Assembly: GCA_027482185.1 (NCBI GenBank)
Contig: JAIXWF010000013.1
Coordinates: 1,488,001-1,552,000, forward strand
DNA: 64,000 nt
Direction: 5' to 3'
DNA from: Opitutaceae bacterium
GTDB taxonomy: Bacteria > Verrucomicrobiota > Verrucomicrobiia > Opitutales > Opitutaceae
The notes under the pieces were generated by a model that did not search any database, was not told where the DNA came from, and saw only the letters and a program-made list of their open reading frames with translations. Below are positions 1-64,000 of the stretch, piece by piece (position 1 is the first letter of the stretch; every line of letters starts with the position of its first letter). The translations under genes were made by a program, and so were the position numbers.

Positions 1-668
1 TGCTCGCGGCCCTGGGCTGCAACCTCGAGGCGCCGCCCGAAACGATGCGCCGGGCCCTGCAGGAACTCGGCTTCGTGTTTCTCTTCGCGCCCGCGTACCA
101 TCCGGCGTTCAAGCACATTGCGCCGGTGCGCAAGGCGCTCGCGGCGCGCGGCCAGCGCACGGTGTTCAATATCCTCGGGCCGTTGATCAACCCCGGCCGG
201 CCCGCGCATGTGCTGCTCGGGTCGTTTTCCGCGGCCTGGGTGCCGAAACTCGCCGGAGCGCTGGAGGCCCTCGGCGCGCAGGCCGGGCTGGCGGCGCACG
301 GCACGATCGATGCGGGCCGCGGCATCGACGAGCTGACGTCGGCGACGGTGAACCGCGTGCAGGGCTTCGGCCGGCTGCGCGACGTATCCGGCGACTGGAC
401 ACCCGAGCGGTTCGGCGTGGCGCGCGCGCCGTTCGCCGATTTGGCCGGCGGCGACCTGGCGGCCAACCTGGCGACGGTCGACGCGATTCTCGCGGGCCGG
501 GCCCCGGCGGGCTTGGTCGATACGATCGTGCTCAATGCCGCGGTGGCGCTCTGGATCGTCGGCAAGACCGGCTCGGTCGAGTCCGGGCTCGGCCCCGCGC
601 GCGAGCTCCTGCTCGGCGGTGCGGTGCGCGCCAAGATTGCGGCGACACGGGAGTTTTTCCGCGCATGA
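1..668 (+). CDS. trpD: Anthranilate phosphoribosyltransferase (TrpD), 5'-truncated by the window edge
   Basis: This enzyme transfers the phosphoribosyl group of PRPP to anthranilate, the second committed step of tryptophan biosynthesis in the cytoplasm. The gene enters the window already open; codons are in phase from base 3 and about the last 220 residues are present. Family landmarks are the segment FLFAPAYHPAFKHIAPVR, the following RTVFNILGPLINP (the conserved NxLGPLxNP element), and GRGIDELTS, which matches the G-[IL]-DE motif of TrpD. The N-terminal glycine-rich PRPP loop lies outside the window. The stop overlaps the glmM start by 4 bp (ATGA), so the two are probably co-translated. No other trp gene is visible here. 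Confidence 0.88.
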   Translation, partial: LAALGCNLEAPPETMRRALQELGFVFLFAPAYHPAFKHIAPVRKALAARGQRTVFNILGPLINPGRPAHVLLGSFSAAWVPKLAGALEALGAQAGLAAHGTIDAGRGIDELTSATVNRVQGFGRLRDVSGDWTPERFGVARAPFADLAGGDLAANLATVDAILAGRAPAGLVDTIVLNAAVALWIVGKTGSVESGLGPARELLLGGAVRAKIAATREFFRA

Positions 669-2005
669 GCCGCCGTTACTTCGGGACCGACGGCGTCCGG
701 GGGCCCTACGGCGGTCCGGTGCTGAACGAAATTTTCGCGGCGCGTCTGGCCGAAGCGGCCGCGCGTTGGCGGCGGGCGCAAAAGTCCGGCGCCCTCGGCC
801 AAATCATGATCGGGCGCGACACGCGCGCGTCCGGCGCGGCGCTCGAGGAGGCGGTCGCCCGCGGCCTGCGGGCCGCCGGGGCGGAGCCGGTTTTGCTGGG
901 GATCGTGCCGACACCGGCGGTTGCGCGGGCCGTGCGGCACGCCGGGGCCGATCTCGGCGTCGTGATCACCGCCTCGCACAATCCGGCGAGCGACAACGGC
1001 ATCAAGTTTTTCGGTCCGGCGGGCATGAAGTTGTCCGATGCGGAAGAGACGGCGATCGAGGCGTTGCTCCCCGAGCGGCCGACGGACCTTCCGGCGCAGG
1101 CGGTCGCCCGGGCCGGCGCGCGGGACGATTACATTGGCGCGGCCTTGGCCTTGCTGCCGGGTGCGGCGTTGGCCGGCTGGAAGGTCGTGCTCGACACCGC
1201 CAACGGTGCCACGGCGGCAACCAGTCCCGAGGTTTTCCGCCGGCTCGGCGCGACGGTCGCCGCGATCGGCGGCGAACCCGACGGCATGAACATCAATGCC
1301 GGGGTCGGCAGCGAGCATCCCGAAGCCCTCGCGGCCCGGGTCGTGGCCGAGGGCGCCCGACTCGGGGTCGCGCATGACGGCGACGGCGACCGTTGCGTGC
1401 TGTGCGACGAAACCGGCGCCGTGCTCGACGGCGACGAGTTGATGACGATTTTGGCCACCCACGCGCTCGCCCGCGGGAACCTCGCCCGGAACCTCCTCGT
1501 GACGACGATGCAGAGCAATCTCGGGGTGGATGCGGCGGTGGCGGCCGCCGGCGGCCGGGTTGTCCGCACGAATATCGGCGACCGCTACGTCATGGAGCGG
1601 ATGGTGGCCGATGGCGCCACGCTCGGCGGCGAATCGTCGGGCCACATCATTTGTTCGGATGTGTCGCCGACCGGCGACGGCTTGATCGCCGCGCTCCGCG
1701 TGATCTCCGTCATGCTGGAAACCGACCGTCCGCTGTCGGATTTGCGCCGCAGCCTGCGGCGGTTTCCGCAGCGTACCGCCGCGCTGAAGGTCCGGGAGAA
1801 ACGGCCGCTGGCCGACCTGCCCACGTTGCCCGGCGTGATCGCCGCGCTCGAGGCGGAGCTCGGCCCCGCGGGCCGCGTGCTGGTGCGTTATTCCGGGACC
1901 GAGGCCAAGCTGCGGTTGCTGATCGAGGGACCGGCCGATGCGGTCGTCGACGCCGGATTGGCCCGCTTGGCGGCCGCGGTCCGCGCGGATCTCGACGTTT
2001 GCTGA
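665..2005 (+). CDS. glmM: Phosphoglucosamine mutase GlmM
   Basis: GlmM interconverts glucosamine-6-phosphate and glucosamine-1-phosphate on the route to UDP-GlcNAc for peptidoglycan and LPS. The 446-residue length is normal for the family. All four active-site elements are visible: the phosphoserine loop TASHNP with Ser104, the Mg-binding DGDGDR at residues 238-243, the sugar-recognition loop GGESSGHI, and the C-terminal phosphate-binding RYSGTEAKLR. The N-terminus starts with RRYFGTDGVRG as in other GlmM proteins, which fixes the start. It overlaps trpD by 4 bp. Activation in known GlmM enzymes is by phosphorylation of the loop serine. Confidence 0.95.
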   Translation: MSRRYFGTDGVRGPYGGPVLNEIFAARLAEAAARWRRAQKSGALGQIMIGRDTRASGAALEEAVARGLRAAGAEPVLLGIVPTPAVARAVRHAGADLGVVITASHNPASDNGIKFFGPAGMKLSDAEETAIEALLPERPTDLPAQAVARAGARDDYIGAALALLPGAALAGWKVVLDTANGATAATSPEVFRRLGATVAAIGGEPDGMNINAGVGSEHPEALAARVVAEGARLGVAHDGDGDRCVLCDETGAVLDGDELMTILATHALARGNLARNLLVTTMQSNLGVDAAVAAAGGRVVRTNIGDRYVMERMVADGATLGGESSGHIICSDVSPTGDGLIAALRVISVMLETDRPLSDLRRSLRRFPQRTAALKVREKRPLADLPTLPGVIAALEAELGPAGRVLVRYSGTEAKLRLLIEGPADAVVDAGLARLAAAVRADLDVC

Positions 2006-2072
2006 GCGGCGGAGCGCGCGGCCGAGTCTGACGTTGACCGCGTCGGGGGAGGGGACTTCGCTGCGCCTGCGT

Positions 2073-3470
2073 ATGCCCGAAGTCCCCGTCGCCTCGCTGG
2101 ATCCCCGTCATCAGAAGCTGGTCGAGAATGCGCGCATCGCGCTCGACCGCGGCAACCTCGACTACGTGCTCGAGGTCACGGCCCAGGTGCTGAAGATGAC
2201 GCCGGGCTGCCTGCCGGTGCGGAAACTCCAGCGCGTCGCGCAGCTGCGCCAGCACCGCGGCAAGAACAGCGGGTTTTTCGGCAAGACGATGAGCGGACTC
2301 TCCGCCGCGCCGTTCCTCTTCGGCGGCGCCAAGAAGGAACCCGCGAAGCAACTCGAGACCGCCGAGATGCTGCTGGCCAAGGACCCGACCAACGTGGCGG
2401 CCCTCAAGCTGCTCGCCGAGGCCGCGGGCGGGCTGAATCTGCCGGAGACCGTGGCCTTCGCCCTCGACGCGGTGCGCGAACTCGAGCCCGAGAACCGCAA
2501 CAACCTGCTCGCGCTGGGCGAGGCCCTGCTCACCGCGGGCAAGGCGACCGATGCGCTCAAGATCGCCGACGAGTTGCTGCGCCAGAAACCGACCGATGCC
2601 GACGCCCAGGCGCTGATGCGCAAAGCCTCTGTTGCCCAAACCGTGACCAAACACAATTGGGAAGGGCAGACCTCGTATCGCGACAAGCTGCGCGACGAAG
2701 CGCAGGCCGTGTCGCTCGAGCAGGCGGGCAAGGTCGTCGCGGGCGACACGATGACGCAACGGCTGCTCGACGAGGCGCTGGGCCGGGTCGCGAAGGAACC
2801 CAACAATCTCAACCACTACCGCAGCGTCGCGCAGGCCTACCGCCAGCTCGGCAACCTCGAGCAGTCCCTCGAGTGGGTGCGCAAGGCGCGCGAGCAGCCC
2901 GTCGGCAAATCCGACGCGGCGTTGGAAAAACAGGAATCCGAGCTCGCGACCGCGATCGTCGACCAGAAGGTCAAGGACGCCGAGGCCGCGGTCGCCGCGG
3001 CGCCGACCGACGCCGCCGCGCTCGCGAAACTCGACGCCGCGAAGAAGGCGCTCGCGGAGTTCAAACTTACGGAATCGAAACGGTACGTGGAACGCTACCC
3101 GAACGACCACGCCGCGCGGTTCGCCCTCGGCGCGCTGCTGCTCGACAACGGGCAAACCGACGCCGCGATCGCGCAGTTCCAACAGGCGCAAAAGGGACCG
3201 CAGGTGCGCGTTTCCTCGCTCGTCGGCCTCGGCCGCTGCTTCAAGACCAAGCGGCTCTACGATCTCGCGGTCGCCCAGTTGACCACCGCGAAGAATGAGC
3301 TGACGTCGATGGACGACGCGAAGAAGGATGTGATCTACGAACTCGGCACCTGCTACGAACTGATGGGCAAGGCCGATCTTGCGATCGAGGAATTCAAGGC
3401 GATTTACAGCGAGGACATCGGCTTCCGCGACGTCGCGGACAAGATCAACGCCTTCTACGCGAAGGCCTGA
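2073..3470 (+). CDS. Cytoplasmic tetratricopeptide (TPR) repeat protein
   Basis: A 465-residue all-helical protein. TPR-like repeats with the usual small/aromatic spacing appear around residues 10-45, 100-200 and 260-460, for example NHYRSVAQAYRQLGNLEQSL and ARFALGALLLDNGQTDAAI. A Gly/Phe-rich insert (residues 65-90) sits after the first repeat. There is no signal peptide or membrane segment, so I place it in the cytoplasm as a scaffold; the partner is unknown. I chose the ATG at 2073 because upstream in-frame codons run back into glmM and have low-complexity composition. The frame stays open to 1938, so the start is not certain. It lies 67 bp after glmM in the same direction. Confidence 0.8.
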   Translation: MPEVPVASLDPRHQKLVENARIALDRGNLDYVLEVTAQVLKMTPGCLPVRKLQRVAQLRQHRGKNSGFFGKTMSGLSAAPFLFGGAKKEPAKQLETAEMLLAKDPTNVAALKLLAEAAGGLNLPETVAFALDAVRELEPENRNNLLALGEALLTAGKATDALKIADELLRQKPTDADAQALMRKASVAQTVTKHNWEGQTSYRDKLRDEAQAVSLEQAGKVVAGDTMTQRLLDEALGRVAKEPNNLNHYRSVAQAYRQLGNLEQSLEWVRKAREQPVGKSDAALEKQESELATAIVDQKVKDAEAAVAAAPTDAAALAKLDAAKKALAEFKLTESKRYVERYPNDHAARFALGALLLDNGQTDAAIAQFQQAQKGPQVRVSSLVGLGRCFKTKRLYDLAVAQLTTAKNELTSMDDAKKDVIYELGTCYELMGKADLAIEEFKAIYSEDIGFRDVADKINAFYAKA

Positions 3471-3491
3471 GCCGGACCCATGGAGTTGAGC

Positions 3492-3612
3492 CTTGAAAGT
3501 TGAGGGTTGAGAGATCGGTCCGGCATAATTCGGGAAACGCAACCGCCGCACGATCCCCGCGAAGCCGGTCGGTCCCTTTCCCAATTCTCAACCCCTCTCG
3601 CCCATCTTCAAG
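3492..3612. repeat. Imperfect inverted repeat in the intergenic region
   Basis: The 224-bp gap between the TPR gene and the next gene holds CTTGAAAGTTGAGGGTTGAG at 3492-3511 and, inverted, CTCAACCCCTCTCG...CATCTTCAAG at 3587-3612. The arms match only in part. Composition (AT-richer, TTGAG-rich) differs from the surrounding coding DNA. I see no clear promoter. It resembles an eroded small interspersed repeat. Confidence 0.4.
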
Positions 3613-3694
3613 TGCTCGGCCGGGCGCGGCGCCGCGGGCCCGGGTGATTCCGGCCGCCGGTTGGCGCCCGGGAATAACGTTCCGTTTTACCCCC

Positions 3695-4774
3695 ATGAAT
3701 ATGTTCCGCCTGGGCCTCGCCCTATTGTCCGCCGTTTTCCTGGTCCGGCCCGCTGCGGCCGACGCCAAGTCCGGCACCCTCGACATCGTCTGGATCGATT
3801 CCGAAGGCGGCGGCTCGACCTTGCTCGTTACGCCGACCGGCGAGTCCGTGCTGATCGACACGGGCAATCCCGGCGGCCGCGATCCGGCGCGGATCGTTGC
3901 CGCCGTGCGCGCGGCCGGCTTGGCCCGGATCGACCACGTGATCGTCACGCATTGGCACACCGACCATTTCGGCGGCGCGGCCGAAGTCGCGACGCAGGTT
4001 CCGATCGGCACGATCTACGAACGGGCCCTGCCCGCCGGAGATCCGGACGGCCGGCCGCAGTCGACCTTTCCGGTGCAGATCAAACCGTACCGGGACCTGG
4101 CCGTGCGCCGCGTGCCCATCGTGCCGGGATTGGAAATTCCGTTGCGCGCGGGACCGGCGGGAACGTTGCCGACCGTCCTGCGTTGCCTTGCCGCGGACCG
4201 CCGGTTCGTGGTCCCTGATGCGGCGCAGCGGACCCGGCCGGTCGCGCCGCTGCCGGAAGCACCGCCCAAGGCCGAGGACCGCAGCGACAATGCCAACAGC
4301 GCGGTCTTCGTGCTCGAGTTCGGCGGCTTCCGCTTTTTTGCCGGCGGCGACCTGACCTGGAATCTCGAGGAGAAACTGGTGTCGCCGTGCAATTTGCCGG
4401 GCCCGGTCGATGTGTATCAGACGAACCACCACGGCCTCGAGGTCAGCAACCATCCGCTGCTGGTGCGCGCGCTCGACCCGACGGTCGTCGTGATGAACAA
4501 CGGCCCGAAGAAGGGCGGCCAGCCCGGGGCTTTTGCCGCGATCCGCGGCGCGCGCAACGTCGCCGCGCTCTACCAGGTGCATCGCAGCTACAACGTGCCC
4601 GCGGAGACCAACGCGCCGGCCGAGCACATCGCGAACCACGAAAATCTCACCGGCGCGGACGCTGCGAAATGCCCCGCGCATCCGATTCATCTCTCGGTCG
4701 CGGCCGACGGCCGCAGCTACACCGTGGCGGTGCCGTCGACCGGCCACCGCCGCACCTTCAAGACAAAGCTTTGA
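3695..4774 (+). CDS. Exported metallo-beta-lactamase-fold hydrolase (ComEC C-terminal-like)
   Basis: A 359-residue protein that starts with a hydrophobic signal sequence (residues 3-20, likely cleaved after AAA near residue 22), so it probably acts in the periplasm. The metal-binding HWHTDH (residues 86-91, HxHxDH) is intact, followed by an FFAGGDLTW segment that fits the later Asp ligand and NHHG for the next His. The order and the spaced D-T-G strand resemble the hydrolase domain of ComEC/Rec2-type proteins rather than a true beta-lactamase. The substrate is unknown; phosphodiesters are common for this branch. The ATG at 3695 is chosen because it opens directly onto the signal peptide. The 3' end overlaps the converging EamA gene by 17 bp. 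Confidence 0.8.
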   Translation: MNMFRLGLALLSAVFLVRPAAADAKSGTLDIVWIDSEGGGSTLLVTPTGESVLIDTGNPGGRDPARIVAAVRAAGLARIDHVIVTHWHTDHFGGAAEVATQVPIGTIYERALPAGDPDGRPQSTFPVQIKPYRDLAVRRVPIVPGLEIPLRAGPAGTLPTVLRCLAADRRFVVPDAAQRTRPVAPLPEAPPKAEDRSDNANSAVFVLEFGGFRFFAGGDLTWNLEEKLVSPCNLPGPVDVYQTNHHGLEVSNHPLLVRALDPTVVVMNNGPKKGGQPGAFAAIRGARNVAALYQVHRSYNVPAETNAPAEHIANHENLTGADAAKCPAHPIHLSVAADGRSYTVAVPSTGHRRTFKTKL

Positions 4775-5627
4775 CCGGCCCGTCGGCCGCGCGCGGCCGG
4801 GCCAGCCAGACGGCGAGCCCGAGGATGGCGAGGCTGCCGAGCAGCGGCGGCCACGGGGCGGTTTCCCCGAAGAAGAGCAACGAACAGGCGACGCCGAGCG
4901 GCACCTTGGCGTTGTTCATCACGGCGAGCGTGCCGCTTCCGACCCGGGCGGCGCCGTAATTCCAAAGGAAGAAACCGACGCCCGAGGCCAGCACGCCGAG
5001 GTAGGCGAGGGTGGCGAGTTGCGCGGAGGTGAGGCTCGGCCAGCCGGCGCCCGCGGCCGGCAGCCAGGCCAGCGCGGCGACGGCCGCGGCGCCGGCGTAG
5101 AGCAGCGCGAAGACGCGGACATCGCGCAATTCCGGGTGCTGCCGCCGCACGCGTTGGTACCACACTTGGCCGACGGCGAAGGCGGCATTGGAAAGCTGGA
5201 GCAAGGCGATGCCGGCCAGCGTCGAGCCGATGGCGGCGGATTTCACGGCGACCAAGGCGGTGCCGACGACGGCGAGGGCGGCGGCGCCGAGCGCGCGCCG
5301 GCGCCAGGTGCGGTCGAGCGCATCGGCGAAAAGCGTGACCAAAATCGGCGTCGTAAGCGTGAAGAGCACGACCTCGTGGGCCTGCAGGTAGCGGTAGCTC
5401 GCGTTGAGTGCGAGGTACATGAGGCCGAATTGCACCGCGCCGATGGCCGCGAGCGTGGCGGCGAGGCGGCCCGTCAGGCCCTGCGTCCGGAGGAACGGCA
5501 GGAAGACGAGGAGCGCGAGCCCGAGCCGGGCGGCGGAGACGAAGTTGCTGTCGAGGCCCGCGAGCTTCCCCTTGGTCAGGCCGAAGGAAAACGCCCACAG
5601 CAGCGAGACGGCCAGCAGCGGCAGCAT
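4758..5627 (-). CDS. EamA/DMT-family inner-membrane transporter
   Basis: A 289-residue, strongly hydrophobic protein with about ten predicted membrane helices arranged as two EamA halves, the normal build of drug/metabolite transporters. The first half begins with the common pattern LLAVSLLWAFSFGLTKG, and the second half has GSGTLAVMNNAKVPLGVACS, which matches the repeated conserved region before the last helices. Such proteins usually export amino acids, nucleosides or other metabolites; nothing here identifies the substrate. It lies 10 bp downstream of the ABC permease on the same strand, so it may share that transcript, and it converges on the hydrolase gene. Confidence 0.85.
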   Translation of the reverse strand: MLPLLAVSLLWAFSFGLTKGKLAGLDSNFVSAARLGLALLVFLPFLRTQGLTGRLAATLAAIGAVQFGLMYLALNASYRYLQAHEVVLFTLTTPILVTLFADALDRTWRRRALGAAALAVVGTALVAVKSAAIGSTLAGIALLQLSNAAFAVGQVWYQRVRRQHPELRDVRVFALLYAGAAAVAALAWLPAAGAGWPSLTSAQLATLAYLGVLASGVGFFLWNYGAARVGSGTLAVMNNAKVPLGVACSLLFFGETAPWPPLLGSLAILGLAVWLARPRAADGPVKALS

Positions 5628-5637
5628 GGCGGCCCGC

Positions 5638-7332
5638 TCAGACGCGGAAGATCGCGCCGAGTTTCTTGCCGAGGAGCAGGCTCAGGCCGGCGATGGTGAT
5701 GCCGAGGAAAGCCATCGCCCAGACGCCCAGCGCGCTGGCGATAAACTTGCCGTCGCCGAGCAGCTGGAAGAGCTCCATGATCGCCTTCGTGATCGGGTAG
5801 AATGCCTGTTTCTGCGCCAGGATCAGAGAGTCGCTGACCTCGAGCATCGCGAACGCGAACGCGAGCAGGCCGCCGGCGATGAGGTTGGCCATGATGAGCG
5901 GCAACGTGACCTTGATCACGGCCTTGAGCGGCGGGCAGCCGAGGTTCTGCGCCGCTTCCTCGAGCGTTTCGCTGGTTTGCTGGAAGCCGGCCGCGGCGGA
6001 ACGGACGACGTACGGCAAACGCCGCACCGAATACGCGATGATCAGCAGGATCGTGGGATCGCGGGTCGGATTGAGGAAGGAGAAGAACTTTCCGTCCTGC
6101 GCCATCGCGAGATAGCCGAACGCCAGCACGAGGCCAGGGACCGCGAGCGGCAGCATGGCGAGGAAATCGAGCAATTGGCGGCCGGGGACTTTGCTGCGGA
6201 CGACGACGTAGGCGATGGCGACGCCGAGGATGATGTCGATGACGGTCGAGATCGCGGCGAAGCGGAGACTGTTGGCGATGGCCGGAACCGTGAGGTCGTG
6301 GCCGAGGGCGAGCTCGAAGTTGCCCAAGGTGTAGTTCTGCGGCACCACGGTGCCGTACCAGTCGTTGGAAAACGCGACGAGGATGACGCCGAGGTGCGGC
6401 AGGACGGCGAGGAAAGTGACGCCGCCGAAAAAGCAGGTGCAGGCGAGACCGCGGACGAGGCCGAGCGGGCGCGCGCCGCCGGCGCTCGTGGCCTTGGCCA
6501 TCATCGCGTGGCCCGTACGGCCGAAGAGGAGTTTGCTCGCGGCGTAGAGGGCGACCGAGCTGAACAGCATGACCGCGACGAGGGCGAAGGGGAACGGGTT
6601 GGCGCCGATGTCCTTCAGCCCGTAGTAAATTTGAACGCTCGTGACCCGCTCGAAGTCGAACACGAGCGGCGTGCCGAGTTCGGTGAACGACCAGATGAAG
6701 ACGATCGTGCCGCCGGCGAAGAGTCCCGGCCGGATCAACGGCAGCGTGATGCGCACGAAGCGGCGGAGCCCGGTGCAGCCGAGATTCTGCGCCGCTTCCT
6801 CCATCGCGGGATCGATGTTGGCCAGGGCGGCGACGGCGTTGAGATAAATGATCGGGTAGAGCGAGAGCGCCTGCACGATCGCCACGCCCCAGAATTGGTT
6901 CGCCGCGAACCAGTCGATCGTTGCGCCCGGTTCGAGGATGCCGAGGTGCCCGAGCAGGGCGTTGAAGGCGCCGTATTGGCCGAAAATCTGTTTGATGCCG
7001 ATGGCCCCGACGAAGGGCGGCAGAATCATCGGGATCAAAACCAGCGAACCGAGCAGGTTCTTCGCTGGATAGAGATAACGGTCGCTCACGACGGCCAGCG
7101 GCAGGGCGATCAGGGCCGCCAAGGTCGTCGTGGCGCAGGCGAGCAGGAAGGAATTGCGCAGGCCGCCGAGGTAAACGGGATCCGCGGCGAGGGCGGCGAG
7201 GTAGGCGAACGTCACGTTGCCGTCGGCATCGATGAAGCCGCCCTTCAGGATTTGGAGCACCGGCCAAATGAAGAACGCCGCGAAGAAAATCGCGGTGAAA
7301 ACAAACACGGAGCGCGCGAGCGTCTGCGACAT
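5638..7332 (-). CDS. Double-domain ABC transporter permease (FbpB/ThiP-like)
   Basis: A 564-residue inner-membrane permease with two fused binding-protein-dependent permease domains and about 12 helices. Each half carries an EAA loop, the docking site for the ATPase: EEAAQNLGCTGLRRF and EEAAQNLGCPPLKAV. Fused permeases of this form serve iron(III), thiamine, phosphonate or polyamine importers. Neither a binding protein nor an ATPase lies next to it, so it would need partners encoded elsewhere. The next gene downstream is the EamA transporter and upstream is a divergent outer-membrane protein. The substrate cannot be read from the sequence; ferric iron is a guess based on overall resemblance. 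Confidence 0.85.
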   Translation of the reverse strand: MSQTLARSVFVFTAIFFAAFFIWPVLQILKGGFIDADGNVTFAYLAALAADPVYLGGLRNSFLLACATTTLAALIALPLAVVSDRYLYPAKNLLGSLVLIPMILPPFVGAIGIKQIFGQYGAFNALLGHLGILEPGATIDWFAANQFWGVAIVQALSLYPIIYLNAVAALANIDPAMEEAAQNLGCTGLRRFVRITLPLIRPGLFAGGTIVFIWSFTELGTPLVFDFERVTSVQIYYGLKDIGANPFPFALVAVMLFSSVALYAASKLLFGRTGHAMMAKATSAGGARPLGLVRGLACTCFFGGVTFLAVLPHLGVILVAFSNDWYGTVVPQNYTLGNFELALGHDLTVPAIANSLRFAAISTVIDIILGVAIAYVVVRSKVPGRQLLDFLAMLPLAVPGLVLAFGYLAMAQDGKFFSFLNPTRDPTILLIIAYSVRRLPYVVRSAAAGFQQTSETLEEAAQNLGCPPLKAVIKVTLPLIMANLIAGGLLAFAFAMLEVSDSLILAQKQAFYPITKAIMELFQLLGDGKFIASALGVWAMAFLGITIAGLSLLLGKKLGAIFRV

Positions 7333-7445
7333 CGGAGGTCAGTCTGCGGGGGCCGGCGGAGCCGCCGCAAGGGGGAAACCGGCTCGGCCGCGCCCCGCCG
7401 GATTTTTTCTCGCATCGCGCCGGGGCCTCCGGCTTCACTCCGCCG

Positions 7446-8234
7446 ATGCCCCGTCTCGCGCGCTGCCCCGTCCGGTTGCTTCCGGCTGTTTTCCTGTCCT
7501 TGATTGCCGCTTCGGTAGCCGGATTCGCCCAAGTGACCGAGTCGCCGCATACGATCGCGCCGGGCCGCATCCGCGTCGAGATGGACGGCATCAGGGTCTC
7601 GCTCGACCGCGCCGACGCGGCGGGCAACACCTATTCCGCCACCGCCGTGGCCTCGACGATTGTTTCCACGGGATTGACCGACACCGTCGATCTGCAGGCC
7701 GGCATCGATCTTTTCATCCGGCAGAAGGTGGAGTTCCGCGGCCTGAGCGACCGCGATTCCGGACTCGGCGACCTGCTGTTCCGGGTGAAATGGACGTTCT
7801 GGAAAGATGACCGCCGCGGCATCGCCTGGGCCGTCATCCCGTACGTGCGGGTTCCGAGCCGGACCGGCGGCATCGCGCAGTCCGAGAAGGGCTGGGGCTT
7901 CATCGTGCCGGCCGAATTCAACCTCGGCGGCGGCGCGATCCTCGGGGCGATGTTCCAGTCCGACCACACCCGCAAGACCGGCGGCGGCGGCTACGATTCG
8001 ACCTGGACCCTCAGCGCCTACGCCAGCCGGCCCTTGACCAAGCGGATCGGGGTTTACGCCGAGACGGCGCTCACGTTGCCGTCGTCCGGTTTCTCGGATT
8101 GGGAGGGCATGATCGGCGCGGGCGCGACGTATCAGCTTTTCGAACACCTCTGGTTCGACTACCAGATCGAACGCGGTCTGAGCGACCGCGCGGCGGAATG
8201 GACGCATACCTTCCGCGTGAATTGGGAGTGGTGA
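7446..8234 (+). CDS. Outer-membrane beta-barrel protein, MetA-pathway phenol-degradation transporter family-like
   Basis: A 262-residue exported protein. Residues 1-28 form a signal peptide ending near VAGFAQ. The rest alternates polar and aromatic/hydrophobic residues as in a beta-barrel, and the chain ends in VNWEW with a terminal aromatic residue, the usual outer-membrane insertion signal. The pattern resembles the transporter family once named for the MetA pathway of phenol degradation, but function in that family is poorly defined and I do not infer phenol transport. It is followed after 16 bp by the chromate transporter gene and is divergent from the ABC permease. Confidence 0.7.
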   Translation: MPRLARCPVRLLPAVFLSLIAASVAGFAQVTESPHTIAPGRIRVEMDGIRVSLDRADAAGNTYSATAVASTIVSTGLTDTVDLQAGIDLFIRQKVEFRGLSDRDSGLGDLLFRVKWTFWKDDRRGIAWAVIPYVRVPSRTGGIAQSEKGWGFIVPAEFNLGGGAILGAMFQSDHTRKTGGGGYDSTWTLSAYASRPLTKRIGVYAETALTLPSSGFSDWEGMIGAGATYQLFEHLWFDYQIERGLSDRAAEWTHTFRVNWEW

Positions 8235-8250
8235 CGCGGGCCTTGGCCGC

Positions 8251-9483
8251 ATGACGCCCGCGGAAACGATCCCGTCCGCGGGCGGCGCCGGGCGCGAGAC
8301 GCTGCCCAGGTTGTTCGGACGGTTCCTGCGTTTCGGCCTGCTGGCCTGGGGCGGGCCGGTCGCGCAGCTGGAAATGATCCGGCAGGAATTGGTGGAACGG
8401 GAACGCTGGGTGACGCCCGCGCATTTCCGGCACCTGCTGGCGATCTACCAGGCCCTGCCCGGACCGGAGGCGCACGAGATGTGCGTGCACCTCGGGACAG
8501 TGGCGCGGGGGCGGTGGGGCGGTTTGCTGGCGGGGCTCGGCTTCATGTTGCCGGGGTTCTTGCTGATGCTGGCCGCCTCCTGGTGGTACGTGCGCGCCGA
8601 TCTGGCCGCGGCGGGAGCGCTGGCGGTGTTTCTCGGACTGCAGCCCGTGGTCGCGGCGTTGGTGGCGCGTGCGGCGTGGCGCCTGGGCCGGCAGGCCTTG
8701 GCGGAGCGGGCCCTTGTCGGCGTCGCGGCAGCCGTCGCCGCGTTGCAGATTCTGCAGGTGCCGTTCTGGCTCAGCCTGCCGTTGGCCGGCGGGGCGTGGG
8801 TGGCGTGGCGGACGAACCGCCGCGTCGGGCTCGCGGCGGTCGGGCTGGCAGCGGTGGCGGCGGCGTTTTTCGCCTCGCCGGTGAGCAAAGGGGAACGCGA
8901 ATGGTTGCCGGCGCGCGAAACCCGCCTCGCGACGGAGACGCGGAGCGGCGGCGCGGGCGCGGCGACGGCTGGGATGGCGTTTGCAGCCGGATTGCGGACC
9001 GGGTGCCTGACGTTCGGCGGCGCGTACACCGCGATTCCGTTTTTGCAGGAAGACGCGGTCGAGCAGGGGAGGTGGCTGGGGCGAGCGCAGTTTCTCGACG
9101 GCGTGGCGATTGCCGGCGTGCTGCCGGCGCCGCTCATCATTTTCGCGACGTTTGTGGGCTATGTGGCCGGAGGCTGGGGCGCAGCGCTGGCGATCACGGC
9201 GGGAGTGTTTTTGCCGGCCTTTCTCTTCGGCCTCGTGCTGCACCGGCCGATCGAGGCGGCGCTGGGGCAGGGGCCGTTGCGGCCGTTCCTTGACGGCGTC
9301 ACGGCCGGGGTCGCCGGCATCATCGCGGTGACGGCGGCGGAACTGGCGTGGTTGGCGCTGACCGAACCGAAGGCGATGCTCATTGCGGCGGCCGCGACGG
9401 CGGTGCTGTGGCGTTGGTCGGGGCGGGCCGTGATTCCCCTGACCGTGCTGGGCGGCGGCCTCGCGGGCGCGCTGCTTTACTGA
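8251..9483 (+). CDS. chrA: Chromate transporter family protein (ChrA)
   Basis: A 410-residue CHR-family inner-membrane protein. The N-terminal half has the family pattern FGLLAWGGPVAQLEMI, then ALPGPEAHEM and a glycine-rich GLGFMLPGF helix. The C-terminal half repeats it as GCLTFGGAYTAIPFLQ and LPAPLIIFATFVGY, showing the internal duplication of long-chain ChrA proteins. Characterised members export chromate and give chromate resistance; many homologues are untested and some may carry sulfate-like anions. It lies 16 bp behind the outer-membrane barrel gene, so the two are probably one transcript, and it converges with the DtxR-type regulator, leaving only 6 bp between stop codons. Confidence 0.88.
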   Translation: MTPAETIPSAGGAGRETLPRLFGRFLRFGLLAWGGPVAQLEMIRQELVERERWVTPAHFRHLLAIYQALPGPEAHEMCVHLGTVARGRWGGLLAGLGFMLPGFLLMLAASWWYVRADLAAAGALAVFLGLQPVVAALVARAAWRLGRQALAERALVGVAAAVAALQILQVPFWLSLPLAGGAWVAWRTNRRVGLAAVGLAAVAAAFFASPVSKGEREWLPARETRLATETRSGGAGAATAGMAFAAGLRTGCLTFGGAYTAIPFLQEDAVEQGRWLGRAQFLDGVAIAGVLPAPLIIFATFVGYVAGGWGAALAITAGVFLPAFLFGLVLHRPIEAALGQGPLRPFLDGVTAGVAGIIAVTAAELAWLALTEPKAMLIAAAATAVLWRWSGRAVIPLTVLGGGLAGALLY

Positions 9484-9489
9484 CAGCGT

Positions 9490-10194
9490 TCAGCGCGCGG
9501 GCTCGACGAGGATCTTGCCGGCGGCGACGAGGCTGAGGGAGGCGGCGGCGCTGCTGCCGGAACGGCGCAGGGCCAGCAGCCCGGCGGGCAGATTGCGATC
9601 CGCGACGCGCAGGGCGGTACCGGGCTGGAGCCCGTGCTGTTCGGCGAACTGGAGAAACTCGGGCGACTGGTCGGTGATCCGCACGATGCGCACCGAGCGA
9701 TCGAGGGTGCAGGTGGCGAGCGTCGCGTAGACCTGGGAGTGCAGTTTGCCCTGGCGGCTCGGGATCGGGTCGCCGTGGGGATCGGTCTGCGGGTGGCCGA
9801 GGAGGGCGTCGAGCCGGTCCAGGACCTCGTCCGAAATCGCGTGCTCCAGCTGCTCCGCCTCGTCGTGGACCTTGGCCCAGTCCATTTTCAGCACGTGGAC
9901 GAGGAACGTCTCCACGAGGCGATGCTTGCGGAGGACATTGAGCGCGACGCGCCGGCCCTCCGGCGTGAGCCGGACCCCGAGCCGCGGGCGGTGCAGCACG
10001 AGGCCCTCGTCCGCCAGCGCCTTGACCATCGTGGTGGCCGTGCCGGGCACGACCTCGAGGGCGGCGGCCAAGGCGCCCATCGGGACCAGCGTCTCGCCGT
10101 CTTCCGCCAGGAGCAGGAGGTGCTTCAGGTAGTTTTCGACGGTGCTGGTGGCCACGATTTGAGCGCTAGCATCCGATCGGCGCATGGCAACCAA
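9490..10194 (-). CDS. DtxR/MntR-family metal-dependent transcriptional repressor
   Basis: A 234-residue protein with an N-terminal winged helix (residues about 20-85), a dimerisation and metal-binding domain (about 86-155), and a C-terminal SH3/FeoA-like domain (about 160-230). Metal-ligand positions line up as H91, E95, H110 and the EQLEH at 114-118, where Glu114 stands at the place of the Cys that iron-type DtxR uses. In this family that substitution goes with manganese sensing, so I lean to an MntR/TroR-like role. It is divergent from the metal ABC importer, with a palindrome in the 45-bp gap that would let it control both genes. Met4 is an alternative start. Confidence 0.88.
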   Translation of the reverse strand: MVAMRRSDASAQIVATSTVENYLKHLLLLAEDGETLVPMGALAAALEVVPGTATTMVKALADEGLVLHRPRLGVRLTPEGRRVALNVLRKHRLVETFLVHVLKMDWAKVHDEAEQLEHAISDEVLDRLDALLGHPQTDPHGDPIPSRQGKLHSQVYATLATCTLDRSVRIVRITDQSPEFLQFAEQHGLQPGTALRVADRNLPAGLLALRRSGSSAAASLSLVAAGKILVEPAR

Positions 10195-10200
10195 ATGATT

Positions 10201-10220
10201 TATTTTGACTAATCAAAATA
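10201..10220. promoter_or_regulatory. Perfect palindrome, predicted operator of the DtxR/MntR-type repressor
   Basis: TATTTTGA-CTAA-TCAAAATA is a perfect inverted repeat (8-bp arms, 4-bp centre) lying 6 bp before the regulator start on one side and 19 bp before the metal-importer start on the other. It is the most AT-rich stretch nearby. Size and position fit a DtxR-family operator that would block both divergent promoters when the metal is plentiful. Binding by the neighbouring repressor is inferred, not shown. Confidence 0.75.
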
Positions 10221-10239
10221 CCGGCCGAGGCTGGTCGCC

Positions 10240-11154
10240 ATGAACCGTGCCTTCCGAACCTCCCTGCGCCGCCTCGGCCGGCTGGGGCTCGTGCTCCTGG
10301 TCGCGGCGGCGCTGCCCGCCGCGGCCGCCCCGGCGAAGAAGCGGATCGTGACGACCTTCACGATCATCCAGGACATGGCCCAGAACGTCGCCGGCGACGC
10401 CGCCATCGTCGAATCCATCACCAAGCCCGGCGCCGAGATCCACGGCTACGAGCCCACGCCGCAGGATATCGTCAAGGCGCAGCGCGCCGATCTCGTGCTG
10501 TGGAACGGCCTCAACCTCGAACGCTGGTTCGAGCGCTTTTTCGGCAACCTGCGCAACGTGCCCAGCGCCGTGCTTTCCGAGGGCATCGCGCCCATCGGCA
10601 TCGAGGAAGGCCCGTACCGCGGCCGGCCCAACCCGCACGCCTGGATGTCGCCCGGCAACGCCGTCATCTACGTCGAAAACATCCGCAAGGCGCTCGGCAA
10701 AATCGACCCGGCCAATGCCGCGATCTACGATGCCAACGCCCGCGCCTACGCCGCCAAATTCGCCGCGCTCGAGGAAACTGTCCGCGCCGAGCTTGCGCGG
10801 TTGCCCGCCAACCAGCGCTGGCTCGTGACCAGCGAGGGCGCCTTTCCGTATCTGGCCCGCAGTTTCGGCTTGCAGGAATTGTTCCTCTGGGCCGTGAACG
10901 CCGACCAGCAGGGCACGCCGCAGCAGGTGCAGAAGGTGATCGACGCCGTCCGCCGCCACCGCATTCCGGTGGTCTTCAGCGAGAGCACGGTGAGTGACAA
11001 ACCGATCCGCCAAGTCGGCCGGGAAACCGGCGCGCGCTACGGCGGCGTGCTCTATGTCGATTCGCTCACCGCGGCCGACGGCCCCGCGCCCACCTATCTG
11101 CGGATGATGGAGTACAACGCCAAGACCATCGTCGCCGGCTTCCGGGCGCCCTGA
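10240..11154 (+). CDS. Metal-binding periplasmic protein of an ABC importer (cluster A-I; SitA/TroA/MntC-like, manganese or iron)
   Basis: A 304-residue exported protein; the signal peptide ends near AAAA at residue 30. The four metal ligands of cluster A-I binding proteins can be placed: His68 (EIHGYEPTP), His133 (NPHAWMSP), Glu199 ([10 protein letters not shown]) and Asp274 (VDSL). His-His-Glu-Asp is the manganese/iron set of PsaA, MntC and SitA, and there is no His-rich loop as in zinc-specific ZnuA. It captures the metal in the periplasm and passes it to the permeases encoded downstream. It is the first gene of a four-gene operon, 17 bp before the ATPase, and lies just behind the predicted repressor palindrome. 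Confidence 0.9.
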
Positions 11155-11171
11155 GCCGGACCATTCCCTTC

Positions 11172-12095
11172 ATGCCTCCCGCCGCCGCTCCGAACGACCT
11201 CCCGCTGGGCATCGACGTCGCCGGCGTCAACGTCACCTACGCCAACGGCCATCTTGCCCTGCGCGACGCGACGTTCGCGCTGGCGGGCGGCACGATTTGC
11301 GCGCTCGTCGGCGTCAACGGCAGCGGCAAGTCCACTTTGTTCAAGGCGATCATGGGCATCGTCGTGCCCGCCGCGGGCCGGGTGCGCATCGCGGGCCTGC
11401 CCGTGGCCCAGGCGCTGAAGCGCAACCTCGTCGCCTACGTGCCTCAGTCCGAGGAAGTCGACTGGTCGTTCCCGGTCAGCGTGTGGGACGTCGTCCTGAT
11501 GGGCCGCTACGGCCATATGGGCTTTCTGCGCATCCCGCGGGCCGAAGACCGCCGCATTGCCGAGGAAAGTCTCGCGCGCGTCGGCATGCTGGAATTCCGC
11601 GAGCGCCAGATCGGCGAACTCTCGGGCGGGCAACGGAAACGCGTCTTTCTGGCGCGCGCCCTCGCGCAACGCGCCCGTGTCATTCTGCTCGATGAACCGT
11701 TCACCGGCGTCGACGTGAACACCGAGCTCGCGATCATCGCGCTGCTGCGGGAACTGCGTGCCGAGGGCCACATCATGCTGGTCTCGACGCACAACCTGGG
11801 GTCCGTCCCGGAATTCTGCGACCAGGTTGTGCTCATCAACCGCACCGTCCTGGCCTGCGGCCCGACGGCGGAGGTGTTCACCGAGGAAAATCTGCTCCGC
11901 GCGTTCGGCGGCGTGCTGCGGCATTTCCGCTTCGACGAATCGACCGTCCAGAACCACGACGGCCGCGCCGTGACGCTGCTGACGGACGACGAACGTCCGC
12001 TGGTGTTCGGCAAGGGCGGGCACGTCGAGTACCGCGAGCGCGCGGGCCGCGAGGACGTTGTGAAGAAACGCGCCGAAGGGGAGGGCGACGTCTGA
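11172..12095 (+). CDS. ATP-binding subunit of the manganese/iron ABC importer
   Basis: A 307-residue cytoplasmic ABC ATPase. Walker A is GVNGSGKST at residues 47-55, the ABC signature is LSGGQ at 150-154, and Walker B is ILLDEP at 171-176, followed by the H-loop in VSTHNL. The Q-loop in [10 protein letters not shown] is the form usual for SitB/MntB/TroB ATPases. A 45-residue charged tail after the nucleotide-binding domain is longer than usual and has no recognised domain. The stop shares bases with the next start (TGATG), indicating translational coupling to the permease. Confidence 0.93.
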
Positions 12096-12961
12096 TGTTC
12101 GAGAACCTGCTCGTGCCGCTGCAGTACGAGTACATGCAGAAGGCGATTTTCGTCAGCGCCGTGATCGGCGGCGTGTGCGCATTCCTTTCCTGCTTCATCA
12201 CGCTGAAAGGTTGGTCGCTGATGGGCGACGCGCTCTCGCATGCCGTCGTGCCGGGCGTGGCGGTGGCGTATTACGCGGGGTGGCCGTTCGCCGCGGGGGC
12301 ATTCTTCACCGGCCTGCTCGCCGCGGTGGGCATGGGCTTCGTGAAAACCAAGACGCGGCTGCGGGAGGATGCGGTGATCGGCGTGGTGTTCACGGCGTTT
12401 TTCGCCGCGGGGCTGCTCCTGATTTCGCTGTATCCGAGCCAAGTCGATCTGAGGTCGATCGTCTTCGGCAACATTCTGGGCATTTCCAATCCCGACGTCG
12501 TCCAGGTGCTCGTGATCGCGGGCGTCACGCTGCTCGTGCTCGGCCTCAAGTGGCGCGATTTCCTGATTTTCTGTTTCGATCCGAACCAGGCGCGTGCGCT
12601 CGGGCTCAATCCCATGGTGCTGCATTACACGCTGCTGACGCTGCTCTCGGCGACAGCGGTGGCCGCGCTGCAGACGGTCGGGGCCTGCCTCGTGGTGGCG
12701 ATGTTGGTCACGCCGGGCGCGACGGCGTACCTGTTGACCGACCGTTTCGGCCGGATGATCGGATTGGCGGTGGCGATGGGCACGGCGACGTCGGCGGTCG
12801 GCGCCTACGCGAGCTACTATTTCGACGGTTCGACCGGCGGCTGCATCGTCACGTTGCAGAGCGCGCTCTTCGTGCTGGCGCTCGTCTTCGGACCGAAGCA
12901 CGGCCTGCTGGCCGCGCGGGCGCGGCGGCAACAGGCCGCGGCGGGAGGTGCCGCCGCATGA
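12095..12961 (+). CDS. First permease subunit of the manganese/iron ABC importer (ABC-3 family)
   Basis: A 288-residue inner-membrane protein of the ABC-3 (ZnuB/SitC/TroC) family with about eight predicted helices. The N-terminal [18 protein letters not shown] and the conserved GWSLMGDALSHAVVPGVA are family signatures, and LVVAMLVTPGATAYLLTDR matches the conserved segment near the last helices. It is translationally coupled to the ATPase upstream (1-bp overlap) and to the second permease downstream (4-bp overlap). Having two different permease genes resembles the Tro, Sit and Yfe systems, where a heterodimer forms the channel. Confidence 0.92.
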   Translation: MFENLLVPLQYEYMQKAIFVSAVIGGVCAFLSCFITLKGWSLMGDALSHAVVPGVAVAYYAGWPFAAGAFFTGLLAAVGMGFVKTKTRLREDAVIGVVFTAFFAAGLLLISLYPSQVDLRSIVFGNILGISNPDVVQVLVIAGVTLLVLGLKWRDFLIFCFDPNQARALGLNPMVLHYTLLTLLSATAVAALQTVGACLVVAMLVTPGATAYLLTDRFGRMIGLAVAMGTATSAVGAYASYYFDGSTGGCIVTLQSALFVLALVFGPKHGLLAARARRQQAAAGGAAA

Positions 12962-13833
12962 ACCGGCTGCTCGAACCGTTCCAGTTTCCGTTCATGACCG
13001 ACGCGATGATCGTCGGCGCGGCGGTCGGCGCCGTGTGCGCGGTGCTGTCGTGCTACCTCGTGCTGAAGGGCTGGTCGCTGATGGGCGACGCGATCTCGCA
13101 CGCGGTTTTGCCCGGCATCGTTGTGGCCTACGCGATCGGACTGCCGCTGGCGGTGGGCGCGTTCGCCTCGGGTTTGCTCTGCGCGGTGCTGACGGGATTC
13201 ATCAAGGCCAACAGCCGCGTGAAGGAGGACACGGTGATGGGGGTGGTGTTTACCGGGCTGTTTGCGTTCGGCCTCGTGCTGTTCACCAAGGTGAGGAGCG
13301 ACCTGCATCTCGATCACATCCTGTTCGGCAATATCCTCGGCCTCGAACCGGGCGATCTGCGTAATACCGTCGTTGTAGCCGGCGCGGTGCTGGCCGTCGT
13401 GCTCGCGCTGCGGCGGGACCTGCTGCTGTTTTGTTTCGATCCCACGCACGCGCGGACGGTCGGTTTGAAAAACGGCATTCTCTATTACCTGCTGCTCACG
13501 CTGCTGGCGGTCACGATCGTGGTCTCGCTCAAGGCGGTCGGCATCATTCTGGTAATTGCGATGCTCGTGACGCCGGGGTGCATCGGCTACCTGCTGTCCG
13601 ACCGGTTCAGCGTGATGCTGGCCATCGCGGTCGCCAGCGCCGTGGGTTCGAGCCTCGGCGGAGTTTACGTGAGTTTCTTCCTCAATGCGTCGACGGGAGC
13701 CTGCATCGTGCTGCTGCAGGCCGGCGTTTTCCTCGCCGCGTTGATCGGGGCGCCGAAACACGGGTTGCTGGCGGCGCGGCGGCGCACGTCCGGTCCGCGA
13801 TCCGAGACGGCGCCGGCGACGACGGAAGTGTGA
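12958..13833 (+). CDS. Second permease subunit of the manganese/iron ABC importer (ABC-3 family)
   Basis: A 291-residue paralogue of the preceding permease, with the same GWSLMGDAISHAVLPGI signature, about eight membrane helices and the conserved AMLVTPGCIGYLLSDR near the C-terminal end. The start ATG overlaps the previous stop (ATGA). It should pair with the first permease, as TroD does with TroC and SitD with SitC. The last 20 residues are polar and variable. It is the final gene of the metal-uptake operon; two hairpins follow within 115 bp. Confidence 0.92.
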   Translation: MNRLLEPFQFPFMTDAMIVGAAVGAVCAVLSCYLVLKGWSLMGDAISHAVLPGIVVAYAIGLPLAVGAFASGLLCAVLTGFIKANSRVKEDTVMGVVFTGLFAFGLVLFTKVRSDLHLDHILFGNILGLEPGDLRNTVVVAGAVLAVVLALRRDLLLFCFDPTHARTVGLKNGILYYLLLTLLAVTIVVSLKAVGIILVIAMLVTPGCIGYLLSDRFSVMLAIAVASAVGSSLGGVYVSFFLNASTGACIVLLQAGVFLAALIGAPKHGLLAARRRTSGPRSETAPATTEV

Positions 13834-13882
13834 GTTTTTCGCGGCGGGCAGAGCCGTTGAACGGAACCGGCGGCGGCGGGCC

Positions 13883-13903
13883 GGACTTTCCGGCGGAAAG
13901 TCC
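13883..13903. other. Perfect stem-loop downstream of the metal-importer operon
   Basis: GGACTTTCC-GGC-GGAAAGTCC gives a 9-bp perfect stem with a 3-nt loop, 49 bp after the last permease gene. There is no T-run, so it is more likely an mRNA 3'-end stabiliser or a regulatory palindrome than a terminator by itself. Confidence 0.45.
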
Positions 13904-13915
13904 ACTCCGGGGCTT

Positions 13916-13947
13916 GAGAAAAGATGCGGAGCCCGCATCACTCTTTT
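13916..13947. terminator. Predicted bidirectional terminator after the metal-importer operon
   Basis: GATGCGG-AGC-CCGCATC (13923-13939) forms a 7-bp stem with AAAA before it and CTCTTTT after it, so it could work as a rho-independent terminator in either direction. It separates the metal operon from the envelope operon that begins at 14023. The T-tract is short, so read-through is possible. Confidence 0.5.
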
Positions 13948-14022
13948 CCGGGCGGAGCGTCTTTCGGGACGTTGCGCCTGTCTCCCCGCCAAGCCCACCC
14001 ACTTTTGCCCCGGATCGCCCGC

Positions 14023-16635
14023 ATGATCGGATTCTGGAAAGCCCTCCTGCCGCAGGTCCCGGATCTCCGACGCCGCGGCCGGGCCCCGGGACTTTTCTCC
14101 GTTGCAACGTCGCTGCTTGCGCTGGCTTTGGCCGGCGGACTGCGCGCCGCCGAGCCGGCGTCCGGCTGGAAGGATTTGCTCGCGGGCAATTACGAAGCGG
14201 TGGCCCGCCAGGCTGCGGCGGAGTTGCGCGAAGGCCAGGCCAACACCGAGTGGTCGATGCTGTGGGCGCGTTCGCTTTTGGCGGTGGGGCGCAACGGCGA
14301 GGCCGACCGCGTTGTCGCCGAGGCGCTGGGCCGCGATGCGCGCAGTCTGCGGCTCAAGTGGCTGGCGCGGGAAGTGGCGTTTGCCAACGGCCGGCCCGAG
14401 GAAGCCGCGGAGCGCCTGACGGAAATCCGGCGCGCCTTCGAGAACGCGCAATGGCTTTACCGCAATCCCGGCGACCTGGTGGTTTACGGCCGCACCGCGC
14501 TGATCATCGGCGCGGATCCGAAGGACGTCCTCGACCGCGTCTTTGCGGTGGCGCAGAAGGCCGACCCGAAACTGCGCGACGTGTACCTCGCGCGCGGCGA
14601 ATTGGCGTTGGAGAAACACGATTTCGCCCTCGCGGCCAAGGCCTTCGAGGAAGGGCTGAAGGTGTTGCCCGACGATCCCGATTTGCTCAGCGGCCGCGCC
14701 TTGGCCTACGCCGACGGCGAGCGCAGCGTGGCGATGGCGTCGTTGGCCGCGGCGCGGAAACAGAATCCGCGGCACGTGCCGACGCTGCTCCAGTTCGCCG
14801 ACCACCAGATCGACAGCGAGGCCTTCGAGGAAGCGACGAAGACGCTCGACGAAATCATCGCCATCAATCCCGTCCAGCCCGACGCCTGGGCCTACCGTTC
14901 CGTTATCGCGCACCTGAAGAACGACGTCGTCGGGGAAAAATTCGCCCGCGACCGCGCGTTGGGCCTGTGGGCGGGCAACCCGCGCGTCGACTACCTTATC
15001 GGCAAGAAACTGTCCGCGAAGTACCGGTTCGCCGAGGGCGCCGCGGCGCAACGCCGGGCCCTGGCCCTCGATCCCAATTTCATTCCCGCCGCCGGCCGCC
15101 TCGCGAGCGACCTGCTCCGCTTGGGCGAAGATCTCGAGGGTTGGGCGTTGGCGCAGTCGGTGCACGAGCGCGACGAGTACGACGTCGAGGCCTACAACCT
15201 CGTCACGCTCCGCGACACGATGGCGAAGTACGCGGCGTTGCAGAACGACGACTTCGTCATCCGCATGGCGGCGCCGGAAGTCGCGGTTTACGGCCCGCGG
15301 GTGCTCGCATTGCTCCGCCGCGCCAAGGATACCCTTGTGACCAAGTACGGCGTCGAACTCGCCAAGCCGACGACGATCGAAATCTTCGCCGACCAACGCG
15401 ACTTCGCGGTGCGGACCTTCGGCCTGCCGGATGTTTCCGGTTTTCTCGGCGTCTGCTTCGGCCGCGTCGTCACGGCCAACAGCCCCGCGACCAGCAGTTC
15501 GCCGACGAATTGGGAATCCGTCCTGTGGCACGAGTTCTGCCACGTCGTGACGCTGCAGATGACGAAGAACAAGATGCCGCGCTGGCTGAGCGAAGGCATC
15601 TCCGTTTACGAAGAGCGCCAGGCCAATCCGGCCTGGGGCATGCGCATCGATGCGCAGTACCGCGAAATGCTGCTCGGCGAAGACCTCGTGCCGGTGGGCA
15701 AACTGAGCGCGGCATTCCTTACGCCGAAGTCGCCGCGGCACCTCCAATTTGCGTACCTGCAATCTTCGCTGGTCGTGGAGTACATCGTGGCGAACCACGG
15801 CCTCGACAAAATCCGCGCCGTGCTGCTCGCGCTGCGCGAAGGCACCGAGATCAACGCCGCGCTCGAAAAACACGTGGCGCCGCTGGCCGAGCTCGAGGAA
15901 AAGTTCGCCCGCTACGCGAAGGAGCAGGCGGAGAATTTCGCGAAGGGCATGGATTGGGAAAAGCCGGACCCCGAATTGCTGCTGCCGACCGGCGCCCTCG
16001 AATTGGCGGTGTGGGAACGCAAGCATCCCGACAATTACCACGTGCTCCGCCTGCGCGCGCAGCGCGCGATGCAGGAACAGAAATGGGCGGAAGCGAAGGT
16101 GCCGTTGCAGCGGCTGATCGAGCTTTATCCGGGGCAGAAGGGCGGCGACAGCGCGTACCGTTCCCTCGTGGCCGCGCACCGTGCCCTCGGCGAATCCGCG
16201 GCCGAGACCGCGGCGTTGCGCCGCTGGGCCGAGGTCGACGACGAAGCGACCGAGGCTTACCAGCGCCTGATGGAGATCGGCACCGCGGAAAAGGACTGGC
16301 CCGCCGTCGTGCTGAACGCGGAGCGTTACCTCGCCGTGAATCCCCTGGTGCCTGCGCCGTACCGTTTTCTCGCGCAGGCCAGCCGGGCCAAGGACGATGT
16401 CTCCACCGCGGTCGTCGCCCTGCGCACGCTCATCCAGCTCGACGTGCCCGAACGCGCGGACGCGCATTACCAGCTGGCGCGGCTGCTGCAGCGGCGCGGC
16501 GAGTTGCCGGAAGCGCGCCGCCAGGTGCTGCTCGCGCTCGAGGAAACGCCGCGCTACCGCGAGGCCCTGCAATTGCTGCTCGAATTGAACCGCGCCGCCG
16601 CCGAGGCCGCGGCCCCGGCCAAGCCGACCGAATGA
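14023..16635 (+). CDS. Exported TPR protein with an internal zinc-metallopeptidase (peptidase MA-like) domain
   Basis: An 870-residue protein, first of a nine-gene envelope operon. Residues 24-45 form a signal sequence ending in LRAAEPA. TPR-like repeats fill residues 50-400 and 660-865. Between them, about 410-640, is a peptidase-MA-like domain: HEFCH (503-507) is a gluzincin HExxH motif, and WLSEGISVYEE a short way downstream supplies the usual WxxEG third zinc-ligand helix. I expect a periplasmic protease or a protease-fold assembly factor. The ATG at 14023 opens onto the signal peptide. The stop overlaps the next start by 4 bp. Confidence 0.8.
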   Translation: MIGFWKALLPQVPDLRRRGRAPGLFSVATSLLALALAGGLRAAEPASGWKDLLAGNYEAVARQAAAELREGQANTEWSMLWARSLLAVGRNGEADRVVAEALGRDARSLRLKWLAREVAFANGRPEEAAERLTEIRRAFENAQWLYRNPGDLVVYGRTALIIGADPKDVLDRVFAVAQKADPKLRDVYLARGELALEKHDFALAAKAFEEGLKVLPDDPDLLSGRALAYADGERSVAMASLAAARKQNPRHVPTLLQFADHQIDSEAFEEATKTLDEIIAINPVQPDAWAYRSVIAHLKNDVVGEKFARDRALGLWAGNPRVDYLIGKKLSAKYRFAEGAAAQRRALALDPNFIPAAGRLASDLLRLGEDLEGWALAQSVHERDEYDVEAYNLVTLRDTMAKYAALQNDDFVIRMAAPEVAVYGPRVLALLRRAKDTLVTKYGVELAKPTTIEIFADQRDFAVRTFGLPDVSGFLGVCFGRVVTANSPATSSSPTNWESVLWHEFCHVVTLQMTKNKMPRWLSEGISVYEERQANPAWGMRIDAQYREMLLGEDLVPVGKLSAAFLTPKSPRHLQFAYLQSSLVVEYIVANHGLDKIRAVLLALREGTEINAALEKHVAPLAELEEKFARYAKEQAENFAKGMDWEKPDPELLLPTGALELAVWERKHPDNYHVLRLRAQRAMQEQKWAEAKVPLQRLIELYPGQKGGDSAYRSLVAAHRALGESAAETAALRRWAEVDDEATEAYQRLMEIGTAEKDWPAVVLNAERYLAVNPLVPAPYRFLAQASRAKDDVSTAVVALRTLIQLDVPERADAHYQLARLLQRRGELPEARRQVLLALEETPRYREALQLLLELNRAAAEAAAPAKPTE

Positions 16636-17507
16636 AGCGCCTCTGGCCCATCGCCGGTCTGTTCGTGCTCGGGGCGGGATTTTTGCTCGCGCAGCGGCAG
16701 TTCGGCTTCGGTGGTTATCCCGGCTGGGGCCGGCGCTACGACGACGTGAAGACGGCCCGCGAGATCCCGACCGGCAGCACGGGCACGCCGCTCTGGACGA
16801 ATCCCGCCGGCTTCGAAAAGGAAGCGTTCACGTTCACCCGCATCCGTTACACGAGCGCGCGCGGCTACGGCCGGCGCGGACGCGGGGGCTGGGACACCGA
16901 CTTGCCGGACAGCGATCTGAATCTGTCGTACCGCCTGCAGCAGATGACCTCGATCAAGGTCGATCCGGACGGCCGCATCGTGAACATTCTCGATCCGGAC
17001 CTGCACGAGTTCCCGTGGACCTACATGGCCGAGCCCGGCGCGATGCTGCTCAGCGATCTGGAAGTGCCGGCCCTGCGGAAATACCTGCTCAACGGCGGAT
17101 TTCTCATGCTCGACGATTTCTGGGGCGAAGCGGCCTGGGAAACCGTCGAGCGCGAGTTCCAGCGCGTGTTTCCCGAATACCGTTTCGTCGAGCTGCCGCT
17201 CGACCATCCGCTCTACAGCTGCGTTTTCTCGATCAAGGCCAAGGGCCAGGTCCCCAACATCCGCACCGGCGCCGAGAGCGAGTACACGGGCATCACGTGG
17301 GAAAACCACGACGGCGACACGCGTACCGTGCACCACCGCGCAATCTTCGACGACAAGGGCCGCCTCCTCGTGCTCGCGACCCACAATACCGACAACGGCG
17401 ACGGCTGGGAGCGGGAAGGGGAGAGCGCCTATTATTTCGCCAATTTCTCCGAGAAGATCGCGTATCCCCTCGGCATCAATATCATCTTCTACGTGATGAC
17501 CCACTGA
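16632..17507 (+). CDS. Exported DUF4159-domain protein (copy 1)
   Basis: A 291-residue protein with an N-terminal hydrophobic segment (residues 4-20) that is either a signal peptide or an anchor. The rest is a DUF4159 domain, recognised by DLPDSDLNLSYRLQQMTS, GGFLMLDDFWG, VELPLDHPLYSCVF, a C-terminal GDGWEREGES and the closing FYVMTH. The biochemical role of DUF4159 is not known; structurally it is thought to resemble class I glutamine-amidotransferase-like folds, but I see no clear catalytic nucleophile. It is coupled by 4 bp to the TPR-peptidase gene and lies 4 bp before a second DUF4159 gene. Confidence 0.85.
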   Translation: MKRLWPIAGLFVLGAGFLLAQRQFGFGGYPGWGRRYDDVKTAREIPTGSTGTPLWTNPAGFEKEAFTFTRIRYTSARGYGRRGRGGWDTDLPDSDLNLSYRLQQMTSIKVDPDGRIVNILDPDLHEFPWTYMAEPGAMLLSDLEVPALRKYLLNGGFLMLDDFWGEAAWETVEREFQRVFPEYRFVELPLDHPLYSCVFSIKAKGQVPNIRTGAESEYTGITWENHDGDTRTVHHRAIFDDKGRLLVLATHNTDNGDGWEREGESAYYFANFSEKIAYPLGINIIFYVMTH

Positions 17508-17511
17508 CGCC

Positions 17512-18555
17512 ATGGCCGCCGCGTTGAACCCACTCCGTCCTTGTTTCCGAACGGCCGCCGCCGGTCGCTGCGGACTGCGGCTGGGTTTGCTGTTCGCGTT
17601 GCTCGCCGCCCCGGTCTTCGCCCAACCCGCGCGCGAGCCGTCGCGTCCGCAGCAGCCGCCGCAGGGCGGGCCGTTCGAGCGCATGGGCAACGAGAACGAT
17701 CTCGGCGGTTCCCTCGTGCGCACCGAAGGCTCCGGCATCATCGACGAGGACCAGGTCAAGACCGCCCGCGAGGTGGCGTCGCACAGCACCGGCACGCCGG
17801 AGTGGACCAACCCGCGCGGTTTCGAGAAGGACGTGTTCACGTTTGCCCGCGCGATCTTCAAAGCGGGACCGACGACATCGCCGTCGCCGCGCTTCCACCG
17901 CGGCCGCCGCATCGGCTGGTGGGTCGATTTCCCCGACGCCGATCTCAATCTCTCGTATCGCCTCCAGCAGATGACGTCGACGCGTGTCGATCCCGACGGT
18001 CGCGTGCTGAAGCTCACGAATCCCGACCTGCACAACTATCCGTTTCTCTTCATGGAGCATCCGGGCTACATGATTCTGAACAACGCCGAGGTGGAGGGTC
18101 TGCGCAAATACCTGCTCGCGGGCGGCGTGCTCGCGGTGATCGATTTCTGGAATTCGATCGAGTGGGAGGGCTTCGCGGCGCAGATGAAACGCGTGCTGCC
18201 GGGGCGCGAATGGGTCGAACTCGGCATGGACCACCCGATTTTCAACTGCGTCTTCCAACTCAAGGGCCCGATGCAGCGTCTGCAGGTACCGACGATGCAA
18301 TTCTGGAACCGCTCCCACAATCCCGAGGATCCGGGTTCGCCCCTGCAAATCGACCGCGGGCCCGATTCCGACAAGATGTCCGTCCGCGCCCTCTACGACG
18401 ACAAAGGCCGCATGATGGCGATCGCGTTCCATAACACCGACATCAGCGACGGTTGGGAGCGCGAGGGCGAGAACGCCGAGTACTTCTCCGTCTTTTCCGA
18501 ACGCGTTTCGTACCCGATCGGCGTGAATCTGATTTTCTACCTGATGACCCACTGA
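17512..18555 (+). CDS. Exported DUF4159-domain protein (copy 2)
   Basis: A 347-residue paralogue of the preceding gene. A signal peptide covers residues 20-38 (LLFALLAAPVFAQ), then comes a Pro/Gln/Arg-rich linker (38-55). The DUF4159 domain has the same landmarks: FPDADLNLSYRLQQMTS, FHNTDISDGWEREGE and the terminal IFYLMTH. The tandem arrangement suggests that the two products form a heteromer or act in sequence. It has an extra 50 residues at the N-terminus compared with copy 1. It is 23 bp upstream of the MoxR ATPase gene. Confidence 0.85.
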   Translation: MAAALNPLRPCFRTAAAGRCGLRLGLLFALLAAPVFAQPAREPSRPQQPPQGGPFERMGNENDLGGSLVRTEGSGIIDEDQVKTAREVASHSTGTPEWTNPRGFEKDVFTFARAIFKAGPTTSPSPRFHRGRRIGWWVDFPDADLNLSYRLQQMTSTRVDPDGRVLKLTNPDLHNYPFLFMEHPGYMILNNAEVEGLRKYLLAGGVLAVIDFWNSIEWEGFAAQMKRVLPGREWVELGMDHPIFNCVFQLKGPMQRLQVPTMQFWNRSHNPEDPGSPLQIDRGPDSDKMSVRALYDDKGRMMAIAFHNTDISDGWEREGENAEYFSVFSERVSYPIGVNLIFYLMTH

Positions 18556-18578
18556 GCCGTCCGGCTCCTCTATTTTTA

Positions 18579-19646
18579 ATGAGTACTCCGACTCCTCCCG
18601 TCCTCGATTCTTCCGCCCCCGCCCCGGTCCCGCCGCTCAGCCCGTTCGAGGCGGAGCGCGAGACGGCCGAGCGTCTCATCGCCGGCCGCGCGAAGATCGA
18701 CGCCGAACTGGCCAAGGTCATCGTCGGCCAACGCGAAGTCATCGAGCAGATCATGATCGCGCTCATGGCCGGTGGGCACTGCCTCATCACCGGCGCGCCC
18801 GGCCTCGCGAAGACCCTGCTCGTCAAATCCATCGCGCAGATCTTCCACCTCAAGTTCCAGCGCATCCAGTTCACGCCCGACCTGATGCCCGCCGACATCA
18901 CCGGCACCGAGATCCTGCAGGACACGGGCGACGGCGGCCGCAAGCTCGCCTTCGTCCGCGGCCCGGTGTTCGCGAACATGCTCCTCGCCGACGAAATCAA
19001 CCGCACGCCGCCGAAGACCCAGGCCGCGTTGCTCGAGGCGATGCAGGAACACCAGGTCACCGCGTCCGGCGTCCGCCATCCGCTCGAGGAACCGTTCTTC
19101 GTCCTCGCGACGCAGAACCCGATCGAGATGGAAGGCACGTACCCGTTGCCCGAGGCGCAGCTCGACCGCTTCATGTTCAACGTCGTCATGGACTACCTGC
19201 CGGAGGCCGACGAAGTGCAGGTCGTCGCCCGCACCACCGCCGGCCGGCCCGCGCCGATCCAGCCGCTCTTCTCCGGCGAAGACGTGCTCAAGTTCCACGA
19301 CCTCGTCCGCAAGGTGCCCGTCGCCGAGGAAATGGTGCGCTACGCCGTGCAACTCGCCTCCGCTTCCCGCCCGCGCCAACCCGCCGCCCCCGACTTCGTC
19401 AACGAATGGGTCAGCTGGGGCGCCGGCACCCGCGCCGCGCAATTCCTGATTCTCGGCGCCAAGGCCCGCGCCCTGCTCGCCGGCCGCGCCCACGTCACCG
19501 TCGACGACCTGCAGGCGCTCGCCGTCCCGGTGCTGCGCCACCGCATTCTGCTCAACTACCGCGCCGAGGCCGAGGGCATCCGCGTCGACGACGTCGTCAA
19601 ACGCCTGATCGCCGCCATCCGCCCGCCCGTGAAGGCCGGCGCGTGA
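18579..19646 (+). CDS. MoxR-family AAA+ ATPase
   Basis: A 355-residue cytoplasmic AAA+ protein. Walker A is GAPGLAKT at 72-79, Walker B is LLADEIN at 135-141, sensor 1 is ATQNPIE, and the family's EGTYPLPEAQLDRFM follows, so the ATPase looks active. MoxR proteins work as chaperone-like ATPases on vWA-domain partners; two such partners (DUF58 and BatA-like) are encoded directly downstream. The first 25 residues are a Pro-rich leader of low conservation. I chose the ATG at 18579, which follows a short T/A-rich stretch (TATTTTTA). Confidence 0.94.
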   Translation: MSTPTPPVLDSSAPAPVPPLSPFEAERETAERLIAGRAKIDAELAKVIVGQREVIEQIMIALMAGGHCLITGAPGLAKTLLVKSIAQIFHLKFQRIQFTPDLMPADITGTEILQDTGDGGRKLAFVRGPVFANMLLADEINRTPPKTQAALLEAMQEHQVTASGVRHPLEEPFFVLATQNPIEMEGTYPLPEAQLDRFMFNVVMDYLPEADEVQVVARTTAGRPAPIQPLFSGEDVLKFHDLVRKVPVAEEMVRYAVQLASASRPRQPAAPDFVNEWVSWGAGTRAAQFLILGAKARALLAGRAHVTVDDLQALAVPVLRHRILLNYRAEAEGIRVDDVVKRLIAAIRPPVKAGA

Positions 19647-19715
19647 GTCCGTCGCGCCTGCCGAACCGTAAAGACGCGGCGGCGTCCTGACCGCGCCGCC
19701 GTTCTCCCGCCACCC

Positions 19716-20672
19716 ATGCCCGCCGCCCCCGCGCTCTCCGCCGCGAATCTGATCGATCCGCAGGCGCTGATGATCGTCCGCAGCCTCGAACTGCGGGCGC
19801 GCGCCGTCGTCGAGGGTTTCTGGAGCGGCATGCACCGCAGCCCGTACCACGGATTCTCCGTCGAGTTCACCGAATACCGCCAGTACACGCCGGGCGACGA
19901 CCCGCGCTATCTCGACTGGCGGGTCTACGCGCGCAGCGACCGCTACTTTATCAAGAAGTACGAGGACGAAACCAATCTCCGCTGCTACCTGCTCTCCGAC
20001 CTGAGCAAGTCGATGAACTACGGCACGCGCGGCTTCACCAAGGCCGCCTACGCCGCGACCCTCGCCGCCACGCTCGCGTATTTTCTCCATCTGCAAGGCG
20101 ACGCCGTCGGCCTGCTCACGTTCGACGAACGCGTCCGCGAATTCCTGCCCGCCCGCGGTCGCGCCGGCCACCTGCGCCAGATCATGCTCGCGCTCGAGAA
20201 ACCGGCGGGCGGAGCGGCGACCGACGTCGTCACGCCCATCGAGCGCATCACCTCGCTCATCCGCAAACGCGGCATGGTCGTGCTGATTTCCGATTTCCTC
20301 GCGCCGCTCGAGAAACTGGAGCGCAACCTCGTCGCGCTCACTGCCGGCGGCCACGAGGTGACCATTTTCCAGGTGCTTGATCCCGCGGAACTCGACCTCG
20401 GCCTCAAGGCGCCCGCGCTGCTCGAGGACGTCGAATCGAACCGCACGCTCTACATCGATCCTGCCGCCGCGCGCGTCGACTACATGAAACGCTTCGGCGC
20501 GCATTCCGAGGCCCTGCAGCTCGTCTGCCGCAAGCTCGGCATCGATTACCAGCGCGTGACCACGGACCGACCGCTCGAGCTTTCGCTGTTCGATCTGCTG
20601 CAGCAACGCATGCGTCGCGGCCGCCAGGTGCGGCGCGCGCGCGGTTCCACCGGGGCGGGAGGCGGCGCATGA
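19716..20672 (+). CDS. DUF58 / vWA-domain protein, predicted MoxR partner
   Basis: A 318-residue cytoplasmic protein. Its core has the DUF58 signature DPRYLDWRVYARSDRYF, followed by a vWA MIDAS site DLSKS (DxSxS) in LSDLSKSMNYG, so it can probably bind a metal ion and an acidic partner. In known systems DUF58 proteins pair with MoxR ATPases in envelope-stress or assembly modules. The C-terminus is basic (RMRRGRQVRRARG). It starts 69 bp after the moxR stop and overlaps the BatA-like gene by 4 bp. Confidence 0.92.
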   Translation: MPAAPALSAANLIDPQALMIVRSLELRARAVVEGFWSGMHRSPYHGFSVEFTEYRQYTPGDDPRYLDWRVYARSDRYFIKKYEDETNLRCYLLSDLSKSMNYGTRGFTKAAYAATLAATLAYFLHLQGDAVGLLTFDERVREFLPARGRAGHLRQIMLALEKPAGGAATDVVTPIERITSLIRKRGMVVLISDFLAPLEKLERNLVALTAGGHEVTIFQVLDPAELDLGLKAPALLEDVESNRTLYIDPAAARVDYMKRFGAHSEALQLVCRKLGIDYQRVTTDRPLELSLFDLLQQRMRRGRQVRRARGSTGAGGGA

Positions 20673-22789
20673 GTTTCCTGACGCCGCTGTTTCTGATCGG
20701 CGCCCTCGCGATCGCGGGGCCGGTCATCTACCATCTCGTGCGCCGCGTGACGCGCGACCGCCAGCTCTTCAGCTCGCTGATGTTCCTGCAGCCGAGTCCG
20801 CCGCGGATCTCGAAACGCCACCGCTTCGAGCACCTGCTGCTCCTGCTCCTGCGTTGCGCGGCCTTGGCCTTGCTCGCCCTCGCGTTCGCGCGGCCGTTCT
20901 TCCGGCAAACGCCGCTCGACGATCCGACCGCCGCCGACCCGAAGCGCGTCGTGATTCTCCTCGATACCAGCGCGAGCATGCGCCGCGCCGGAGTCTGGGC
21001 CGCGGCGCGCGAGCGCGTCGAAACGGTGCTGCGGCGCTCCGGTCCCGCGGACCAAGTGGCCATCTACACCTTTGATCGCTCGGCCACGGCGTTGTTGCCG
21101 TTCGAGGATTGGAACCGCGCCGCACCCGCGGAACGCGTCCCGACGGCGCTTGGTCGTGTGGCCGGAATTTCCCCCGGTTGGAACGGCACCCACCTCGGCA
21201 ACGCCCTCATCGCCGCCGCGGAAGCCCTGGCCGAAAGCGACGGCAAGGCCGCGTCCGGCATTCGCCAAGTCGTCCTCGTGAGCGACCTCCAGGCCGGCAG
21301 CCGGCTCGACGGACTGCAGGCCTACGAATGGCCCAAGGGCATCGAATTGCAGATCGAGGCCGCCAAAGCCGCCCAACCCACGAACGCCGGTCTCAGTCTC
21401 GTGGCCGACAACGCCGACAGCGTCCGCGCCCTCGATGCGCCGGTCCGCGTCCGCGTGGCCAACGCCGCCGATTCGAAACGCGAGCAATTCAAAGTGGGCT
21501 GGTCGCGTCCCGTCGCGGCCGGCAGCGGTCCCGATTGGGTGGCCGCGCCCCTCGATGCCTACGTGCCGCCGGGCCAGAACCGCGTCTTCTCCGTGCCCGT
21601 TCCCAAAGGCGCGACTGGGCTGGAACAGATCTCCGTCGCCGGTGACGACGAAGCCTTCGACAACACCGTCTACGTGATCCCGCCGGCCCAGCAGAAACCG
21701 GCGGTGCTCTGGCTCGGGGCCGATGTCGCCGAGGATCCGAAGCAGCCGTTGTTCTTCCTGCGCCGCGCCTTGGCGGAAACGCCCCGGGTCGCCGCGCGCG
21801 TCATCGCCGCCGCTCCCAACGCCGCGCTCAATCCGGCCGATCTGGCCGCGGCGAAACTCGTTTTCCTGACCGACGCCGTCCCTGCCGGCACCGCCGCCGC
21901 GCTCCGCGCCCACGTCGAGGCGGGCAACACCGCCGTGGTCGTGCCGCGGTCCGCCGCGATTGCGCCGAGCCTCGCGGCCTTGTTGGGCCGGGACTTGGTC
22001 GCCGCCGAGGAAGTCCGGCCTTCGAACTACGCGATGCTCGCGGAAATCGATTTCCAGCATCCGATCTTCGCGCCGTTTGCCGATCCGCGGTACAGCGATT
22101 TCACGAAGATCCATTTCTGGCGTTACCGGAAATTCGACGCCTCCGCCTGGCCCGGCGCCAAGGTGCTCGCGCGGTTCGATCGCGGCGATCCGGCGTTGAC
22201 CGAAGTTCCGGTCGGCAAAGGCCGCGTGTTCGTGCTCGCCGGCGGCTGGCAACCCGAGGATTCGCAGTTGGCGGTGTCGTCCAAGTTCGTGCCGCTCGTC
22301 TGGTCGTGGCTCGATCTCAGCGGCAGTGTCGTGTCGGTGGCCACCCAGTTGGCAGTCGGGGATCAAATCGCGATTCCCGCCGGCGGCGCGCCCGTCACCG
22401 GGTTTGCGTTGCCCGACGGCAACACCGCCGCGTGGACGGCGGGCGGTCCTGCTTTCGCCGGTACCATGCCCGGCGTTTATGTCACCCGCACCGAATCCGG
22501 CGCCGGCCAACGCTACGCGCTGAATCTCGACGCGAACGAAAGCCGCACCGCGCCGCTCGGCCTCGACGAACTCGAATTGCTCGGCGTGCCGGTCACGCGG
22601 CAGGCCGCTCCCGCCGCCGTCCTTGCTCCGGCCGACAAGGCCCTGCTGCAGGCCGGCGAGGCGGAGAACCGTCAGAAACTCTGGCGCTGGTTGGTCGCGG
22701 CGACTTTGGCGATTTTGGTTCTGGAGTCGGCGCTCGCCGGTTGGACGGCCCGCCGCTCGGTTGTGAAAACGGAAGAGGTGCCCACATGA
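20669..22789 (+). CDS. BatA-like membrane protein with vWA domain
   Basis: A 706-residue inner-membrane protein. Residues 1-80 form the BatA N-terminal double-helix module (FLTPLFLIGALAIAGPVIYHL and LLLLLLRCAALALLALAFARP). A vWA domain follows with an intact MIDAS motif DTSAS in VILLDTSASMRRAG. A long periplasmic beta-rich region comes next and includes a GATase-like stretch (AVLWLGADVAEDPKQPLFFL). One more membrane helix lies near the C-terminus (about 672-692). It is coupled by 4 bp at both ends to the DUF58 and DUF4175 genes. By analogy with Bat proteins it probably receives the MoxR-DUF58 signal at the membrane. Confidence 0.88.
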   Translation: MSFLTPLFLIGALAIAGPVIYHLVRRVTRDRQLFSSLMFLQPSPPRISKRHRFEHLLLLLLRCAALALLALAFARPFFRQTPLDDPTAADPKRVVILLDTSASMRRAGVWAAARERVETVLRRSGPADQVAIYTFDRSATALLPFEDWNRAAPAERVPTALGRVAGISPGWNGTHLGNALIAAAEALAESDGKAASGIRQVVLVSDLQAGSRLDGLQAYEWPKGIELQIEAAKAAQPTNAGLSLVADNADSVRALDAPVRVRVANAADSKREQFKVGWSRPVAAGSGPDWVAAPLDAYVPPGQNRVFSVPVPKGATGLEQISVAGDDEAFDNTVYVIPPAQQKPAVLWLGADVAEDPKQPLFFLRRALAETPRVAARVIAAAPNAALNPADLAAAKLVFLTDAVPAGTAAALRAHVEAGNTAVVVPRSAAIAPSLAALLGRDLVAAEEVRPSNYAMLAEIDFQHPIFAPFADPRYSDFTKIHFWRYRKFDASAWPGAKVLARFDRGDPALTEVPVGKGRVFVLAGGWQPEDSQLAVSSKFVPLVWSWLDLSGSVVSVATQLAVGDQIAIPAGGAPVTGFALPDGNTAAWTAGGPAFAGTMPGVYVTRTESGAGQRYALNLDANESRTAPLGLDELELLGVPVTRQAAPAAVLAPADKALLQAGEAENRQKLWRWLVAATLAILVLESALAGWTARRSVVKTEEVPT

Positions 22790-25700
22790 ATGACGATTTC
22801 CTGAAACGACGGCTCCAGCGCGTCGCCAACCGCTTCCATTGGATCGCCCTCGGCCGCAAGCTCTCCGCCTGCTGGGCCGTCGCGGCCCTCGTTGTCGTCG
22901 CCGTCGTCGCGCTCCGCCGGGCCCTCGGCGAAACGTGGGCGCTCGCGTTGCCCACTTTGGTGGCTTTGGCCGGCGGCGCGGCGACCGTCTTGATCCTGCG
23001 GCATTTCCTGCGGCGGCCCGATCCGCGCTGGGTCGCGCAGAAAATCGAAAAACAATTCCCCGAGCTCAACGGCGTCCTGCTCACGGCGGTCCAGCAACAG
23101 ACCGATCCGAAAGCGGAGCAGAGTTATCTTCAGTACCGTCTCATCCAGGAAGCCACGGCCCGCAGCCAGCAGCAGGATTGGCGGCAAGTCGTGCCCGGCG
23201 TGCGTTTTCTGGTCGGCGGCGCGATGCAGATCTTTGCGCTCGGTCTCTTCGTGTACGCGCTGTCGTTTCTCAAAGTTGAGACGATTCACGGCGAAACGCC
23301 GGCTTGGGTGGGCAAGGACGGCGTCGCTGTCACGCCCGGCGACGCGTCCGTGGAAAAAGGCGACAGCCTCGTGATCCTCGCCCGTTTCGGCGGCGCGCTC
23401 CCGGCGAATGTCAATTTGGTCATCCGCGAAAGCGGCGCCGCGCCCCGCGCGCAGGCCCTGGTCAAGAGCCTCGCCGACCCTGTCTTCGGCGGCAGCGTGA
23501 GCGAGGTCGCGCGCGACTTCGTCTACCACCTCGAGTACCGCGGCGAGCGCACCAAGGAATTCAAAGTTTCGGTTTACGAACATCCCAAGCTCGTGCGGTC
23601 CGATGTCGTGTTGACGTTTCCCGATTACACGCAGTTGCCCGCGAAACGCATCGAGGACACGCGCCGCGTCAGTGCCGTCGAAGGTACGAAACTCGATTTC
23701 GCGCTCCAGCTGAACAAGCCGGTGAAGTCGGCGAAACTGGTCGCGCGCACGCCCGACAAGACCGAGTTCCCGCTCGCGGTGAAGCCGGGCGAGGCCGTCG
23801 CGACGCTCGCGGGTTTCGCCCCGGCCAAGACGGCCACGTACGATCTGCAGCTGCTCGATGCCGACGGCCGCGCCAACAAAGCGCCGACGCCCTTCGTCAT
23901 CGATGTGCAACCCAACCGGCGGCCCGAGATCCGCCTCAATTCGCCGCGCGGCGACACGCGGCCCTCGGCGCTCGAGGAGGTGGCATTCGACGGCACCGTG
24001 TGGGACGATTTCGGCGTCCCGACCTACGGCCTGGCGTATTCGGTTTCCGGCGGCGAAACCAAGTCGGTCGAGCTCGGCCGCGGCGTGGCCGCGAAGGAAA
24101 AACGCTCCTTCGCTCACCTGCTCGGCCTCGAGAACCTCGGGACCAAGCCCGACGATCTGATTTCGTGGTACGCCTGGGCCGAGGACATCGGGCCCGACGG
24201 CAAAGTCCGCCGAACCAACGGCGACATGTACTTCGCCGAGATCCGCCCCTTCGACGAGATCTTCCGCGAAAGCCAGAATATGGAGAGCGGCGAGGAACAG
24301 GGCCAGCAGCAGGGCGGCGGCCAGCAAACGCGGCGTCTCACCGAACTCCAGAAGCAGATCATCTCCGCGACGTGGAAACTGCAGCGCGACGGCAAGACTT
24401 CGAAGTATGCCGACGATGTGCAGGTCGTGTCCGGTTCGCAGGCGCAGGCCCTCGCGCAGGCCAACGAAGCCGCCGAGGAAGCACGTTCGCCGCGCGAGCA
24501 GGCGATGTGGCGCAGCGCGATCAACGAAATGGAAAAGGCGCTCGCACACCTGAAGTCCGCGGAATCCGACCCTGCGCCGCTCGCCCAGGCGTTGCCCGCC
24601 GAACAGGCCGCCTACCAATCGCTGCTGAAACTCAATGCCCGCGAAACCGCCATCACTCGCGGCCAGCGCAAGGGCGGCGGAGGCGGAGGCCAGCAGGGCA
24701 ACCAACGCCAGATCGACCAGCTCGATCTCCAGCAATCGGAAAACCGCTACGAAACCCAGCGCCAAGCCAAGGCCCCGCAGAGCCAGGAACGCCGCGAGCA
24801 ACTCGCCGTCACCAACCGCCTCCAGGAATTGGCCCGCCGCCAACAGGATCTCAACGAGCGCATGAAGGAACTGCAGACTTCGCTGCAGGAGGCGAAGACC
24901 GAGCAGGAGCGCGAGGAGATCAAGCGCCGCCTCAAGCGCCTGCAGGAAGAGCAGCAGCAGATGCTGGCCGACGTCGACGAGGTGCGGCAGCGCATGGACC
25001 GGCCCGAAAACCAATCGCGCATGGCCGACGAGCGCCAGCAGCTCGAGCAGACCCGCGATGCCGTGCAACAGGCCGCGCAGGCCGCGGCTGAGGGTTCCGT
25101 CGCCCAGGCGTTGGCCTCGGGCACGCGCGCCCAGCGGCAGCTCCAGGAGCTGCGCGACAATCTGCGCAAAGAGAACTCCAGCCAGTTCGCCGAGGACCTG
25201 CGCGAGATGCGCAGCGAGGCGCGCGACATTGCCCGCCAGCAGGAAGAGATCAGCCGCAAGATCGACCAACTCGCCAATGCCGCCAACCAGCCGCGGCGGA
25301 CGCTCGGCGAATCCGGCGACCGCAAGGAACTCCTCGACAAACTCAACGAGCAGAAAGAGCGCATGAACCGCGTCGTCGACCGCGCCACGCAGGTCTCCGA
25401 GCAGGCCGAGAACTCGGAGCCGCTGCTGTCGCGCCAACTCTACGATTCGATCCGCAAGGCGACGCAGGACGACGCCAGTGCCGTGAAACAAACGCGCCAG
25501 GACCTCGTCAACCGCGGCCTCATGACGCGCAGCCTGGACGACCGCCTCGAGAAGACCGCCGAGCGCGAGGGCGGCGGCAAGGCCCTCGATCTCACCGGCG
25601 AAATGCTCAAGGAAGGACTGCTGCCGCAGGCCCGCGCCGCCGGCCAAAGCGCCCGCAACGGCATCGATGAATTGCGCCGCGGCGTCGAACGCGCGGCCGA

Positions 25701-26754
25701 CAGCGTCCTCGGCGACGACGCCGAGCAACTCAAATTGGCGCGCGCGGAGCTCGATGCGCTCACCGACCAATTGCAGCGCGAGATCGCGCAGGCCGGCGGC
25801 GATCCCAACGGCCAGCCCGACGAAAACGGACGCCGCGGCCCCGGCGATGCGCGCCAGGCCCAGGCCGGCCGCCAACCCGGCGAGCCTGGCGGCAACGAAC
25901 CCGGCGCGGCCCAGGATGGCGCCGCAGGGCAGGGCGCCGCGGAAGCGCAGGAGAATCAACCCGGGCAAACGCCCGGCCAGCGCGCGGACCGCCAGCGTCG
26001 CACCGCCGACAACCGCGAGGCCAACCGCCGCGGCCAGTCCGGCGGCCGCGAGCCCGGTCAAACTGGCGAACCGGGACAACAACCCGGCCAGCAACCGGGC
26101 CAAGGCCAGCAGCCCGGCGAACAGCCCGGACAAGGCGAAGGTCAAGGGCAGGGCCAGGGTCAAGGCCAAGGCCAACAACCCGGCGAGCAAGCCGGGCAGG
26201 GCGGTCAAGGCGGACAGCAACCGGGCCAGACCCCCGGTCGCGGGCAGCGCGGCGGACGGAGCTCGCTGGCGGACGGACGCGGCGGGCCCGGCGAACGCAC
26301 GGCCAACGGCGAAGGCCGCGGCGGTTTCGATTTGGACAATTTGCTCCGTCCCGAAGGCCAGGCCGGCGGCGTGGGCGGCGGCGGCTGGGACCGCGTCCGC
26401 AACGGTCTCGTCCTCACCGGCGAGGACTTCGCGCGCTGGAACGAACGCCTCCGCGACGTCGAGGACCTCATCGAGGATCCGCAATTGCGCAACGCCGTCG
26501 CCGTGGCCCGCGAGCGCGCGCGCCAATTGCGCCGCGACGTGCGCGACCAGAAGAAACCCGACTGGGCCGTCGTGAACCTCCAGGTGCTCAAGCCCCTCGT
26601 CGAGGTGCGCAGCCGCGTCGCCGAGGAGCTCGCGCGCCGCGATTCCAAGGATTCGCTCGCGCCGATCGACCGCGACCCGGTGCCGAACCGCTTCGCCGAT
26701 TCCGTGCGGCGCTACTACGAGGAACTCGGCAAGGATACGCCCGCCCCGCGCTGA
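22786..26754 (+). CDS. Very large DUF4175-family membrane protein with Gln/Glu-rich coiled coil and Gly-Gln-Pro repeats
   Basis: A 1322-residue protein. Three membrane helices lie near the N-terminus (about 27-45, 48-68 and 143-165). A beta-rich, probably periplasmic part covers about 170-490. Residues 500-1010 are rich in Gln, Glu and Arg and look like long coiled coils (for example RRQQDLNERMKELQTSLQEA). Residues about 1010-1180 are low complexity, with GQQPGQ-type repeats at 1090-1157, and a short conserved globular C-terminus follows. This layout matches DUF4175 proteins of Planctomycetes and Verrucomicrobia, whose function is unknown. The start at 22786 overlaps the previous stop (ATGA). 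Confidence 0.85.
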   Translation: MNDDFLKRRLQRVANRFHWIALGRKLSACWAVAALVVVAVVALRRALGETWALALPTLVALAGGAATVLILRHFLRRPDPRWVAQKIEKQFPELNGVLLTAVQQQTDPKAEQSYLQYRLIQEATARSQQQDWRQVVPGVRFLVGGAMQIFALGLFVYALSFLKVETIHGETPAWVGKDGVAVTPGDASVEKGDSLVILARFGGALPANVNLVIRESGAAPRAQALVKSLADPVFGGSVSEVARDFVYHLEYRGERTKEFKVSVYEHPKLVRSDVVLTFPDYTQLPAKRIEDTRRVSAVEGTKLDFALQLNKPVKSAKLVARTPDKTEFPLAVKPGEAVATLAGFAPAKTATYDLQLLDADGRANKAPTPFVIDVQPNRRPEIRLNSPRGDTRPSALEEVAFDGTVWDDFGVPTYGLAYSVSGGETKSVELGRGVAAKEKRSFAHLLGLENLGTKPDDLISWYAWAEDIGPDGKVRRTNGDMYFAEIRPFDEIFRESQNMESGEEQGQQQGGGQQTRRLTELQKQIISATWKLQRDGKTSKYADDVQVVSGSQAQALAQANEAAEEARSPREQAMWRSAINEMEKALAHLKSAESDPAPLAQALPAEQAAYQSLLKLNARETAITRGQRKGGGGGGQQGNQRQIDQLDLQQSENRYETQRQAKAPQSQERREQLAVTNRLQELARRQQDLNERMKELQTSLQEAKTEQEREEIKRRLKRLQEEQQQMLADVDEVRQRMDRPENQSRMADERQQLEQTRDAVQQAAQAAAEGSVAQALASGTRAQRQLQELRDNLRKENSSQFAEDLREMRSEARDIARQQEEISRKIDQLANAANQPRRTLGESGDRKELLDKLNEQKERMNRVVDRATQVSEQAENSEPLLSRQLYDSIRKATQDDASAVKQTRQDLVNRGLMTRSLDDRLEKTAEREGGGKALDLTGEMLKEGLLPQARAAGQSARNGIDELRRGVERAADSVLGDDAEQLKLARAELDALTDQLQREIAQAGGDPNGQPDENGRRGPGDARQAQAGRQPGEPGGNEPGAAQDGAAGQGAAEAQENQPGQTPGQRADRQRRTADNREANRRGQSGGREPGQTGEPGQQPGQQPGQGQQPGEQPGQGEGQGQGQGQGQGQQPGEQAGQGGQGGQQPGQTPGRGQRGGRSSLADGRGGPGERTANGEGRGGFDLDNLLRPEGQAGGVGGGGWDRVRNGLVLTGEDFARWNERLRDVEDLIEDPQLRNAVAVARERARQLRRDVRDQKKPDWAVVNLQVLKPLVEVRSRVAEELARRDSKDSLAPIDRDPVPNRFADSVRRYYEELGKDTPAPR
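26053..26255 (+). repeat. Gly-Gln-Pro coding repeat inside the DUF4175 gene
   Basis: About 200 bp of imperfect short-unit repeats (CAGCCCGGC/CAAGGC-type units) encode residues 1090-1157 as runs of PGQ, GQQPG and GQG. The tract is likely disordered in the protein and could change length by slippage. It begins after a more irregular Gly/Gln/Asn/Pro-rich stretch. Confidence 0.85.
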
Positions 26755-26806
26755 TGCCCTCCGTTGTATCCCATTCTCCGTTACGCCCGACGCGGTCCCG
26801 GCCGGC

Positions 26807-29221
26807 ATGAACGCTTCCCTGACCATCTCCGGCTGGAACTGGCTCTGGCCCGCCCTCGGGTTCGGCGCGGTCTCCGCGCTCGTCCTGATCTGGAGCTACC
26901 GCGCCTCGGCCGGCCATGAGCCGCGCTGGCGCTGGACCTGCCTCGGCCTCAAGGCGCTCGCCATCGCCGCGCTCGCCCTCTGCCTGCTCGAGCCGCTGTG
27001 GCTCGGCCAACGCGCGCGCCCCGGCGCCAACCAGTTCGCGGTCCTCGCCGACAACAGCCAGGGCCTCCAGCTCCGCGACGCCGGCCAGACCCGCACGCGC
27101 GGCGATTTCCTGCGCACCCTCGTCGACGCCGATGCCTCGCCTTGGCAGGGCGTGCTGGCCGAGACCTTCGACGTGCGCCGCTACCTTTTCGATGTGCGGC
27201 TGCAGGCGACGAAGGACTTCAGCGAACTGAACTTCGAAGGCCGCGCCACCGCCCTCGGCTCCGCGCTGCGCACGGTCGGGGAACGCTTCCGCGGCCGGCC
27301 GCTCGCCGGTTTGCTGCTGCTCACCGACGGCAACGCCACCGATCTGCCCGGCGGCGCGTTGCCCGATCTCAAGGGCCTGCCGCCGATTTATCCCGTCGTG
27401 ATCGGCAACCGCGATCCGGTGAAAGACATCGCCGTCCAGCAGGTCGCCGTGAACCAGACTTCGTTCGAAGACGCCCCGGTCACCGTGCAGGCGGAAATTG
27501 GCGCCGCGGGATTCCGCAACCGCCCCGTCGTCGCGCGGCTGCTCGATCGCACCGGCAAAGTCGTGCAGGAGCAAACGCAGGACGGCCGCGGCGACGGCGA
27601 AACCTTGGCCTTCCGCTACCAGATCAAGCCCGAGACCCCGGGCATCTCGTTTTATCAAGTCAGTGTCGCCGCCGGCGATGCCCCGACGCCGGCGCCCGGA
27701 GCAAGTACGCCGCCGGCCGCCGCGGGCACGCCGCCGGTTTCCGAGGAAGCCACGCTCGCCAACAACCAGCGCGTTATCGTCGTCGACCGCGGCCAAGGTC
27801 CGTTCCGCGTGCTCTACGTTTCCGGCCGGCCGAATTGGGAATTCAAATTCCTCAACCGGGCGATCCAGACCGACGAACAGGTCCAGCTCGTCGCGCTTAT
27901 CCGGGTCGCGAAACGCGAACCGAAGTTCGACTTCCGCGGCCGTGCCGGCGAAACGAGCAACCCGCTCTTCCGCGGCTTCGGCAACCAGGCGCCCGAGGAA
28001 GTGCAGCGTTACGACCAGCCCGTGCTCGTCCGCCTCAATACGCGCGACGAGAACGAACTGCGCGCCGGGTTTCCGCGCACACCCGAGGAACTCTACGGCT
28101 ACCACGCGGTGATCCTCGACGACGTCGAAGCCGAGTTCTTCGCGCCCGACCAGGCGTTGCTCCTGCAGAAATTCGTTTCCGAGCGCGGCGGCGGCGTGCT
28201 GATGCTCGGCGGCATGGAGAGTTTCCAGGAGGGCAAGTATGTGCGCACGCCCGTAGGCGACATGCTGCCCGTGTACCTCGACAAGGACGACGGCTCCTAC
28301 GAGGCGCCCGGCCCCGTGCATTTCCAGTTGGCCCGCGAAGGTTGGCTGCAGGCGTGGGCCCGGCTCCGCGACAACGAGGCCGACGAACGCGCGCGCCTCG
28401 AGGCGATGCCGAAGTTCGAAGTCTTCAACCGCGTCCGCGCCCTCAAGCCCGGCGCCAGCGTTATCGCGACCGTGCGCGACGAGAAGGGCGCCGAGTTGCC
28501 CGCGTTGGCCGTGCAGCGTTTCGGCCGCGGGCGCACCGCCGCCCTGATGGTCGGCGACATGTGGCGCTGGGGCATGAAAGACGCCTCGGCCCAGGCCGAC
28601 CTGGCCCGCGCGTGGCGGCAAATGGTGCGCTGGCTCATCGCCGACGTGCCGGCCCGCGTGCAGGTGACGGCCGAGCCCGTCGCGGCCGATCCCGCCGGCG
28701 CGATCCAGCTGCAGGTGCGCGTGCGCGACGAAAAATTCCAGCCGGTCGACGACGCGGCCGTCACGATCGCGGTGGAACCCGTGGTGTTCGCCGGCACGGC
28801 CGGGGCCGCCGGCGCGCCGCTGAAACTCGAAGCCGAGCCGGCGCTGTCCGAGCCCGGTCTCTACACCGCGAGCTACGTCCCGCGCCAAACCGGCGGCTAC
28901 AAAGTCGTCGCCACCGTCAAGAATTCCGCCGGCGCCGAACTCGGCCGCGGCGAAACTGGCTGGAGCACCGACTTGGCCGCCGAGGAATTCCGTTCCTCCG
29001 CCCCCAACGTGGCCCTGCTCGAGGAGATCGCGCGGCAAACCGGCGGGCAGGTTGTGGCCGCGTCGGACCTCGGCGACTTTGTGAAACGCCTGCCGCAATT
29101 GCGCGCACCCGTGATGGAGACGTGGTCGTATCCGGCCTGGCACTCGCCGCTGATGTTCGGCTTTGCGCTGCTCTGCCTGCTGGCGGAGTGGGGCCTGCGC
29201 CGCTGGAAAGGTCTGCCATGA
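26807..29221 (+). CDS. Membrane protein with degenerate vWA and GATase-like domains
   Basis: An 804-residue inner-membrane protein. Two N-terminal helices (about 12-30 and 43-62) are followed by a vWA-like domain in which the MIDAS motif reads DNSQG, so the last Ser of DxSxS is lost. A class I glutamine-amidotransferase-like domain covers about 335-510, with VLYVSGRPNWEFKFL near its start and FVSERGGGVLMLGGMESF; no GATase Cys-His-Glu triad is evident. A beta-sandwich region and one C-terminal helix (about 780-800) complete it. The build parallels the BatA-like protein upstream. It follows DUF4175 by 52 bp and overlaps the next gene by 4 bp. Confidence 0.82.
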   Translation: MNASLTISGWNWLWPALGFGAVSALVLIWSYRASAGHEPRWRWTCLGLKALAIAALALCLLEPLWLGQRARPGANQFAVLADNSQGLQLRDAGQTRTRGDFLRTLVDADASPWQGVLAETFDVRRYLFDVRLQATKDFSELNFEGRATALGSALRTVGERFRGRPLAGLLLLTDGNATDLPGGALPDLKGLPPIYPVVIGNRDPVKDIAVQQVAVNQTSFEDAPVTVQAEIGAAGFRNRPVVARLLDRTGKVVQEQTQDGRGDGETLAFRYQIKPETPGISFYQVSVAAGDAPTPAPGASTPPAAAGTPPVSEEATLANNQRVIVVDRGQGPFRVLYVSGRPNWEFKFLNRAIQTDEQVQLVALIRVAKREPKFDFRGRAGETSNPLFRGFGNQAPEEVQRYDQPVLVRLNTRDENELRAGFPRTPEELYGYHAVILDDVEAEFFAPDQALLLQKFVSERGGGVLMLGGMESFQEGKYVRTPVGDMLPVYLDKDDGSYEAPGPVHFQLAREGWLQAWARLRDNEADERARLEAMPKFEVFNRVRALKPGASVIATVRDEKGAELPALAVQRFGRGRTAALMVGDMWRWGMKDASAQADLARAWRQMVRWLIADVPARVQVTAEPVAADPAGAIQLQVRVRDEKFQPVDDAAVTIAVEPVVFAGTAGAAGAPLKLEAEPALSEPGLYTASYVPRQTGGYKVVATVKNSAGAELGRGETGWSTDLAAEEFRSSAPNVALLEEIARQTGGQVVAASDLGDFVKRLPQLRAPVMETWSYPAWHSPLMFGFALLCLLAEWGLRRWKGLP

Positions 29222-30198
29222 ACCTCGGTTTTTCGAAATTTGCCCGCGGGCTCGCCGCTTGGGCCTCGCTCGCGCTGCCGCTGGCCGCACAGCAGGCCAC
29301 GGTGCTCGTGATCGCCGGCGCGCCCGGCGAAGCCGAGTTCGTCCCGGACTTCAAATTGCAGATCGAAGCGTGGACGTCGCTGAGCCTGCAGGCCAAGGCG
29401 CGCCACGTGGTAATCGGCGGCGAATCCACCGATGCCGCCGCGCCCGCCGCCGGGTCCGATCGGGAACGGGTGCAGGCCGCCCTCGCGGCCGAAACGAAAA
29501 CCGGCACGGCGGAACTCTGGATCGTGCTGGTCGGCCACGGCACCTTCGACGGCAAGGAAGCGAAGCTCAATTTGCGCGGACCCGATCTCTCGGCGACGGA
29601 TCTCGCCGCCTGGCTGAAACCGTTCGAACGCCCGCTCGCGATCATCGACACGGCCTCGTCGAGCGCGCCGTTTCTGGCGAAACTCGCCGCGCCGCGGCGC
29701 GTGATCGTCACCGCCACCCGCAGCGGCCACGAACACAACTACGCGCGCTTCGGCAAGTTCCTCGCGGCCGCCGTCGGCGATCCGCAGACCGACCTCGACA
29801 AGGACGGCCAGATTTCGCTGCTCGAATCGTTTCTCAGTGCGTCGCACCGCACCGCCGAATTCTACAAAACCGAAGGCCGTCTCGCCACCGAGCACGCGTT
29901 GCTCGACGACAACGGCGACGGCTTGGGCACGCCCGCGGATTGGTTCCGCGGGACCCGCGCGACCAAGCGCGCCCGCGACGGCGCCGCGCTCGACGGTCTG
30001 CGCGCCCACCAGTTTCACCTCGTCCGCAGTCCCATGGAGCAGGCGCTTTCGGTCGAGGCCCGCGCCCGCCGCGACCAACTCGAGCAGAAGATCGCCGAGC
30101 TCCGCGAAACCAAGGCAAAGCTCGCCGAGGCCGCCTATTACAAGGAACTCGAGCGCCTCATGCTCGAACTCGCCGCCGTCTACGAAACCGGGACCTGA
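29218..30198 (+). CDS. Exported caspase-like (clan CD fold) protein lacking the catalytic cysteine, with EF-hand loops
   Basis: A 326-residue protein with a signal peptide ending near LAAQQA (residue 26). The core resembles caspase/legumain-like peptidases: a strand ending in the His-Gly motif VLVGHG (His107), then a strand ending in AIIDTASS (143-148) where active enzymes have D-[TS]-C. Here residue 146 is Ala, so cleavage activity is unlikely. Residues 192-203 (DLDKDGQISLLE) match the 12-residue EF-hand calcium loop at every ligand position, and 230-241 is a second, weaker loop. A charged helix (275-320) ends the protein. It is the last gene of the envelope operon. The family assignment is mine, from motif order. 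Confidence 0.65.
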   Translation: MNLGFSKFARGLAAWASLALPLAAQQATVLVIAGAPGEAEFVPDFKLQIEAWTSLSLQAKARHVVIGGESTDAAAPAAGSDRERVQAALAAETKTGTAELWIVLVGHGTFDGKEAKLNLRGPDLSATDLAAWLKPFERPLAIIDTASSSAPFLAKLAAPRRVIVTATRSGHEHNYARFGKFLAAAVGDPQTDLDKDGQISLLESFLSASHRTAEFYKTEGRLATEHALLDDNGDGLGTPADWFRGTRATKRARDGAALDGLRAHQFHLVRSPMEQALSVEARARRDQLEQKIAELRETKAKLAEAAYYKELERLMLELAAVYETGT

Positions 30199-30212
30199 GT
30201 CGCGACCCGATC

Positions 30213-30248
30213 TTGGGCCGAAGGCGGGGAATGGGCTCTTCGGCCAAA
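30213..30248 (+). terminator. Hairpin at the end of the envelope operon
   Basis: TTGGGCCGAAG (30213-30223) and CTTCGGCCAA (30238-30247) form a stem of about 10 bp with one bulge and a 14-nt loop, starting 15 bp after the last operon gene. No T-run follows, so termination is plausible but unproven. Confidence 0.4.
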
Positions 30249-30288
30249 GGTTGCGCCCGCGCTGGCACCCCGTTTGCTCCGGCGTCGC

Positions 30289-31212
30289 ATGATCCCTCGT
30301 CCCCGCTTCCCCGGCTGGTTTCGTTTGCTGGTCGTTTGCATCGCCTTGGTTCCGACGCTGGCCGGCCTGCGTGCCGCCGAGCCGGCGCGTCCGCTTTATG
30401 CGATCTGCGCCGCCTATCCGCCGGAGATCGCGGCCCTGCACAAGGAATTCGGCGTCGATGCCGCCAAGGGTTTTACGGAAACCAAGATCAACGGCCTCGT
30501 CTTCTGGCGCGGTTCGTACCGCGGGCGCGATCTCGTGATTTTCCGCACCGGTGTGAGTCTCGTGAACGCCGCCTACCAGCTCCAGCTCGCGCTCGACCGC
30601 TTCCCGATCACGCACGTGCTGTTCGCCGGGGTCGCCGGCGGCACGGATCCGGCGCTGCATGTCGGCGATGTCGTGATCCCCGACCGCTGGGCCTACCACG
30701 CCGAAGCCGCCTACCTCAACGAGGACGGCAAGGGCGGCTACGTTCGACCCGCGTACTACCGCGCCAACTACGAAAATTTCGGCATGATCTTCCCGAGCGA
30801 TGTTTCCGTGGTCCGCGAGGGCGAGGAGACGTTCAGGCACATGCCCGCGTTTCCCGTCGATCCCGCGCTGCTCGCCGCCGCGCGCAAGGCGGTGCCAAAG
30901 CTCGAGCCGATGCGCAAATCCGGCCGCAACGTCGACGTCAGCGTCGGCGGCACCGGTGTTTCCGGCCCCGTCTTCCTCGACAACCGTCCGTACCGCGAAT
31001 GGGTTTTCCGCGTCTGGCAGGCGCGCTGCGCCGACATGGAGTCCACCGCGCTGGCGCAGGTCGCCTACGTTAATCGCAAACCCATCCTCATCGTCCGCGG
31101 CCTCAGCGATCTCGCCGGGGCGCAGCACGGCGCCAATCCGATCGACGAGAACGAATCGAAGGTTTCCGAAATCGCCGTGCGCGTCCTGCGCGCGGTGATC
31201 GACGAGCTGTAG
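30289..31212 (+). CDS. Exported phosphorylase-superfamily nucleosidase (MTA/SAH nucleosidase-like)
   Basis: A 307-residue PNP/UDP-type enzyme that should cleave adenine from 5'-methylthioadenosine, S-adenosylhomocysteine or related nucleosides. [14 protein letters not shown] carries the ribose-binding Met-Glu, and [10 protein letters not shown] carries the base-protonating Asp of MtnN-type enzymes; [10 protein letters not shown] is the conserved glycine loop. It differs from cytoplasmic MtnN in having a signal peptide (about 10-28, ending LRAAEPA) and about 45 extra residues in the middle, so I place it in the periplasm. The start is the ATG at 30289; a TTG five codons upstream is possible. 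The adenine deaminase gene follows 98 bp later. Confidence 0.85.
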
Positions 31213-31310
31213 GACGGGTCCGAAGTCGGGCATCGCGCGGGCGGACTCGCGCTATTCCTCCAGCGCGAAAAACTCGTCGCGCCCGGCCCGAAGTCTGCTC
31301 TCTTTTTCCC

Positions 31311-33110
31311 ATGCTGACCCGCTTCTCCGTCGCCCCGCTCCACACGATGACCCGGACCCTCGCCGCTGTCGCGATGGGCCGGCAGGCGCCCGATCTCGTC
31401 ATCACCGGCGCCCGCGTGCTCTCCACCTACACCGAGCGCATCCACCGCGACCGCGAGGTCTGGATCAAGGGCGGCCGTATCGCCGCCGTGAAACCGGCCG
31501 GCACGTTCAAGAAGGCGAAGCTCGCCGGCAAAACCAAGCTCCACGACGTACGCGGCGGCATCATCGCGCCCGGCCTTGTCGATCCGCACGTGCACATCGA
31601 GAGCAGCATGATGACGGCCTGCGCCTTCGCCGAAGCCGCTTTGCTCAACGGCACCACCACCGTCTTCTGCGATTCCCACGAGATCGGCAACGTGTGCGAC
31701 GTCGCCGGCATCGAGTGGATGCTCGAGGATGCGCGCCAGGCCCCGCTCTCCGTTTTTCTCACCGTTCCCAGCACGGTGCCCGCTACCAACGCGACGCTCG
31801 AGACCGCCGGCGGCGACCTCACGCCCGACAAGATCGGCCGCATCTTCGACCGCTGGCCCGAGGCCGCGGCCCTCGGCGAAAAGATGGACTACATCTCCGT
31901 CGCGATGGGCGATCCGCGCAGCCACGCCGTCCTGGCCGAGGCCCTGAAACGCGGCCGGCCCGTCTGTGGCCACATCTACGGCCGCGACTTCGTCGCCGCC
32001 GGCGCCGCCAGCGGCATCACCGACACGCACGAGTCGATCGACCGCGACATCGCCGACGACTTTCTGGAAAACGGGCTCTGGATCTTTTTGCGCGGCGGCA
32101 ATCCGCTCACGCCGTGGCACTCGCTCCCGCAAGCGATCAAGGCCGTCACCGAACTCGGCGCCAATCCCAAGCGCGTCTGCGTGTGCACGGACGACCGCGA
32201 TGCCGACGATCTCTTCCTCTTCGGCATGGACTGGGTCGTGCGCCAAGCCGTCGCCGCCGGCCTCGGTACCACCACGGCCTGGAGTCTTGGGTCGCTGCAT
32301 CCGGCAACCCGCTACGGGATGGACGGCGACTTCGGCGGCCTCGGGCCGTCCCGCCGTGCCGATCTCGTGCTGCTCAACGACGCGCTCGAAGTGCAGAACA
32401 CGTGGTACGGCGGCGAACTCGTCGTGTCCGGCCGCAAGATCACGCCGGTTCTCGATCGCGCGCTGTCCCGTCGTTACCGTTACCCGAAGGCCGCCTATCG
32501 CACCGTCAAACTTCCGCCCCGCGTGCCGTTGTCGCCGGCGCTGCCCAAGACCGACGCCATCGCCAACGTCATCCGCCTTGTGCCGCCGGGCATTTTGACC
32601 GCGCACGACCGCGTCAAGATTGCCGCCGGCCAATCCTGGGACGAAGTCTTCGCGGCGTCGGACCTCTGTTTCCTCACGGTCATCGAGCGACACGGGAAAA
32701 ACGGCGGCGTCGGCTACGGTTTGCTCCGCGACTTCGGCCTGCGCCACGGCGCCGTGGCCAGCAGCGTGGGCCACGATGCCCACAACATCGTCCTCGCCGG
32801 CACCAACGAGGCCGACCTGCAACTCGCTCTTGCCACCGTGAAGAAACTCAAGGGCGGCGTCTGCGCCGTCCGCGGCGGCAAGGTCCTCGCCAGCGTCGCG
32901 CTCCCGATCGCCGGCCTGCTCTCCGACCGCCGCGCCCCCGTGGTCGCCAAGGAAACCACCGCCCTCAAGCGCGCCTGGACGAAGCTGGGCTGCAAGGTGC
33001 CCTACATGGGCTTCAACTTGCTGCCGCTTTCGGTCATCCCGGAGCTCCGCCTCACCGACAAGGGCCTGATCGACGTCCTTGGGATGAAGGTCGTGCCGCT
33101 CTTCGAATAA
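31311..33110 (+). CDS. ade: Adenine deaminase
   Basis: A 599-residue metal-dependent amidohydrolase that converts adenine to hypoxanthine and ammonia in the cytoplasm. Family marks are the metal-binding [10 protein letters not shown] at residues 91-100, the [13 protein letters not shown] strand, GHIYGRD, and [13 protein letters not shown]. The length and two-part build (TIM barrel plus beta C-terminal domain) match Ade of Bacillus and E. coli type. Met1, Met13 and Met22 are all possible starts, and the conserved part begins only around residue 25. Behind the exported nucleosidase, it would process the adenine that enzyme releases. Confidence 0.93.
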
Positions 33111-33315
33111 GGCCGCCCCGGCCCGGTTCCGCCCCGGCGGCCCAGCGGTCCCGTGCGCACGGCCGGGATTCATCCGATTGCACCTAGGGAAATAACCCCG
33201 TTCAGGCGGGGATTTGGGGCTGTTTGGCATGAGTGGCATTCATTGCGGCGGCAGAATTCCGCGGTTTCTCCTACTTTGAGACCGGAATGGTGCGCGGCCT
33301 GCTAGCAGGGAGGGC

Positions 33316-35787
33316 GTGATACCCAGCAAACCGAACTCCCTCAACACCACCTCTCAGGTCGCCGCCTTGGCGATGGCGCTCGCCGGTGCCGCGACCTTGG
33401 CCGCCCAATCGGCGCCTCCCGCCCAACGCCCGGCCTCCGGCGAGATCACCACGCTGGAGAAATTCCAGGTTTCCGGCGTGCCGATCGAGCAGCAGATTCT
33501 GCCGACGTCCCGGCCGTTCAATTCCGTGTTCGGCACGGACATGAGCATCTTGGAGACGCCCCGCAACGTCACCATCATCTCCCGCGAACAGCTCTCCGCC
33601 ATCGCGATCCAGGACGTGCGCGACTTCTCGAAGCTTACCTCGAGTTCGTACACGCGCACCAACTTCGGCGCCCCCGGCAATCCCGACATCCGCGGCCAGT
33701 CGGGCGACGTGTTCGTCAACGGTATCCGCGAACGCATCACGTCCAACGGCAACGGCATGCCGATCGACTTCAACTCGGTCGAGTCCGTCAACATCGTCAA
33801 AGGCCCGGCCACCGCGGTCCAGGGCGTCTCGACCTACGTCGGCGGCTTCGTCGATCTGGTCACTAAGCGCCCGTACTTCGACGGTTTCAAGGGTTCCAGT
33901 TTCGTCACCGTCGGCAGCTACAGCACCTTCAAGTGGGGCTTCGATGTCGGCGGCCCGGTTTCCAAGGAACTCGCCTACCGCGTCAGCTACGCCGGCGAGG
34001 ACGCCGAGGGCTACTACTACGACCAGTATTCGAAGAAGCACTCGCTCTACGGCGCGATCACCTATCGCCCGAACGCCAACTACGAACTCTTCCTCAACGC
34101 CCAGGCCTTCTATGCGGAGTACGTCGAAAACTTCGGCGTCAACCGCCCGACCCAGCGCCTGATCGACGACGGCTACTACCGGACCGGCGTGAACAACAAT
34201 CCGGCCCCGGTCGCCGGCTTCCCGCAGTACTTCACGGCCGCGGGCGTCCCGATCATCGCCAGCTTCGGCGTGCCCGGCGGCCCGGCCGCGGCGCTCTCCG
34301 ACCCGCAGAATTCCCGCTGGGTCACTTCCGGCTTTCCGGTCAGCAACCGCATGGCCTACGGCCCCGAGGTGAAACTCGACCGCCGTCTCCGCCTGCTGCG
34401 CCCCGGCGACAATTCCATGGGCCGCAACTTCAAGGTCCAGGGCATCCAGACCTTCAAGTCCTCGCCCGACCTCACGGTCGTGAACAACTCGCTCTTCACC
34501 TACACGCGCCGCGACACGCTCAGCTCCTACCACTACTCCGAGGTCATCGATCCGTCCTACACCCTCGAGTCGCGGCTTGAGCTGCAGCAGAAGCTCGGCA
34601 CCCACTCGATCAACTACGGCGCCGCCGTCCGCTACATCAGCGTCAAGGCCTGGGCCGACTTCTTCTTCGAGCCCGCCGCCGTCTGGGACATCACCAAGGA
34701 CCGCAACTTCATCAACGCCTACAACTCGGTGAACTTCGCCGGCCACTTCGCCGCCGCCAAGGTCCCCGGCAAGCCCGACCGCTACGGCTCGACCCTCATC
34801 GCCTTCGGCTCCCCGAGCGGCGCCGACGGCAACATCAGCAACGCCAAGACCCTCGCGCCCTTCGCCCAGGCCAGCTGGAAACTCGCCGAGGACCTCACGC
34901 TCTCCACCGGCGCCCGCGTCGACTTCATGAGCATCTACTCGCGCGATCCGTTCAGCACGGTCGCCGAGGACACCCTCAGCATCGCCCTGCCCAACGGCAA
35001 CATCAGCCTCGGCTACAACCTGTCGCCCAAGATCTCGACGTATGCGACGTACAACTACAGCAAGAACACGTCGGGCGCGGCCGGCAACGGCGGCGGCTAC
35101 ACCGCGTTCATCGGCAAGGGCGCCGGCGGCACCGCGCCGTTCGTCCTCGACAAGACGGCCTTCGAGCAGCCCAGCGAGCTCAAGGAAGTCGGCATGAAAT
35201 TCTCGCTGCTCGACGGCAAGCTGTTCATCGGCACCGCGCTCTTCGACCAGACCCGCCAGAACAAGCCGCAGAACAGCCCCGTCGCGACCTACCGCTACCG
35301 CGGCTTCGAGTTCGAGGCGAATTACCAGCCGAACAAGCACATGTACGCGACGTTCTCCTACGCCCTGATCGACGGCTCCGTGCCCGCCGCGAACATCGGT
35401 TTCGAGGCGCTCAACGTCACGCCCGCCGCCTCCGCCGAAGTTCGGCCCAACACCCAGACCTCCGGCCGCGTCCGCGTCCAGGGCGCCCCGCGCAATCAGC
35501 TGAACGCCCTGCTTTCGTACAAGTACGACAACGGCTTCGGCTTCTCGCTCAACGGCACCTACACGACCGAGATGAACAACAACTGGGCCGGCACGCTCGT
35601 GATCCCGTCGCAATACCAGATCGACGGCGGCCTCTTCTACAACACCAAGAAGTGGGGCGCCCAGCTCACGGTCCTCAACCTGACCGACGAGAAGAACTGG
35701 TCCCCGCCGAACGGCGTCTACGGCAACGAATCCATCCTCGCCGAGCCCGGTATCCGCGGCGAAGTGACGGTCACGTTCCGCTTCTGA
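33316..35787 (+). CDS. TonB-dependent outer-membrane receptor
   Basis: An 823-residue outer-membrane transporter. The signal peptide (AALAMALAGAATLAAQ) ends near residue 33, the plug domain spans about 60-175 (with SREQLSAIAIQDVRDF and DIRGQSGDVFVNGIRE), and the 22-strand barrel ends in VTVTFRF, the usual C-terminal aromatic. The start is a GTG at 33316 with AGGGAGGG 5 bp upstream; the next ATG would remove half of the signal peptide. The ligand is unknown; placement between adenine deaminase and nucleobase permeases suggests a purine-related compound. The 205-bp leader has a GC-only hairpin (33111-33142) and CCCCG-TTCAGG-CGGGG (33196-33211) but no riboswitch I recognise. Confidence 0.92.
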   Translation: MIPSKPNSLNTTSQVAALAMALAGAATLAAQSAPPAQRPASGEITTLEKFQVSGVPIEQQILPTSRPFNSVFGTDMSILETPRNVTIISREQLSAIAIQDVRDFSKLTSSSYTRTNFGAPGNPDIRGQSGDVFVNGIRERITSNGNGMPIDFNSVESVNIVKGPATAVQGVSTYVGGFVDLVTKRPYFDGFKGSSFVTVGSYSTFKWGFDVGGPVSKELAYRVSYAGEDAEGYYYDQYSKKHSLYGAITYRPNANYELFLNAQAFYAEYVENFGVNRPTQRLIDDGYYRTGVNNNPAPVAGFPQYFTAAGVPIIASFGVPGGPAAALSDPQNSRWVTSGFPVSNRMAYGPEVKLDRRLRLLRPGDNSMGRNFKVQGIQTFKSSPDLTVVNNSLFTYTRRDTLSSYHYSEVIDPSYTLESRLELQQKLGTHSINYGAAVRYISVKAWADFFFEPAAVWDITKDRNFINAYNSVNFAGHFAAAKVPGKPDRYGSTLIAFGSPSGADGNISNAKTLAPFAQASWKLAEDLTLSTGARVDFMSIYSRDPFSTVAEDTLSIALPNGNISLGYNLSPKISTYATYNYSKNTSGAAGNGGGYTAFIGKGAGGTAPFVLDKTAFEQPSELKEVGMKFSLLDGKLFIGTALFDQTRQNKPQNSPVATYRYRGFEFEANYQPNKHMYATFSYALIDGSVPAANIGFEALNVTPAASAEVRPNTQTSGRVRVQGAPRNQLNALLSYKYDNGFGFSLNGTYTTEMNNNWAGTLVIPSQYQIDGGLFYNTKKWGAQLTVLNLTDEKNWSPPNGVYGNESILAEPGIRGEVTVTFRF

Positions 35788-35829
35788 GTCCGTCGTCCGG
35801 CGCTTCAGCCCGGGTCGGGTGGTCTGATC

Positions 35830-35847
35830 GCGGGGCTAAAGCCCCGC
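35830..35847. repeat. Short palindrome, REP-like
   Basis: GCGGGGC-TAAA-GCCCCGC is a perfect 7-bp-arm palindrome between the receptor gene and its terminator. This hairpin form is typical of repeated extragenic palindromes; copy number in the genome cannot be seen from here. Confidence 0.5.
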
Positions 35848-35894
35848 GCCACTTCGATCCACGGCCACAGTTTCCGCCGGCTCCTTTCTTCCAA

Positions 35895-35922
35895 CGCCGC
35901 CCGCTTCCCGGGCGGCGTTTTT
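35895..35922 (+). terminator. Rho-independent terminator of the TonB-dependent receptor gene
   Basis: CGCCGCCCG-CTTCC-CGGGCGGCG is a perfect 9-bp GC stem with a 5-nt loop, followed directly by TTTTT. It lies 108 bp after the receptor stop and 50 bp before the next gene, so the permease gene needs its own promoter. Confidence 0.88.
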
Positions 35923-35971
35923 CGTGCCCCGATGGTCGCCGCGGTGGCCTGCGGGCTGCTAGGGTAGGGCG

Positions 35972-37324
35972 ATGGAACCCGCCCCGGCCGCCCCCGCCGC
36001 CTCGCCGCTTGTCGTCTATGGTCTCGAGGACCGCGTGCCCTTCGGCACCGCGCTCCTCGTCGGCGTCCAGCACGTCGCAGCCATGGTGGTCGGCACGGTG
36101 ACGCCCCCGCTGCTTCTCGCCAACGCGCTCAAGTTTTCGCCCGAGGACACCGCCTACTTCATCAGTGTCGCCCTGTTGGCCTCGGGCCTCGGAGCGTTTA
36201 TCCAATGCCGCCGCCGCGGCCCGGTCGGCTGCGGTCTGCTCAGCGTCACGGGCACAAGCTTCGCGTTCATGCAGCCGCTGACCCAGGCCTGGCACGCGGG
36301 CGGGCTCGGCATGATGTTCGGCATGTCGTGCTTCGTCGCGCCGTTCCAGATGGCGCTGGCGCCGCTGCTCGGGAAACTGCGCCGCGTTTTCACGCCGCTG
36401 ATCTCCGGCATCATCGTGCTGCTCATCGGCACCTCGCTGATTCCGACGGCGTTCTTCGGTTTGGCGACGCCGCTGCTCCCCGGCGGCACGCCGTGGCCCG
36501 GCCTGCTCGCGGGCTTTGTCGTGATCGGCGTCATCGTCGCCGCGCAGGCGACCGGCAAGGCCTGGGCCCGCGTCGCCGGCGTGGCCCTCGGCATCGCGGG
36601 CGGCTGCATCGTCTGCGCTGTGGCCGGCGGCCTGCGTGCTCCCGTGAGCCTGACGGACGCGGGCTGGCTCACGCCGCTCCGCGTGCTGCCGTTCGGCTTC
36701 GGGTTCAGCTGGCATCTCGTGCTGCCCTTCGCGTTCATTTATCTCGTGTCGTCGCTCGAAGCGATGGGCGACATGACCGCAACCTCGCAATTGTCGGGCC
36801 TGCCCACGGAGGGTGACGGCCATTGGAAACGGCTTTCCGGCGGTGTGCTCGCCGACGGCCTCGTGTGCAGCATCGCCGCCGTGTTCGGCGGGTTTCCCAG
36901 CACGACCTACGCGCAGAACAACGGCGTGATCCAGATCACCGGCGTCGCGAGTCGGCGCGTCGGCTACATCATGGCCGCGATTCTCGCGGTGCTCGGCCTC
37001 GTGCCCATCGTCGGCCGCGCGGTCACCGCGGTGCCGCCGCCGGTCCTCGGGGCGTTGGCGCTGCTGCTCTTCGGACTCGTCGCCGTCTCGGGCCTGCGGC
37101 TGATCTTGAGCGCGGGCCTTGGCCAACGCGAAGCCGTGATCGTGGCGTTGGCGCTGGGCGTGGGCCTCGGGTTGCCGACGCAGCCGGGGCTGGTGGCGAA
37201 GTTTCCCGAAGTGATCCGGATGGTCTTCGAATCCGGCATCTCCGCCGGCGGCATCACCGCGATCGTCTTGAATCTACTCTGGCCGGCGAAACGGGCGCCG
37301 GAGACAAACCAACAATCTGGTTAA
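35972..37324 (+). CDS. NCS2/NAT-family nucleobase permease (xanthine/urate type)
   Basis: A 450-residue inner-membrane symporter with about 12-14 helices. It has the Gln-His motif GVQHVAAM, the conserved acidic segment SLEAMGDMTATSQ on the substrate helix, and the NAT signature QNNGVIQITG, continuing as GVASRRVG as in XanQ, PbuX and UacT. I therefore expect proton-coupled uptake of xanthine or urate, though uracil carriers are related. It sits behind the receptor's terminator. The stop codon lies inside the left arm of a long inverted repeat. Confidence 0.9.
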   Translation: MEPAPAAPAASPLVVYGLEDRVPFGTALLVGVQHVAAMVVGTVTPPLLLANALKFSPEDTAYFISVALLASGLGAFIQCRRRGPVGCGLLSVTGTSFAFMQPLTQAWHAGGLGMMFGMSCFVAPFQMALAPLLGKLRRVFTPLISGIIVLLIGTSLIPTAFFGLATPLLPGGTPWPGLLAGFVVIGVIVAAQATGKAWARVAGVALGIAGGCIVCAVAGGLRAPVSLTDAGWLTPLRVLPFGFGFSWHLVLPFAFIYLVSSLEAMGDMTATSQLSGLPTEGDGHWKRLSGGVLADGLVCSIAAVFGGFPSTTYAQNNGVIQITGVASRRVGYIMAAILAVLGLVPIVGRAVTAVPPPVLGALALLLFGLVAVSGLRLILSAGLGQREAVIVALALGVGLGLPTQPGLVAKFPEVIRMVFESGISAGGITAIVLNLLWPAKRAPETNQQSG

Positions 37325-37430
37325 CCACTGATGCACACTGATCCTCACTGATGCAGAAGGCAGGGAACCGACCCCAAACCCACGGAGCTATTCCGCTCCA
37401 TCAGTGAACATCAGTGCCCATCAGTGGTTA
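37322..37430. repeat. Long inverted repeat built of CACTGATG units (copy 1)
   Basis: The left arm 37322-37353 reads TAACCACTGATG, then CACTGAT and CACTGATG. The right arm 37399-37430 is the imperfect reverse complement, with CATCAGTG three times and ending GTGGTTA. The arms match over 32 bp with few mismatches around a 45-bp centre. It starts at the stop codon of the permease gene. The 327-bp gap between the two permease genes holds this copy, a second copy, and nothing else I recognise. Confidence 0.85.
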
Positions 37431-37508
37431 GCCCTTCCGGGGTATTTCCTTTCCGCGTCGCCCTCCGGAACCGAAGGTTGAGCGCCGGAAGCAAACGACC
37501 AAACTGGG

Positions 37509-37617
37509 TAACCACTTATGCACACTGATTGTCGCTGATGATGAAGCGGGGGAGCAGACTCCGAACCTGCGGCTCGATTCCCCTCCATCAGTGAACATCA
37601 GTGTCTATCAGTGGTTA
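37509..37617. repeat. Long inverted repeat built of CACTGATG units (copy 2)
   Basis: A second 109-bp copy of the preceding element in the same orientation, 187 bp downstream, with identical ends (TAACCACT...AGTGGTTA) and diverged centres. The similarity extends about 20 bp past the right arm (CCTTCCG-GGT in both copies). It lies 35 bp from the stop codon of the converging permease gene. Confidence 0.85.
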
Positions 37618-37651
37618 GTCCTTCCGTGGTTTCATCCTCCGCGATCCGCCC

Positions 37652-38989
37652 TCAGGAGCCGAAGGGCCAGATGTGGAAGAATTGGAGGAAGAAAATACCC
37701 GCGAGCACGTAGCCGAGGGTCGTCATGCGCTTCGTTTCGCCGAGACCGACGGCGAGCAGCGCCGCCAAAATCAGGCCGAGGCCGATGCCTTCCGCGATGC
37801 TGAACGTGAGCGGGATCGCCAGTATCGTGAGCACGGCCGGCGCGGCGATTTTGAAGTCCGTCATTTCGATCTCGGTGATCGATTGCATCATGAACACTCC
37901 GACGATCACGAGGGCCGGAGCGGTGGCTGCCGCGGGCACCATCAGAATCAACGGCGTGAAAAACAGCGCCACGAGCATCAACATCGCCGTGGTTGCGGAG
38001 GTGAGGCCGGTGCGGCCGCCGGCTTCGACGCCCGAGGCCGATTCGATGTAGCTCACGACCGTCGACGTGCCGAAGAGCGCGCTGAGCAAGGTGGCGATCG
38101 AGTCCGCGAGCAGGGCGCGGCCGGCGCGGGGCAGGGTGCCGTCGGGCCGCAGGAAGCCGGCGCGCTTGGTCACGCCGATCAAGGTCCCGATGTTGTCGAA
38201 CATATCGACGAGCAGCAGCGTGAGGATCAGCGGCAACGCGAGCATCAGGGCGTTGCCGTTGGTCAAGAAACCGAACGTGAGCTTGAAGAACACCGGCGCG
38301 GGCGAGGCCGGCAGGTCGACCAGTTTGCCGGGGAATTGGGTCACGGTTTTGTCGCCGCCGGCGGAAACGAAGAGGCCGATTACGGTAATGGCGGCGATGC
38401 TGATCACGATCGCCCCGGGTACGCGCCGCGCGACGAGGACAGCGGTCAGCACGATGCCGAAGAGGCAAAGCGCCACGGGCCCCGAGGCGAAGTCGCCGTG
38501 CGACACGAACGTTGCGGGGTTGGCCACGATCACGCCGCCGTTTTTCAAACCGATGAAGGCAATGAAAAGCCCGATGCCGCAGGTGACTGCGATCTTCAGC
38601 GCATGCGGGATGGCCGCGATGATCTTCTCGCGGACGCCGGTAACGGAGAGGAGCAGGAAGATCACGCCGTTGACGAACACCATGCCGAGGGCCTCGGACC
38701 AGGGCAGCTTGCGGCCGAGCACCATCGTGAACGTGAAGAACGCGTTGATCCCCATGCCGGGCGCGAGCGCGAGCGGGTAGTTGGTCAGGAGCGCCATGAT
38801 CAGCGTCGCGATCGCGGCGGTGAGCGCGGTGACCGTGACGAGTGCCGCCTTGTCCATGCCGGTGTTGGCCAAGATCGCCGGGTTCACGGCGAGGATGTAG
38901 GCCATGGCCGCGAAGGTCGTGAGCCCGGCCTGCAATTCGCGGCCGACGGTCGTCTGGTTCTGGTCGAGGTGGAAGAGCCGGTTGAGCAT
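37652..38989 (-). CDS. AzgA-type NCS2 purine permease (adenine/guanine/hypoxanthine)
   Basis: A 445-residue inner-membrane transporter of the AzgA branch, distinct from the NAT-type permease at 35972. Family marks are AAMAYILAVNPAIL near the N-terminus, the helix LAPGMGINAFFTF, GLKNGGVI, and IESASGVEAGGRTGLTS in the second half. Characterised relatives (AdeP, GhxP, PbuO) import adenine, guanine or hypoxanthine with protons. It faces the other permease gene tail to tail across the paired repeats, and is divergent from the amidohydrolase gene with 85 bp between starts. Confidence 0.92.
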   Translation of the reverse strand: MLNRLFHLDQNQTTVGRELQAGLTTFAAMAYILAVNPAILANTGMDKAALVTVTALTAAIATLIMALLTNYPLALAPGMGINAFFTFTMVLGRKLPWSEALGMVFVNGVIFLLLSVTGVREKIIAAIPHALKIAVTCGIGLFIAFIGLKNGGVIVANPATFVSHGDFASGPVALCLFGIVLTAVLVARRVPGAIVISIAAITVIGLFVSAGGDKTVTQFPGKLVDLPASPAPVFFKLTFGFLTNGNALMLALPLILTLLLVDMFDNIGTLIGVTKRAGFLRPDGTLPRAGRALLADSIATLLSALFGTSTVVSYIESASGVEAGGRTGLTSATTAMLMLVALFFTPLILMVPAAATAPALVIVGVFMMQSITEIEMTDFKIAAPAVLTILAIPLTFSIAEGIGLGLILAALLAVGLGETKRMTTLGYVLAGIFFLQFFHIWPFGS

Positions 38990-39074
38990 GGAAGTTCGTT
39001 CTCGTTCTCGGGGGTGGCAGGCGTTGTCCTGCGGGTCCGCGAACGCTAGGAAGCGCGGTCAACGAGCTAATACA

Positions 39075-39959
39075 ATGCCAGTTATCGATGCCCACGTGCA
39101 TTTGTATCCGCCGGAGGTCGGCGCCGACCCCGGCGCCTGGGCGTTGGCGCGGGGCGAACCCCATTGGGCCCGGCTGTGCACGCGGCGGCGCCGCGATGGC
39201 CGGCCCGTGCAGGGATTTCCGACCGTGGCGGACCTGCTGCGGACCATGGACGCCGCGGGGATCGATCGCGCCATCTTGCTCGGTTGGTATTGGGAAAAGC
39301 CGGACACTTGCCTTTGGCAAAACCGCTTCTACGCCGACGTCGTCCGCGCCCACCCGGACCGACTCGCCGCCTTTGCCACCGTGCATGCCGGTAGCGGGCC
39401 GGAGGCCGTGGCCGCCGAACTGCGGCGCGCGCGGGAAGAGGGACTTTGCGGAGTGGGGGAACTCTCGCCGCCGGCGCAGGGGATTGCCGCCGACGATCCC
39501 GGCCTCGCGCAGGTCTTCGCCGTCGCCGGGGAACTTGGCCTGCCGGTCAACCTGCACGTCACCGATCCGCAGGGCCGTCCTTACCCCGGGAAAATCGAGA
39601 CGCCGGCCGACGATTTCGCGGCGTGGGCGCGGGCGCATCCGCGGACGACCTTTGTCCTGGCGCATTGGGGCGGAGGTTATCCGCTGACGGACCCGCGCTT
39701 CCGGGCCTTGCCGAATTTGCGCTACGACACCGCCGCCTCGCCGTTGCTTTACGACGCCTCGATCTGGCGGGAAATGGTTTCGGCCGTCGGCGCGGAGAAG
39801 ATCTGGTTCGGTTCGGATTTCCCGTTGCACCTGTATCCGGCGGCCACGGACGCGCCGGAAATGTCCCGGCTGTTGGCCGAGGCCCGCGAGGCCGCGGTGC
39901 CGCCGGCGCTGCTCGGCGACAACGCGGCGCGCGCCCTCGGCTGGGCGACGCCGGCCTGA
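39075..39959 (+). CDS. Amidohydrolase-2 family TIM-barrel hydrolase
   Basis: A 294-residue metal-dependent hydrolase or decarboxylase. IDAHVHLYPPE gives Asp5-His7-His9 for the first metal site, NLHVTD and LAHWGGG supply further His ligands, and FGSDFPL supplies the last Asp of the barrel. The substrate is not defined by sequence; relatives act on aromatic acids, lactones and cyclic amides. Its position next to purine permeases allows a role in purine breakdown, but that is only context. The ATG at 39075 opens straight onto the first metal motif. The stop codon is part of the palindromic element that follows. Confidence 0.82.
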   Translation: MPVIDAHVHLYPPEVGADPGAWALARGEPHWARLCTRRRRDGRPVQGFPTVADLLRTMDAAGIDRAILLGWYWEKPDTCLWQNRFYADVVRAHPDRLAAFATVHAGSGPEAVAAELRRAREEGLCGVGELSPPAQGIAADDPGLAQVFAVAGELGLPVNLHVTDPQGRPYPGKIETPADDFAAWARAHPRTTFVLAHWGGGYPLTDPRFRALPNLRYDTAASPLLYDASIWREMVSAVGAEKIWFGSDFPLHLYPAATDAPEMSRLLAEAREAAVPPALLGDNAARALGWATPA

Positions 39960-40053
39960 TCCCGTAGGGGCGCGCCTCGTGCGCGCCCTAGTCAAACGTC
40001 CACGCCGAACAGCCACGCCGAACAGGCGCGGTCGAGCCGCGCCCCTACGGGAT
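39959..40053. repeat. Composite palindromic (REP/BIME-like) element
   Basis: The outer arms ATCCCGTAGGGGCGCG (39959-39974) and CGCGCCCCTACGGGAT (40038-40053) are perfect 16-bp inverted repeats. Inside are two smaller hairpins, GGGCGCGC-CTCGT-GCGCGCCC (39968-39988) and GGCGCGG-TCGAG-CCGCGCC (40025-40043), separated by a perfect tandem CCACGCCGAACAG (40000-40012 and 40013-40025). This is the architecture of bacterial interspersed mosaic elements mobilised by RAYT transposases; none is in the window. Confidence 0.8.
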
Positions 40054-40145
40054 TGCCCGGAACCAAGCCGCCGGGGGCTTGACGACTTTGCTAGGTTTCA
40101 CGTCGACACCCGGGCGCCCGCCCGGCTGGCTCACCCTTCGCCCGC

Positions 40146-40871
40146 ATGCAATCCACCGTCCTGACCACCGTCGCCGCCACCGGTTTCACCGTGGCGTTTT
40201 TGCATGCGGCCATCCCGACGCATTGGTTGCCGTTCGTGCTCGTTTCCCGGGCGAGGAAGTGGAGCCGCCTGAAGACCATGGCCGTGACCGTCCTCGCCGG
40301 CATGGGGCACGTGCTGCTCACCAGCCTGCTCGGGCTCGGCATCGCGTACTTCGGTTTCCAGCTCGACGAAAACATGGGCAAGGCGTTCCCGTGGATCGCC
40401 GGAGGCCTGCTCCTGAGTTTCGCGGCGTTTTACCTGTGGCGCCAATTCAGCGGCCGCGGCATTCTGCACCATCATCCGCCCGGCAGCCCGCACCATGCGC
40501 ACGAGCACTGCGGCCACGAGGCCGGCTCGAGCCATTGGCAGGAAGAGTTGAAGGACAGCCCGCTCGTTTCCCAACGCTCCGGCGAATGGGCGGCGATCAG
40601 CGGCCTGTTCATCATGCTCACGCTCTCGCCCTGCGAAGGCTTTTTGCCCGTGTATTTGTCCGGCGTGCAATTCGGCTGGCGCGGTTTCTGGGTGCTCAGC
40701 GGCATCCTCGCGGTGGCAACCCTCGCGGGCATGACGCTCTTCACGTGGCTCGCGCTGCTCGGTTTCGACCGCTTCCGGCTCAAGGCCTTCGAACGCTACG
40801 AGGCCGGTCTGCTCGGCGCGCTTTTTGCCGTATTGGGAATTCTGATTCTCGCCCTCGAGCACGACCATTGA
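40146..40871 (+). CDS. Six-helix membrane protein with His-rich loop, NicO/RcnA/UreH-like
   Basis: A 241-residue inner-membrane protein with about six helices. Histidines sit in early helices (His20 and His26 in FLHAAIPTHW, His55 in AGMGHV), and a cytoplasmic or periplasmic loop at residues 108-130 holds ten His and one Cys (HHHPPG, HHAHEHCGHE). This layout resembles the NicO/RcnA/UreH group, which moves nickel or cobalt. C-terminal SPCEGFLP is another conserved-looking patch. The metal and direction are not clear. It stands alone between the REP-like element and glgB. Confidence 0.65.
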   Translation: MQSTVLTTVAATGFTVAFLHAAIPTHWLPFVLVSRARKWSRLKTMAVTVLAGMGHVLLTSLLGLGIAYFGFQLDENMGKAFPWIAGGLLLSFAAFYLWRQFSGRGILHHHPPGSPHHAHEHCGHEAGSSHWQEELKDSPLVSQRSGEWAAISGLFIMLTLSPCEGFLPVYLSGVQFGWRGFWVLSGILAVATLAGMTLFTWLALLGFDRFRLKAFERYEAGLLGALFAVLGILILALEHDH

Positions 40872-40920
40872 GCGGATCAGGCTCCGGCCGGCCGATTCGC
40901 GGCTAGACGCGGGCGCGGGC

Positions 40921-43167
40921 ATGCCTCACCCTGAGTCATTTCCCAAAGGCGTGATCCTATCGAAAACCGACCTCACGGCGCTGCTCGGAGCGAAGCACGC
41001 CACTCCTCATTCGGTGCTGGGCATGCACCCCTGCACGTGGCGCCGCAGCCGCGGCGTGGTTGTCCGGGCCTTTTTGCGCGACGCCGTCGCCTGCGAGGTC
41101 GTGGACCTGCGTTCGAATCCGCCGAAGGTCCACGCGATGACGTCGCTGGCCCCGGAAGGTCTCTTCGAGGTTTTCATCGCGAAGCAGGCCGAGGTGTTCC
41201 GCTACCAGCTGCGCGCGCGGTATGCGAACGGCGAATACCGCCAGTTTTTCGACCCGTATTGCTTCCTGCCGACGCTCGGCGACCAGGACCTCTATTTGTT
41301 CAACGAAGGCAACGAACACCGCGCCTACGACAAACTGGGCGCGCACGTCCGCGATCTCGGCGGCGTCAAGGGCGTGTCTTTCGCCGTCTGGGCCCCGGCC
41401 GCCACGCGCGTGTCGGTCGTCGGCAATTTCAACCACTGGGACGGCCGCTTCCACCCGATGCGTTCGCTCGGCGCTTCCGGCGTGTGGGAACTCTTCGTGC
41501 CCGGCCTCGGCGAAGGTGAACTCTACAAGTACGAGATCCGCGACCAGCACGGTACGGTGCGGCTGAAGACCGACCCCTATGGCACGTATTTCGAAGGTCC
41601 GCCGGGCAACGCCGCCATCGTCTGCAATCCCGGGCGTTTCGCCTGGACCGACGGCGCCTGGATGGAGCGCCGCCGCGAACAGGCCGCGCAACTCGACCGC
41701 CCGATCTCGATCTATGAAGTGCACCTCGGTTCGTGGAAACGGAAACCCGAGGACGCCGACCGCCCGCTGTCGTACCGCGAACTTGCGCCGCAACTCGCCG
41801 ACTACGCCGTCGAGATGGGCTTCACGCACATCGAGGTGATGCCGTTGGCGGAGCATCCGTTCGACGGCTCCTGGGGTTACCAGGTCACGGGTTTCTTCGC
41901 GCCCACGCACCGCTTCGGTTCGCCGGAGGATTTCGCCTGGTTCGTCGATTACCTCCACGGCCGCGGCCTCGGCGTCATCCTCGACTGGGTGCCCGCGCAT
42001 TTCCCGCGCGACAGCTTTGCGCTGGCGGAATTCGACGGCACGCATCTCTACGAGCACGCCGATCCGCGCCAAGGCGCGCACATGGATTGGGGCACGCTGA
42101 TCTTCAACTACGGGCGCAACGAGGTCCGCTGTTTCCTCATCGCCAACGCCCTCGCGTGGCTCGATCGCTACCACCTCGACGGCCTGCGCGTCGATGCCGT
42201 CGCGTCGATGCTGTACCTCGATTACTCCCGCAAGGAAGGGCAGTGGATCCCCAACCGCTACGGCGGCCGCGAGAATCTCGAGGCGATCGACTTCCTCCGC
42301 CGCGTCAACGACCTCGTCCATTCCTACTATCCCGGCGTCGCGATGATCGCCGAGGAAAGCACGTCGTTCGCCGGCGTCAGCCGCCCGACCAAGGACGGCG
42401 GCCTCGGCTTCGACTACAAGTGGAACATGGGCTGGATGAACGACACGCTCCGCTATTTTGCGAAGGAGCCGATCGTCCGCCGTTGGCACCACAACGATCT
42501 CACGTTCGGCATGCTGTACCAGTACGCCGAAAACTTCGTCACGGTGTTTTCCCACGACGAAGTCGTGCACGGGAAAGCCTCGATGCTCTTCAAGATGGGC
42601 GCATGGCACATCGGCGAAAAGGCCGCCAATCTCCGCACGCTCTACGCGCACACGTGGATGTGGCCGGGCAAGAAACTGCTCTTCATGGGCAGCGAATTCG
42701 CGCAATCCCGCGAATGGGCCCACGACCGCAGTCTCGACTGGCACCTCTGCCAATATCCGGACCACGAGGGCGTGCGCCTGCTCGTCCGCGATCTCAACCG
42801 CCTCTACACGGCCGAGCCCGTCCTGAGCCGCAACGATTTCAATTTGCAGGGCTTCCGTTGGCTCACCTGCCACGACGCCGACGCCAACCTCATCGCCTAC
42901 CTGCGCAGCGACGCAGGCGAGGACACGCTCTTTGCCGTCGTTTGCCACTTCGGCGGCGCCAAGCGCGATTACCGCATCGGCGTTCCGCGCCGCGGTTTCT
43001 GGCGCGAGGTCCTCAACACCAACAGCGAATTCTACGGCGGCAGCGGTCTTGGCAACGACGGCGGCCGCACGGCCGAGGAGGTCGAGCGCGACGGTTTCAG
43101 CCAATCGATCGTGGTCACGTTGCCGCCGCTCTCGGCCTTCGTGTTCAAGTGGCAGGCCGGCCAGTGA
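40921..43167 (+). CDS. glgB: 1,4-alpha-glucan branching enzyme
   Basis: A 748-residue GH13 enzyme that makes alpha-1,6 branches in glycogen. The N-terminal extension and CBM48 (about 130-235, with VSVVGNFNHWDG) precede the barrel. The catalytic set is visible: nucleophile Asp425 in GLRVDAVASMLYLDY, acid/base Glu478 in MIAEEST, and the transition-state Asp in FSHDEVVHGK. Length and layout match long-form (E. coli-type) GlgB. No other glg gene is nearby. The ATG at 40921 is used; an in-frame TTG lies further in. It converges with the next gene, 18 bp away. Confidence 0.95.
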   Translation: MPHPESFPKGVILSKTDLTALLGAKHATPHSVLGMHPCTWRRSRGVVVRAFLRDAVACEVVDLRSNPPKVHAMTSLAPEGLFEVFIAKQAEVFRYQLRARYANGEYRQFFDPYCFLPTLGDQDLYLFNEGNEHRAYDKLGAHVRDLGGVKGVSFAVWAPAATRVSVVGNFNHWDGRFHPMRSLGASGVWELFVPGLGEGELYKYEIRDQHGTVRLKTDPYGTYFEGPPGNAAIVCNPGRFAWTDGAWMERRREQAAQLDRPISIYEVHLGSWKRKPEDADRPLSYRELAPQLADYAVEMGFTHIEVMPLAEHPFDGSWGYQVTGFFAPTHRFGSPEDFAWFVDYLHGRGLGVILDWVPAHFPRDSFALAEFDGTHLYEHADPRQGAHMDWGTLIFNYGRNEVRCFLIANALAWLDRYHLDGLRVDAVASMLYLDYSRKEGQWIPNRYGGRENLEAIDFLRRVNDLVHSYYPGVAMIAEESTSFAGVSRPTKDGGLGFDYKWNMGWMNDTLRYFAKEPIVRRWHHNDLTFGMLYQYAENFVTVFSHDEVVHGKASMLFKMGAWHIGEKAANLRTLYAHTWMWPGKKLLFMGSEFAQSREWAHDRSLDWHLCQYPDHEGVRLLVRDLNRLYTAEPVLSRNDFNLQGFRWLTCHDADANLIAYLRSDAGEDTLFAVVCHFGGAKRDYRIGVPRRGFWREVLNTNSEFYGGSGLGNDGGRTAEEVERDGFSQSIVVTLPPLSAFVFKWQAGQ

Positions 43168-43185
43168 GTCGCCCGCCGGCGCGGG

Positions 43186-43854
43186 TCATTTCTTCGCGGG
43201 CGGCGCGAATTCGGAAAACGTCACCTTCAGGTCGGCATCGAGCGACTTGAACCAAAACGCCGTCCCGGCCACCTGCGTCGACACCTGGCGGGGCAGGGAA
43301 GGGACGCCGTCCTGAGGCAACGTGTAGGTCAGGCGCGTGTGCATCGTCCGGATCTTCACGCCGATCGTCGGCGCAAACGGTTCCGTGTTGGTCAGCTCGA
43401 TCGTTTCCAGGGTCTGCGTCGGCCTGTGCACGGTCAGCGTCGCGCGGAGAAACTCGGCGGTCCGGTCGCGGCTTTCCCCCGGGCGCACGCGGCAGCGATA
43501 GACGGCGCGGTCCGCGGTTTCGCTCACGGTCTCAACCTCGGAGTAGTCGAGTTGCTCGACCAGCTTCGGCGCCGTGCCGGTCCGCGAATGGCGCGACCGC
43601 GTGTCGTGGTATTCGCGCAACGCGTCCGCCGACGGCGTCTGCCCGTCCTTCTGCAAGAGCGCCCAGCGGTCGAACTCGGGCCTCGTCGCGTCGTAACGCT
43701 CGACGGTCGATTTGCCTTCCGCGGCCGTGGTCTGAGTGAAACTCCAGCCCTTCGGCGGATCCGCGCGGAACGTCTTCAGCGCCGCCTCGAGCGGCGGCGG
43801 GACGGCCGCGGCCAGCCGGACCGCCAGCAGACAGCAGAGGAGAAACAATCGCAT
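43186..43854 (-). CDS. Secreted protein of unknown function
   Basis: A 222-residue protein with a signal peptide (LFLLCCLLAVRLAAA, likely cut after residue 17). The mature part has alternating beta-strand character (YRCRVRPGES, LRATLTVHRPTQTLETIEL) and no motif I recognise. The curved-sheet pattern could fit a LolA- or LppX-like lipid-binding fold, but this is speculation. A single Cys is present in the mature part. It converges with glgB and is divergent from the TonB gene, 133 bp away. Confidence 0.65.
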   Translation of the reverse strand: MRLFLLCCLLAVRLAAAVPPPLEAALKTFRADPPKGWSFTQTTAAEGKSTVERYDATRPEFDRWALLQKDGQTPSADALREYHDTRSRHSRTGTAPKLVEQLDYSEVETVSETADRAVYRCRVRPGESRDRTAEFLRATLTVHRPTQTLETIELTNTEPFAPTIGVKIRTMHTRLTYTLPQDGVPSLPRQVSTQVAGTAFWFKSLDADLKVTFSEFAPPAKK

Positions 43855-43987
43855 CCGCGGGAAAAACGGGAATCGCCGCCGGGAATCAACTTCCTTCGCC
43901 GCCCGGCCGCGCCGCGCGACTCGCCCCGCCTAAGAAATCCGCCGCCCGCGCGTTGTCTTGGCGCAATCCCCAACCCCGAAAACCATC

Positions 43988-44656
43988 ATGGAACGCGATC
44001 TGATTCTCTCCGCTTCTTTGGCCGCGGCGCTGCACGGCGCCGTGTTGTTCGGTTTCAATTCCTCTCCGGCCTCCCGTTCCGCTCCGCGCGAGGAAACCGT
44101 CACGTATTATGTCCCGACCCCGCCCTTGCCCGCGCCGGAACCGGAACTTCCGGCCGATGCCGAAACGCGGGCCTCCGCCGAACCGGCTCCGCGCCCCGAA
44201 TTCGCTCCGCCGGCGCAACCGGATCGGCCGACGGTGTCGCACTCCAAGGACTTCGTCGTCCCGACTGCACCCGAGCTTCCGACTTTGGTCGCGAATTCCA
44301 CGTTCGTGCCGGATACCGGCCCTCGCGTCTCCACAGCCGCCGGCGGGCGGGGGCCGGGCGGCGATATCGTCGGGCTCGGCGGTCTCGATGCCGCGCCGCG
44401 CACGCGGTTCCAACCTCCGCCGGTCTATCCCGCGGAGGCCCGCCACTCCGGTCTGGCCGGCGAGGTCGTGGTGGAGTTTATCGTCGACGAGTCCGGGCGC
44501 GTGCACGACGCACGCGTCGTGCGTTCGAACCACCGGATGTTCGAGGAACCGACCCTGCGCGCCGTCTCGCGCTGGGTCTTCGAACCCGGCAAGAGCGCCG
44601 GCCGCGCCGTGCGTTTCCGCATGGCCGTGCCCGTGATCTTCAGCCTGAACGACTGA
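43988..44656 (+). CDS. tonB: TonB-type energy transducer
   Basis: A 222-residue inner-membrane-anchored protein that couples the proton-motive force to outer-membrane receptors. One N-terminal helix (about 8-24) is followed by a Pro/Ala/Glu-rich periplasmic linker (about 40-140). The C-terminal TonB domain (about 145-222) has PPVYPAEARHSGLAGEVVV and RWVFEPGKSAGRAVR, the family pattern. No exbB or exbD lies next to it. It may serve the receptor at 33316, but any receptor in the cell could be the client. The ATG at 43988 is chosen because it opens directly onto the anchor. Confidence 0.88.
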   Translation: MERDLILSASLAAALHGAVLFGFNSSPASRSAPREETVTYYVPTPPLPAPEPELPADAETRASAEPAPRPEFAPPAQPDRPTVSHSKDFVVPTAPELPTLVANSTFVPDTGPRVSTAAGGRGPGGDIVGLGGLDAAPRTRFQPPPVYPAEARHSGLAGEVVVEFIVDESGRVHDARVVRSNHRMFEEPTLRAVSRWVFEPGKSAGRAVRFRMAVPVIFSLND

Positions 44657-44664
44657 ACCGCAGC

Positions 44665-45156
44665 CTAGGCGACGTCCGTGATCGCGTGCGGCGTCGCCTT
44701 GTTGCCGCGGCCGGGCATGGGCACGTTCTCGCCGCGGCGTTTGCCGAGGAGCAAACGGCCGAGCGGCGACGATGGCGTCAACACGAGCACGGCGGCGCCG
44801 TCGAGCTCGACTTCGATGCCGCCGGCCTTGGGCCCGAGGAAGTACCAGACCTTTTTCCCGCTGCCCGCCGCCGGCGCCAGGCCGACGAGCGCCCCGACCG
44901 CCGCCGCGTCGTCCGGACCGAATTGGTCCCAGGTCTGCGTGGCGTAGAGTTCGATGCTGGCGGCGAGGTCGGCGGCGAGCTTGGCCTGCCCTTCGGCGAG
45001 ATACGCCGCCTCCTGGCTGTGCGTGTCCCATTTGTTCTCCGGCCGGCTCTCCTCGCTGATGGCTTCGTCGCGCGCCATGAGCGCGGCCGCCGTGAGCACC
45101 GCGAGGTCCGCGCGGAGTTTCTGGAGAATGGCGTCGCGCAGGGCTGACTTATTCAC
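44665..45156 (-). CDS. GreA/GreB-family transcription factor-like protein
   Basis: A 163-residue protein. The N-terminal part is helical (RDAILQKLRADLAVLTAAAL), and the C-terminal part ends in the GreA/GreB FKBP-like motif TPSSPLGRLLLGKRRGE. GreA and GreB rescue stalled RNA polymerase by cleaving the nascent transcript. This protein has a shortened, less regular N-terminal coiled coil than GreA, and the acidic tip is not obvious, so it may bind RNA polymerase without cleavage activity. I chose the GTG start at 45156 because a longer reading to an ATG at 45234 would extend into the upstream region of the divergent ParA gene. Confidence 0.7.
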   Translation of the reverse strand: MNKSALRDAILQKLRADLAVLTAAALMARDEAISEESRPENKWDTHSQEAAYLAEGQAKLAADLAASIELYATQTWDQFGPDDAAAVGALVGLAPAAGSGKKVWYFLGPKAGGIEVELDGAAVLVLTPSSPLGRLLLGKRRGENVPMPGRGNKATPHAITDVA

Positions 45157-45262
45157 GGCGAGAATCTTCGGTAAAACCGGCGGACCTGTTTTTGTCTGGC
45201 GCCGCCGGATACCGTCCGCATGTTGACCGTTCATCCGCCCGGCTTGTCAACGGGCATCCCGC

Positions 45263-46162
45263 ATGGCGCGAAAAATCTGCTTCATCAACTACAAGGGCGG
45301 CGTGGGAAAGACGTCCCTCATCGTCAACACGGCCGCCGCCTTGGCCAAAATCGGCAAGCGGGTCCTCCTCTTCGATTTCGACACGCAATCCAACGCGAGC
45401 ATCTGGCTGCTGAAGCTCGACCGCTGGAACAAGATCAACTCCGCCGGCGACGGCGCGATCTATTCGATCTTCGATCCCGGCCGCACCCAGGTCAAAGACC
45501 TCGTCATCAAGGACGTCGTCGAGGGCAAGAGCGGCGAGAAACTGCTCCCCGGCCTCGATCTCGTCCCGACGACGTTCAATCTCGTCGATCTGGAAAACGA
45601 GTACAACGGCGACCCCAAGCGCCCGCCGTACCTCGTGTTCTACGAACAGCTCCAGGCCATCGAGGCCAACTACGACTTCATCCTCTTCGATTGCCCGCCG
45701 AACATCCTCCGCGCCTCGCAGTGCGGCGTGTTTGCCTCCACGGAAATCTACGTCCCGGCCAATCCCGACGCGCTCAGCCTCATCGGTTTCACGCTGCTCG
45801 TGGAGAAACTGCAGAAGTTCCACCAACTCTCCGCGAGTTTCCGCAAGTCGGGCCAGGGCCCGGCCGCGCAGGTCCACGGGATCATTTTCAATTCGATCAA
45901 GACGGGCGTCGACATCGAGGTTCCGAAGATGCGGATGCAGCTCCGCCTGAACCAATTCAAGACCGCCAAGCGCGCCGCGGCCGTCGCCAAGATCTTCGAC
46001 ACGCAGATCCGCGACGCCATGGTCGTGCGCCGCGCCGTCGCCCTCGGCCTGCCCGTCGCGCTCGTCAGCGCCGAGGCCACCGACGCCGGCCCGGGCGGCG
46101 ACAACGTGATCACCGACTACCGCAAGCTGGCCGGCGAACTCGTCCAGCTCGTTCCGTCCTGA
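45263..46162 (+). CDS. ParA/MinD-family ATPase
   Basis: A 299-residue deviant-Walker ATPase. KGGVGKTS is at residues 11-18 with the signature Lys11, the A' box reads LLFDFDTQSNAS, and the Walker B-like strand is DFILFDCPPNI. ParA proteins move plasmids, chromosomes or protein clusters over the nucleoid. There is no ParB or parS-like repeat nearby. Two uncharacterised genes follow in the same direction, then chemotaxis genes, which suggests a role in positioning chemosensory arrays or flagella, like ParC or FlhG. It lacks the amphipathic tail of MinD and FlhG. Confidence 0.88.
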   Translation: MARKICFINYKGGVGKTSLIVNTAAALAKIGKRVLLFDFDTQSNASIWLLKLDRWNKINSAGDGAIYSIFDPGRTQVKDLVIKDVVEGKSGEKLLPGLDLVPTTFNLVDLENEYNGDPKRPPYLVFYEQLQAIEANYDFILFDCPPNILRASQCGVFASTEIYVPANPDALSLIGFTLLVEKLQKFHQLSASFRKSGQGPAAQVHGIIFNSIKTGVDIEVPKMRMQLRLNQFKTAKRAAAVAKIFDTQIRDAMVVRRAVALGLPVALVSAEATDAGPGGDNVITDYRKLAGELVQLVPS

Positions 46163-46210
46163 GTTTCGCTTCCGGCCGGATTCCCCGCGCCGCAACCCCC
46201 GCCTTCGCCG

Positions 46211-47068
46211 ATGAAAGCCACCGCCAAAGAATGGAACGAGGTCCGCAGCGCCTTCGCCACGTCGATCATGGTCGACACCGCGATCAACAGCCTGGCGCAG
46301 AACCTCGACGGCCCCGAATGGCCGATCAAGGGCAAGGAAGAGACTCCCGCCAAGTACATCGATCTCACGTTCGACGAGGCGGTCGAGTTGCTGCAGCTCA
46401 AGGGCCAAAAACCCGAGAAACTCGACGACCTCATCGGCATCCTCCGCGAGACGTTGGCCTTCGACAGTCCCTTCGGCGAGATGGTCGAGCAGGCGCAGGC
46501 CGCCGCCGAGCGCGACAACCCGCTGCTCAAGAATCTCGCGAAGCTCGGCATCCCGGAAAACTTCCCGATCACGCTCACCGCGCTCGACGCGGGCACGTTG
46601 GAATTCTGCAAATTGGAAAAACTGCACACGCTCGGCGAGTTCGCCGTGTTCGCGCAGGGCATGTCGCAGACCGTGATCGTCGGCGGCGATTTCAAGAAAT
46701 TGCTCAACGCGCTCTCCCATGTGGACGAGGCCGCCTTGGCCGAGGTTCTGCCTTACCGCCGCGGCCAAAAGGGCCTGCACCTCGCGGAAGCCGTGGCGCA
46801 TTGCAGCCGCGGCAGCGACGCCGCGGCGCGCGTCGAAACCGCCACGACGTGGTTCCACACCGAGTTGGCCGGGATCGAAACCGACCTGGCCGCGGGCGGC
46901 ACGCTCGAGCGCCACTTCGTTTCCCTCGGCAATCCCGCCCTCGAGCGCAAGGCCGCGGATCTGCTCCGGCCGCACCTGCGTGCCCGTCCGGGCAAAGCCG
47001 CCCCGGCGGCCGCCGCGCCGGTCGAGAAAAAGAAGTCCGGGTTCTTCGGTTGGTTCTCCCGCAAGTAA
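46211..47068 (+). CDS. Protein of unknown function with a basic-aromatic C-terminal tail
   Basis: A 285-residue, mostly helical, acidic protein I cannot assign. The body (residues 1-250) has no signal peptide or membrane helix. Residues 254-272 are an Ala/Pro linker, and the last 13 residues, KKKSGFFGWFSRK, form a basic and aromatic tail that could bind membrane lipids or a partner. It starts 48 bp after the ParA gene and 63 bp before the coiled-coil gene, all in one direction, so the three probably form an operon. A partner or regulator of the ParA ATPase is the most economical idea. Confidence 0.75.
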   Translation: MKATAKEWNEVRSAFATSIMVDTAINSLAQNLDGPEWPIKGKEETPAKYIDLTFDEAVELLQLKGQKPEKLDDLIGILRETLAFDSPFGEMVEQAQAAAERDNPLLKNLAKLGIPENFPITLTALDAGTLEFCKLEKLHTLGEFAVFAQGMSQTVIVGGDFKKLLNALSHVDEAALAEVLPYRRGQKGLHLAEAVAHCSRGSDAAARVETATTWFHTELAGIETDLAAGGTLERHFVSLGNPALERKAADLLRPHLRARPGKAAPAAAAPVEKKKSGFFGWFSRK

Positions 47069-47131
47069 GGCCGCGGGCCCGCGGCCGCCTCGACAACGCG
47101 CCGCGGACCGCCTCTGCTGTGCGCCATCGCC

Positions 47132-47833
47132 ATGGCTGAACCCGGTCCGATCAAGTTTCCCGCCGTCCGTCCCGCTCCGGCCGCGCCGGTGCTGTCGCTG
47201 CGCCGCCGCGCGGTCCCGACCCGGTCGCCGTTCGAGGTTTCGGCCGCTTCCGCCGCCGCCCGCGAATCGATCAAGGCCATCGTGCACGCGACGCGGGCGC
47301 CGTTCGCCGGCGCAGCGGCTCCCGACCAAGGCCGCGTGGCCGAGTTGGAACGTTCGCTGCGGCAGCTCGAATTGACCTTGGCGGAACGCGAACGCGTGAT
47401 CGCGGAGAACGAAAACCGCCAGGCGGAGCGCGACCGCGACCTGGCCGAGGCCGAGGCTCTCTTTGCGGCGCGGGAAAAGCTGCTGGCCGTGGCGCGCAAA
47501 CCCGCCGCGCCGGCCGCCGCGCCCGTTTCCGCCGAGGAAAAGGCCGCCCTCGAACAGCTGCGCGCGGAACTCGAGCGGCAGGAGGCGAGCGTCAAGGAAG
47601 CCAAGCAGGCCCTGAAAGAGCGCGAGCAGTTCCTCGACGAATCCGAAACCAAGCTTTTCGAAAAAGTGCAGGCGCAGCAGGAGAAGGAAATCGAGCTCGA
47701 GCAACGCGAGGAAGATCTCCGCGCCCGCGAACGCCGCCTGCGCGAACGCGAGGCCGCCGTCGATCCCGCCGCCGCCGCCGCGCTGAAGGCCGAGGACGAA
47801 AAGGCCCGCCAACGGGACGAATTCAACGAGTGA
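47132..47833 (+). CDS. Coiled-coil protein of unknown function
   Basis: A 233-residue soluble protein. Residues 1-65 are Pro/Ala/Arg-rich and probably disordered. Residues 66-120 and 130-225 are long charged helices with heptad-like spacing (ELERSLRQLELTLAERERVI and REEDLRARERRLREREAA), split by an Ala/Pro hinge near 120-132. No enzyme motif is present. It is the last of the three-gene ParA operon and converges on cheW. A scaffold that links the ParA product to a cellular structure is plausible, but not shown. Confidence 0.75.
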   Translation: MAEPGPIKFPAVRPAPAAPVLSLRRRAVPTRSPFEVSAASAAARESIKAIVHATRAPFAGAAAPDQGRVAELERSLRQLELTLAERERVIAENENRQAERDRDLAEAEALFAAREKLLAVARKPAAPAAAPVSAEEKAALEQLRAELERQEASVKEAKQALKEREQFLDESETKLFEKVQAQQEKEIELEQREEDLRARERRLREREAAVDPAAAAALKAEDEKARQRDEFNE

Positions 47834-47860
47834 CCGCGGCTGGGCCGTTCCCGGGGACGC

Positions 47861-47895
47861 AAAAAAAACCGGACCCGGCGGCGCCGGATCCGGTT
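47861..47895 (-). terminator. Rho-independent terminator of cheW
   Basis: Read on the minus strand, CCGGATCCGGC and GCCGGGTCCGG form an 11-bp stem with one mismatch and a 3-nt loop, followed by TTTTTTTT. It lies about 20 bp after the cheW stop. On the plus strand it lacks a T-run, so it would only weakly stop the coiled-coil transcript. Confidence 0.9.
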
Positions 47896-47915
47896 CGGAA
47901 AACAGGGGGGGTGAC

Positions 47916-48419
47916 TCAGGCGGCCTGCACGAGGGCCTGCACCGTCTCGGGGGCGACGACGCGGTCGATGTCGAGGAGCGTCTTCACGGCGCCCTTCACC
48001 TTGGCCATGCCGAGGAGGTAGGCGGTGTCGATCTTGGCGCCGAACTCGGGCGTCGGCTCGATCTCGCCGGCCTGGAGCGTCACGACTTCCTCGACGCTGT
48101 CGACGATCAGGCCCATCTGCACGGTCTGCTCGTTCTGCAATTTGACCTGGACGACGACGATGCAGGTGCGTTCCGCGAACTCGGCCTTGACGCCGAACTT
48201 CACGCGGAGGTCGACAACCGGAATGACGCGGCCGCGGAGATTGATCACGCCCTTCACGAACGGCGGCATCTGCGGCACGGGCGTGATTTTCTGGAGGCGG
48301 ATGATTTCGCGGACTTTCAGCACGCCGATCCCGTAGGCCTCGTTTTCGAGAACCACGGTGAGATACTTGCCGGCGAGCGAGGACGTGGAGGAGGGGGCGG
48401 GGGCGGTGGCGGTGGACAT
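47916..48419 (-). CDS. cheW: Chemotaxis coupling protein CheW
   Basis: A 167-residue CheW. After a short Ala/Ser/Pro leader the double beta-barrel begins with YLTVVLENEAYGIGVLKVREI. PFVKGVINLRGRVIPVVDLR is the conserved core, and GLIVDSVEEVVTL is the second barrel's receptor- and CheA-binding face. It bridges chemoreceptors and CheA in the signalling array. The gene is divergent from cheA with 138 bp between starts; a sigma-28-like sequence is just upstream, giving a leader of only about 7 nt. A terminator follows. Confidence 0.94.
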   Translation of the reverse strand: MSTATAPAPSSTSSLAGKYLTVVLENEAYGIGVLKVREIIRLQKITPVPQMPPFVKGVINLRGRVIPVVDLRVKFGVKAEFAERTCIVVVQVKLQNEQTVQMGLIVDSVEEVVTLQAGEIEPTPEFGAKIDTAYLLGMAKVKGAVKTLLDIDRVVAPETVQALVQAA

Positions 48420-48433
48420 GGTAGTTAGGGCAA

Positions 48434-48460
48434 AAATCGGGCGCCGCGGGGTTAACTTTA
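48434..48460 (-). promoter_or_regulatory. Sigma-28 (FliA)-like promoter of cheW
   Basis: On the minus strand TAAA (-35) is followed after exactly 15 bp by CCCGATTT, compared with the FliA consensus TAAA-N15-GCCGATAA. The -35 and the CCGAT core match. The start of transcription would fall about 7 nt before the cheW ATG. Confidence 0.55.
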
Positions 48461-48502
48461 GCGAATTCCGCGCGCCCGGAGCGGCCCGCGAGCAAATGGA
48501 CG

Positions 48503-48529
48503 TAAACTTTCGTTCCGGCGGGCCGATGA
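48503..48529 (+). promoter_or_regulatory. Sigma-28 (FliA)-like promoter of cheA
   Basis: TAAA (48503-48506), a 15-bp spacer, and GCCGATGA (48522-48529) match the FliA consensus TAAA-N15-GCCGATAA at all but one base. Transcription would start about 22 nt before the cheA ATG. No other promoter candidate is as good in this gap. Confidence 0.75.
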
Positions 48530-48557
48530 TTTCCGCAATCCGCGTGTACCGACCTTC

Positions 48558-50741
48558 ATGAGCATCACACCCTCCCAGCTTTCCGCGCTCGAAGACTCCG
48601 CCAACCGACTTGCCGCCGAATCCATCCTCGCCCAAGCCGGCCGCGACGACGGTCTTGTCCCCAGCTACAGTCTGCTGAACGACCTCCGGGAGGCCACCGC
48701 GGCCGATCCCGAATTGCAGGCGCCCATCGCCGCCGTCCTGAAGGTGCTCGATGCGCTGCTTGAAACGGCGAAGCCGTTCGACGCCGTCGCCCTCGGCAAA
48801 CTCCGCGAACTCGTGGACTGGCTCCCGCAGGCCCTCGCGGCCCGCCGCAATTCCGCTGCGTTGCCCGCCGTCGCCGGCGGTTCCGCCGGCACCGTGCCGG
48901 TAGCCGCTCCTGCCGCGCCTGCGCCCGAAGCCGCGCCGGCCGCAAAGGAATCGATCCTCGAACTCAATCTCGGCGAAAACCGCGAGCTCCTCACGGAGTT
49001 CCACGCCGAGGCGGTCGATCACCTCCAGCAGATCGAAGCCGCCCTGCTCGCGCTCGACCACGAGCCGGAGAATCCGGAGGCCCTCAACTCGATCTTCCGT
49101 TCGTTCCATACGATCAAGGGCAACGCCGGTTTCCTCGGCCTGCTGCCCATGCACACTTTGGCGCACGAGGTCGAATCGCTGCTCGATCTCGCCCGCAACC
49201 GCCAGCTGCGGCTGAACGCCGCGATCATCACGGAAATTCTCCGCAGCCGCGACGCGCTCCAGACGCTCACGCAACAGGTCGCCGACGCTCTCGAGAAGGG
49301 CCGCATCCCGGACCAGATCGTTCCTGTCGGCCATCTGATCCAGGCCGTCAAACGTCTGGCGGTGCCGGACGGCGCCGCGCCGGCCGCAGCCGCCGCGCCC
49401 GTCGTCGCCGCGCCGGCCCCCGTCGCCGAGGTTGCCGCGGCCCCCGCCGCCCCCGAAGCCGAAATCGCCCAGATCGTGCCGTTGCCCGGTGCCGCTCCCG
49501 TCGTTTCCGAATCCACTTCGGACACCGCGAAGAAACCGGCGGCCGCGACCTCCGCTTCCAACGGCGGCCAAGTCGTGAAGAGCGCCAGCGCCACCGTCCG
49601 CGTCAACACCGAGAAACTCGATTCGCTGATGGATGTCGTCGGCGAACTCGTGATCGTGCAGAGCCAACTGATCGAGTCCTCGCGCCAGGCGTCCAACGAG
49701 AACGCCACGCTCCAGCGCAATGTTTCCCAGCTCAGCCGCATCACCAAGGAACTCCAGTCCACGGCGATGGCCCTGCGCATGATTCCCATCAAGCCGACCT
49801 TCCAGAAGATGGAGCGCCTCGCCCGCGACCTCGCCCGCGATTTCGGCAAGAAGGTTTCGTTCGTCACCGACGGCGAAGACACGGAACTCGACCGCACGGT
49901 CGTCGAGGAAATCGGCGATCCCCTGGTTCACATGGTCCGCAACGCCCTCGATCACGGCCTCGAGAAACCGGAGGACCGCGTTGCCAAGGGCAAGGAGGAG
50001 ACGGGCACGCTCCGCCTCTGCGCCTACCATCAGGGCAGCAACATCGTCATCGAACTCCAGGACGACGGCCGCGGCATCGACCCCGACCGCATCTACCGCA
50101 AGGCGGTCGAGAAGGGCGTCATTCCCGCGGGCACCCAGCTGACGCGCGAAGAAATGTACGCGCTGATTTTCGCGCCCGGATTCTCCACCGCCGAAAAGGT
50201 CACGGCTGTTTCCGGCCGCGGTGTGGGCATGGACGTCGTCAAACGCAACATCGAGAAATTGCGCGGCAAGATCGAGATCTCCTCCGAGGTCGGCCGCGGT
50301 TCCGTCTTTAAGATCAAGTTGCCGCTCACGATGGCGATCATCGACGGCCTGGTCGTCCGCGTCGGCGAGGACCGATTCATTCTCCCCAGCACTTCCGTGC
50401 AGATGGCGCTGCGTCCGACGAAGGAAAGCATCACCACCGTTCACGGCCGCGGCGAGGTGCTCGATCTGCGCGGTCGTTTCGTCCCCGTGCACCGGCTCAA
50501 CCGCCGCTTCGGCATTCCCGGCGAGGCCAACAATCCGTGGGAAGGCATCGTCGTCATCGTCGAAACCTCGGGCAAGACCTCCGCGCTGCTCGTGGACGAA
50601 ATGGTCAGCAAGCAGGAAGTCGTGATCAAGAACCTCGGCGCCTTCATGCAGAATCTGCCCGGCGTCGCCGGCGGCGCCATTCTGGGCGACGGCAACATCG
50701 CCCTGATCCTCGATCCAGGCTCGCTGCTCAACGCCGCCTGA
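48558..50741 (+). CDS. cheA: Chemotaxis histidine kinase CheA
   Basis: A 727-residue kinase. A helical region of unknown role (1-110) precedes the Hpt domain, where HTIKG places the phosphorylated His at 184. An Ala/Pro-rich linker (about 240-340) replaces any recognisable P2 (CheY-docking) domain. The dimerisation helices (about 345-410, VNTEKLDSLMDVVGELVIV) come next, then the ATPase domain with the N-box VRNALDHGLE, DGRGID and GRGVGMDVV, and a C-terminal CheW-like domain. It phosphorylates CheY and CheB. A sigma-28-like promoter lies upstream, and the HDOD gene follows after 58 bp. No cheY is in the window. Confidence 0.95.
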   Translation: MSITPSQLSALEDSANRLAAESILAQAGRDDGLVPSYSLLNDLREATAADPELQAPIAAVLKVLDALLETAKPFDAVALGKLRELVDWLPQALAARRNSAALPAVAGGSAGTVPVAAPAAPAPEAAPAAKESILELNLGENRELLTEFHAEAVDHLQQIEAALLALDHEPENPEALNSIFRSFHTIKGNAGFLGLLPMHTLAHEVESLLDLARNRQLRLNAAIITEILRSRDALQTLTQQVADALEKGRIPDQIVPVGHLIQAVKRLAVPDGAAPAAAAAPVVAAPAPVAEVAAAPAAPEAEIAQIVPLPGAAPVVSESTSDTAKKPAAATSASNGGQVVKSASATVRVNTEKLDSLMDVVGELVIVQSQLIESSRQASNENATLQRNVSQLSRITKELQSTAMALRMIPIKPTFQKMERLARDLARDFGKKVSFVTDGEDTELDRTVVEEIGDPLVHMVRNALDHGLEKPEDRVAKGKEETGTLRLCAYHQGSNIVIELQDDGRGIDPDRIYRKAVEKGVIPAGTQLTREEMYALIFAPGFSTAEKVTAVSGRGVGMDVVKRNIEKLRGKIEISSEVGRGSVFKIKLPLTMAIIDGLVVRVGEDRFILPSTSVQMALRPTKESITTVHGRGEVLDLRGRFVPVHRLNRRFGIPGEANNPWEGIVVIVETSGKTSALLVDEMVSKQEVVIKNLGAFMQNLPGVAGGAILGDGNIALILDPGSLLNAA

Positions 50742-50799
50742 GCCGGCCGCGTTCCCGCGTCGTCTTCCATTCCGCGCCACGTTCCATTTTTCCAATCCC

Positions 50800-51672
50800 G
50801 TGTCCGACCAAACACCTCCCACCCTCGAGCAGGTCTGCGAGCGCGCGCTCCGGCTGCCATGTTCCCCGGCGATTCTGCCGCGCCTGATTTCCGTGCTCGT
50901 GGCGCAGGACAGCAGCGCCGACGACATCGCCGACATCATCAAAGTCGACTCGGCCCTCGCCGCCTCGACGCTGCGCCTGGCCAACTCCGCGTTCTTCTCC
51001 TCGGGCACGCCGGCGGAAACGGTTTCCGACGCCGTCATCCGGCTCGGCCAGCGCGAACTCTACCGTCTCGCCGCGCTGGCCCTCGTCAGCCGCTGGGAAA
51101 CGGGTTCTTCCCGCAGCGATCCCGGCGATTTCTGCCGCCACGCGCTGTGCACCGCCCTCGCGGCCGAAGTGCTCGCCGAAACGAGCGAGCGCGTCGATCC
51201 GCAGACGGCGTACACCGCCGGCCTGGTCTGCGACCTCGGCAAACTCGCGGTCGTCCATGCGTGCGCGCCGTTCTTCCCGATGATCCGCAACCAATGCGCG
51301 GCCCAGGGCCTCACGTGGGCCCAGGCGGAGCGCGATGTGCTCGGCTATTCGCACTCCGATGTAGGCGTGCGTCTGCTGCGGGCCTGGAGTTTTCCGGAAG
51401 GCCTCGCCGTCGCCGCCGAGTACTGCGAAAATCCGACCGCCGGCCCGGCCGAGGCGCTGCCGCTGCTCGCGCACCTGCACGCCGGCAAGTACATCGCGAC
51501 CTCGTTCGGTCCCGGCGTTTCCGAGGACGGTTTCCTGTTCGAACTGAACACGGAGTTTCTCGCCGAGTGGGGCTTCACCCCCGAACTCCTCCAGGAGACG
51601 ATGGCGATCGTCCACGACCGCGCGAAACTCCGCCTGCAGGACAAACTCACGCACGGGGTCGTCACGCTCTGA
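50800..51672 (+). CDS. HDOD-domain signalling protein
   Basis: A 290-residue protein whose main part (about 20-215) is an HDOD domain, a relative of HD phosphohydrolases without the catalytic metal site. It shows the usual LPCSPAILPRLISVL start, IKVDSALAASTLRLANSAFF, and YTAGLVCDLGKLAV, where Cys-Asp replaces the His-Asp pair. HDOD proteins are signalling or scaffold modules often linked to chemotaxis and c-di-GMP systems. The start is a GTG. It lies 58 bp behind cheA with no terminator between, so it is probably co-expressed with it, and a strong terminator follows. Confidence 0.88.
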   Translation: MSDQTPPTLEQVCERALRLPCSPAILPRLISVLVAQDSSADDIADIIKVDSALAASTLRLANSAFFSSGTPAETVSDAVIRLGQRELYRLAALALVSRWETGSSRSDPGDFCRHALCTALAAEVLAETSERVDPQTAYTAGLVCDLGKLAVVHACAPFFPMIRNQCAAQGLTWAQAERDVLGYSHSDVGVRLLRAWSFPEGLAVAAEYCENPTAGPAEALPLLAHLHAGKYIATSFGPGVSEDGFLFELNTEFLAEWGFTPELLQETMAIVHDRAKLRLQDKLTHGVVTL

Positions 51673-51697
51673 ACGGCTTCGGAGCCGCCCCGCACCG

Positions 51698-51728
51698 ACG
51701 CCCGCCCGGTTCGCCCGGCGGGCGTTTT
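51698..51728 (+). terminator. Rho-independent terminator of the cheA-HDOD operon
   Basis: ACGCCCGCC and GGCGGGCGT form a perfect 9-bp stem around a 10-nt loop, followed by TTT. It lies 26 bp after the HDOD stop and separates the operon from the sugar dehydrogenase gene. Confidence 0.85.
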
Positions 51729-51793
51729 GCTTGGGTCGGGCCGCTGCATGCGCGCGGTTGGCAGCACGGAATTTCTCCTTCACGGTCGCGGCC

Positions 51794-53065
51794 ATGGCCG
51801 CCGCCCCGCGCCGCCTGTTTTCCCTCCTTGCCGGATTTGCGATTGGCCTCGCGCCGGCCGGCCGGGTCCAGGCCGCCGCCCCGGCATGGCCCTATACGGC
51901 GGTGCCGGCATTCGCGCCGTTGAAGTTTGAGCAGCCTTTGGCGGTGGTGACGCCGCCGGGCGAAACCCGGCGGCTCTTTGTCGTGGAGAAGCGCGGCCGC
52001 ATCGCCGTGGTGCCGGATCTCGCGCGGCCGGAAAGAAAGGTGTTTCTCGACCTCGGCGACCGCCTCGGCACGAACCGCGACGGCGAACTCGGTCTGCTGG
52101 CCCTCGCGTTTCATCCGCAGTACCGGGAGAACCGGCAATTCTACATCTGGTACACGCACTTCACCGGCAGCGGCCGCGACGCCCGGGGCACCAGCCGGCT
52201 GGCCCGTTTCCAGGCCCGCGCGGGAGATCCCAACTCGGCCGATCCCGCTTCCGAGCAACTTCTGATCGTGCAGCCGGACGAGGCGTCGAACCACAACGGC
52301 GGCGAACTCCTCTTCGGCGCCGAAGGCTACCTCTATCTGTCGATCGGCGACGAGGGCGCGTACAACGACATCTTCGAAAACAGCCAGCGCATCACGAAGG
52401 ACTTCTTCGCGGGCATTTTGCGGATCGACGTCGACCGCCGGCCCGGCAACCCGGCTCCGAATCCGCACCCGGCCGTGCAGGCCGGCACCTACGCGGTGCC
52501 GCAGGACAATCCCTTTGTCGGGGCGACGCGGTTCAACGGCGAGCCCGTCGATCCCGCGGCGGTGCGCACGGAGTTCTGGGCCGTGGGCCTGCGCAACGTG
52601 TGGCGCATGGCGTTCGATCTTCCGACCGGACGGCTCTGGGCCGCCGACGTGGGCCAGAACTCGGCCGAGGAAATCGACCTCATCGTCCGCGGCGGCAACT
52701 ACGGCTGGAATTACCGCGAAGCCTGCGGCCGCGGCCCGCGCCGCAATCCCGGCAATCTGGAATTCGTCGAGCCCATCTGGGATTACCCGCGCAGCGAAGG
52801 CACGTCCGTGACCGGCGGGATCGTCTACCGCGGCCCGCGTTACCCGGACTTGGACGGACACTATCTCTTCGCCGACTACGCGTCCGGCAAAGTCTGGGCG
52901 TTGCGGCCCGACGGCGACCGGCGGGTGACGGCGGACCGCGTCCGGCAGATCGCGCAGGTTGCGACGGTGACGTCGTTCGGCCTCGATCCGGCCAGCGGCG
53001 AAATCCTCCTCGCCACCCTGGGGCAGGGCGTGCTGCGGCTCGTGCCCGCGGGGCAGGCGCGTTGA
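51794..53065 (+). CDS. Exported PQQ-type glucose/sorbosone dehydrogenase-family protein
   Basis: A 423-residue protein with a signal peptide (about 6-27, ending GRVQAA), so it works in the periplasm. The six-bladed propeller of the glucose/sorbosone dehydrogenase family is recognised by EKRGRIAVV, GELGLLALAFHPQY, SNHNGGELLFG (a cofactor-site His), and GLRNVWRMAFD. Aldose sugar dehydrogenases (YliI-like) in this family oxidise sugars using PQQ. I cannot confirm PQQ ligands residue by residue. It sits between chemotaxis operons but looks metabolically unrelated to them. The ATG at 51794 opens onto the signal peptide; the frame stays open 21 codons upstream. Confidence 0.82.
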   Translation: MAAAPRRLFSLLAGFAIGLAPAGRVQAAAPAWPYTAVPAFAPLKFEQPLAVVTPPGETRRLFVVEKRGRIAVVPDLARPERKVFLDLGDRLGTNRDGELGLLALAFHPQYRENRQFYIWYTHFTGSGRDARGTSRLARFQARAGDPNSADPASEQLLIVQPDEASNHNGGELLFGAEGYLYLSIGDEGAYNDIFENSQRITKDFFAGILRIDVDRRPGNPAPNPHPAVQAGTYAVPQDNPFVGATRFNGEPVDPAAVRTEFWAVGLRNVWRMAFDLPTGRLWAADVGQNSAEEIDLIVRGGNYGWNYREACGRGPRRNPGNLEFVEPIWDYPRSEGTSVTGGIVYRGPRYPDLDGHYLFADYASGKVWALRPDGDRRVTADRVRQIAQVATVTSFGLDPASGEILLATLGQGVLRLVPAGQAR

Positions 53066-53090
53066 CCGGCCCGGAGCGAAGGGCGCAACC

Positions 53091-53612
53091 TCAGGCGGCG
53101 AGCGAGAGTTTCTCGTTCGCTTCCGGGGTCTTCATCGTGATCGAGCCGGTGCCCACATCGAGGTGGACGGTGCGGTTGATCGTGCCGCCGAGGGCGGAGT
53201 GGCGCGGGAAGAGCCGCGACCGCGCCAGAATATCGGTGGTCGCGCGGATGTTGCGCTCGCCGATCTTGAAGTTGTCGTTGCCGCACAGCACGGAAGCGCC
53301 GCCGGCGAGAAAGATGCGGAGCCGGTTCGGATCCGCCTTCAGGCCGACGAGGGCCTTGAGGAGCATCGGGATGCCGGTATCGGCGAACATCGCCGGCTGC
53401 GTCGTCGCCTTGCCGGGCGAGATGGTCGAGTCGGGGAGCATCAGGTGCAACAACCCGCCCGTCTTCACGAGCGGATCGTACGCGACGACGGCGATGCAGG
53501 AACCGAGCGCATAGGTGCTCAGGGTGATCGACGTGTTGTTCGAGACGCTCATGTCGCCGACGCCGATGACAACGCGCTGCGCAAAGAGTGCGCCGATGGT
53601 GGGGGAAGCCAT
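53091..53612 (-). CDS. cheD: Chemoreceptor glutamine deamidase CheD
   Basis: A 173-residue CheD, which deamidates Gln residues of chemoreceptors and, in some species, binds CheC. The catalytic set is complete with family spacing: Cys39 in YALGSCIAVV, His56 in GGLLHLMLP and Thr33 six residues before the Cys. The later FLAGGASVLCG loop and RRISL-type end region also fit. It is separated from the response-regulator gene upstream on the same strand by 182 bp. It converges with the sugar dehydrogenase gene, 25 bp away. No clear ribosome-binding site precedes it. Confidence 0.92.
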   Translation of the reverse strand: MASPTIGALFAQRVVIGVGDMSVSNNTSITLSTYALGSCIAVVAYDPLVKTGGLLHLMLPDSTISPGKATTQPAMFADTGIPMLLKALVGLKADPNRLRIFLAGGASVLCGNDNFKIGERNIRATTDILARSRLFPRHSALGGTINRTVHLDVGTGSITMKTPEANEKLSLAA

Positions 53613-53794
53613 GACGGATCAGGAGCCGGCGGGTTGCCCGAAGGCCGCGAGGGCGCGCAGGAAATGGGGAAGCGGGGCGTTGGAGCGGCGTTTCACAGGC
53701 ATGAAGTATTGAACGACTCAGGCTCGGTCTTCTTGAGCGGATGGCGGATTATTTGCCGTTATGCCGGGGCGGTTCGGCCGGGCGATGCGTAGAT

Positions 53795-55114
53795 CTACAG
53801 GTACACCAGCAGCCGCTGGTTGATCGGGGTGACTTGGTTGTGGCTGCGGATCTTCGCGATCGTGCCGGGGCTGAGCGCCTGGCCTTCGCCGATCAGAAGC
53901 AGGCCGTGCGGACTGTAGATGCCGTTGGCCAGGACCATGCCCGGCTCGAGTTCGTGCAGCATGATTTCGCGCACCTGCTTCGGGAGCTGCACCAGATTGC
54001 TCACCTTCAGGAAAAGCCGGACCGCCTCGGGGTCGTAGTCGCTGCCGGAACGGGCCAGGATCGCGTCGATCGCGGCCGTCTTGGCGAGCCCGGACTCGAG
54101 GAAACCCACCGCGACCGCGAGGCAGCGCGCGGGCCACGGGATGGCTTCGCCGGCAAGGCCGTCGGGGTAGCCGCGGCCGTCGTAGCGCTCATGGTGCGTC
54201 CGGATCACTTCGCCGACGTCCGCCCGCGAATCGACGAGGGCGGCGAGGGTCTGGCCGTAGATCGGATGGTTGAGAATCATCCCGCGCTCGCGCTCGGTGA
54301 GCTGGTCGGGCTTGGTCCGGTAGGCGCGCATCACTTCGCGCGGCATGCCGATGAGACCGAGGTCGCAAAGCCAAGCCGCGGTGCGCAGGGCGTGGCGCTC
54401 GCTGTCGGTGAACTTGTCGGTCGCCGCCATCTGCGTCGCGAACTCGACGAGGGCCTTGGCCTGGCCGCCGAGGATCGGGTCGTAGGTGGTGAGGATGCGG
54501 CGGCACAGCTCGAGGGAATTCTCGTAGCTCGCGGCGAGCTCGCGGTTGGCGGCGTCGAGGCGGAGCTTCTGCTGCTCGAGATCCTTGACCTTCGCCTCGA
54601 GCGCGACGTTCGCCTCGCTCAGGCGGTTGTTGAGATTCTGCGTTTCCGCCTGGAGGGCCTCGTTGTGCGTGACGAGTTCGTGCCGCTGCACGGCGTTGCG
54701 CACGGTCGCCACGAGTTCCTCGCGCAGCCACGGTTTGGCCACGAAGCGGAAAATTTCACCCTTGTTGATCGCGTCGACGATGGTCGGCAGCGCCAGCACG
54801 GCGGTGATCAAAATGCGCGACGCGTAGGGCCGGAGGCGGCGGCTCTCGATCAGAAAATCGAGTCCCATCATTTCGGGCATCCGCTGGTCGGAAATGATCA
54901 CCGCGAAATCGCGCTCCTGCAGGATCGCGAGGGCCTTGAGGGGGCTGGTGCACGCGACGACGTGGAAGCCCTCGCGCTCGAGCGTGAACTTGAGCGCGGT
55001 CAGCACCACGGGTTCGTCGTCGACGATGAGGATCGTCGACAGATCGGCGGTCGGGCCCGCGGGAGACGGGGCCGCCAGCTCGGCCGGCTGCGGCACGGAC
55101 GGGAAAGGGGTCAT
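53795..55114 (-). CDS. Response regulator with degenerate HD-GYP output domain
   Basis: A 439-residue protein. The receiver domain (about 25-145) has the acidic pair in VDDEP, phospho-acceptor Asp76 (IISDQRMPEM), Thr103 and the Lys of AKPW. A coiled-coil linker (about 145-200) leads to an HD-GYP-like domain: THHERYDGRGYPDG (306-319) is well kept, but the HD pair with its Lys reads CDLGL (250-254) in place of HDIGK, and the later metal Asp is also replaced. It is therefore unlikely to hydrolyse c-di-GMP; it may bind it or a partner. It overlaps cheB by 4 bp, so it is co-translated with it. Confidence 0.88.
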   Translation of the reverse strand: MTPFPSVPQPAELAAPSPAGPTADLSTILIVDDEPVVLTALKFTLEREGFHVVACTSPLKALAILQERDFAVIISDQRMPEMMGLDFLIESRRLRPYASRILITAVLALPTIVDAINKGEIFRFVAKPWLREELVATVRNAVQRHELVTHNEALQAETQNLNNRLSEANVALEAKVKDLEQQKLRLDAANRELAASYENSLELCRRILTTYDPILGGQAKALVEFATQMAATDKFTDSERHALRTAAWLCDLGLIGMPREVMRAYRTKPDQLTERERGMILNHPIYGQTLAALVDSRADVGEVIRTHHERYDGRGYPDGLAGEAIPWPARCLAVAVGFLESGLAKTAAIDAILARSGSDYDPEAVRLFLKVSNLVQLPKQVREIMLHELEPGMVLANGIYSPHGLLLIGEGQALSPGTIAKIRSHNQVTPINQRLLVYL

Positions 55115-56277
55115 GACGAGGCGGAGGCGAGCGACGCCGGTCCGGCGGCAAGTTGGCCCGCGCAATGGCGCGAGATGTGGTCGGCCACAAGGTCGAGCCG
55201 GAGCTGGCGCTGCGAGGCGCCGCACTCCCAGGCGACTTTCGGCATGCCGTACACGACGCTGCTGGCTTCGTCCTGCGAGAACGTCGCGGCGCCGCGTTCC
55301 CGGAGGCGCAGCAGGCCTTCCGCGCCGTCGCGGCCCATGCCGGTAAGCACGCCGGCGATGACATGCGGCGCGATCGAGGGATCGGCGGCGGACTTGAACA
55401 GCAGGTCGACGGCGGGGCGCTGGTGCCACACGGCGGGACCGGTGGTGACGCGGACGCGGTAGTGGTCGGTCTGCCACTGCACCATCAGGTGAAAGTTGCC
55501 CGGGGCGACGAGCGCGAGACCGGGTTGCAGGCGGTCGCCGTCGACCGCTTCGCGGACTTCGAACTGGCAAAGGTCGTTGAGCCGGTCGGCGAACGTGCGC
55601 GAAAACACCGGCGGGATGTGCTGCACGATGGCGATCGGCGGGAGATTCCCGGGCAAATTGGTCAGAACCTCGCGCAGGGCTTCGGTGCCGCCCGTCGAGG
55701 CCCCGAGGAGAATGAGATCCCGCGGCGAGCCGCCGCGGCGCACGGGCACGGGCCGCGCGGCCGGGCGCGGGGCGGCCGGTTTGGGCGCGGGGGCGGCGGA
55801 GGGGCGGCCCATGCGGGCGCCGGCCGAAGCCTTGATGCGCGCGATGAGCTGCGGCCCGAGGTCGCCGAAAGAGTAGGGGCCGCCCGGCTTCGCCAGCACG
55901 TCGAACGCCCCGAGCCGCAGGGCTTCGAGGGCGTAGTCGGATCCGCGCTGCGTGAGCGAGCTCATGATGATCACCGGCAGCGGGCGCTGCGCCATCAGGA
56001 TCTTCAGAAACGTGAGACCGTCCATGCGCGGCATTTCGAGATCGAGCGTCAGGACGTCGGGATTCAGGGCCTGGATCTTGTCCTTGGCGGCGTACGGATC
56101 CACGGCGGTACCGACGACCTCGATCTCCGGATCGCCCTTCAGCGCATCGCTCACGAGTTTCCGCACCACGGCGGAATCGTCGACGATCAGGACACGGATG
56201 GGGCGGTTGCTCATGCGAGTCGGGGAGGATGCAGCCTGGCCGGTAGTCCGCGCGGGCTGGACCGGGACGGGATTCAT
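55111..56277 (-). CDS. cheB: Chemotaxis response regulator / protein-glutamate methylesterase CheB
   Basis: A 388-residue CheB that removes methyl groups from chemoreceptors. The receiver domain (about 28-150) has phospho-acceptor Asp79 in LTLDLEMPRMDG. A Pro/Ala/Arg-rich linker (155-183) leads to the methylesterase domain with catalytic Ser194 (LGASTGGTEAL), His220 (VQHIPP) and Asp317 (TGMGRDG). The start is the ATG at 56277, although Met22 (MSNRPIRVLIV) is closer to the conserved region. It lies 3 bp behind cheR and overlaps the response-regulator gene by 4 bp. Confidence 0.95.
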   Translation of the reverse strand: MNPVPVQPARTTGQAASSPTRMSNRPIRVLIVDDSAVVRKLVSDALKGDPEIEVVGTAVDPYAAKDKIQALNPDVLTLDLEMPRMDGLTFLKILMAQRPLPVIIMSSLTQRGSDYALEALRLGAFDVLAKPGGPYSFGDLGPQLIARIKASAGARMGRPSAAPAPKPAAPRPAARPVPVRRGGSPRDLILLGASTGGTEALREVLTNLPGNLPPIAIVQHIPPVFSRTFADRLNDLCQFEVREAVDGDRLQPGLALVAPGNFHLMVQWQTDHYRVRVTTGPAVWHQRPAVDLLFKSAADPSIAPHVIAGVLTGMGRDGAEGLLRLRERGAATFSQDEASSVVYGMPKVAWECGASQRQLRLDLVADHISRHCAGQLAAGPASLASASS

Positions 56278-56280
56278 GGC

Positions 56281-57102
56281 TCAGGAGCCGAAGGGTTTCT
56301 GGTAGATCGCCGGACGGACGACCCGCAGCCCATGCGTGAGATGCGTGAGGCTTTCCGAGTGGCCGACGAAAAGGTAGCCGCCCGGCACGAGCCGGCGCGC
56401 GAGCCGGTTGACCAGTTCCTCCTGGGTCGGACGGTCGAAGTAGATCATCACATTCCGGCAGAAGATCACTTGGAACGGCTCGTTGAACGGCGGTTCTCCC
56501 TCGAGGAGATTGAGGTGGTGGAACGACACGCGCTCGCGCAGCGCCGCCTTCACGCGGTGGTTGCCTTCCTGCGGCCCGAACCCGCGCTGGAAATAGTTGC
56601 GGATCGTGTCGGGCGGCAACCGGCGGACGGTTTCATCCGAATAAATGCCGGCCGCCGCTTTCGCGAGAATGCGGTGCGAGATGTCCGTCGCCTCGATTTG
56701 CCAGGGCCAGGACGGCAGGCAACCGGCCAGCGTCATGGCGATCGAGTAGGGCTCCTCGCCCGAAGAGCAGGCGGCGCTCCAGACGCGGAACTTCGGCCAA
56801 CGCTCGGCGCGCGCGCGTTCCTGCATCTCGGGCACCGCCTTGTCGCGGAGAAAATCGAAGTGCGCGATTTCGCGGAAGAAGAACGTATGGTTCGTCGAGA
56901 TCGCGTCGATCAGGTGCCCCAGTTCCTGGTCGGCTCCCGGCGCCTGCAGCAGGCGGCAGTAGTCGCCCAGGGTGGGCGTATTGGTCGCACGGAGACGTTT
57001 GCCGAGGCGGGCCGAAACCAATTGGCGCTTGTCGGGGCCAAGATTGATGCGGCTGCGTTCGTAGACGAGGTTCCGGATGAAATCGAACTCGCTGTCCCTC
57101 AT
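56281..57102 (-). CDS. cheR: Chemotaxis protein methyltransferase CheR
   Basis: A 273-residue SAM-dependent methyltransferase for chemoreceptor glutamates. A helical N-terminal domain (1-70) precedes TNHTFFFRE (70-78). The SAM-binding motif is WSAACSSGEEPYS (108-120). FCRNVMIYF and LFVGHSESL complete the catalytic domain. It heads the minus-strand cheR-cheB-response-regulator operon. A GCCGATGT sequence just upstream looks like a sigma-28 -10 element, and a near-perfect palindrome GGGTaAATTaACCC (57103-57116) touches the start codon. Confidence 0.95.
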   Translation of the reverse strand: MRDSEFDFIRNLVYERSRINLGPDKRQLVSARLGKRLRATNTPTLGDYCRLLQAPGADQELGHLIDAISTNHTFFFREIAHFDFLRDKAVPEMQERARAERWPKFRVWSAACSSGEEPYSIAMTLAGCLPSWPWQIEATDISHRILAKAAAGIYSDETVRRLPPDTIRNYFQRGFGPQEGNHRVKAALRERVSFHHLNLLEGEPPFNEPFQVIFCRNVMIYFDRPTQEELVNRLARRLVPGGYLFVGHSESLTHLTHGLRVVRPAIYQKPFGS

Positions 57103-57119
57103 GGGTAAATTAACCCCTT

Positions 57120-57146
57120 ACATCGGCGCCCGGGCCGCGAAATGAA
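57120..57146 (-). promoter_or_regulatory. Possible sigma-28 (FliA)-like promoter of cheR
   Basis: On the minus strand GCCGATGT (57127-57120) matches the FliA -10 GCCGATAA at six of eight bases. The -35 tetramer at the correct 15-bp spacing is TTCA, compared with TAAA. The start of transcription would be about 10 nt before the cheR ATG. This is weaker than the cheA site. Confidence 0.4.
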
Positions 57147-57307
57147 GCCGCCGCGCGGCGTTTTTCGCGAAATTGTCGCCGCTGCCTCCGGCCGCCTCGG
57201 CAATTTTTGCCCCGCCGGCGCCGCGGATTCGGCCGGCGACGGAGCATGGATCCGGGGTAAACTATATCACGCTGACAGGGCGTTGGTTGCGGGGCCATCG
57301 GCAACCG

Positions 57308-57323
57308 TGGCACCGGCTTTGCT
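57308..57323 (+). promoter_or_regulatory. Sigma-54 (-24/-12) promoter of the flagellar operon
   Basis: TGGCAC-CGGCT-TTGCT is an exact match to the sigma-54 consensus TGGCAC-N5-TTGC(A/T), with GG and GC 10 bp apart. It is the only such site I found ahead of the flagellar genes. With the C of GC at -12, transcription should start at about 57334, one base before the flgB ATG. It would need an NtrC/FlrC-type activator, which is not encoded in the window. Confidence 0.85.
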
Positions 57324-57334
57324 AAACCGAAGCC

Positions 57335-57721
57335 ATGATCGATCCCATCTTCCAAACCGACAACTACCAGTTGGCGCGGAAGCTTCTGGACGCATCGGCC
57401 CTGCGCCACGAAGCCATCGCGACCAACATCGCGAACGCCGAAACCCCGGGCTTCCGCCGGCTCGACATCGCGCCGGACTTCGCCGTGCAGCTCAAGTCCC
57501 GCGTCGAGGCCGGCAACTTCGGCCGCAATTCCGACACGATCCGCCCGGCCCTGTCCGAGGACCAGACCGCCCGCAGCGTCCGGCCCGACGGCAACACCGT
57601 CGAGATCGAGCGCGAGATGCTCGTCATGAACCGCAACGTCGTGGAGCACGATTTCCTCACCGAGATCGTCTCCCGCAACATCAAGCAGCTGAAGATGGCG
57701 ATCACCGGCCGCCAAGTCTGA
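57335..57721 (+). CDS. flgB: Flagellar basal-body rod protein FlgB
   Basis: A 128-residue proximal-rod protein exported by the flagellar type III system. LRHEAIATNIANAETPGFRR is the rod-family N-terminal signature; the C-terminal helix VEIEREMLVMNRNVVEHDF is also conserved. The ATG at 57335 is the natural start because the family begins two or three residues ahead of FQTDNY. It is the first gene of a flagellar operon that continues to the window end. The sigma-54 site directly upstream leaves almost no 5' leader. Confidence 0.94.
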   Translation: MIDPIFQTDNYQLARKLLDASALRHEAIATNIANAETPGFRRLDIAPDFAVQLKSRVEAGNFGRNSDTIRPALSEDQTARSVRPDGNTVEIEREMLVMNRNVVEHDFLTEIVSRNIKQLKMAITGRQV

Positions 57722-57745
57722 GTCGCCCGCTGACCCTTTTCCAAC

Positions 57746-58162
57746 GTGAACCTCATCTCCGGCATCGACGTTTCCGCGGGCGCCCTCAACGCGCAGAAGA
57801 CGCGCCTCGATATCGTCGCCCAGAACATCGCCAACGCCCAGACGACGCGGACGCCGTCCGGCGCCCCCTACCAGCGCCAGGTCGTTTCTTTCGAATCCGA
57901 GCTGCTCAAGCGCTCCACCGGCGGCGCTTCGCTCCAGACCGTGCGCATCGGCTCCATCTCCACCGACCGGACGCCGGGCCAGCAGGTCTACAATCCGCAG
58001 CATCCGGATGCCGGGCCCGACGGCACCGTTGTCATGCCGAACGTGAATCTCTCCTACGAGATGGTCGACCTCATCACCGCCTCCCGCGCCTACGAGGCCA
58101 ACCTCTCGGTCGTGAAGAATGCCCGCCAGATGGCCCTCAAGGCCCTCGAGATCGGCAAGTAA
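57746..58162 (+). CDS. flgC: Flagellar basal-body rod protein FlgC
   Basis: A 138-residue proximal-rod protein. ISGIDVSAGALNAQKTRLDI and AQNIANAQTTRTPSG match the FlgC N-terminus, and the C-terminal VDLITASRAYEANLSVVKN is the axial-protein signature. It starts with GTG 24 bp after flgB and lies 15 bp before fliE, with no gap for another promoter. Confidence 0.94.
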   Translation: MNLISGIDVSAGALNAQKTRLDIVAQNIANAQTTRTPSGAPYQRQVVSFESELLKRSTGGASLQTVRIGSISTDRTPGQQVYNPQHPDAGPDGTVVMPNVNLSYEMVDLITASRAYEANLSVVKNARQMALKALEIGK

Positions 58163-58177
58163 TCCCCGTTTCCCGCC

Positions 58178-58516
58178 ATGCTCTCCATCGGATCCGTCAA
58201 CCCGCTCGCCGCCTCCGCCCTCCAGCGCATCGAGGCGCCGCTGCCGAAGGTCGGCCTCGGCCAAGGCATCCCGATCCCGTCGGGCGCGCAGCCGACCCAG
58301 GGCTTCGGCAACCTGCTCGACGGTCTCGTCGCCACCGTCGACGGCAAGCAGCAGGCCGCCCAGGCGGCCACGCGCAAGGTGCTGCTCGGCGAGTCCGACC
58401 AGCTCCACCAGAGCGTAATCGCGATGCAGGAAGCTTCCGTCGCCTTCACCATGATGGTCGAGGTCCGCAACAAGCTCGTGGAATCATACCAGGAGCTGAT
58501 GCGCATGCAGGTGTGA
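58178..58516 (+). CDS. fliE: Flagellar hook-basal body complex protein FliE
   Basis: A 112-residue adaptor that joins the MS ring to the rod. FGNLLDGLVATVDGKQQAA and the C-terminal MMVEVRNKLVESYQELMRMQ are the conserved FliE helices. The length is normal. It lies 15 bp after flgC and 85 bp before fliF. Confidence 0.93.
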   Translation: MLSIGSVNPLAASALQRIEAPLPKVGLGQGIPIPSGAQPTQGFGNLLDGLVATVDGKQQAAQAATRKVLLGESDQLHQSVIAMQEASVAFTMMVEVRNKLVESYQELMRMQV

Positions 58517-58601
58517 GTTCCCGTTCCCGCCCTGTGTATCCGTTTTCCGAATCCCTTTCCGCCACCCGCCGCCCTGATCGCGCCGCCCGGCCGCCCGCCT
58601 G

Positions 58602-60239
58602 ATGAAGAACTTCACCCAATCCCTGCTCGAACTCTGGAAACAGCTTGGTCTCAACCAACGCGTTTCCCTCATCGTCGCCGCCGTCGCGGTCGGCGGCGGG
58701 CTCTTCGGCGTCGTGCTCTGGTCCCAGCGCCCGGACTACCAGTTGCTCTACGCCCGCATGGGCGAGAAGGACGCCGCCGCCGTCATCAGCCACCTGCAGA
58801 CGCAGAACATCCCGCACCAGCTCACGGCCGGCGGCAGCGCCGTCATGGTTCCGAGCAAGCTCGTCCACAAGCTCCGCATGGACCTCGCCGGCAAGGGCAT
58901 CCCGAGCGGCGACGGCGTCGGTTTCGAAATCTTCGACAAGGGCCAATTCGGTCTCTCCGACTTCGTCCAGCGCACCAACTATCTCCGCGCCGTGCAGGGC
59001 GAACTCGCCCGCACCATCATGCAGCTGCAGGGCGTCCGCGCCGCGCGCGTCATGATCGTGCAGCCGGAGAACCGGCTCCTGCTCACCGAACAGGGCGTCA
59101 AGTCCACGGCCTCCGTCTTCGTCGATGTCGGCGGCGGCCGGCTCGAACCCGATCAGGTCAACGCCATCCGCCACCTCGTCGCCAACGCCGTCCAGGGCCT
59201 TGCGCCCGACCAGGTCGCCGTCGTCGACAACCGCGGCCGCACGCTCTCCGAGGAACTCAAGCAGGACCCGATGCTCGGCTCCGCCTCCTCCCAGATGCGC
59301 TACCGCCAGCAGGTCGAGGACTACTATGCGAAGAAGGTGGAATCGATGCTCGCGACCGTCATCGGCCCCGGCAACGCCGTCGTCCGCGTGGCCGCGGAGA
59401 TCGAGACCGAGGCCATGACGCAGACCTCCGAGAAGTTCGATCCGGACGGGCAGGTCGTCCGTTCCCAGACTCAGACCGAGGACATCAACAACACGTCCGA
59501 AGCCCGCGCCGGCGGCGCCGCCAGCGGCGTCAGCGCCAACGTCCCCGAGAAGGCCGCCGCGGCTCCCGAGGCCGTCCGGCCCATCTCGACCTCCGAGCAG
59601 AACCGCAAGAACCGCACGACGCAGTACGAGATCAACCGCACGACGACGAACGTTACCCGCAATCCCGGCAGCGTGAAACAGCTCACGGCCGCGGTGTTCG
59701 TCACGCCCCGGCTTGCGCCGGCCGCAGCACCCGCCCCGGCCCAGCCGGGCCAGCCGGCCCCCGCGCCGGTCGCGCAGGTCCAGAAACGCACCGCCCAGGA
59801 ACTCGATGCGCTGCGCCAGGTCGTCGTCAACGCGCTCGGCATCAAGCCCGCGCCCGGCCAGACCCTCGAGTCCATCGTCTCGGTGCAGGAAACCGAGTTC
59901 CAGGCCCCGCTCGCCGGACTCAGCCCGCTCGATCCCGCGGCCGGCGGCCAGCCGGCCTGGCAGGCCTATGCCGAGGTCGCGAGCCGCTGGGCCGCCGTCG
60001 CCGGCGCCGCCCTCGTCCTCCTCGTCTTCTGGCGCATGCTGCAGAAGCAGAAGCCCGAGCCCGTGCCGATCGAGGTCCTGTCGCTCACGCCCGAAAGCGC
60101 CGCCCGCAACGCGCTCCAGACCGGCAACAACGTGACGCCCGAGATTCTCAACGAACTGATCAAGCAGAAGTCCGCCAACGTCAGTGTCGCGCTGCGCGAC
60201 TGGGTCGCCGCCGCCAACGCCCCCGCCGGCAAGAACTGA
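58602..60239 (+). CDS. fliF: Flagellar MS-ring protein FliF
   Basis: A 545-residue inner-membrane ring protein. Helices lie near residues 18-40 and 462-482, and the periplasmic ring-building part lies between them. Conserved marks are YQLLYARMGEKDAAAVI, GIPSGDGVGFEIFDKGQFG and RAARVMIVQPENR. The region about 290-360 is a variable linker, and the C-terminal cytoplasmic tail (about 485-545) should bind FliG. It lies 7 bp before fliG. Confidence 0.95.
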   Translation: MKNFTQSLLELWKQLGLNQRVSLIVAAVAVGGGLFGVVLWSQRPDYQLLYARMGEKDAAAVISHLQTQNIPHQLTAGGSAVMVPSKLVHKLRMDLAGKGIPSGDGVGFEIFDKGQFGLSDFVQRTNYLRAVQGELARTIMQLQGVRAARVMIVQPENRLLLTEQGVKSTASVFVDVGGGRLEPDQVNAIRHLVANAVQGLAPDQVAVVDNRGRTLSEELKQDPMLGSASSQMRYRQQVEDYYAKKVESMLATVIGPGNAVVRVAAEIETEAMTQTSEKFDPDGQVVRSQTQTEDINNTSEARAGGAASGVSANVPEKAAAAPEAVRPISTSEQNRKNRTTQYEINRTTTNVTRNPGSVKQLTAAVFVTPRLAPAAAPAPAQPGQPAPAPVAQVQKRTAQELDALRQVVVNALGIKPAPGQTLESIVSVQETEFQAPLAGLSPLDPAAGGQPAWQAYAEVASRWAAVAGAALVLLVFWRMLQKQKPEPVPIEVLSLTPESAARNALQTGNNVTPEILNELIKQKSANVSVALRDWVAAANAPAGKN

Positions 60240-60246
60240 GCCCGCC

Positions 60247-61266
60247 ATGCCCGACATCGACTACGCCAAGCTGGGCCGGCCGCAGAAGCTGGCCGTCTTC
60301 CTGATCATCATCGGCCCCGAGGCCGCGGCCGAGGTGCTGCGCCACTTCGACGACCAGGAAATCGAGCTCATCTGCCGCGAGATGTCGACGTTCACCATCA
60401 TCCCCGCCGACGTGCAGCGGCAGGCGATGGACGAGTTTTCCGGCCTGATCGTGAAAAGCGCCGGCTCCTCGCTCGGCGGCCTCGTGTACGCGCAGCGCAC
60501 GCTCGAGATCGCCAAAGGCGACTACAAGGCGTCCGCGATCATCGGCCGCGTCGGCCCGGTCGGGTCTTCCGTCGATGTCATCAAGGATATCGCCGAGATG
60601 GAAGGCCGGCAGATCTTCAATCTCGTGAAACACGAGCAGCCGCAGACGATCTCGTTTTTGCTGTCGTACCTCGACAGCGAGAAATCCGCCGAGGTCTTCT
60701 CTTTGCTCGGGCCCGATCTGCGCGAGGAAGTGATCGAACGCCTCGGCACCATCGAGAGCACGTCCCTCGACCTCGTTTCCAAAATCGCGCGCAGTCTCGG
60801 CAAGCACTACGACATCAAGGTCCGCCCCGCCTTCCACCGCTCCGGCGGCGTCCGCGCCGTCGCCGACCTGCTGAACAACCTCGACAAGGAAATGAGCAAG
60901 AACCTGCTCGCCCGCCTCGAGGAACGGAACGCCAACCTCAGCGCCGCGATCCGCAAGAAGCTGTTCAGCTTCGACGATCTCAACCGCCTGCAGCCGGCGG
61001 ATTTCCAGCGCGTCCTGCGCGAGGTCGATTCTTCGAACCTGGCGATCGCGATGAAGTCGGCCAGCGAGACGCTGCGCGACCGCATCTACGCCTCCATTTC
61101 CAAACGCGCCGCCGAAGCCCTCAAGGAGGAGCTCGAAATGCTCGGGCCGGTCCGCCTCAAGGACGTCGAGACCGCCCAGGATGCGATCATCCAGGTGGTC
61201 CGCCGCCTCGAGGAAGAGGGCCAGATCACGCTCGAAGCCGACGGCGAACAAAGCCTCGTCGCCTGA
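60247..61266 (+). CDS. fliG: Flagellar motor switch protein FliG
   Basis: A 339-residue C-ring protein that interacts with the stator and sets the direction of rotation. The N-terminal FliF-binding domain starts LGRPQKLAVFLIIIGPEAAA. The middle domain has KHEQPQTISFLLSYL (the EHPQ motif in variant form). The C-terminal domain carries the charged helix FSFDDLNRLQPADFQRVLRE. The ATG at 60247 is chosen from the family start, 7 bp after fliF, and it precedes fliH by 7 bp. Confidence 0.95.
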   Translation: MPDIDYAKLGRPQKLAVFLIIIGPEAAAEVLRHFDDQEIELICREMSTFTIIPADVQRQAMDEFSGLIVKSAGSSLGGLVYAQRTLEIAKGDYKASAIIGRVGPVGSSVDVIKDIAEMEGRQIFNLVKHEQPQTISFLLSYLDSEKSAEVFSLLGPDLREEVIERLGTIESTSLDLVSKIARSLGKHYDIKVRPAFHRSGGVRAVADLLNNLDKEMSKNLLARLEERNANLSAAIRKKLFSFDDLNRLQPADFQRVLREVDSSNLAIAMKSASETLRDRIYASISKRAAEALKEELEMLGPVRLKDVETAQDAIIQVVRRLEEEGQITLEADGEQSLVA

Positions 61267-61273
61267 ACCCGCC

Positions 61274-61855
61274 ATGGCCTACGCCAAACTCGTCGCCTTC
61301 GACCGTCCGCTCCAGGGAGTTTCCGTCCCGGGGCAGGGCGGCCGCTTCTGCACCGAGGCCGAACTCGCCGCCCGCGACGACGCCGCGTATCAGCGCGGGG
61401 TGGACGCCGCCCGCGCCCTGGCCGACCAGCAGATGGTCGAGTTCCGCGCCGACATCGAGGCGCTCGGCGACGGTGTCTTCAAGAAAGTGTCCGGGCTCGA
61501 GCCGCAGCTCGTCGCGCAGCTCCGCGAGGCGCTGCCCGGCCTCGCCCTCGACATTTCGCGCCGGCTCCTCGCCGGCTACGAGCCGCCCGCCGAGGTCGTT
61601 TCCCGCATCTGCGAGGAGGCCCTCGCCGAGATCTTCCCGGAACGCGACAACCTCGAGCTCACGGTCGCCCCGCGCGACGCCGCGCTCCTCGAGAAACTCA
61701 ATCCCGCCTGGCTCCGCCGCTATCCCGGCCTTCGCATCCGCGCCGAGGCCGCGCTTGCCCCGGGCGACTGCCAGGTCCGCAGCCGCTTCGGCCTCACCGA
61801 CGCGCGCATGGACACCAAGCTGAACGCCCTCCGGCACAGCCTCGCCCCGCAATGA
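61274..61855 (+). CDS. fliH: Flagellar export regulator FliH
   Basis: A 193-residue protein in the FliH position of the operon. The N-terminal part is short and charged, the middle is helical (AAYQRGVDAARALADQQMV), and the C-terminal domain (about 80-190) with ALDISRRLLAGYEPPAEVV and GDCQVRSRFGLTDARMD matches the FliH/HrpE/SctL family. It holds the ATPase FliI near the export gate and inhibits it. The stop overlaps the fliI start by 4 bp. Confidence 0.88.
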   Translation: MAYAKLVAFDRPLQGVSVPGQGGRFCTEAELAARDDAAYQRGVDAARALADQQMVEFRADIEALGDGVFKKVSGLEPQLVAQLREALPGLALDISRRLLAGYEPPAEVVSRICEEALAEIFPERDNLELTVAPRDAALLEKLNPAWLRRYPGLRIRAEAALAPGDCQVRSRFGLTDARMDTKLNALRHSLAPQ

Positions 61856-63174
61856 CCTCCGGAGTCGCACCGCTCGTCGACGTGCTCCGCACCCAGGTGC
61901 GGCACCTCCCTGCCGTCCAGCGCATCGGCGCCGTCACCGGCGTCGCCGGCCTCATCATCGAGTCCGACGGCCCGAACGTCGGCCTCGGCGAACTCTGCAC
62001 CGTGCGTTCCTCGCGCGACGGCTTTTCCGTCCGCGCCGAGGTGGTCGGCTTTCGCGAACACCGCGTGCTCCTGATGCCGCTCGGCGACACCGCCGGCCTG
62101 CACGTCGGCTGCGAGGTCACCGCCAGCGACCGCCCGCCGCTGCCGCGCACCGGGCCGGAGATGCTCGGCCGCGTGCTCGACGCCCTCGGCAAACCTTTCG
62201 ACGGCCTCGGCATGCTGCCGGTCGAACGCCTCGCCGTGCACAACGCCGCGCCCCCGCACCCGCTGCGCCGCCAGCGCATCAAACTGCCGTTCGTCACCGG
62301 CGTGCGCGCGATCGATGCGTTCATTCCGTTCGGCCGCGGCCAGCGCCTCGGCCTCTTCGCCGGTTCCGGCGTCGGCAAATCGACCCTCATGGGCATGATC
62401 GCCCGCGCTTCCGAAGCCGACGTCGTCGTCATCGCCCTCGTCGGCGAACGCGGCCGCGAGGTCCGCGAGTTCATCGAGAAGGACCTCGGCCCCGAGGGCA
62501 TGAAACGCGCCGTCGTCGTCGTCGCCACCTCCGACACGCCGGCTCCGCTCCGCCTGCGCGCCGCCTACACCGCGACTTCCATCGCCGAGGCCTGGCGCGA
62601 CGCCGGCAAGAACGTCCTCTTCATGATGGACTCGGTCACGCGCTTCGCGATGGCCCAGCGCGAAATCGGTCTCGCCATCGGCGAGCCGCCGGCCACCCGC
62701 GGCTACACGCCCTCGGTGTTCGCGCTGTTGCCGCGGCTGCTCGAGCGCGCCGGTTCCGGCGAGCAGGGCGCCATCACCGCGCTGTACACCGTGCTCGTCG
62801 AAGGCGACGACATGAACGAGCCCGTGGCCGACGCCGTCCGCGGCATCCTCGACGGCCACATCGTGCTTTCCCGCCAGCTGGCGCACTTCAACCACTATCC
62901 GGCCATCGACGTGCTCGAGAGCGTCAGCCGCCTCACCCGCGATGTCTGCACGCCCGAAGAGGTCGGCCTGACCGGCAAGGCCCGCGAGCACCTCGCGCTG
63001 TATCGGAAAAACGAGGACCTCATTTCCATCGGCGCCTACACCAAGGGTTCCAACGCCGCGCTGGACCATGCCGTGAACCTCCACGAGCCGTTGCGCAATT
63101 TTCTCCGCCAGTCGACGCACGAGCACACCGCCCGCGCGCAAACCTTCGCCAACCTCAAAAAGATCATCGCATGA
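61852..63174 (+). CDS. fliI: Flagellum-specific ATPase FliI
   Basis: A 440-residue F1-beta-like ATPase of the flagellar export apparatus. Walker A is GSGVGKST at 171-178, Walker B lies in VLFMMDSVTRFAMAQREIG, and GLAIGEPPATRGYTPSVFA is the FliI/SctN signature. The N-terminal domain (about 1-90) is the beta-barrel with RIGAVTGVAGLIIES. It overlaps fliH and fliJ by 4 bp at each end. Confidence 0.96.
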   Translation: MTSGVAPLVDVLRTQVRHLPAVQRIGAVTGVAGLIIESDGPNVGLGELCTVRSSRDGFSVRAEVVGFREHRVLLMPLGDTAGLHVGCEVTASDRPPLPRTGPEMLGRVLDALGKPFDGLGMLPVERLAVHNAAPPHPLRRQRIKLPFVTGVRAIDAFIPFGRGQRLGLFAGSGVGKSTLMGMIARASEADVVVIALVGERGREVREFIEKDLGPEGMKRAVVVVATSDTPAPLRLRAAYTATSIAEAWRDAGKNVLFMMDSVTRFAMAQREIGLAIGEPPATRGYTPSVFALLPRLLERAGSGEQGAITALYTVLVEGDDMNEPVADAVRGILDGHIVLSRQLAHFNHYPAIDVLESVSRLTRDVCTPEEVGLTGKAREHLALYRKNEDLISIGAYTKGSNAALDHAVNLHEPLRNFLRQSTHEHTARAQTFANLKKIIA

Positions 63175-63632
63175 AAAAGTTCCGTTTTCCCCTGCGTCCG
63201 GTGGCGGTGTTGCGTGCGCATCGCGAGTTGCGCGCCCGCGAGGCGTTCGCCGCCGCGGTCCACGCCTACATGCTCAGCGAGGAGGAACTGGCCGGGGTCC
63301 GTTCCCGGGTCGCGCGTTTCGAGGCGGAACTCTTCGCCGGCCGGCGCGAACGTTTCTCCGCCGCGGACGAAGCCCAGGCCCTGGCCGCCTACCGCCGCGA
63401 GTGCGCCGCGGAAGCCGAAGCCGAACGCGCCATGATTGCCGCGCGTGCCAAAATGGGCGAGCGCCGGGCCGAGTACCTCGAGGCCCACCGCAAACTCGAG
63501 GTCGTCAACCGGCTCGAAACCAAGGCCCGCACCGAACATCGCCTCGAAGCCAACCGCGAGGAGCAGGCCGAATTCGACGACTACGCGGGCCGCCGGGCCG
63601 CCGCGCGCCGTCCGCTCTTCTCCGCCGTATGA
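63171..63632 (+). CDS. fliJ: FliJ-like flagellar export chaperone
   Basis: A 153-residue, highly charged coiled-coil protein. KKFRFPLRPVAVLRAHRELR is the usual FliJ opening, and the rest is two antiparallel helices. FliJ binds FliI and couples the export gate to the proton-motive force. Sequence identity in this family is low, so the call rests on length, start, helical form and position between fliI and the MotE-like gene, with 4-bp overlaps. Confidence 0.85.
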   Translation: MKKFRFPLRPVAVLRAHRELRAREAFAAAVHAYMLSEEELAGVRSRVARFEAELFAGRRERFSAADEAQALAAYRRECAAEAEAERAMIAARAKMGERRAEYLEAHRKLEVVNRLETKARTEHRLEANREEQAEFDDYAGRRAAARRPLFSAV

Positions 63633-64000
63633 GCAAGCTGATGAATCCGATGATGGTCGCCGCGCTCAGCATCTGCCTGAGCCTGGGACTCGGCGTGGCC
63701 ATGACCTGGCGCGTCCTCAGCACCCTCGTGAAAGCTCCGCCGGCCAAGGCCGAACTGCCCGAGGTGGCCGAGCTCAAACGCAAGGGCTGGGATTTCTGGA
63801 CCATCGAGATGGACAACCTCTCCAACGAGCTGAAGGAAGAACGCGCCCGCCTCCGCAAGCAGGCCGAACTGCTCGACCAGCGCGCCGCCCGCATCGCCCT
63901 CGAAGAAAAGGAATTCGCCAAGCTCCGCGCCGAGATCGAAACCATGCGCAAGGACGTCGCGACCAAAGTCATGGAGATCGGCGCCGACGAGGCGAAGAAC
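63629..64000 (+). CDS. MotE/FlbB-like flagellar stator chaperone, 3'-truncated by the window edge
   Basis: The first 124 codons of a membrane-anchored protein: helix at about residues 9-29 (VAALSICLSLGLGVAMTW), then a long coiled coil (about 65-115, NELKEERARLRKQAELLDQR). The last visible residues, ATKVMEIGADEAKN, match the start of the C-terminal MgtE-N-like domain in MotE, a chaperone that loads stator proteins into the motor. The start overlaps fliJ by 4 bp. The end is beyond the window. Confidence 0.65.
   Translation, partial: MSKLMNPMMVAALSICLSLGLGVAMTWRVLSTLVKAPPAKAELPEVAELKRKGWDFWTIEMDNLSNELKEERARLRKQAELLDQRAARIALEEKEFAKLRAEIETMRKDVATKVMEIGADEAKN

Follow-up and report, generated by a model that had tools for sequence, protein, structure and literature searches.

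We analyzed a window of 64 kb from an Opitutaceae bacterium. A purine locus occupied 30.3-39.96 kb of it, and the features are listed in Table 1. The original prediction had described a cluster of six genes within 10 kb, namely a nucleosidase, an adenine deaminase (ADE), a TonB-dependent receptor (TBDR), an NCS2 permease, an AzgA-type permease and an amidohydrolase. All six ORFs were present, and the ORFs together with the Pfam matches confirmed this cluster. The AzgA gene is convergent with the NCS2 gene and divergent from the amidohydrolase gene. The NCS2 gene may form a separate transcription unit because a terminator-like hairpin precedes it. Such hairpins were not over-represented in the region (seven found, 8.3 expected in shuffles). 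No Rfam riboswitch family reached its gathering score anywhere in the 64-kb window, and no sigma-70-type promoters were found in 30100-40200.

Table 1. Genes and predicted signals of the purine locus, with positions counted in the window.
Feature	Position	Strand	Evidence or remark
Sigma54-type promoter match TGGCACCCCGTTTGCT	30263-30278	+	11/12, 26 bases before MTAN start
Exported MTA/SAH-nucleosidase-like protein (MTAN)	30289-31212 (also 30274 start)	+	PNP_UDP_1, 124 bits (Pfam)
Weaker sigma54-type match	31284-31299	+	9/12, 27 bases before ADE
Adenine deaminase (ADE)	31311-33110	+	Adenine_deam_C, 172 bits, and Amidohydro_1 (Pfam)
Weaker sigma54-type match	33288-33303	+	9/12, 28 bases before receptor
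TonB-dependent receptor (TBDR), proposed purine-nucleoside receptor	33316-35787	+	Plug, TonB_dep_Rec_b-barrel (Pfam)
Terminator-like hairpin (T-run) in the gap from receptor to NCS2	35901-35915	+	
Weaker sigma54-type match	35945-35960	+	9/12, 27 bases before NCS2
NCS2 permease, xanthine/urate type	35972-37324	+	Xan_ur_permease, 235 bits; QNNGVIQIT motif
AzgA-type purine permease	37652-38989	-	Xan_ur_permease PF00860, 159.9 bits
Amidohydro_2 protein	39075 (likeliest ATG start)-39959	+	Amidohydro_2, 109 bits

The MTAN-like protein is a member of the PF01048 family. Its E, E and D residues, which we take to be catalytic, were invariant in all 19 aligned sequences. In these two respects it resembles the MTA/SAH nucleosidase Pfs/MTAN. 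It differs in its export-type N-terminus, in having about 30-40 extra residues (by alignment) and in scoring below the NCBIfam equivalog cut-offs (TIGR01704, 65.6 against 73.8; NF004079, 93.7 against 169). It is likely to release adenine from nucleosides in the periplasm. When its matches of at least 57% identity were surveyed, its own gene included, nine of the ten lay beside ADE and/or AzgA, the exception being that of G014. ADE aligned over its full length to the solved adenine deaminase 3nqb (206 bits) and scored 368.1 against the cut-off of 472.5 for the equivalog model TIGR01178. No export signal was noted in ADE, which is presumably cytoplasmic.

The NCS2 permease scored above the cut-off of TIGR00801 (297.5 against 291.8 bits) and below that of the xanthine permease pbuX model TIGR03173 (351.7 against 414.15). 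Its closest solved relative was the uric acid-xanthine permease (155 bits), in which QNNGVIALT aligns with QNNGVIQIT, presumably the NAT motif. The AzgA-type permease matched no NCBIfam model at E 0.001; beyond its PF00860 domain, we assume the AzgA label in agreement with the original prediction. Apart from these two permeases, no Xan_ur_permease matches were found in the genome. The pair of AzgA and amidohydrolase genes recurs in relatives, including loci where the receptor was not found.

The receptor exceeded the curated cut-offs of PF07715 Plug (40.0 against 23.9) and the PF00593 barrel (67.8 against 27). Its AlphaFold2 model showed a plugged barrel (pLDDT 81.7, pTM 0.83), for which the best Foldseek matches were PiuA, FhuA, Fiu and FoxA. 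The TM-scores over the query were 0.60-0.67 for PiuA, FhuA and FoxA, and the fold matches listed were 11-17% identical. In this 6.4-Mb genome there are 146 TBDR Plug matches, or roughly one every 44 kb. Thus, adjacency of a receptor to purine genes is weak evidence alone, and we examined it across genomes.

At 17 of 21 loci, receptor homologues in related genomes lay no more than about 1.5 kb from ADE, NCS2 or AzgA. A control TBDR family had purine genes at none of 16 loci, using the same 57 genomes, the same type of flank and the same queries. The linkage of receptor and purine genes is therefore conserved far above chance. Among 80 receptor loci from public genomes, a purine gene lay within 2 kb in 64 and within 0.5 kb in 60, in several gene orders; the loci share ancestry, and these counts are not independent events. 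For the 53 loci flanked by 2 kb or more in each direction, the numbers were 42 and 40. The density of purine genes was 0.36 per kb beside the receptor and fell to 0 at 7.5-9 kb. One recurrent order was TBDR>NUP>adenosine deaminase>AzgA>MTAN. MTAN, NUP and ADE all accompany the receptor in the loci of Opitutaceae bacterium EW11 (L149) and IMCC26134 (L136). Gaps between co-directional genes were operon-like, with medians of 134 bp for ADE>TBDR (23 cases), 176 bp for TBDR>NUP (19 cases), 125 bp for NUP>deaminase (16 cases) and 77 bp for AzgA>MTAN (9 cases). Where the locus is split, the receptor retains a purine partner, such as AzgA in G017 and G020 with ADE elsewhere.

These data bear on whether the receptor might be a siderophore or metal receptor that sits in a purine locus by chance, for example supplying the metal of adenine deaminase. 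Its top sequence and fold matches were mostly siderophore receptors, and it shares the plugged-barrel fold with FhuA, PiuA, FoxA and FptA (AlphaFold2, Foldseek). In one genome, genes that looked by eye like metal-type ABC genes lay upstream of ADE and the receptor. However, the receptor differs from siderophore-type TBDRs in its identity of about 15% and in its purine neighbors. None of the curated siderophore receptor families of NCBIfam exceeded its cut-off (324-1300 bits), the best score being 48.8 bits against 884, and no iron-uptake genes were found among the scanned recurrent neighbors. We regard this explanation as very improbable.

The linkage is not universal. A receptor subclade (L173, L175, L176, L179, L180 and L184) adjoins non-purine genes, with RND-efflux-type genes upstream where inspected. 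Five further loci (L125, L167, L189, L196 and L200) and the loci of G038, G039 and G043, whose receptors are about 40% identical, also lacked purine neighbors. Paralogues of the receptor had a purine gene within 2 kb at only one of 19 loci by the same detection, two of these loci being placed by estimated receptor coordinates. Neighbors of the paralogues included NMT1-type ABC genes, AtzE/HpxZ-like genes, a FAD-binding protein, a phosphorylase-superfamily gene at 3 kb (L103) and unrelated genes. Plasmid-borne relatives of the receptor in Pseudoalteromonas and Catenovulum (25-29% identity) gave eight matched records, and none of the four examined had annotated purine genes. The wider receptor family is thus not purine-specific.

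Among the 22 ADE orthologues of at least 65% identity, nine share a locus with this receptor and one (G040) with a related receptor. In five genomes (G025, G017, G020, G012 and G001), the receptor lies away from ADE, beside NCS2 or AzgA. No receptor was found at the ADE loci of G022, G016, G018, G029, G004 and G038, and only a fragment at that of G005. The original prediction had named conserved neighborhoods without the receptor as evidence against it. Such evidence exists in part: four relatives (L052, L053, L054 and L060) have ADE and AzgA together but lack the receptor there. The receptor is thus an optional extra for the salvage genes. Ordinary salvage may be the role of an ADE or AzgA gene that stands alone.

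In relatives, the set is extended by NUP, a SAM-hydrolase-family protein and an adenosine deaminase of the exported type. By eye, the N-termini inspected for NUP, deaminase and MTAN (nine sequences each) resembled signal peptides or lipoboxes, whereas the five guanine-deaminase-like ones did not. Further purine genes near receptors encode an 8-oxoguanine deaminase (681 bits, cut-off 532), a SAM hydroxide adenosyltransferase (161 bits) and an HGPRT-like protein that scored below its cut-off (86 against 150 bits).

What the receptor may carry is suggested by these neighbors. Purine nucleosides, most likely of the adenosine type, would be bound by the TBDR and moved to the periplasm by TonB drive. 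The exported MTAN-like nucleosidase would release the bases there, in relatives together with NUP, the exported-type adenosine deaminase and the SAM-hydrolase-family protein. The bases would then cross the inner membrane via the NCS2 and AzgA permeases, and ADE would convert adenine to hypoxanthine and ammonia. The original prediction had proposed this route of uptake, periplasmic base release, import and deamination. Every part of the route fits the catalytic-type residues, the export-type N-termini, the conserved linkage of the receptor and the exported-type enzymes of relatives.

Free bases are a less likely cargo. The receptor might import adenine, hypoxanthine, xanthine, urate or modified bases, with the adjacent nucleosidase as a separate recycling enzyme. 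Some loci indeed had base-handling neighbors only (ADE, NCS2 or AzgA; e.g. L126, L134, L137 and L166), and an NCS2 gene similar to the one in the window followed the receptor on the same strand within 0.5 kb in 14 cases. However, genes for export-type nucleoside-handling proteins also lay directly beside the receptor, with a co-directional NUP following it 17 times, and the MTAN homologues adjoined ADE or AzgA as described above. We consider import of free bases unlikely. Porins can pass molecules of the small size of nucleosides and free bases, which counts against the receptor-driven uptake proposed above.

We also surveyed the upstream regions for -24/-12 motifs, scoring TGGCACG-N4-TTGCW, presumably the sigma54 consensus, out of 12 and counting 9/12 or better as a match. 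Among 77 upstream regions of receptors, 71 had a match at 9/12 or better and 46 at 10/12 or better. Comparatively, random windows matched in 7.6% and 1.8%, respectively. At 9/12 or better, upstream regions of other TBDRs matched in 1/13 of one set and 2/20 of another. The motif was also enriched before several purine genes; upstream of BATUP1 and BATUP2, it was found in 0/8 and 0/5. All five members of the non-purine subclade that reached the upstream test keep a sigma54-type site. Only two sites of at least 11/12 occurred in the 64-kb window, one before MTAN and the other before a flgB-like gene at 57335. Of the four matches in the locus, three reached only 9/12 and are weak singly; they would give nearly leaderless messages. 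The locus is probably under sigma54 control, as these motifs suggest, and sigma54 RNA polymerase would probably turn the genes on during nitrogen shortage.

We also searched for dyads upstream of the receptor, AzgA, NUP, ADE and NCS2 genes. The best receptor dyad occurred in four of 77 regions (at most three in shuffles) and the best NCS2 dyad in six of 17 (at most two in shuffles). Many of the top 9-mers of the palindromic search resembled, by eye, adjacent coding sequence or T-runs.

The linkage might also reflect nothing but gene order passed down in a lineage that rearranges slowly, the receptor and the purine genes being functionally unconnected. Gene order does persist, as BATUP1 and BATUP2, membrane-protein genes without an evident purine role, stay near ADE in ten loci. 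However, partners and orientation vary between loci while a purine partner is retained, the density of purine genes drops to zero within the flanks, and the promoter motif marks the receptors and several purine genes but neither the BATUP genes nor other TBDRs. Outside the phylum, a plasmid of Sphingobium sp. V4 carries a comparable set in the order NUP>exported-type deaminase>TBDR>NUP>NCS2, with a receptor 25% identical. Of all the explanations weighed, inherited order is the least credible. NUP neighborhoods were examined in four of 43 plasmid records. In the Granulicella plasmid, NUP adjoins an NCS2 permease and a receptor of another type lies 3 kb off; no receptor was found in the Skermanella and Qingshengfaniella neighborhoods.

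The original prediction held that a TonB receptor for a purine compound would be novel. The Rus locus, reportedly described by Glowacki 2020, presumably comprises a SusC/D pair, including a SusC-type TBDR, and ribose metabolism genes, whereas here a lone receptor accompanies purine permeases and an adenine deaminase. This locus of Bacteroides thetaiotaomicron (BT2803-2809) scavenges ribose, and nucleosides are named in a figure legend (PMC12596196). As a nutrient-scavenging locus it is likened to ours by function, homology aside, and with such a functional analogue the claim of novelty was too strong. Tsx of E. coli likewise provides outer-membrane nucleoside entry, but it is a nucleoside-specific porin rather than a TonB-driven receptor, according to an excerpt of PMC11658791. 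No paper combining 'purine nucleoside permease' and 'TonB-dependent' was found, and the titles and abstract openings of the matches listed named no TonB receptor for purines.

Computation gave the gene identities, the conserved linkage and the promoter-like motifs, as well as export-type N-termini as judged by eye. On this basis, it is quite probable that the locus scavenges purines from the outer membrane to the cytoplasm, with nucleoside import by the receptor, periplasmic base release, NCS2/AzgA import, deamination and sigma54 nitrogen control. From these data we infer the ligand, the direction of flow and the nitrogen regulation. With somewhat better than even confidence, we extend this to a recurrent sigma54-controlled purine utilization locus in Opitutaceae with a sphingomonad counterpart. 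It would combine a family of nucleoside TonB receptors, a line of degrading proteins in the periplasm (SAM-hydrolase-family, adenosine deaminase, NUP and MTAN-type) and two base permeases, in a PUL-like arrangement that uses nucleosides as a nitrogen source. If so, purine nucleosides would join the short list of TonB-receptor substrates, and one receptor family among the many of this genome would gain a ligand guess. NUP proteins, which Pfam names "permeases" but which bear export-type N-termini here, might be periplasmic nucleosidases, and nitrogen scavenging from dissolved nucleosides would become testable in a defined gene set.

The same genome contains a second island on contig 21 (324-340 kb), where a related TBDR is accompanied by two NUPs, an ADE-like protein and three matches to adenosine deaminase.

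All six genes named in the original prediction were present in the order given, and domain searches backed each name: an exported-type MTA/SAH-nucleosidase-like protein (MTAN), adenine deaminase (ADE), a TonB-dependent receptor (plug and barrel), an NCS2 permease, a second PF00860 permease (AzgA) and an Amidohydro_2 protein. The NCS2 permease had its best alignment to the uric acid-xanthine permease structure, ADE to that of an adenine deaminase and MTAN to MTA/SAH nucleosidases. The proteins missed several curated equivalog cut-offs and are thus divergent family members. In the whole genome, the only PF00860 matches found were the two permeases of the window. AlphaFold2 (53 sequences) gave the receptor as a plugged barrel (pLDDT 81.7, pTM 0.83), whose nearest matches were Fiu, PiuA, FhuA and receptors like them, about 15% identical. 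The predicted structure identifies a receptor and says nothing on its ligand. Between the two permeases lie direct copies composed of CACTGAT/ATCAGTG inverted repeats, far above chance, which resemble an intergenic repeat of mobile or REP-like type.

Coordinates of the features discussed (window or locus positions; L208 in contig positions; G000 is the genome of the window).
Location	Positions	Strand	Feature
Window	35972-37324	+	NCS2 permease
Window	37300-37630		Pair of 144-base direct repeats, 80% alike
Window	37652-38989	-	AzgA
Window	39075-39959	+	Amidohydrolase
Window	57308-57323		Sigma54-type site, 11/12, 27 bases 5′ of flgB-like gene
L064 (G005)	2250-3758		502-residue reading frame behind ADE
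L070 (G024)	4150-5121		Remnants of a broken receptor close to AzgA and MTAN
L208 (G000, contig 21)	320000-339999		Second island of purine-nucleoside genes, including a related TonB receptor
L210 (G000, contig 17)	2906-10127		Sigma-factor-like gene, 1011-residue TonB receptor and phosphorylase-superfamily gene
L116	2884-9879		Paralogous receptor adjoining AtzE-family amidohydrolase and HpxZ/HpxX-like fusion
L112	3309-11332		ABC transporter genes directly 5′ of paralogous receptor
L105	7793-11216		ABC transporter genes directly 5′ of paralogous receptor

As the genome has 146 Plug matches, a single adjacency of receptor and purine genes proves nothing. Among 57 related genomes, its own included, ADE, NCS2 or AzgA occurred in the flanks (about 1.5 kb) of 17 of the receptor's 21 best loci; the other four (L017, L019, L020 and L023) had none of these genes there, and the L017 locus is truncated at a contig edge. 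For a second receptor family from the genome of the window, like flanks and identical queries gave 0 of 16. In two relatives, receptors are few. Genome G031, with 18 plug matches in 7.4 Mb, had one receptor within the complete purine locus. In G040, from another family of the order (10 plug matches, 2.6 Mb), two more distant receptors sit directly 3′ of ADE and of AzgA, respectively. Viewed from the purine genes, the linkage is looser than from the receptor. Nine of the 22 ADE orthologues (at least 65% identity, 57 genomes) shared a locus with this receptor, and one (G040) with a related receptor. The receptor lay away from ADE, beside NCS2 or AzgA, in five genomes (G025, G017, G020, G012 and G001), and in G005 only a fragment lay beside ADE. 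No receptor was found by ADE in G022, G016, G018, G029, G004 and G038 with a profile derived from the present subfamily, which may overlook receptors of other kinds. ADE and AzgA also occurred together without the receptor (L052, L053, L054 and L060), so that for the salvage genes it is an optional extra. The reading frame in G005 scored 21.2 for Plug against a cut-off of 23.9, and transposase-like genes come after it. The remnants in G024 suggest a loss of the receptor.

When public genomes were searched with an alignment of the receptor, 255 relatives emerged, of which the best 80 loci were analyzed; the nearest receptor among these, from the MAG Opitutia bacterium Tous-C1TDCM, was 94% identical. 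A purine gene lay within 2 kb of the receptor in 64 loci and within 0.5 kb in 60 (42 and 40, respectively, of the 53 loci with at least 2 kb on both sides). The 80 loci share ancestry, and their counts are not independent events. Beyond the 64, we read an apparent ADE end at the contig edge of L188. The density of purine genes was 0.36 per kb beside the receptor, and at 7.5-9 kb none remained. The arrangements varied: ADE 5′ of the receptor; NCS2, AzgA or a purine nucleoside permease as named in Pfam (NUP) 3′; or NUP 5′ on the opposite strand. This change of partners with the purine theme kept is a stronger argument than the counts. In the tree, purine linkage was spread across the receptor clade, and one supported subclade had lost it or never had it. 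In its members L173, L175, L176 and L180, the opposite strand 3′ of the receptor encodes a conserved protein (about 509 residues), and RND-efflux-type genes lie upstream of the receptor in L173, L175 and L180.

One region of the tree had receptor, NUP, adenosine deaminase, AzgA and MTAN in this order on a single strand. Eight loci had all five genes (L148, L160, L164, L181, L182, L183, L186 and L201). A further downstream gene was shared by a cluster of 8 loci; its only scanned member, that of L148, was a SAM hydroxide adenosyltransferase between the deaminase and AzgA. By eye, the N-termini of NUP, adenosine deaminase and MTAN (nine each) were signal-peptide- or lipobox-like, and those of five guanine-deaminase-like proteins were not. 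Other neighbors, with one or two members of each scanned, were an 8-oxoguanine deaminase above its curated cut-off, an HGPRT-like protein under its cut-off and a GTP-cyclohydrolase-II-domain protein. A Sphingobium plasmid carried in a row NUP, an exported-type deaminase, a receptor (25% identical), NUP and an NCS2 permease. The main rival reading is that the receptor imports free bases. The gene sets of the relatives and of Sphingobium point to nucleosides that would enter the periplasm and be cleaved there. The purine uptake originally predicted was supported and extended; we consider its nucleoside version probable.

Sigma54 promoters have a -24/-12 consensus, which we put to the test because the 9-mer TGGCACATG was noted upstream of receptors (11 regions). 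Sites with GG-N10-GC and at least 9 of 12 matches to the consensus, a threshold set after the motif was seen, occurred in 71 of 77 receptor upstream regions and in 7.6% of 1600 windows taken at random from these loci; at 10/12, the values were 46 of 77 vs 1.8%. Such sites also lay upstream of ADE (23/28), NCS2 (10/18), AzgA (11/31), MTAN (7/18), NUP (5/29) and the deaminase (5/21). None was found upstream of the amidohydrolase (0/11) or BATUP1 (0/8), a neighboring membrane-protein gene without evident purine role. Other receptors had sites in 1/13 and 2/20, and distant paralogues in 7/18. In the window, matches lay 26-28 bases 5′ of the start codons of MTAN (11), ADE, the receptor and NCS2 (9 each); the match for AzgA, overlapping the start of the amidohydrolase gene, is not relied on. 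The whole window had no excess of sites scoring at least 10 (5 found; shuffles 2-10). Its only other 11/12 site precedes an flgB-like gene (Flg_bb_rod 20.3 bits, just below the cut-off of 20.7) that heads flagellar genes, a classic sigma54 target. The flgC-, fliE- and fliF-like genes 3′ of it were named largely by eye, fliF by Pfam. Because the receptor subclade without purine neighbors retains the motif, the motif tracks the receptor family and alone does not prove a purine role.

Systems in which a TonB receptor supplies periplasmic degrading enzymes and carriers of the inner membrane are known: they serve glycans and, in the Rus locus of Bacteroides, ribose and nucleosides (PMC12596196). 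Within the literature searched, a lone receptor with purine permeases and probable sigma54 control looks like a new form. The lone receptor and the purine permeases set it apart from the Rus locus, a system of the same general kind.

Besides three matches to adenosine deaminase, the contig 21 island of the same genome had two NUPs and one ADE-like protein. In L210, where names other than Pfam matches are by eye, a phosphorylase-superfamily gene resembling AMP nucleosidase lies 1.7 kb beyond the receptor. The neighbors of the L116 receptor suggest oxalurate or biuret-type substrates, and L112 has an NMT1/THI5-type binding protein with an amidohydrolase nearby.
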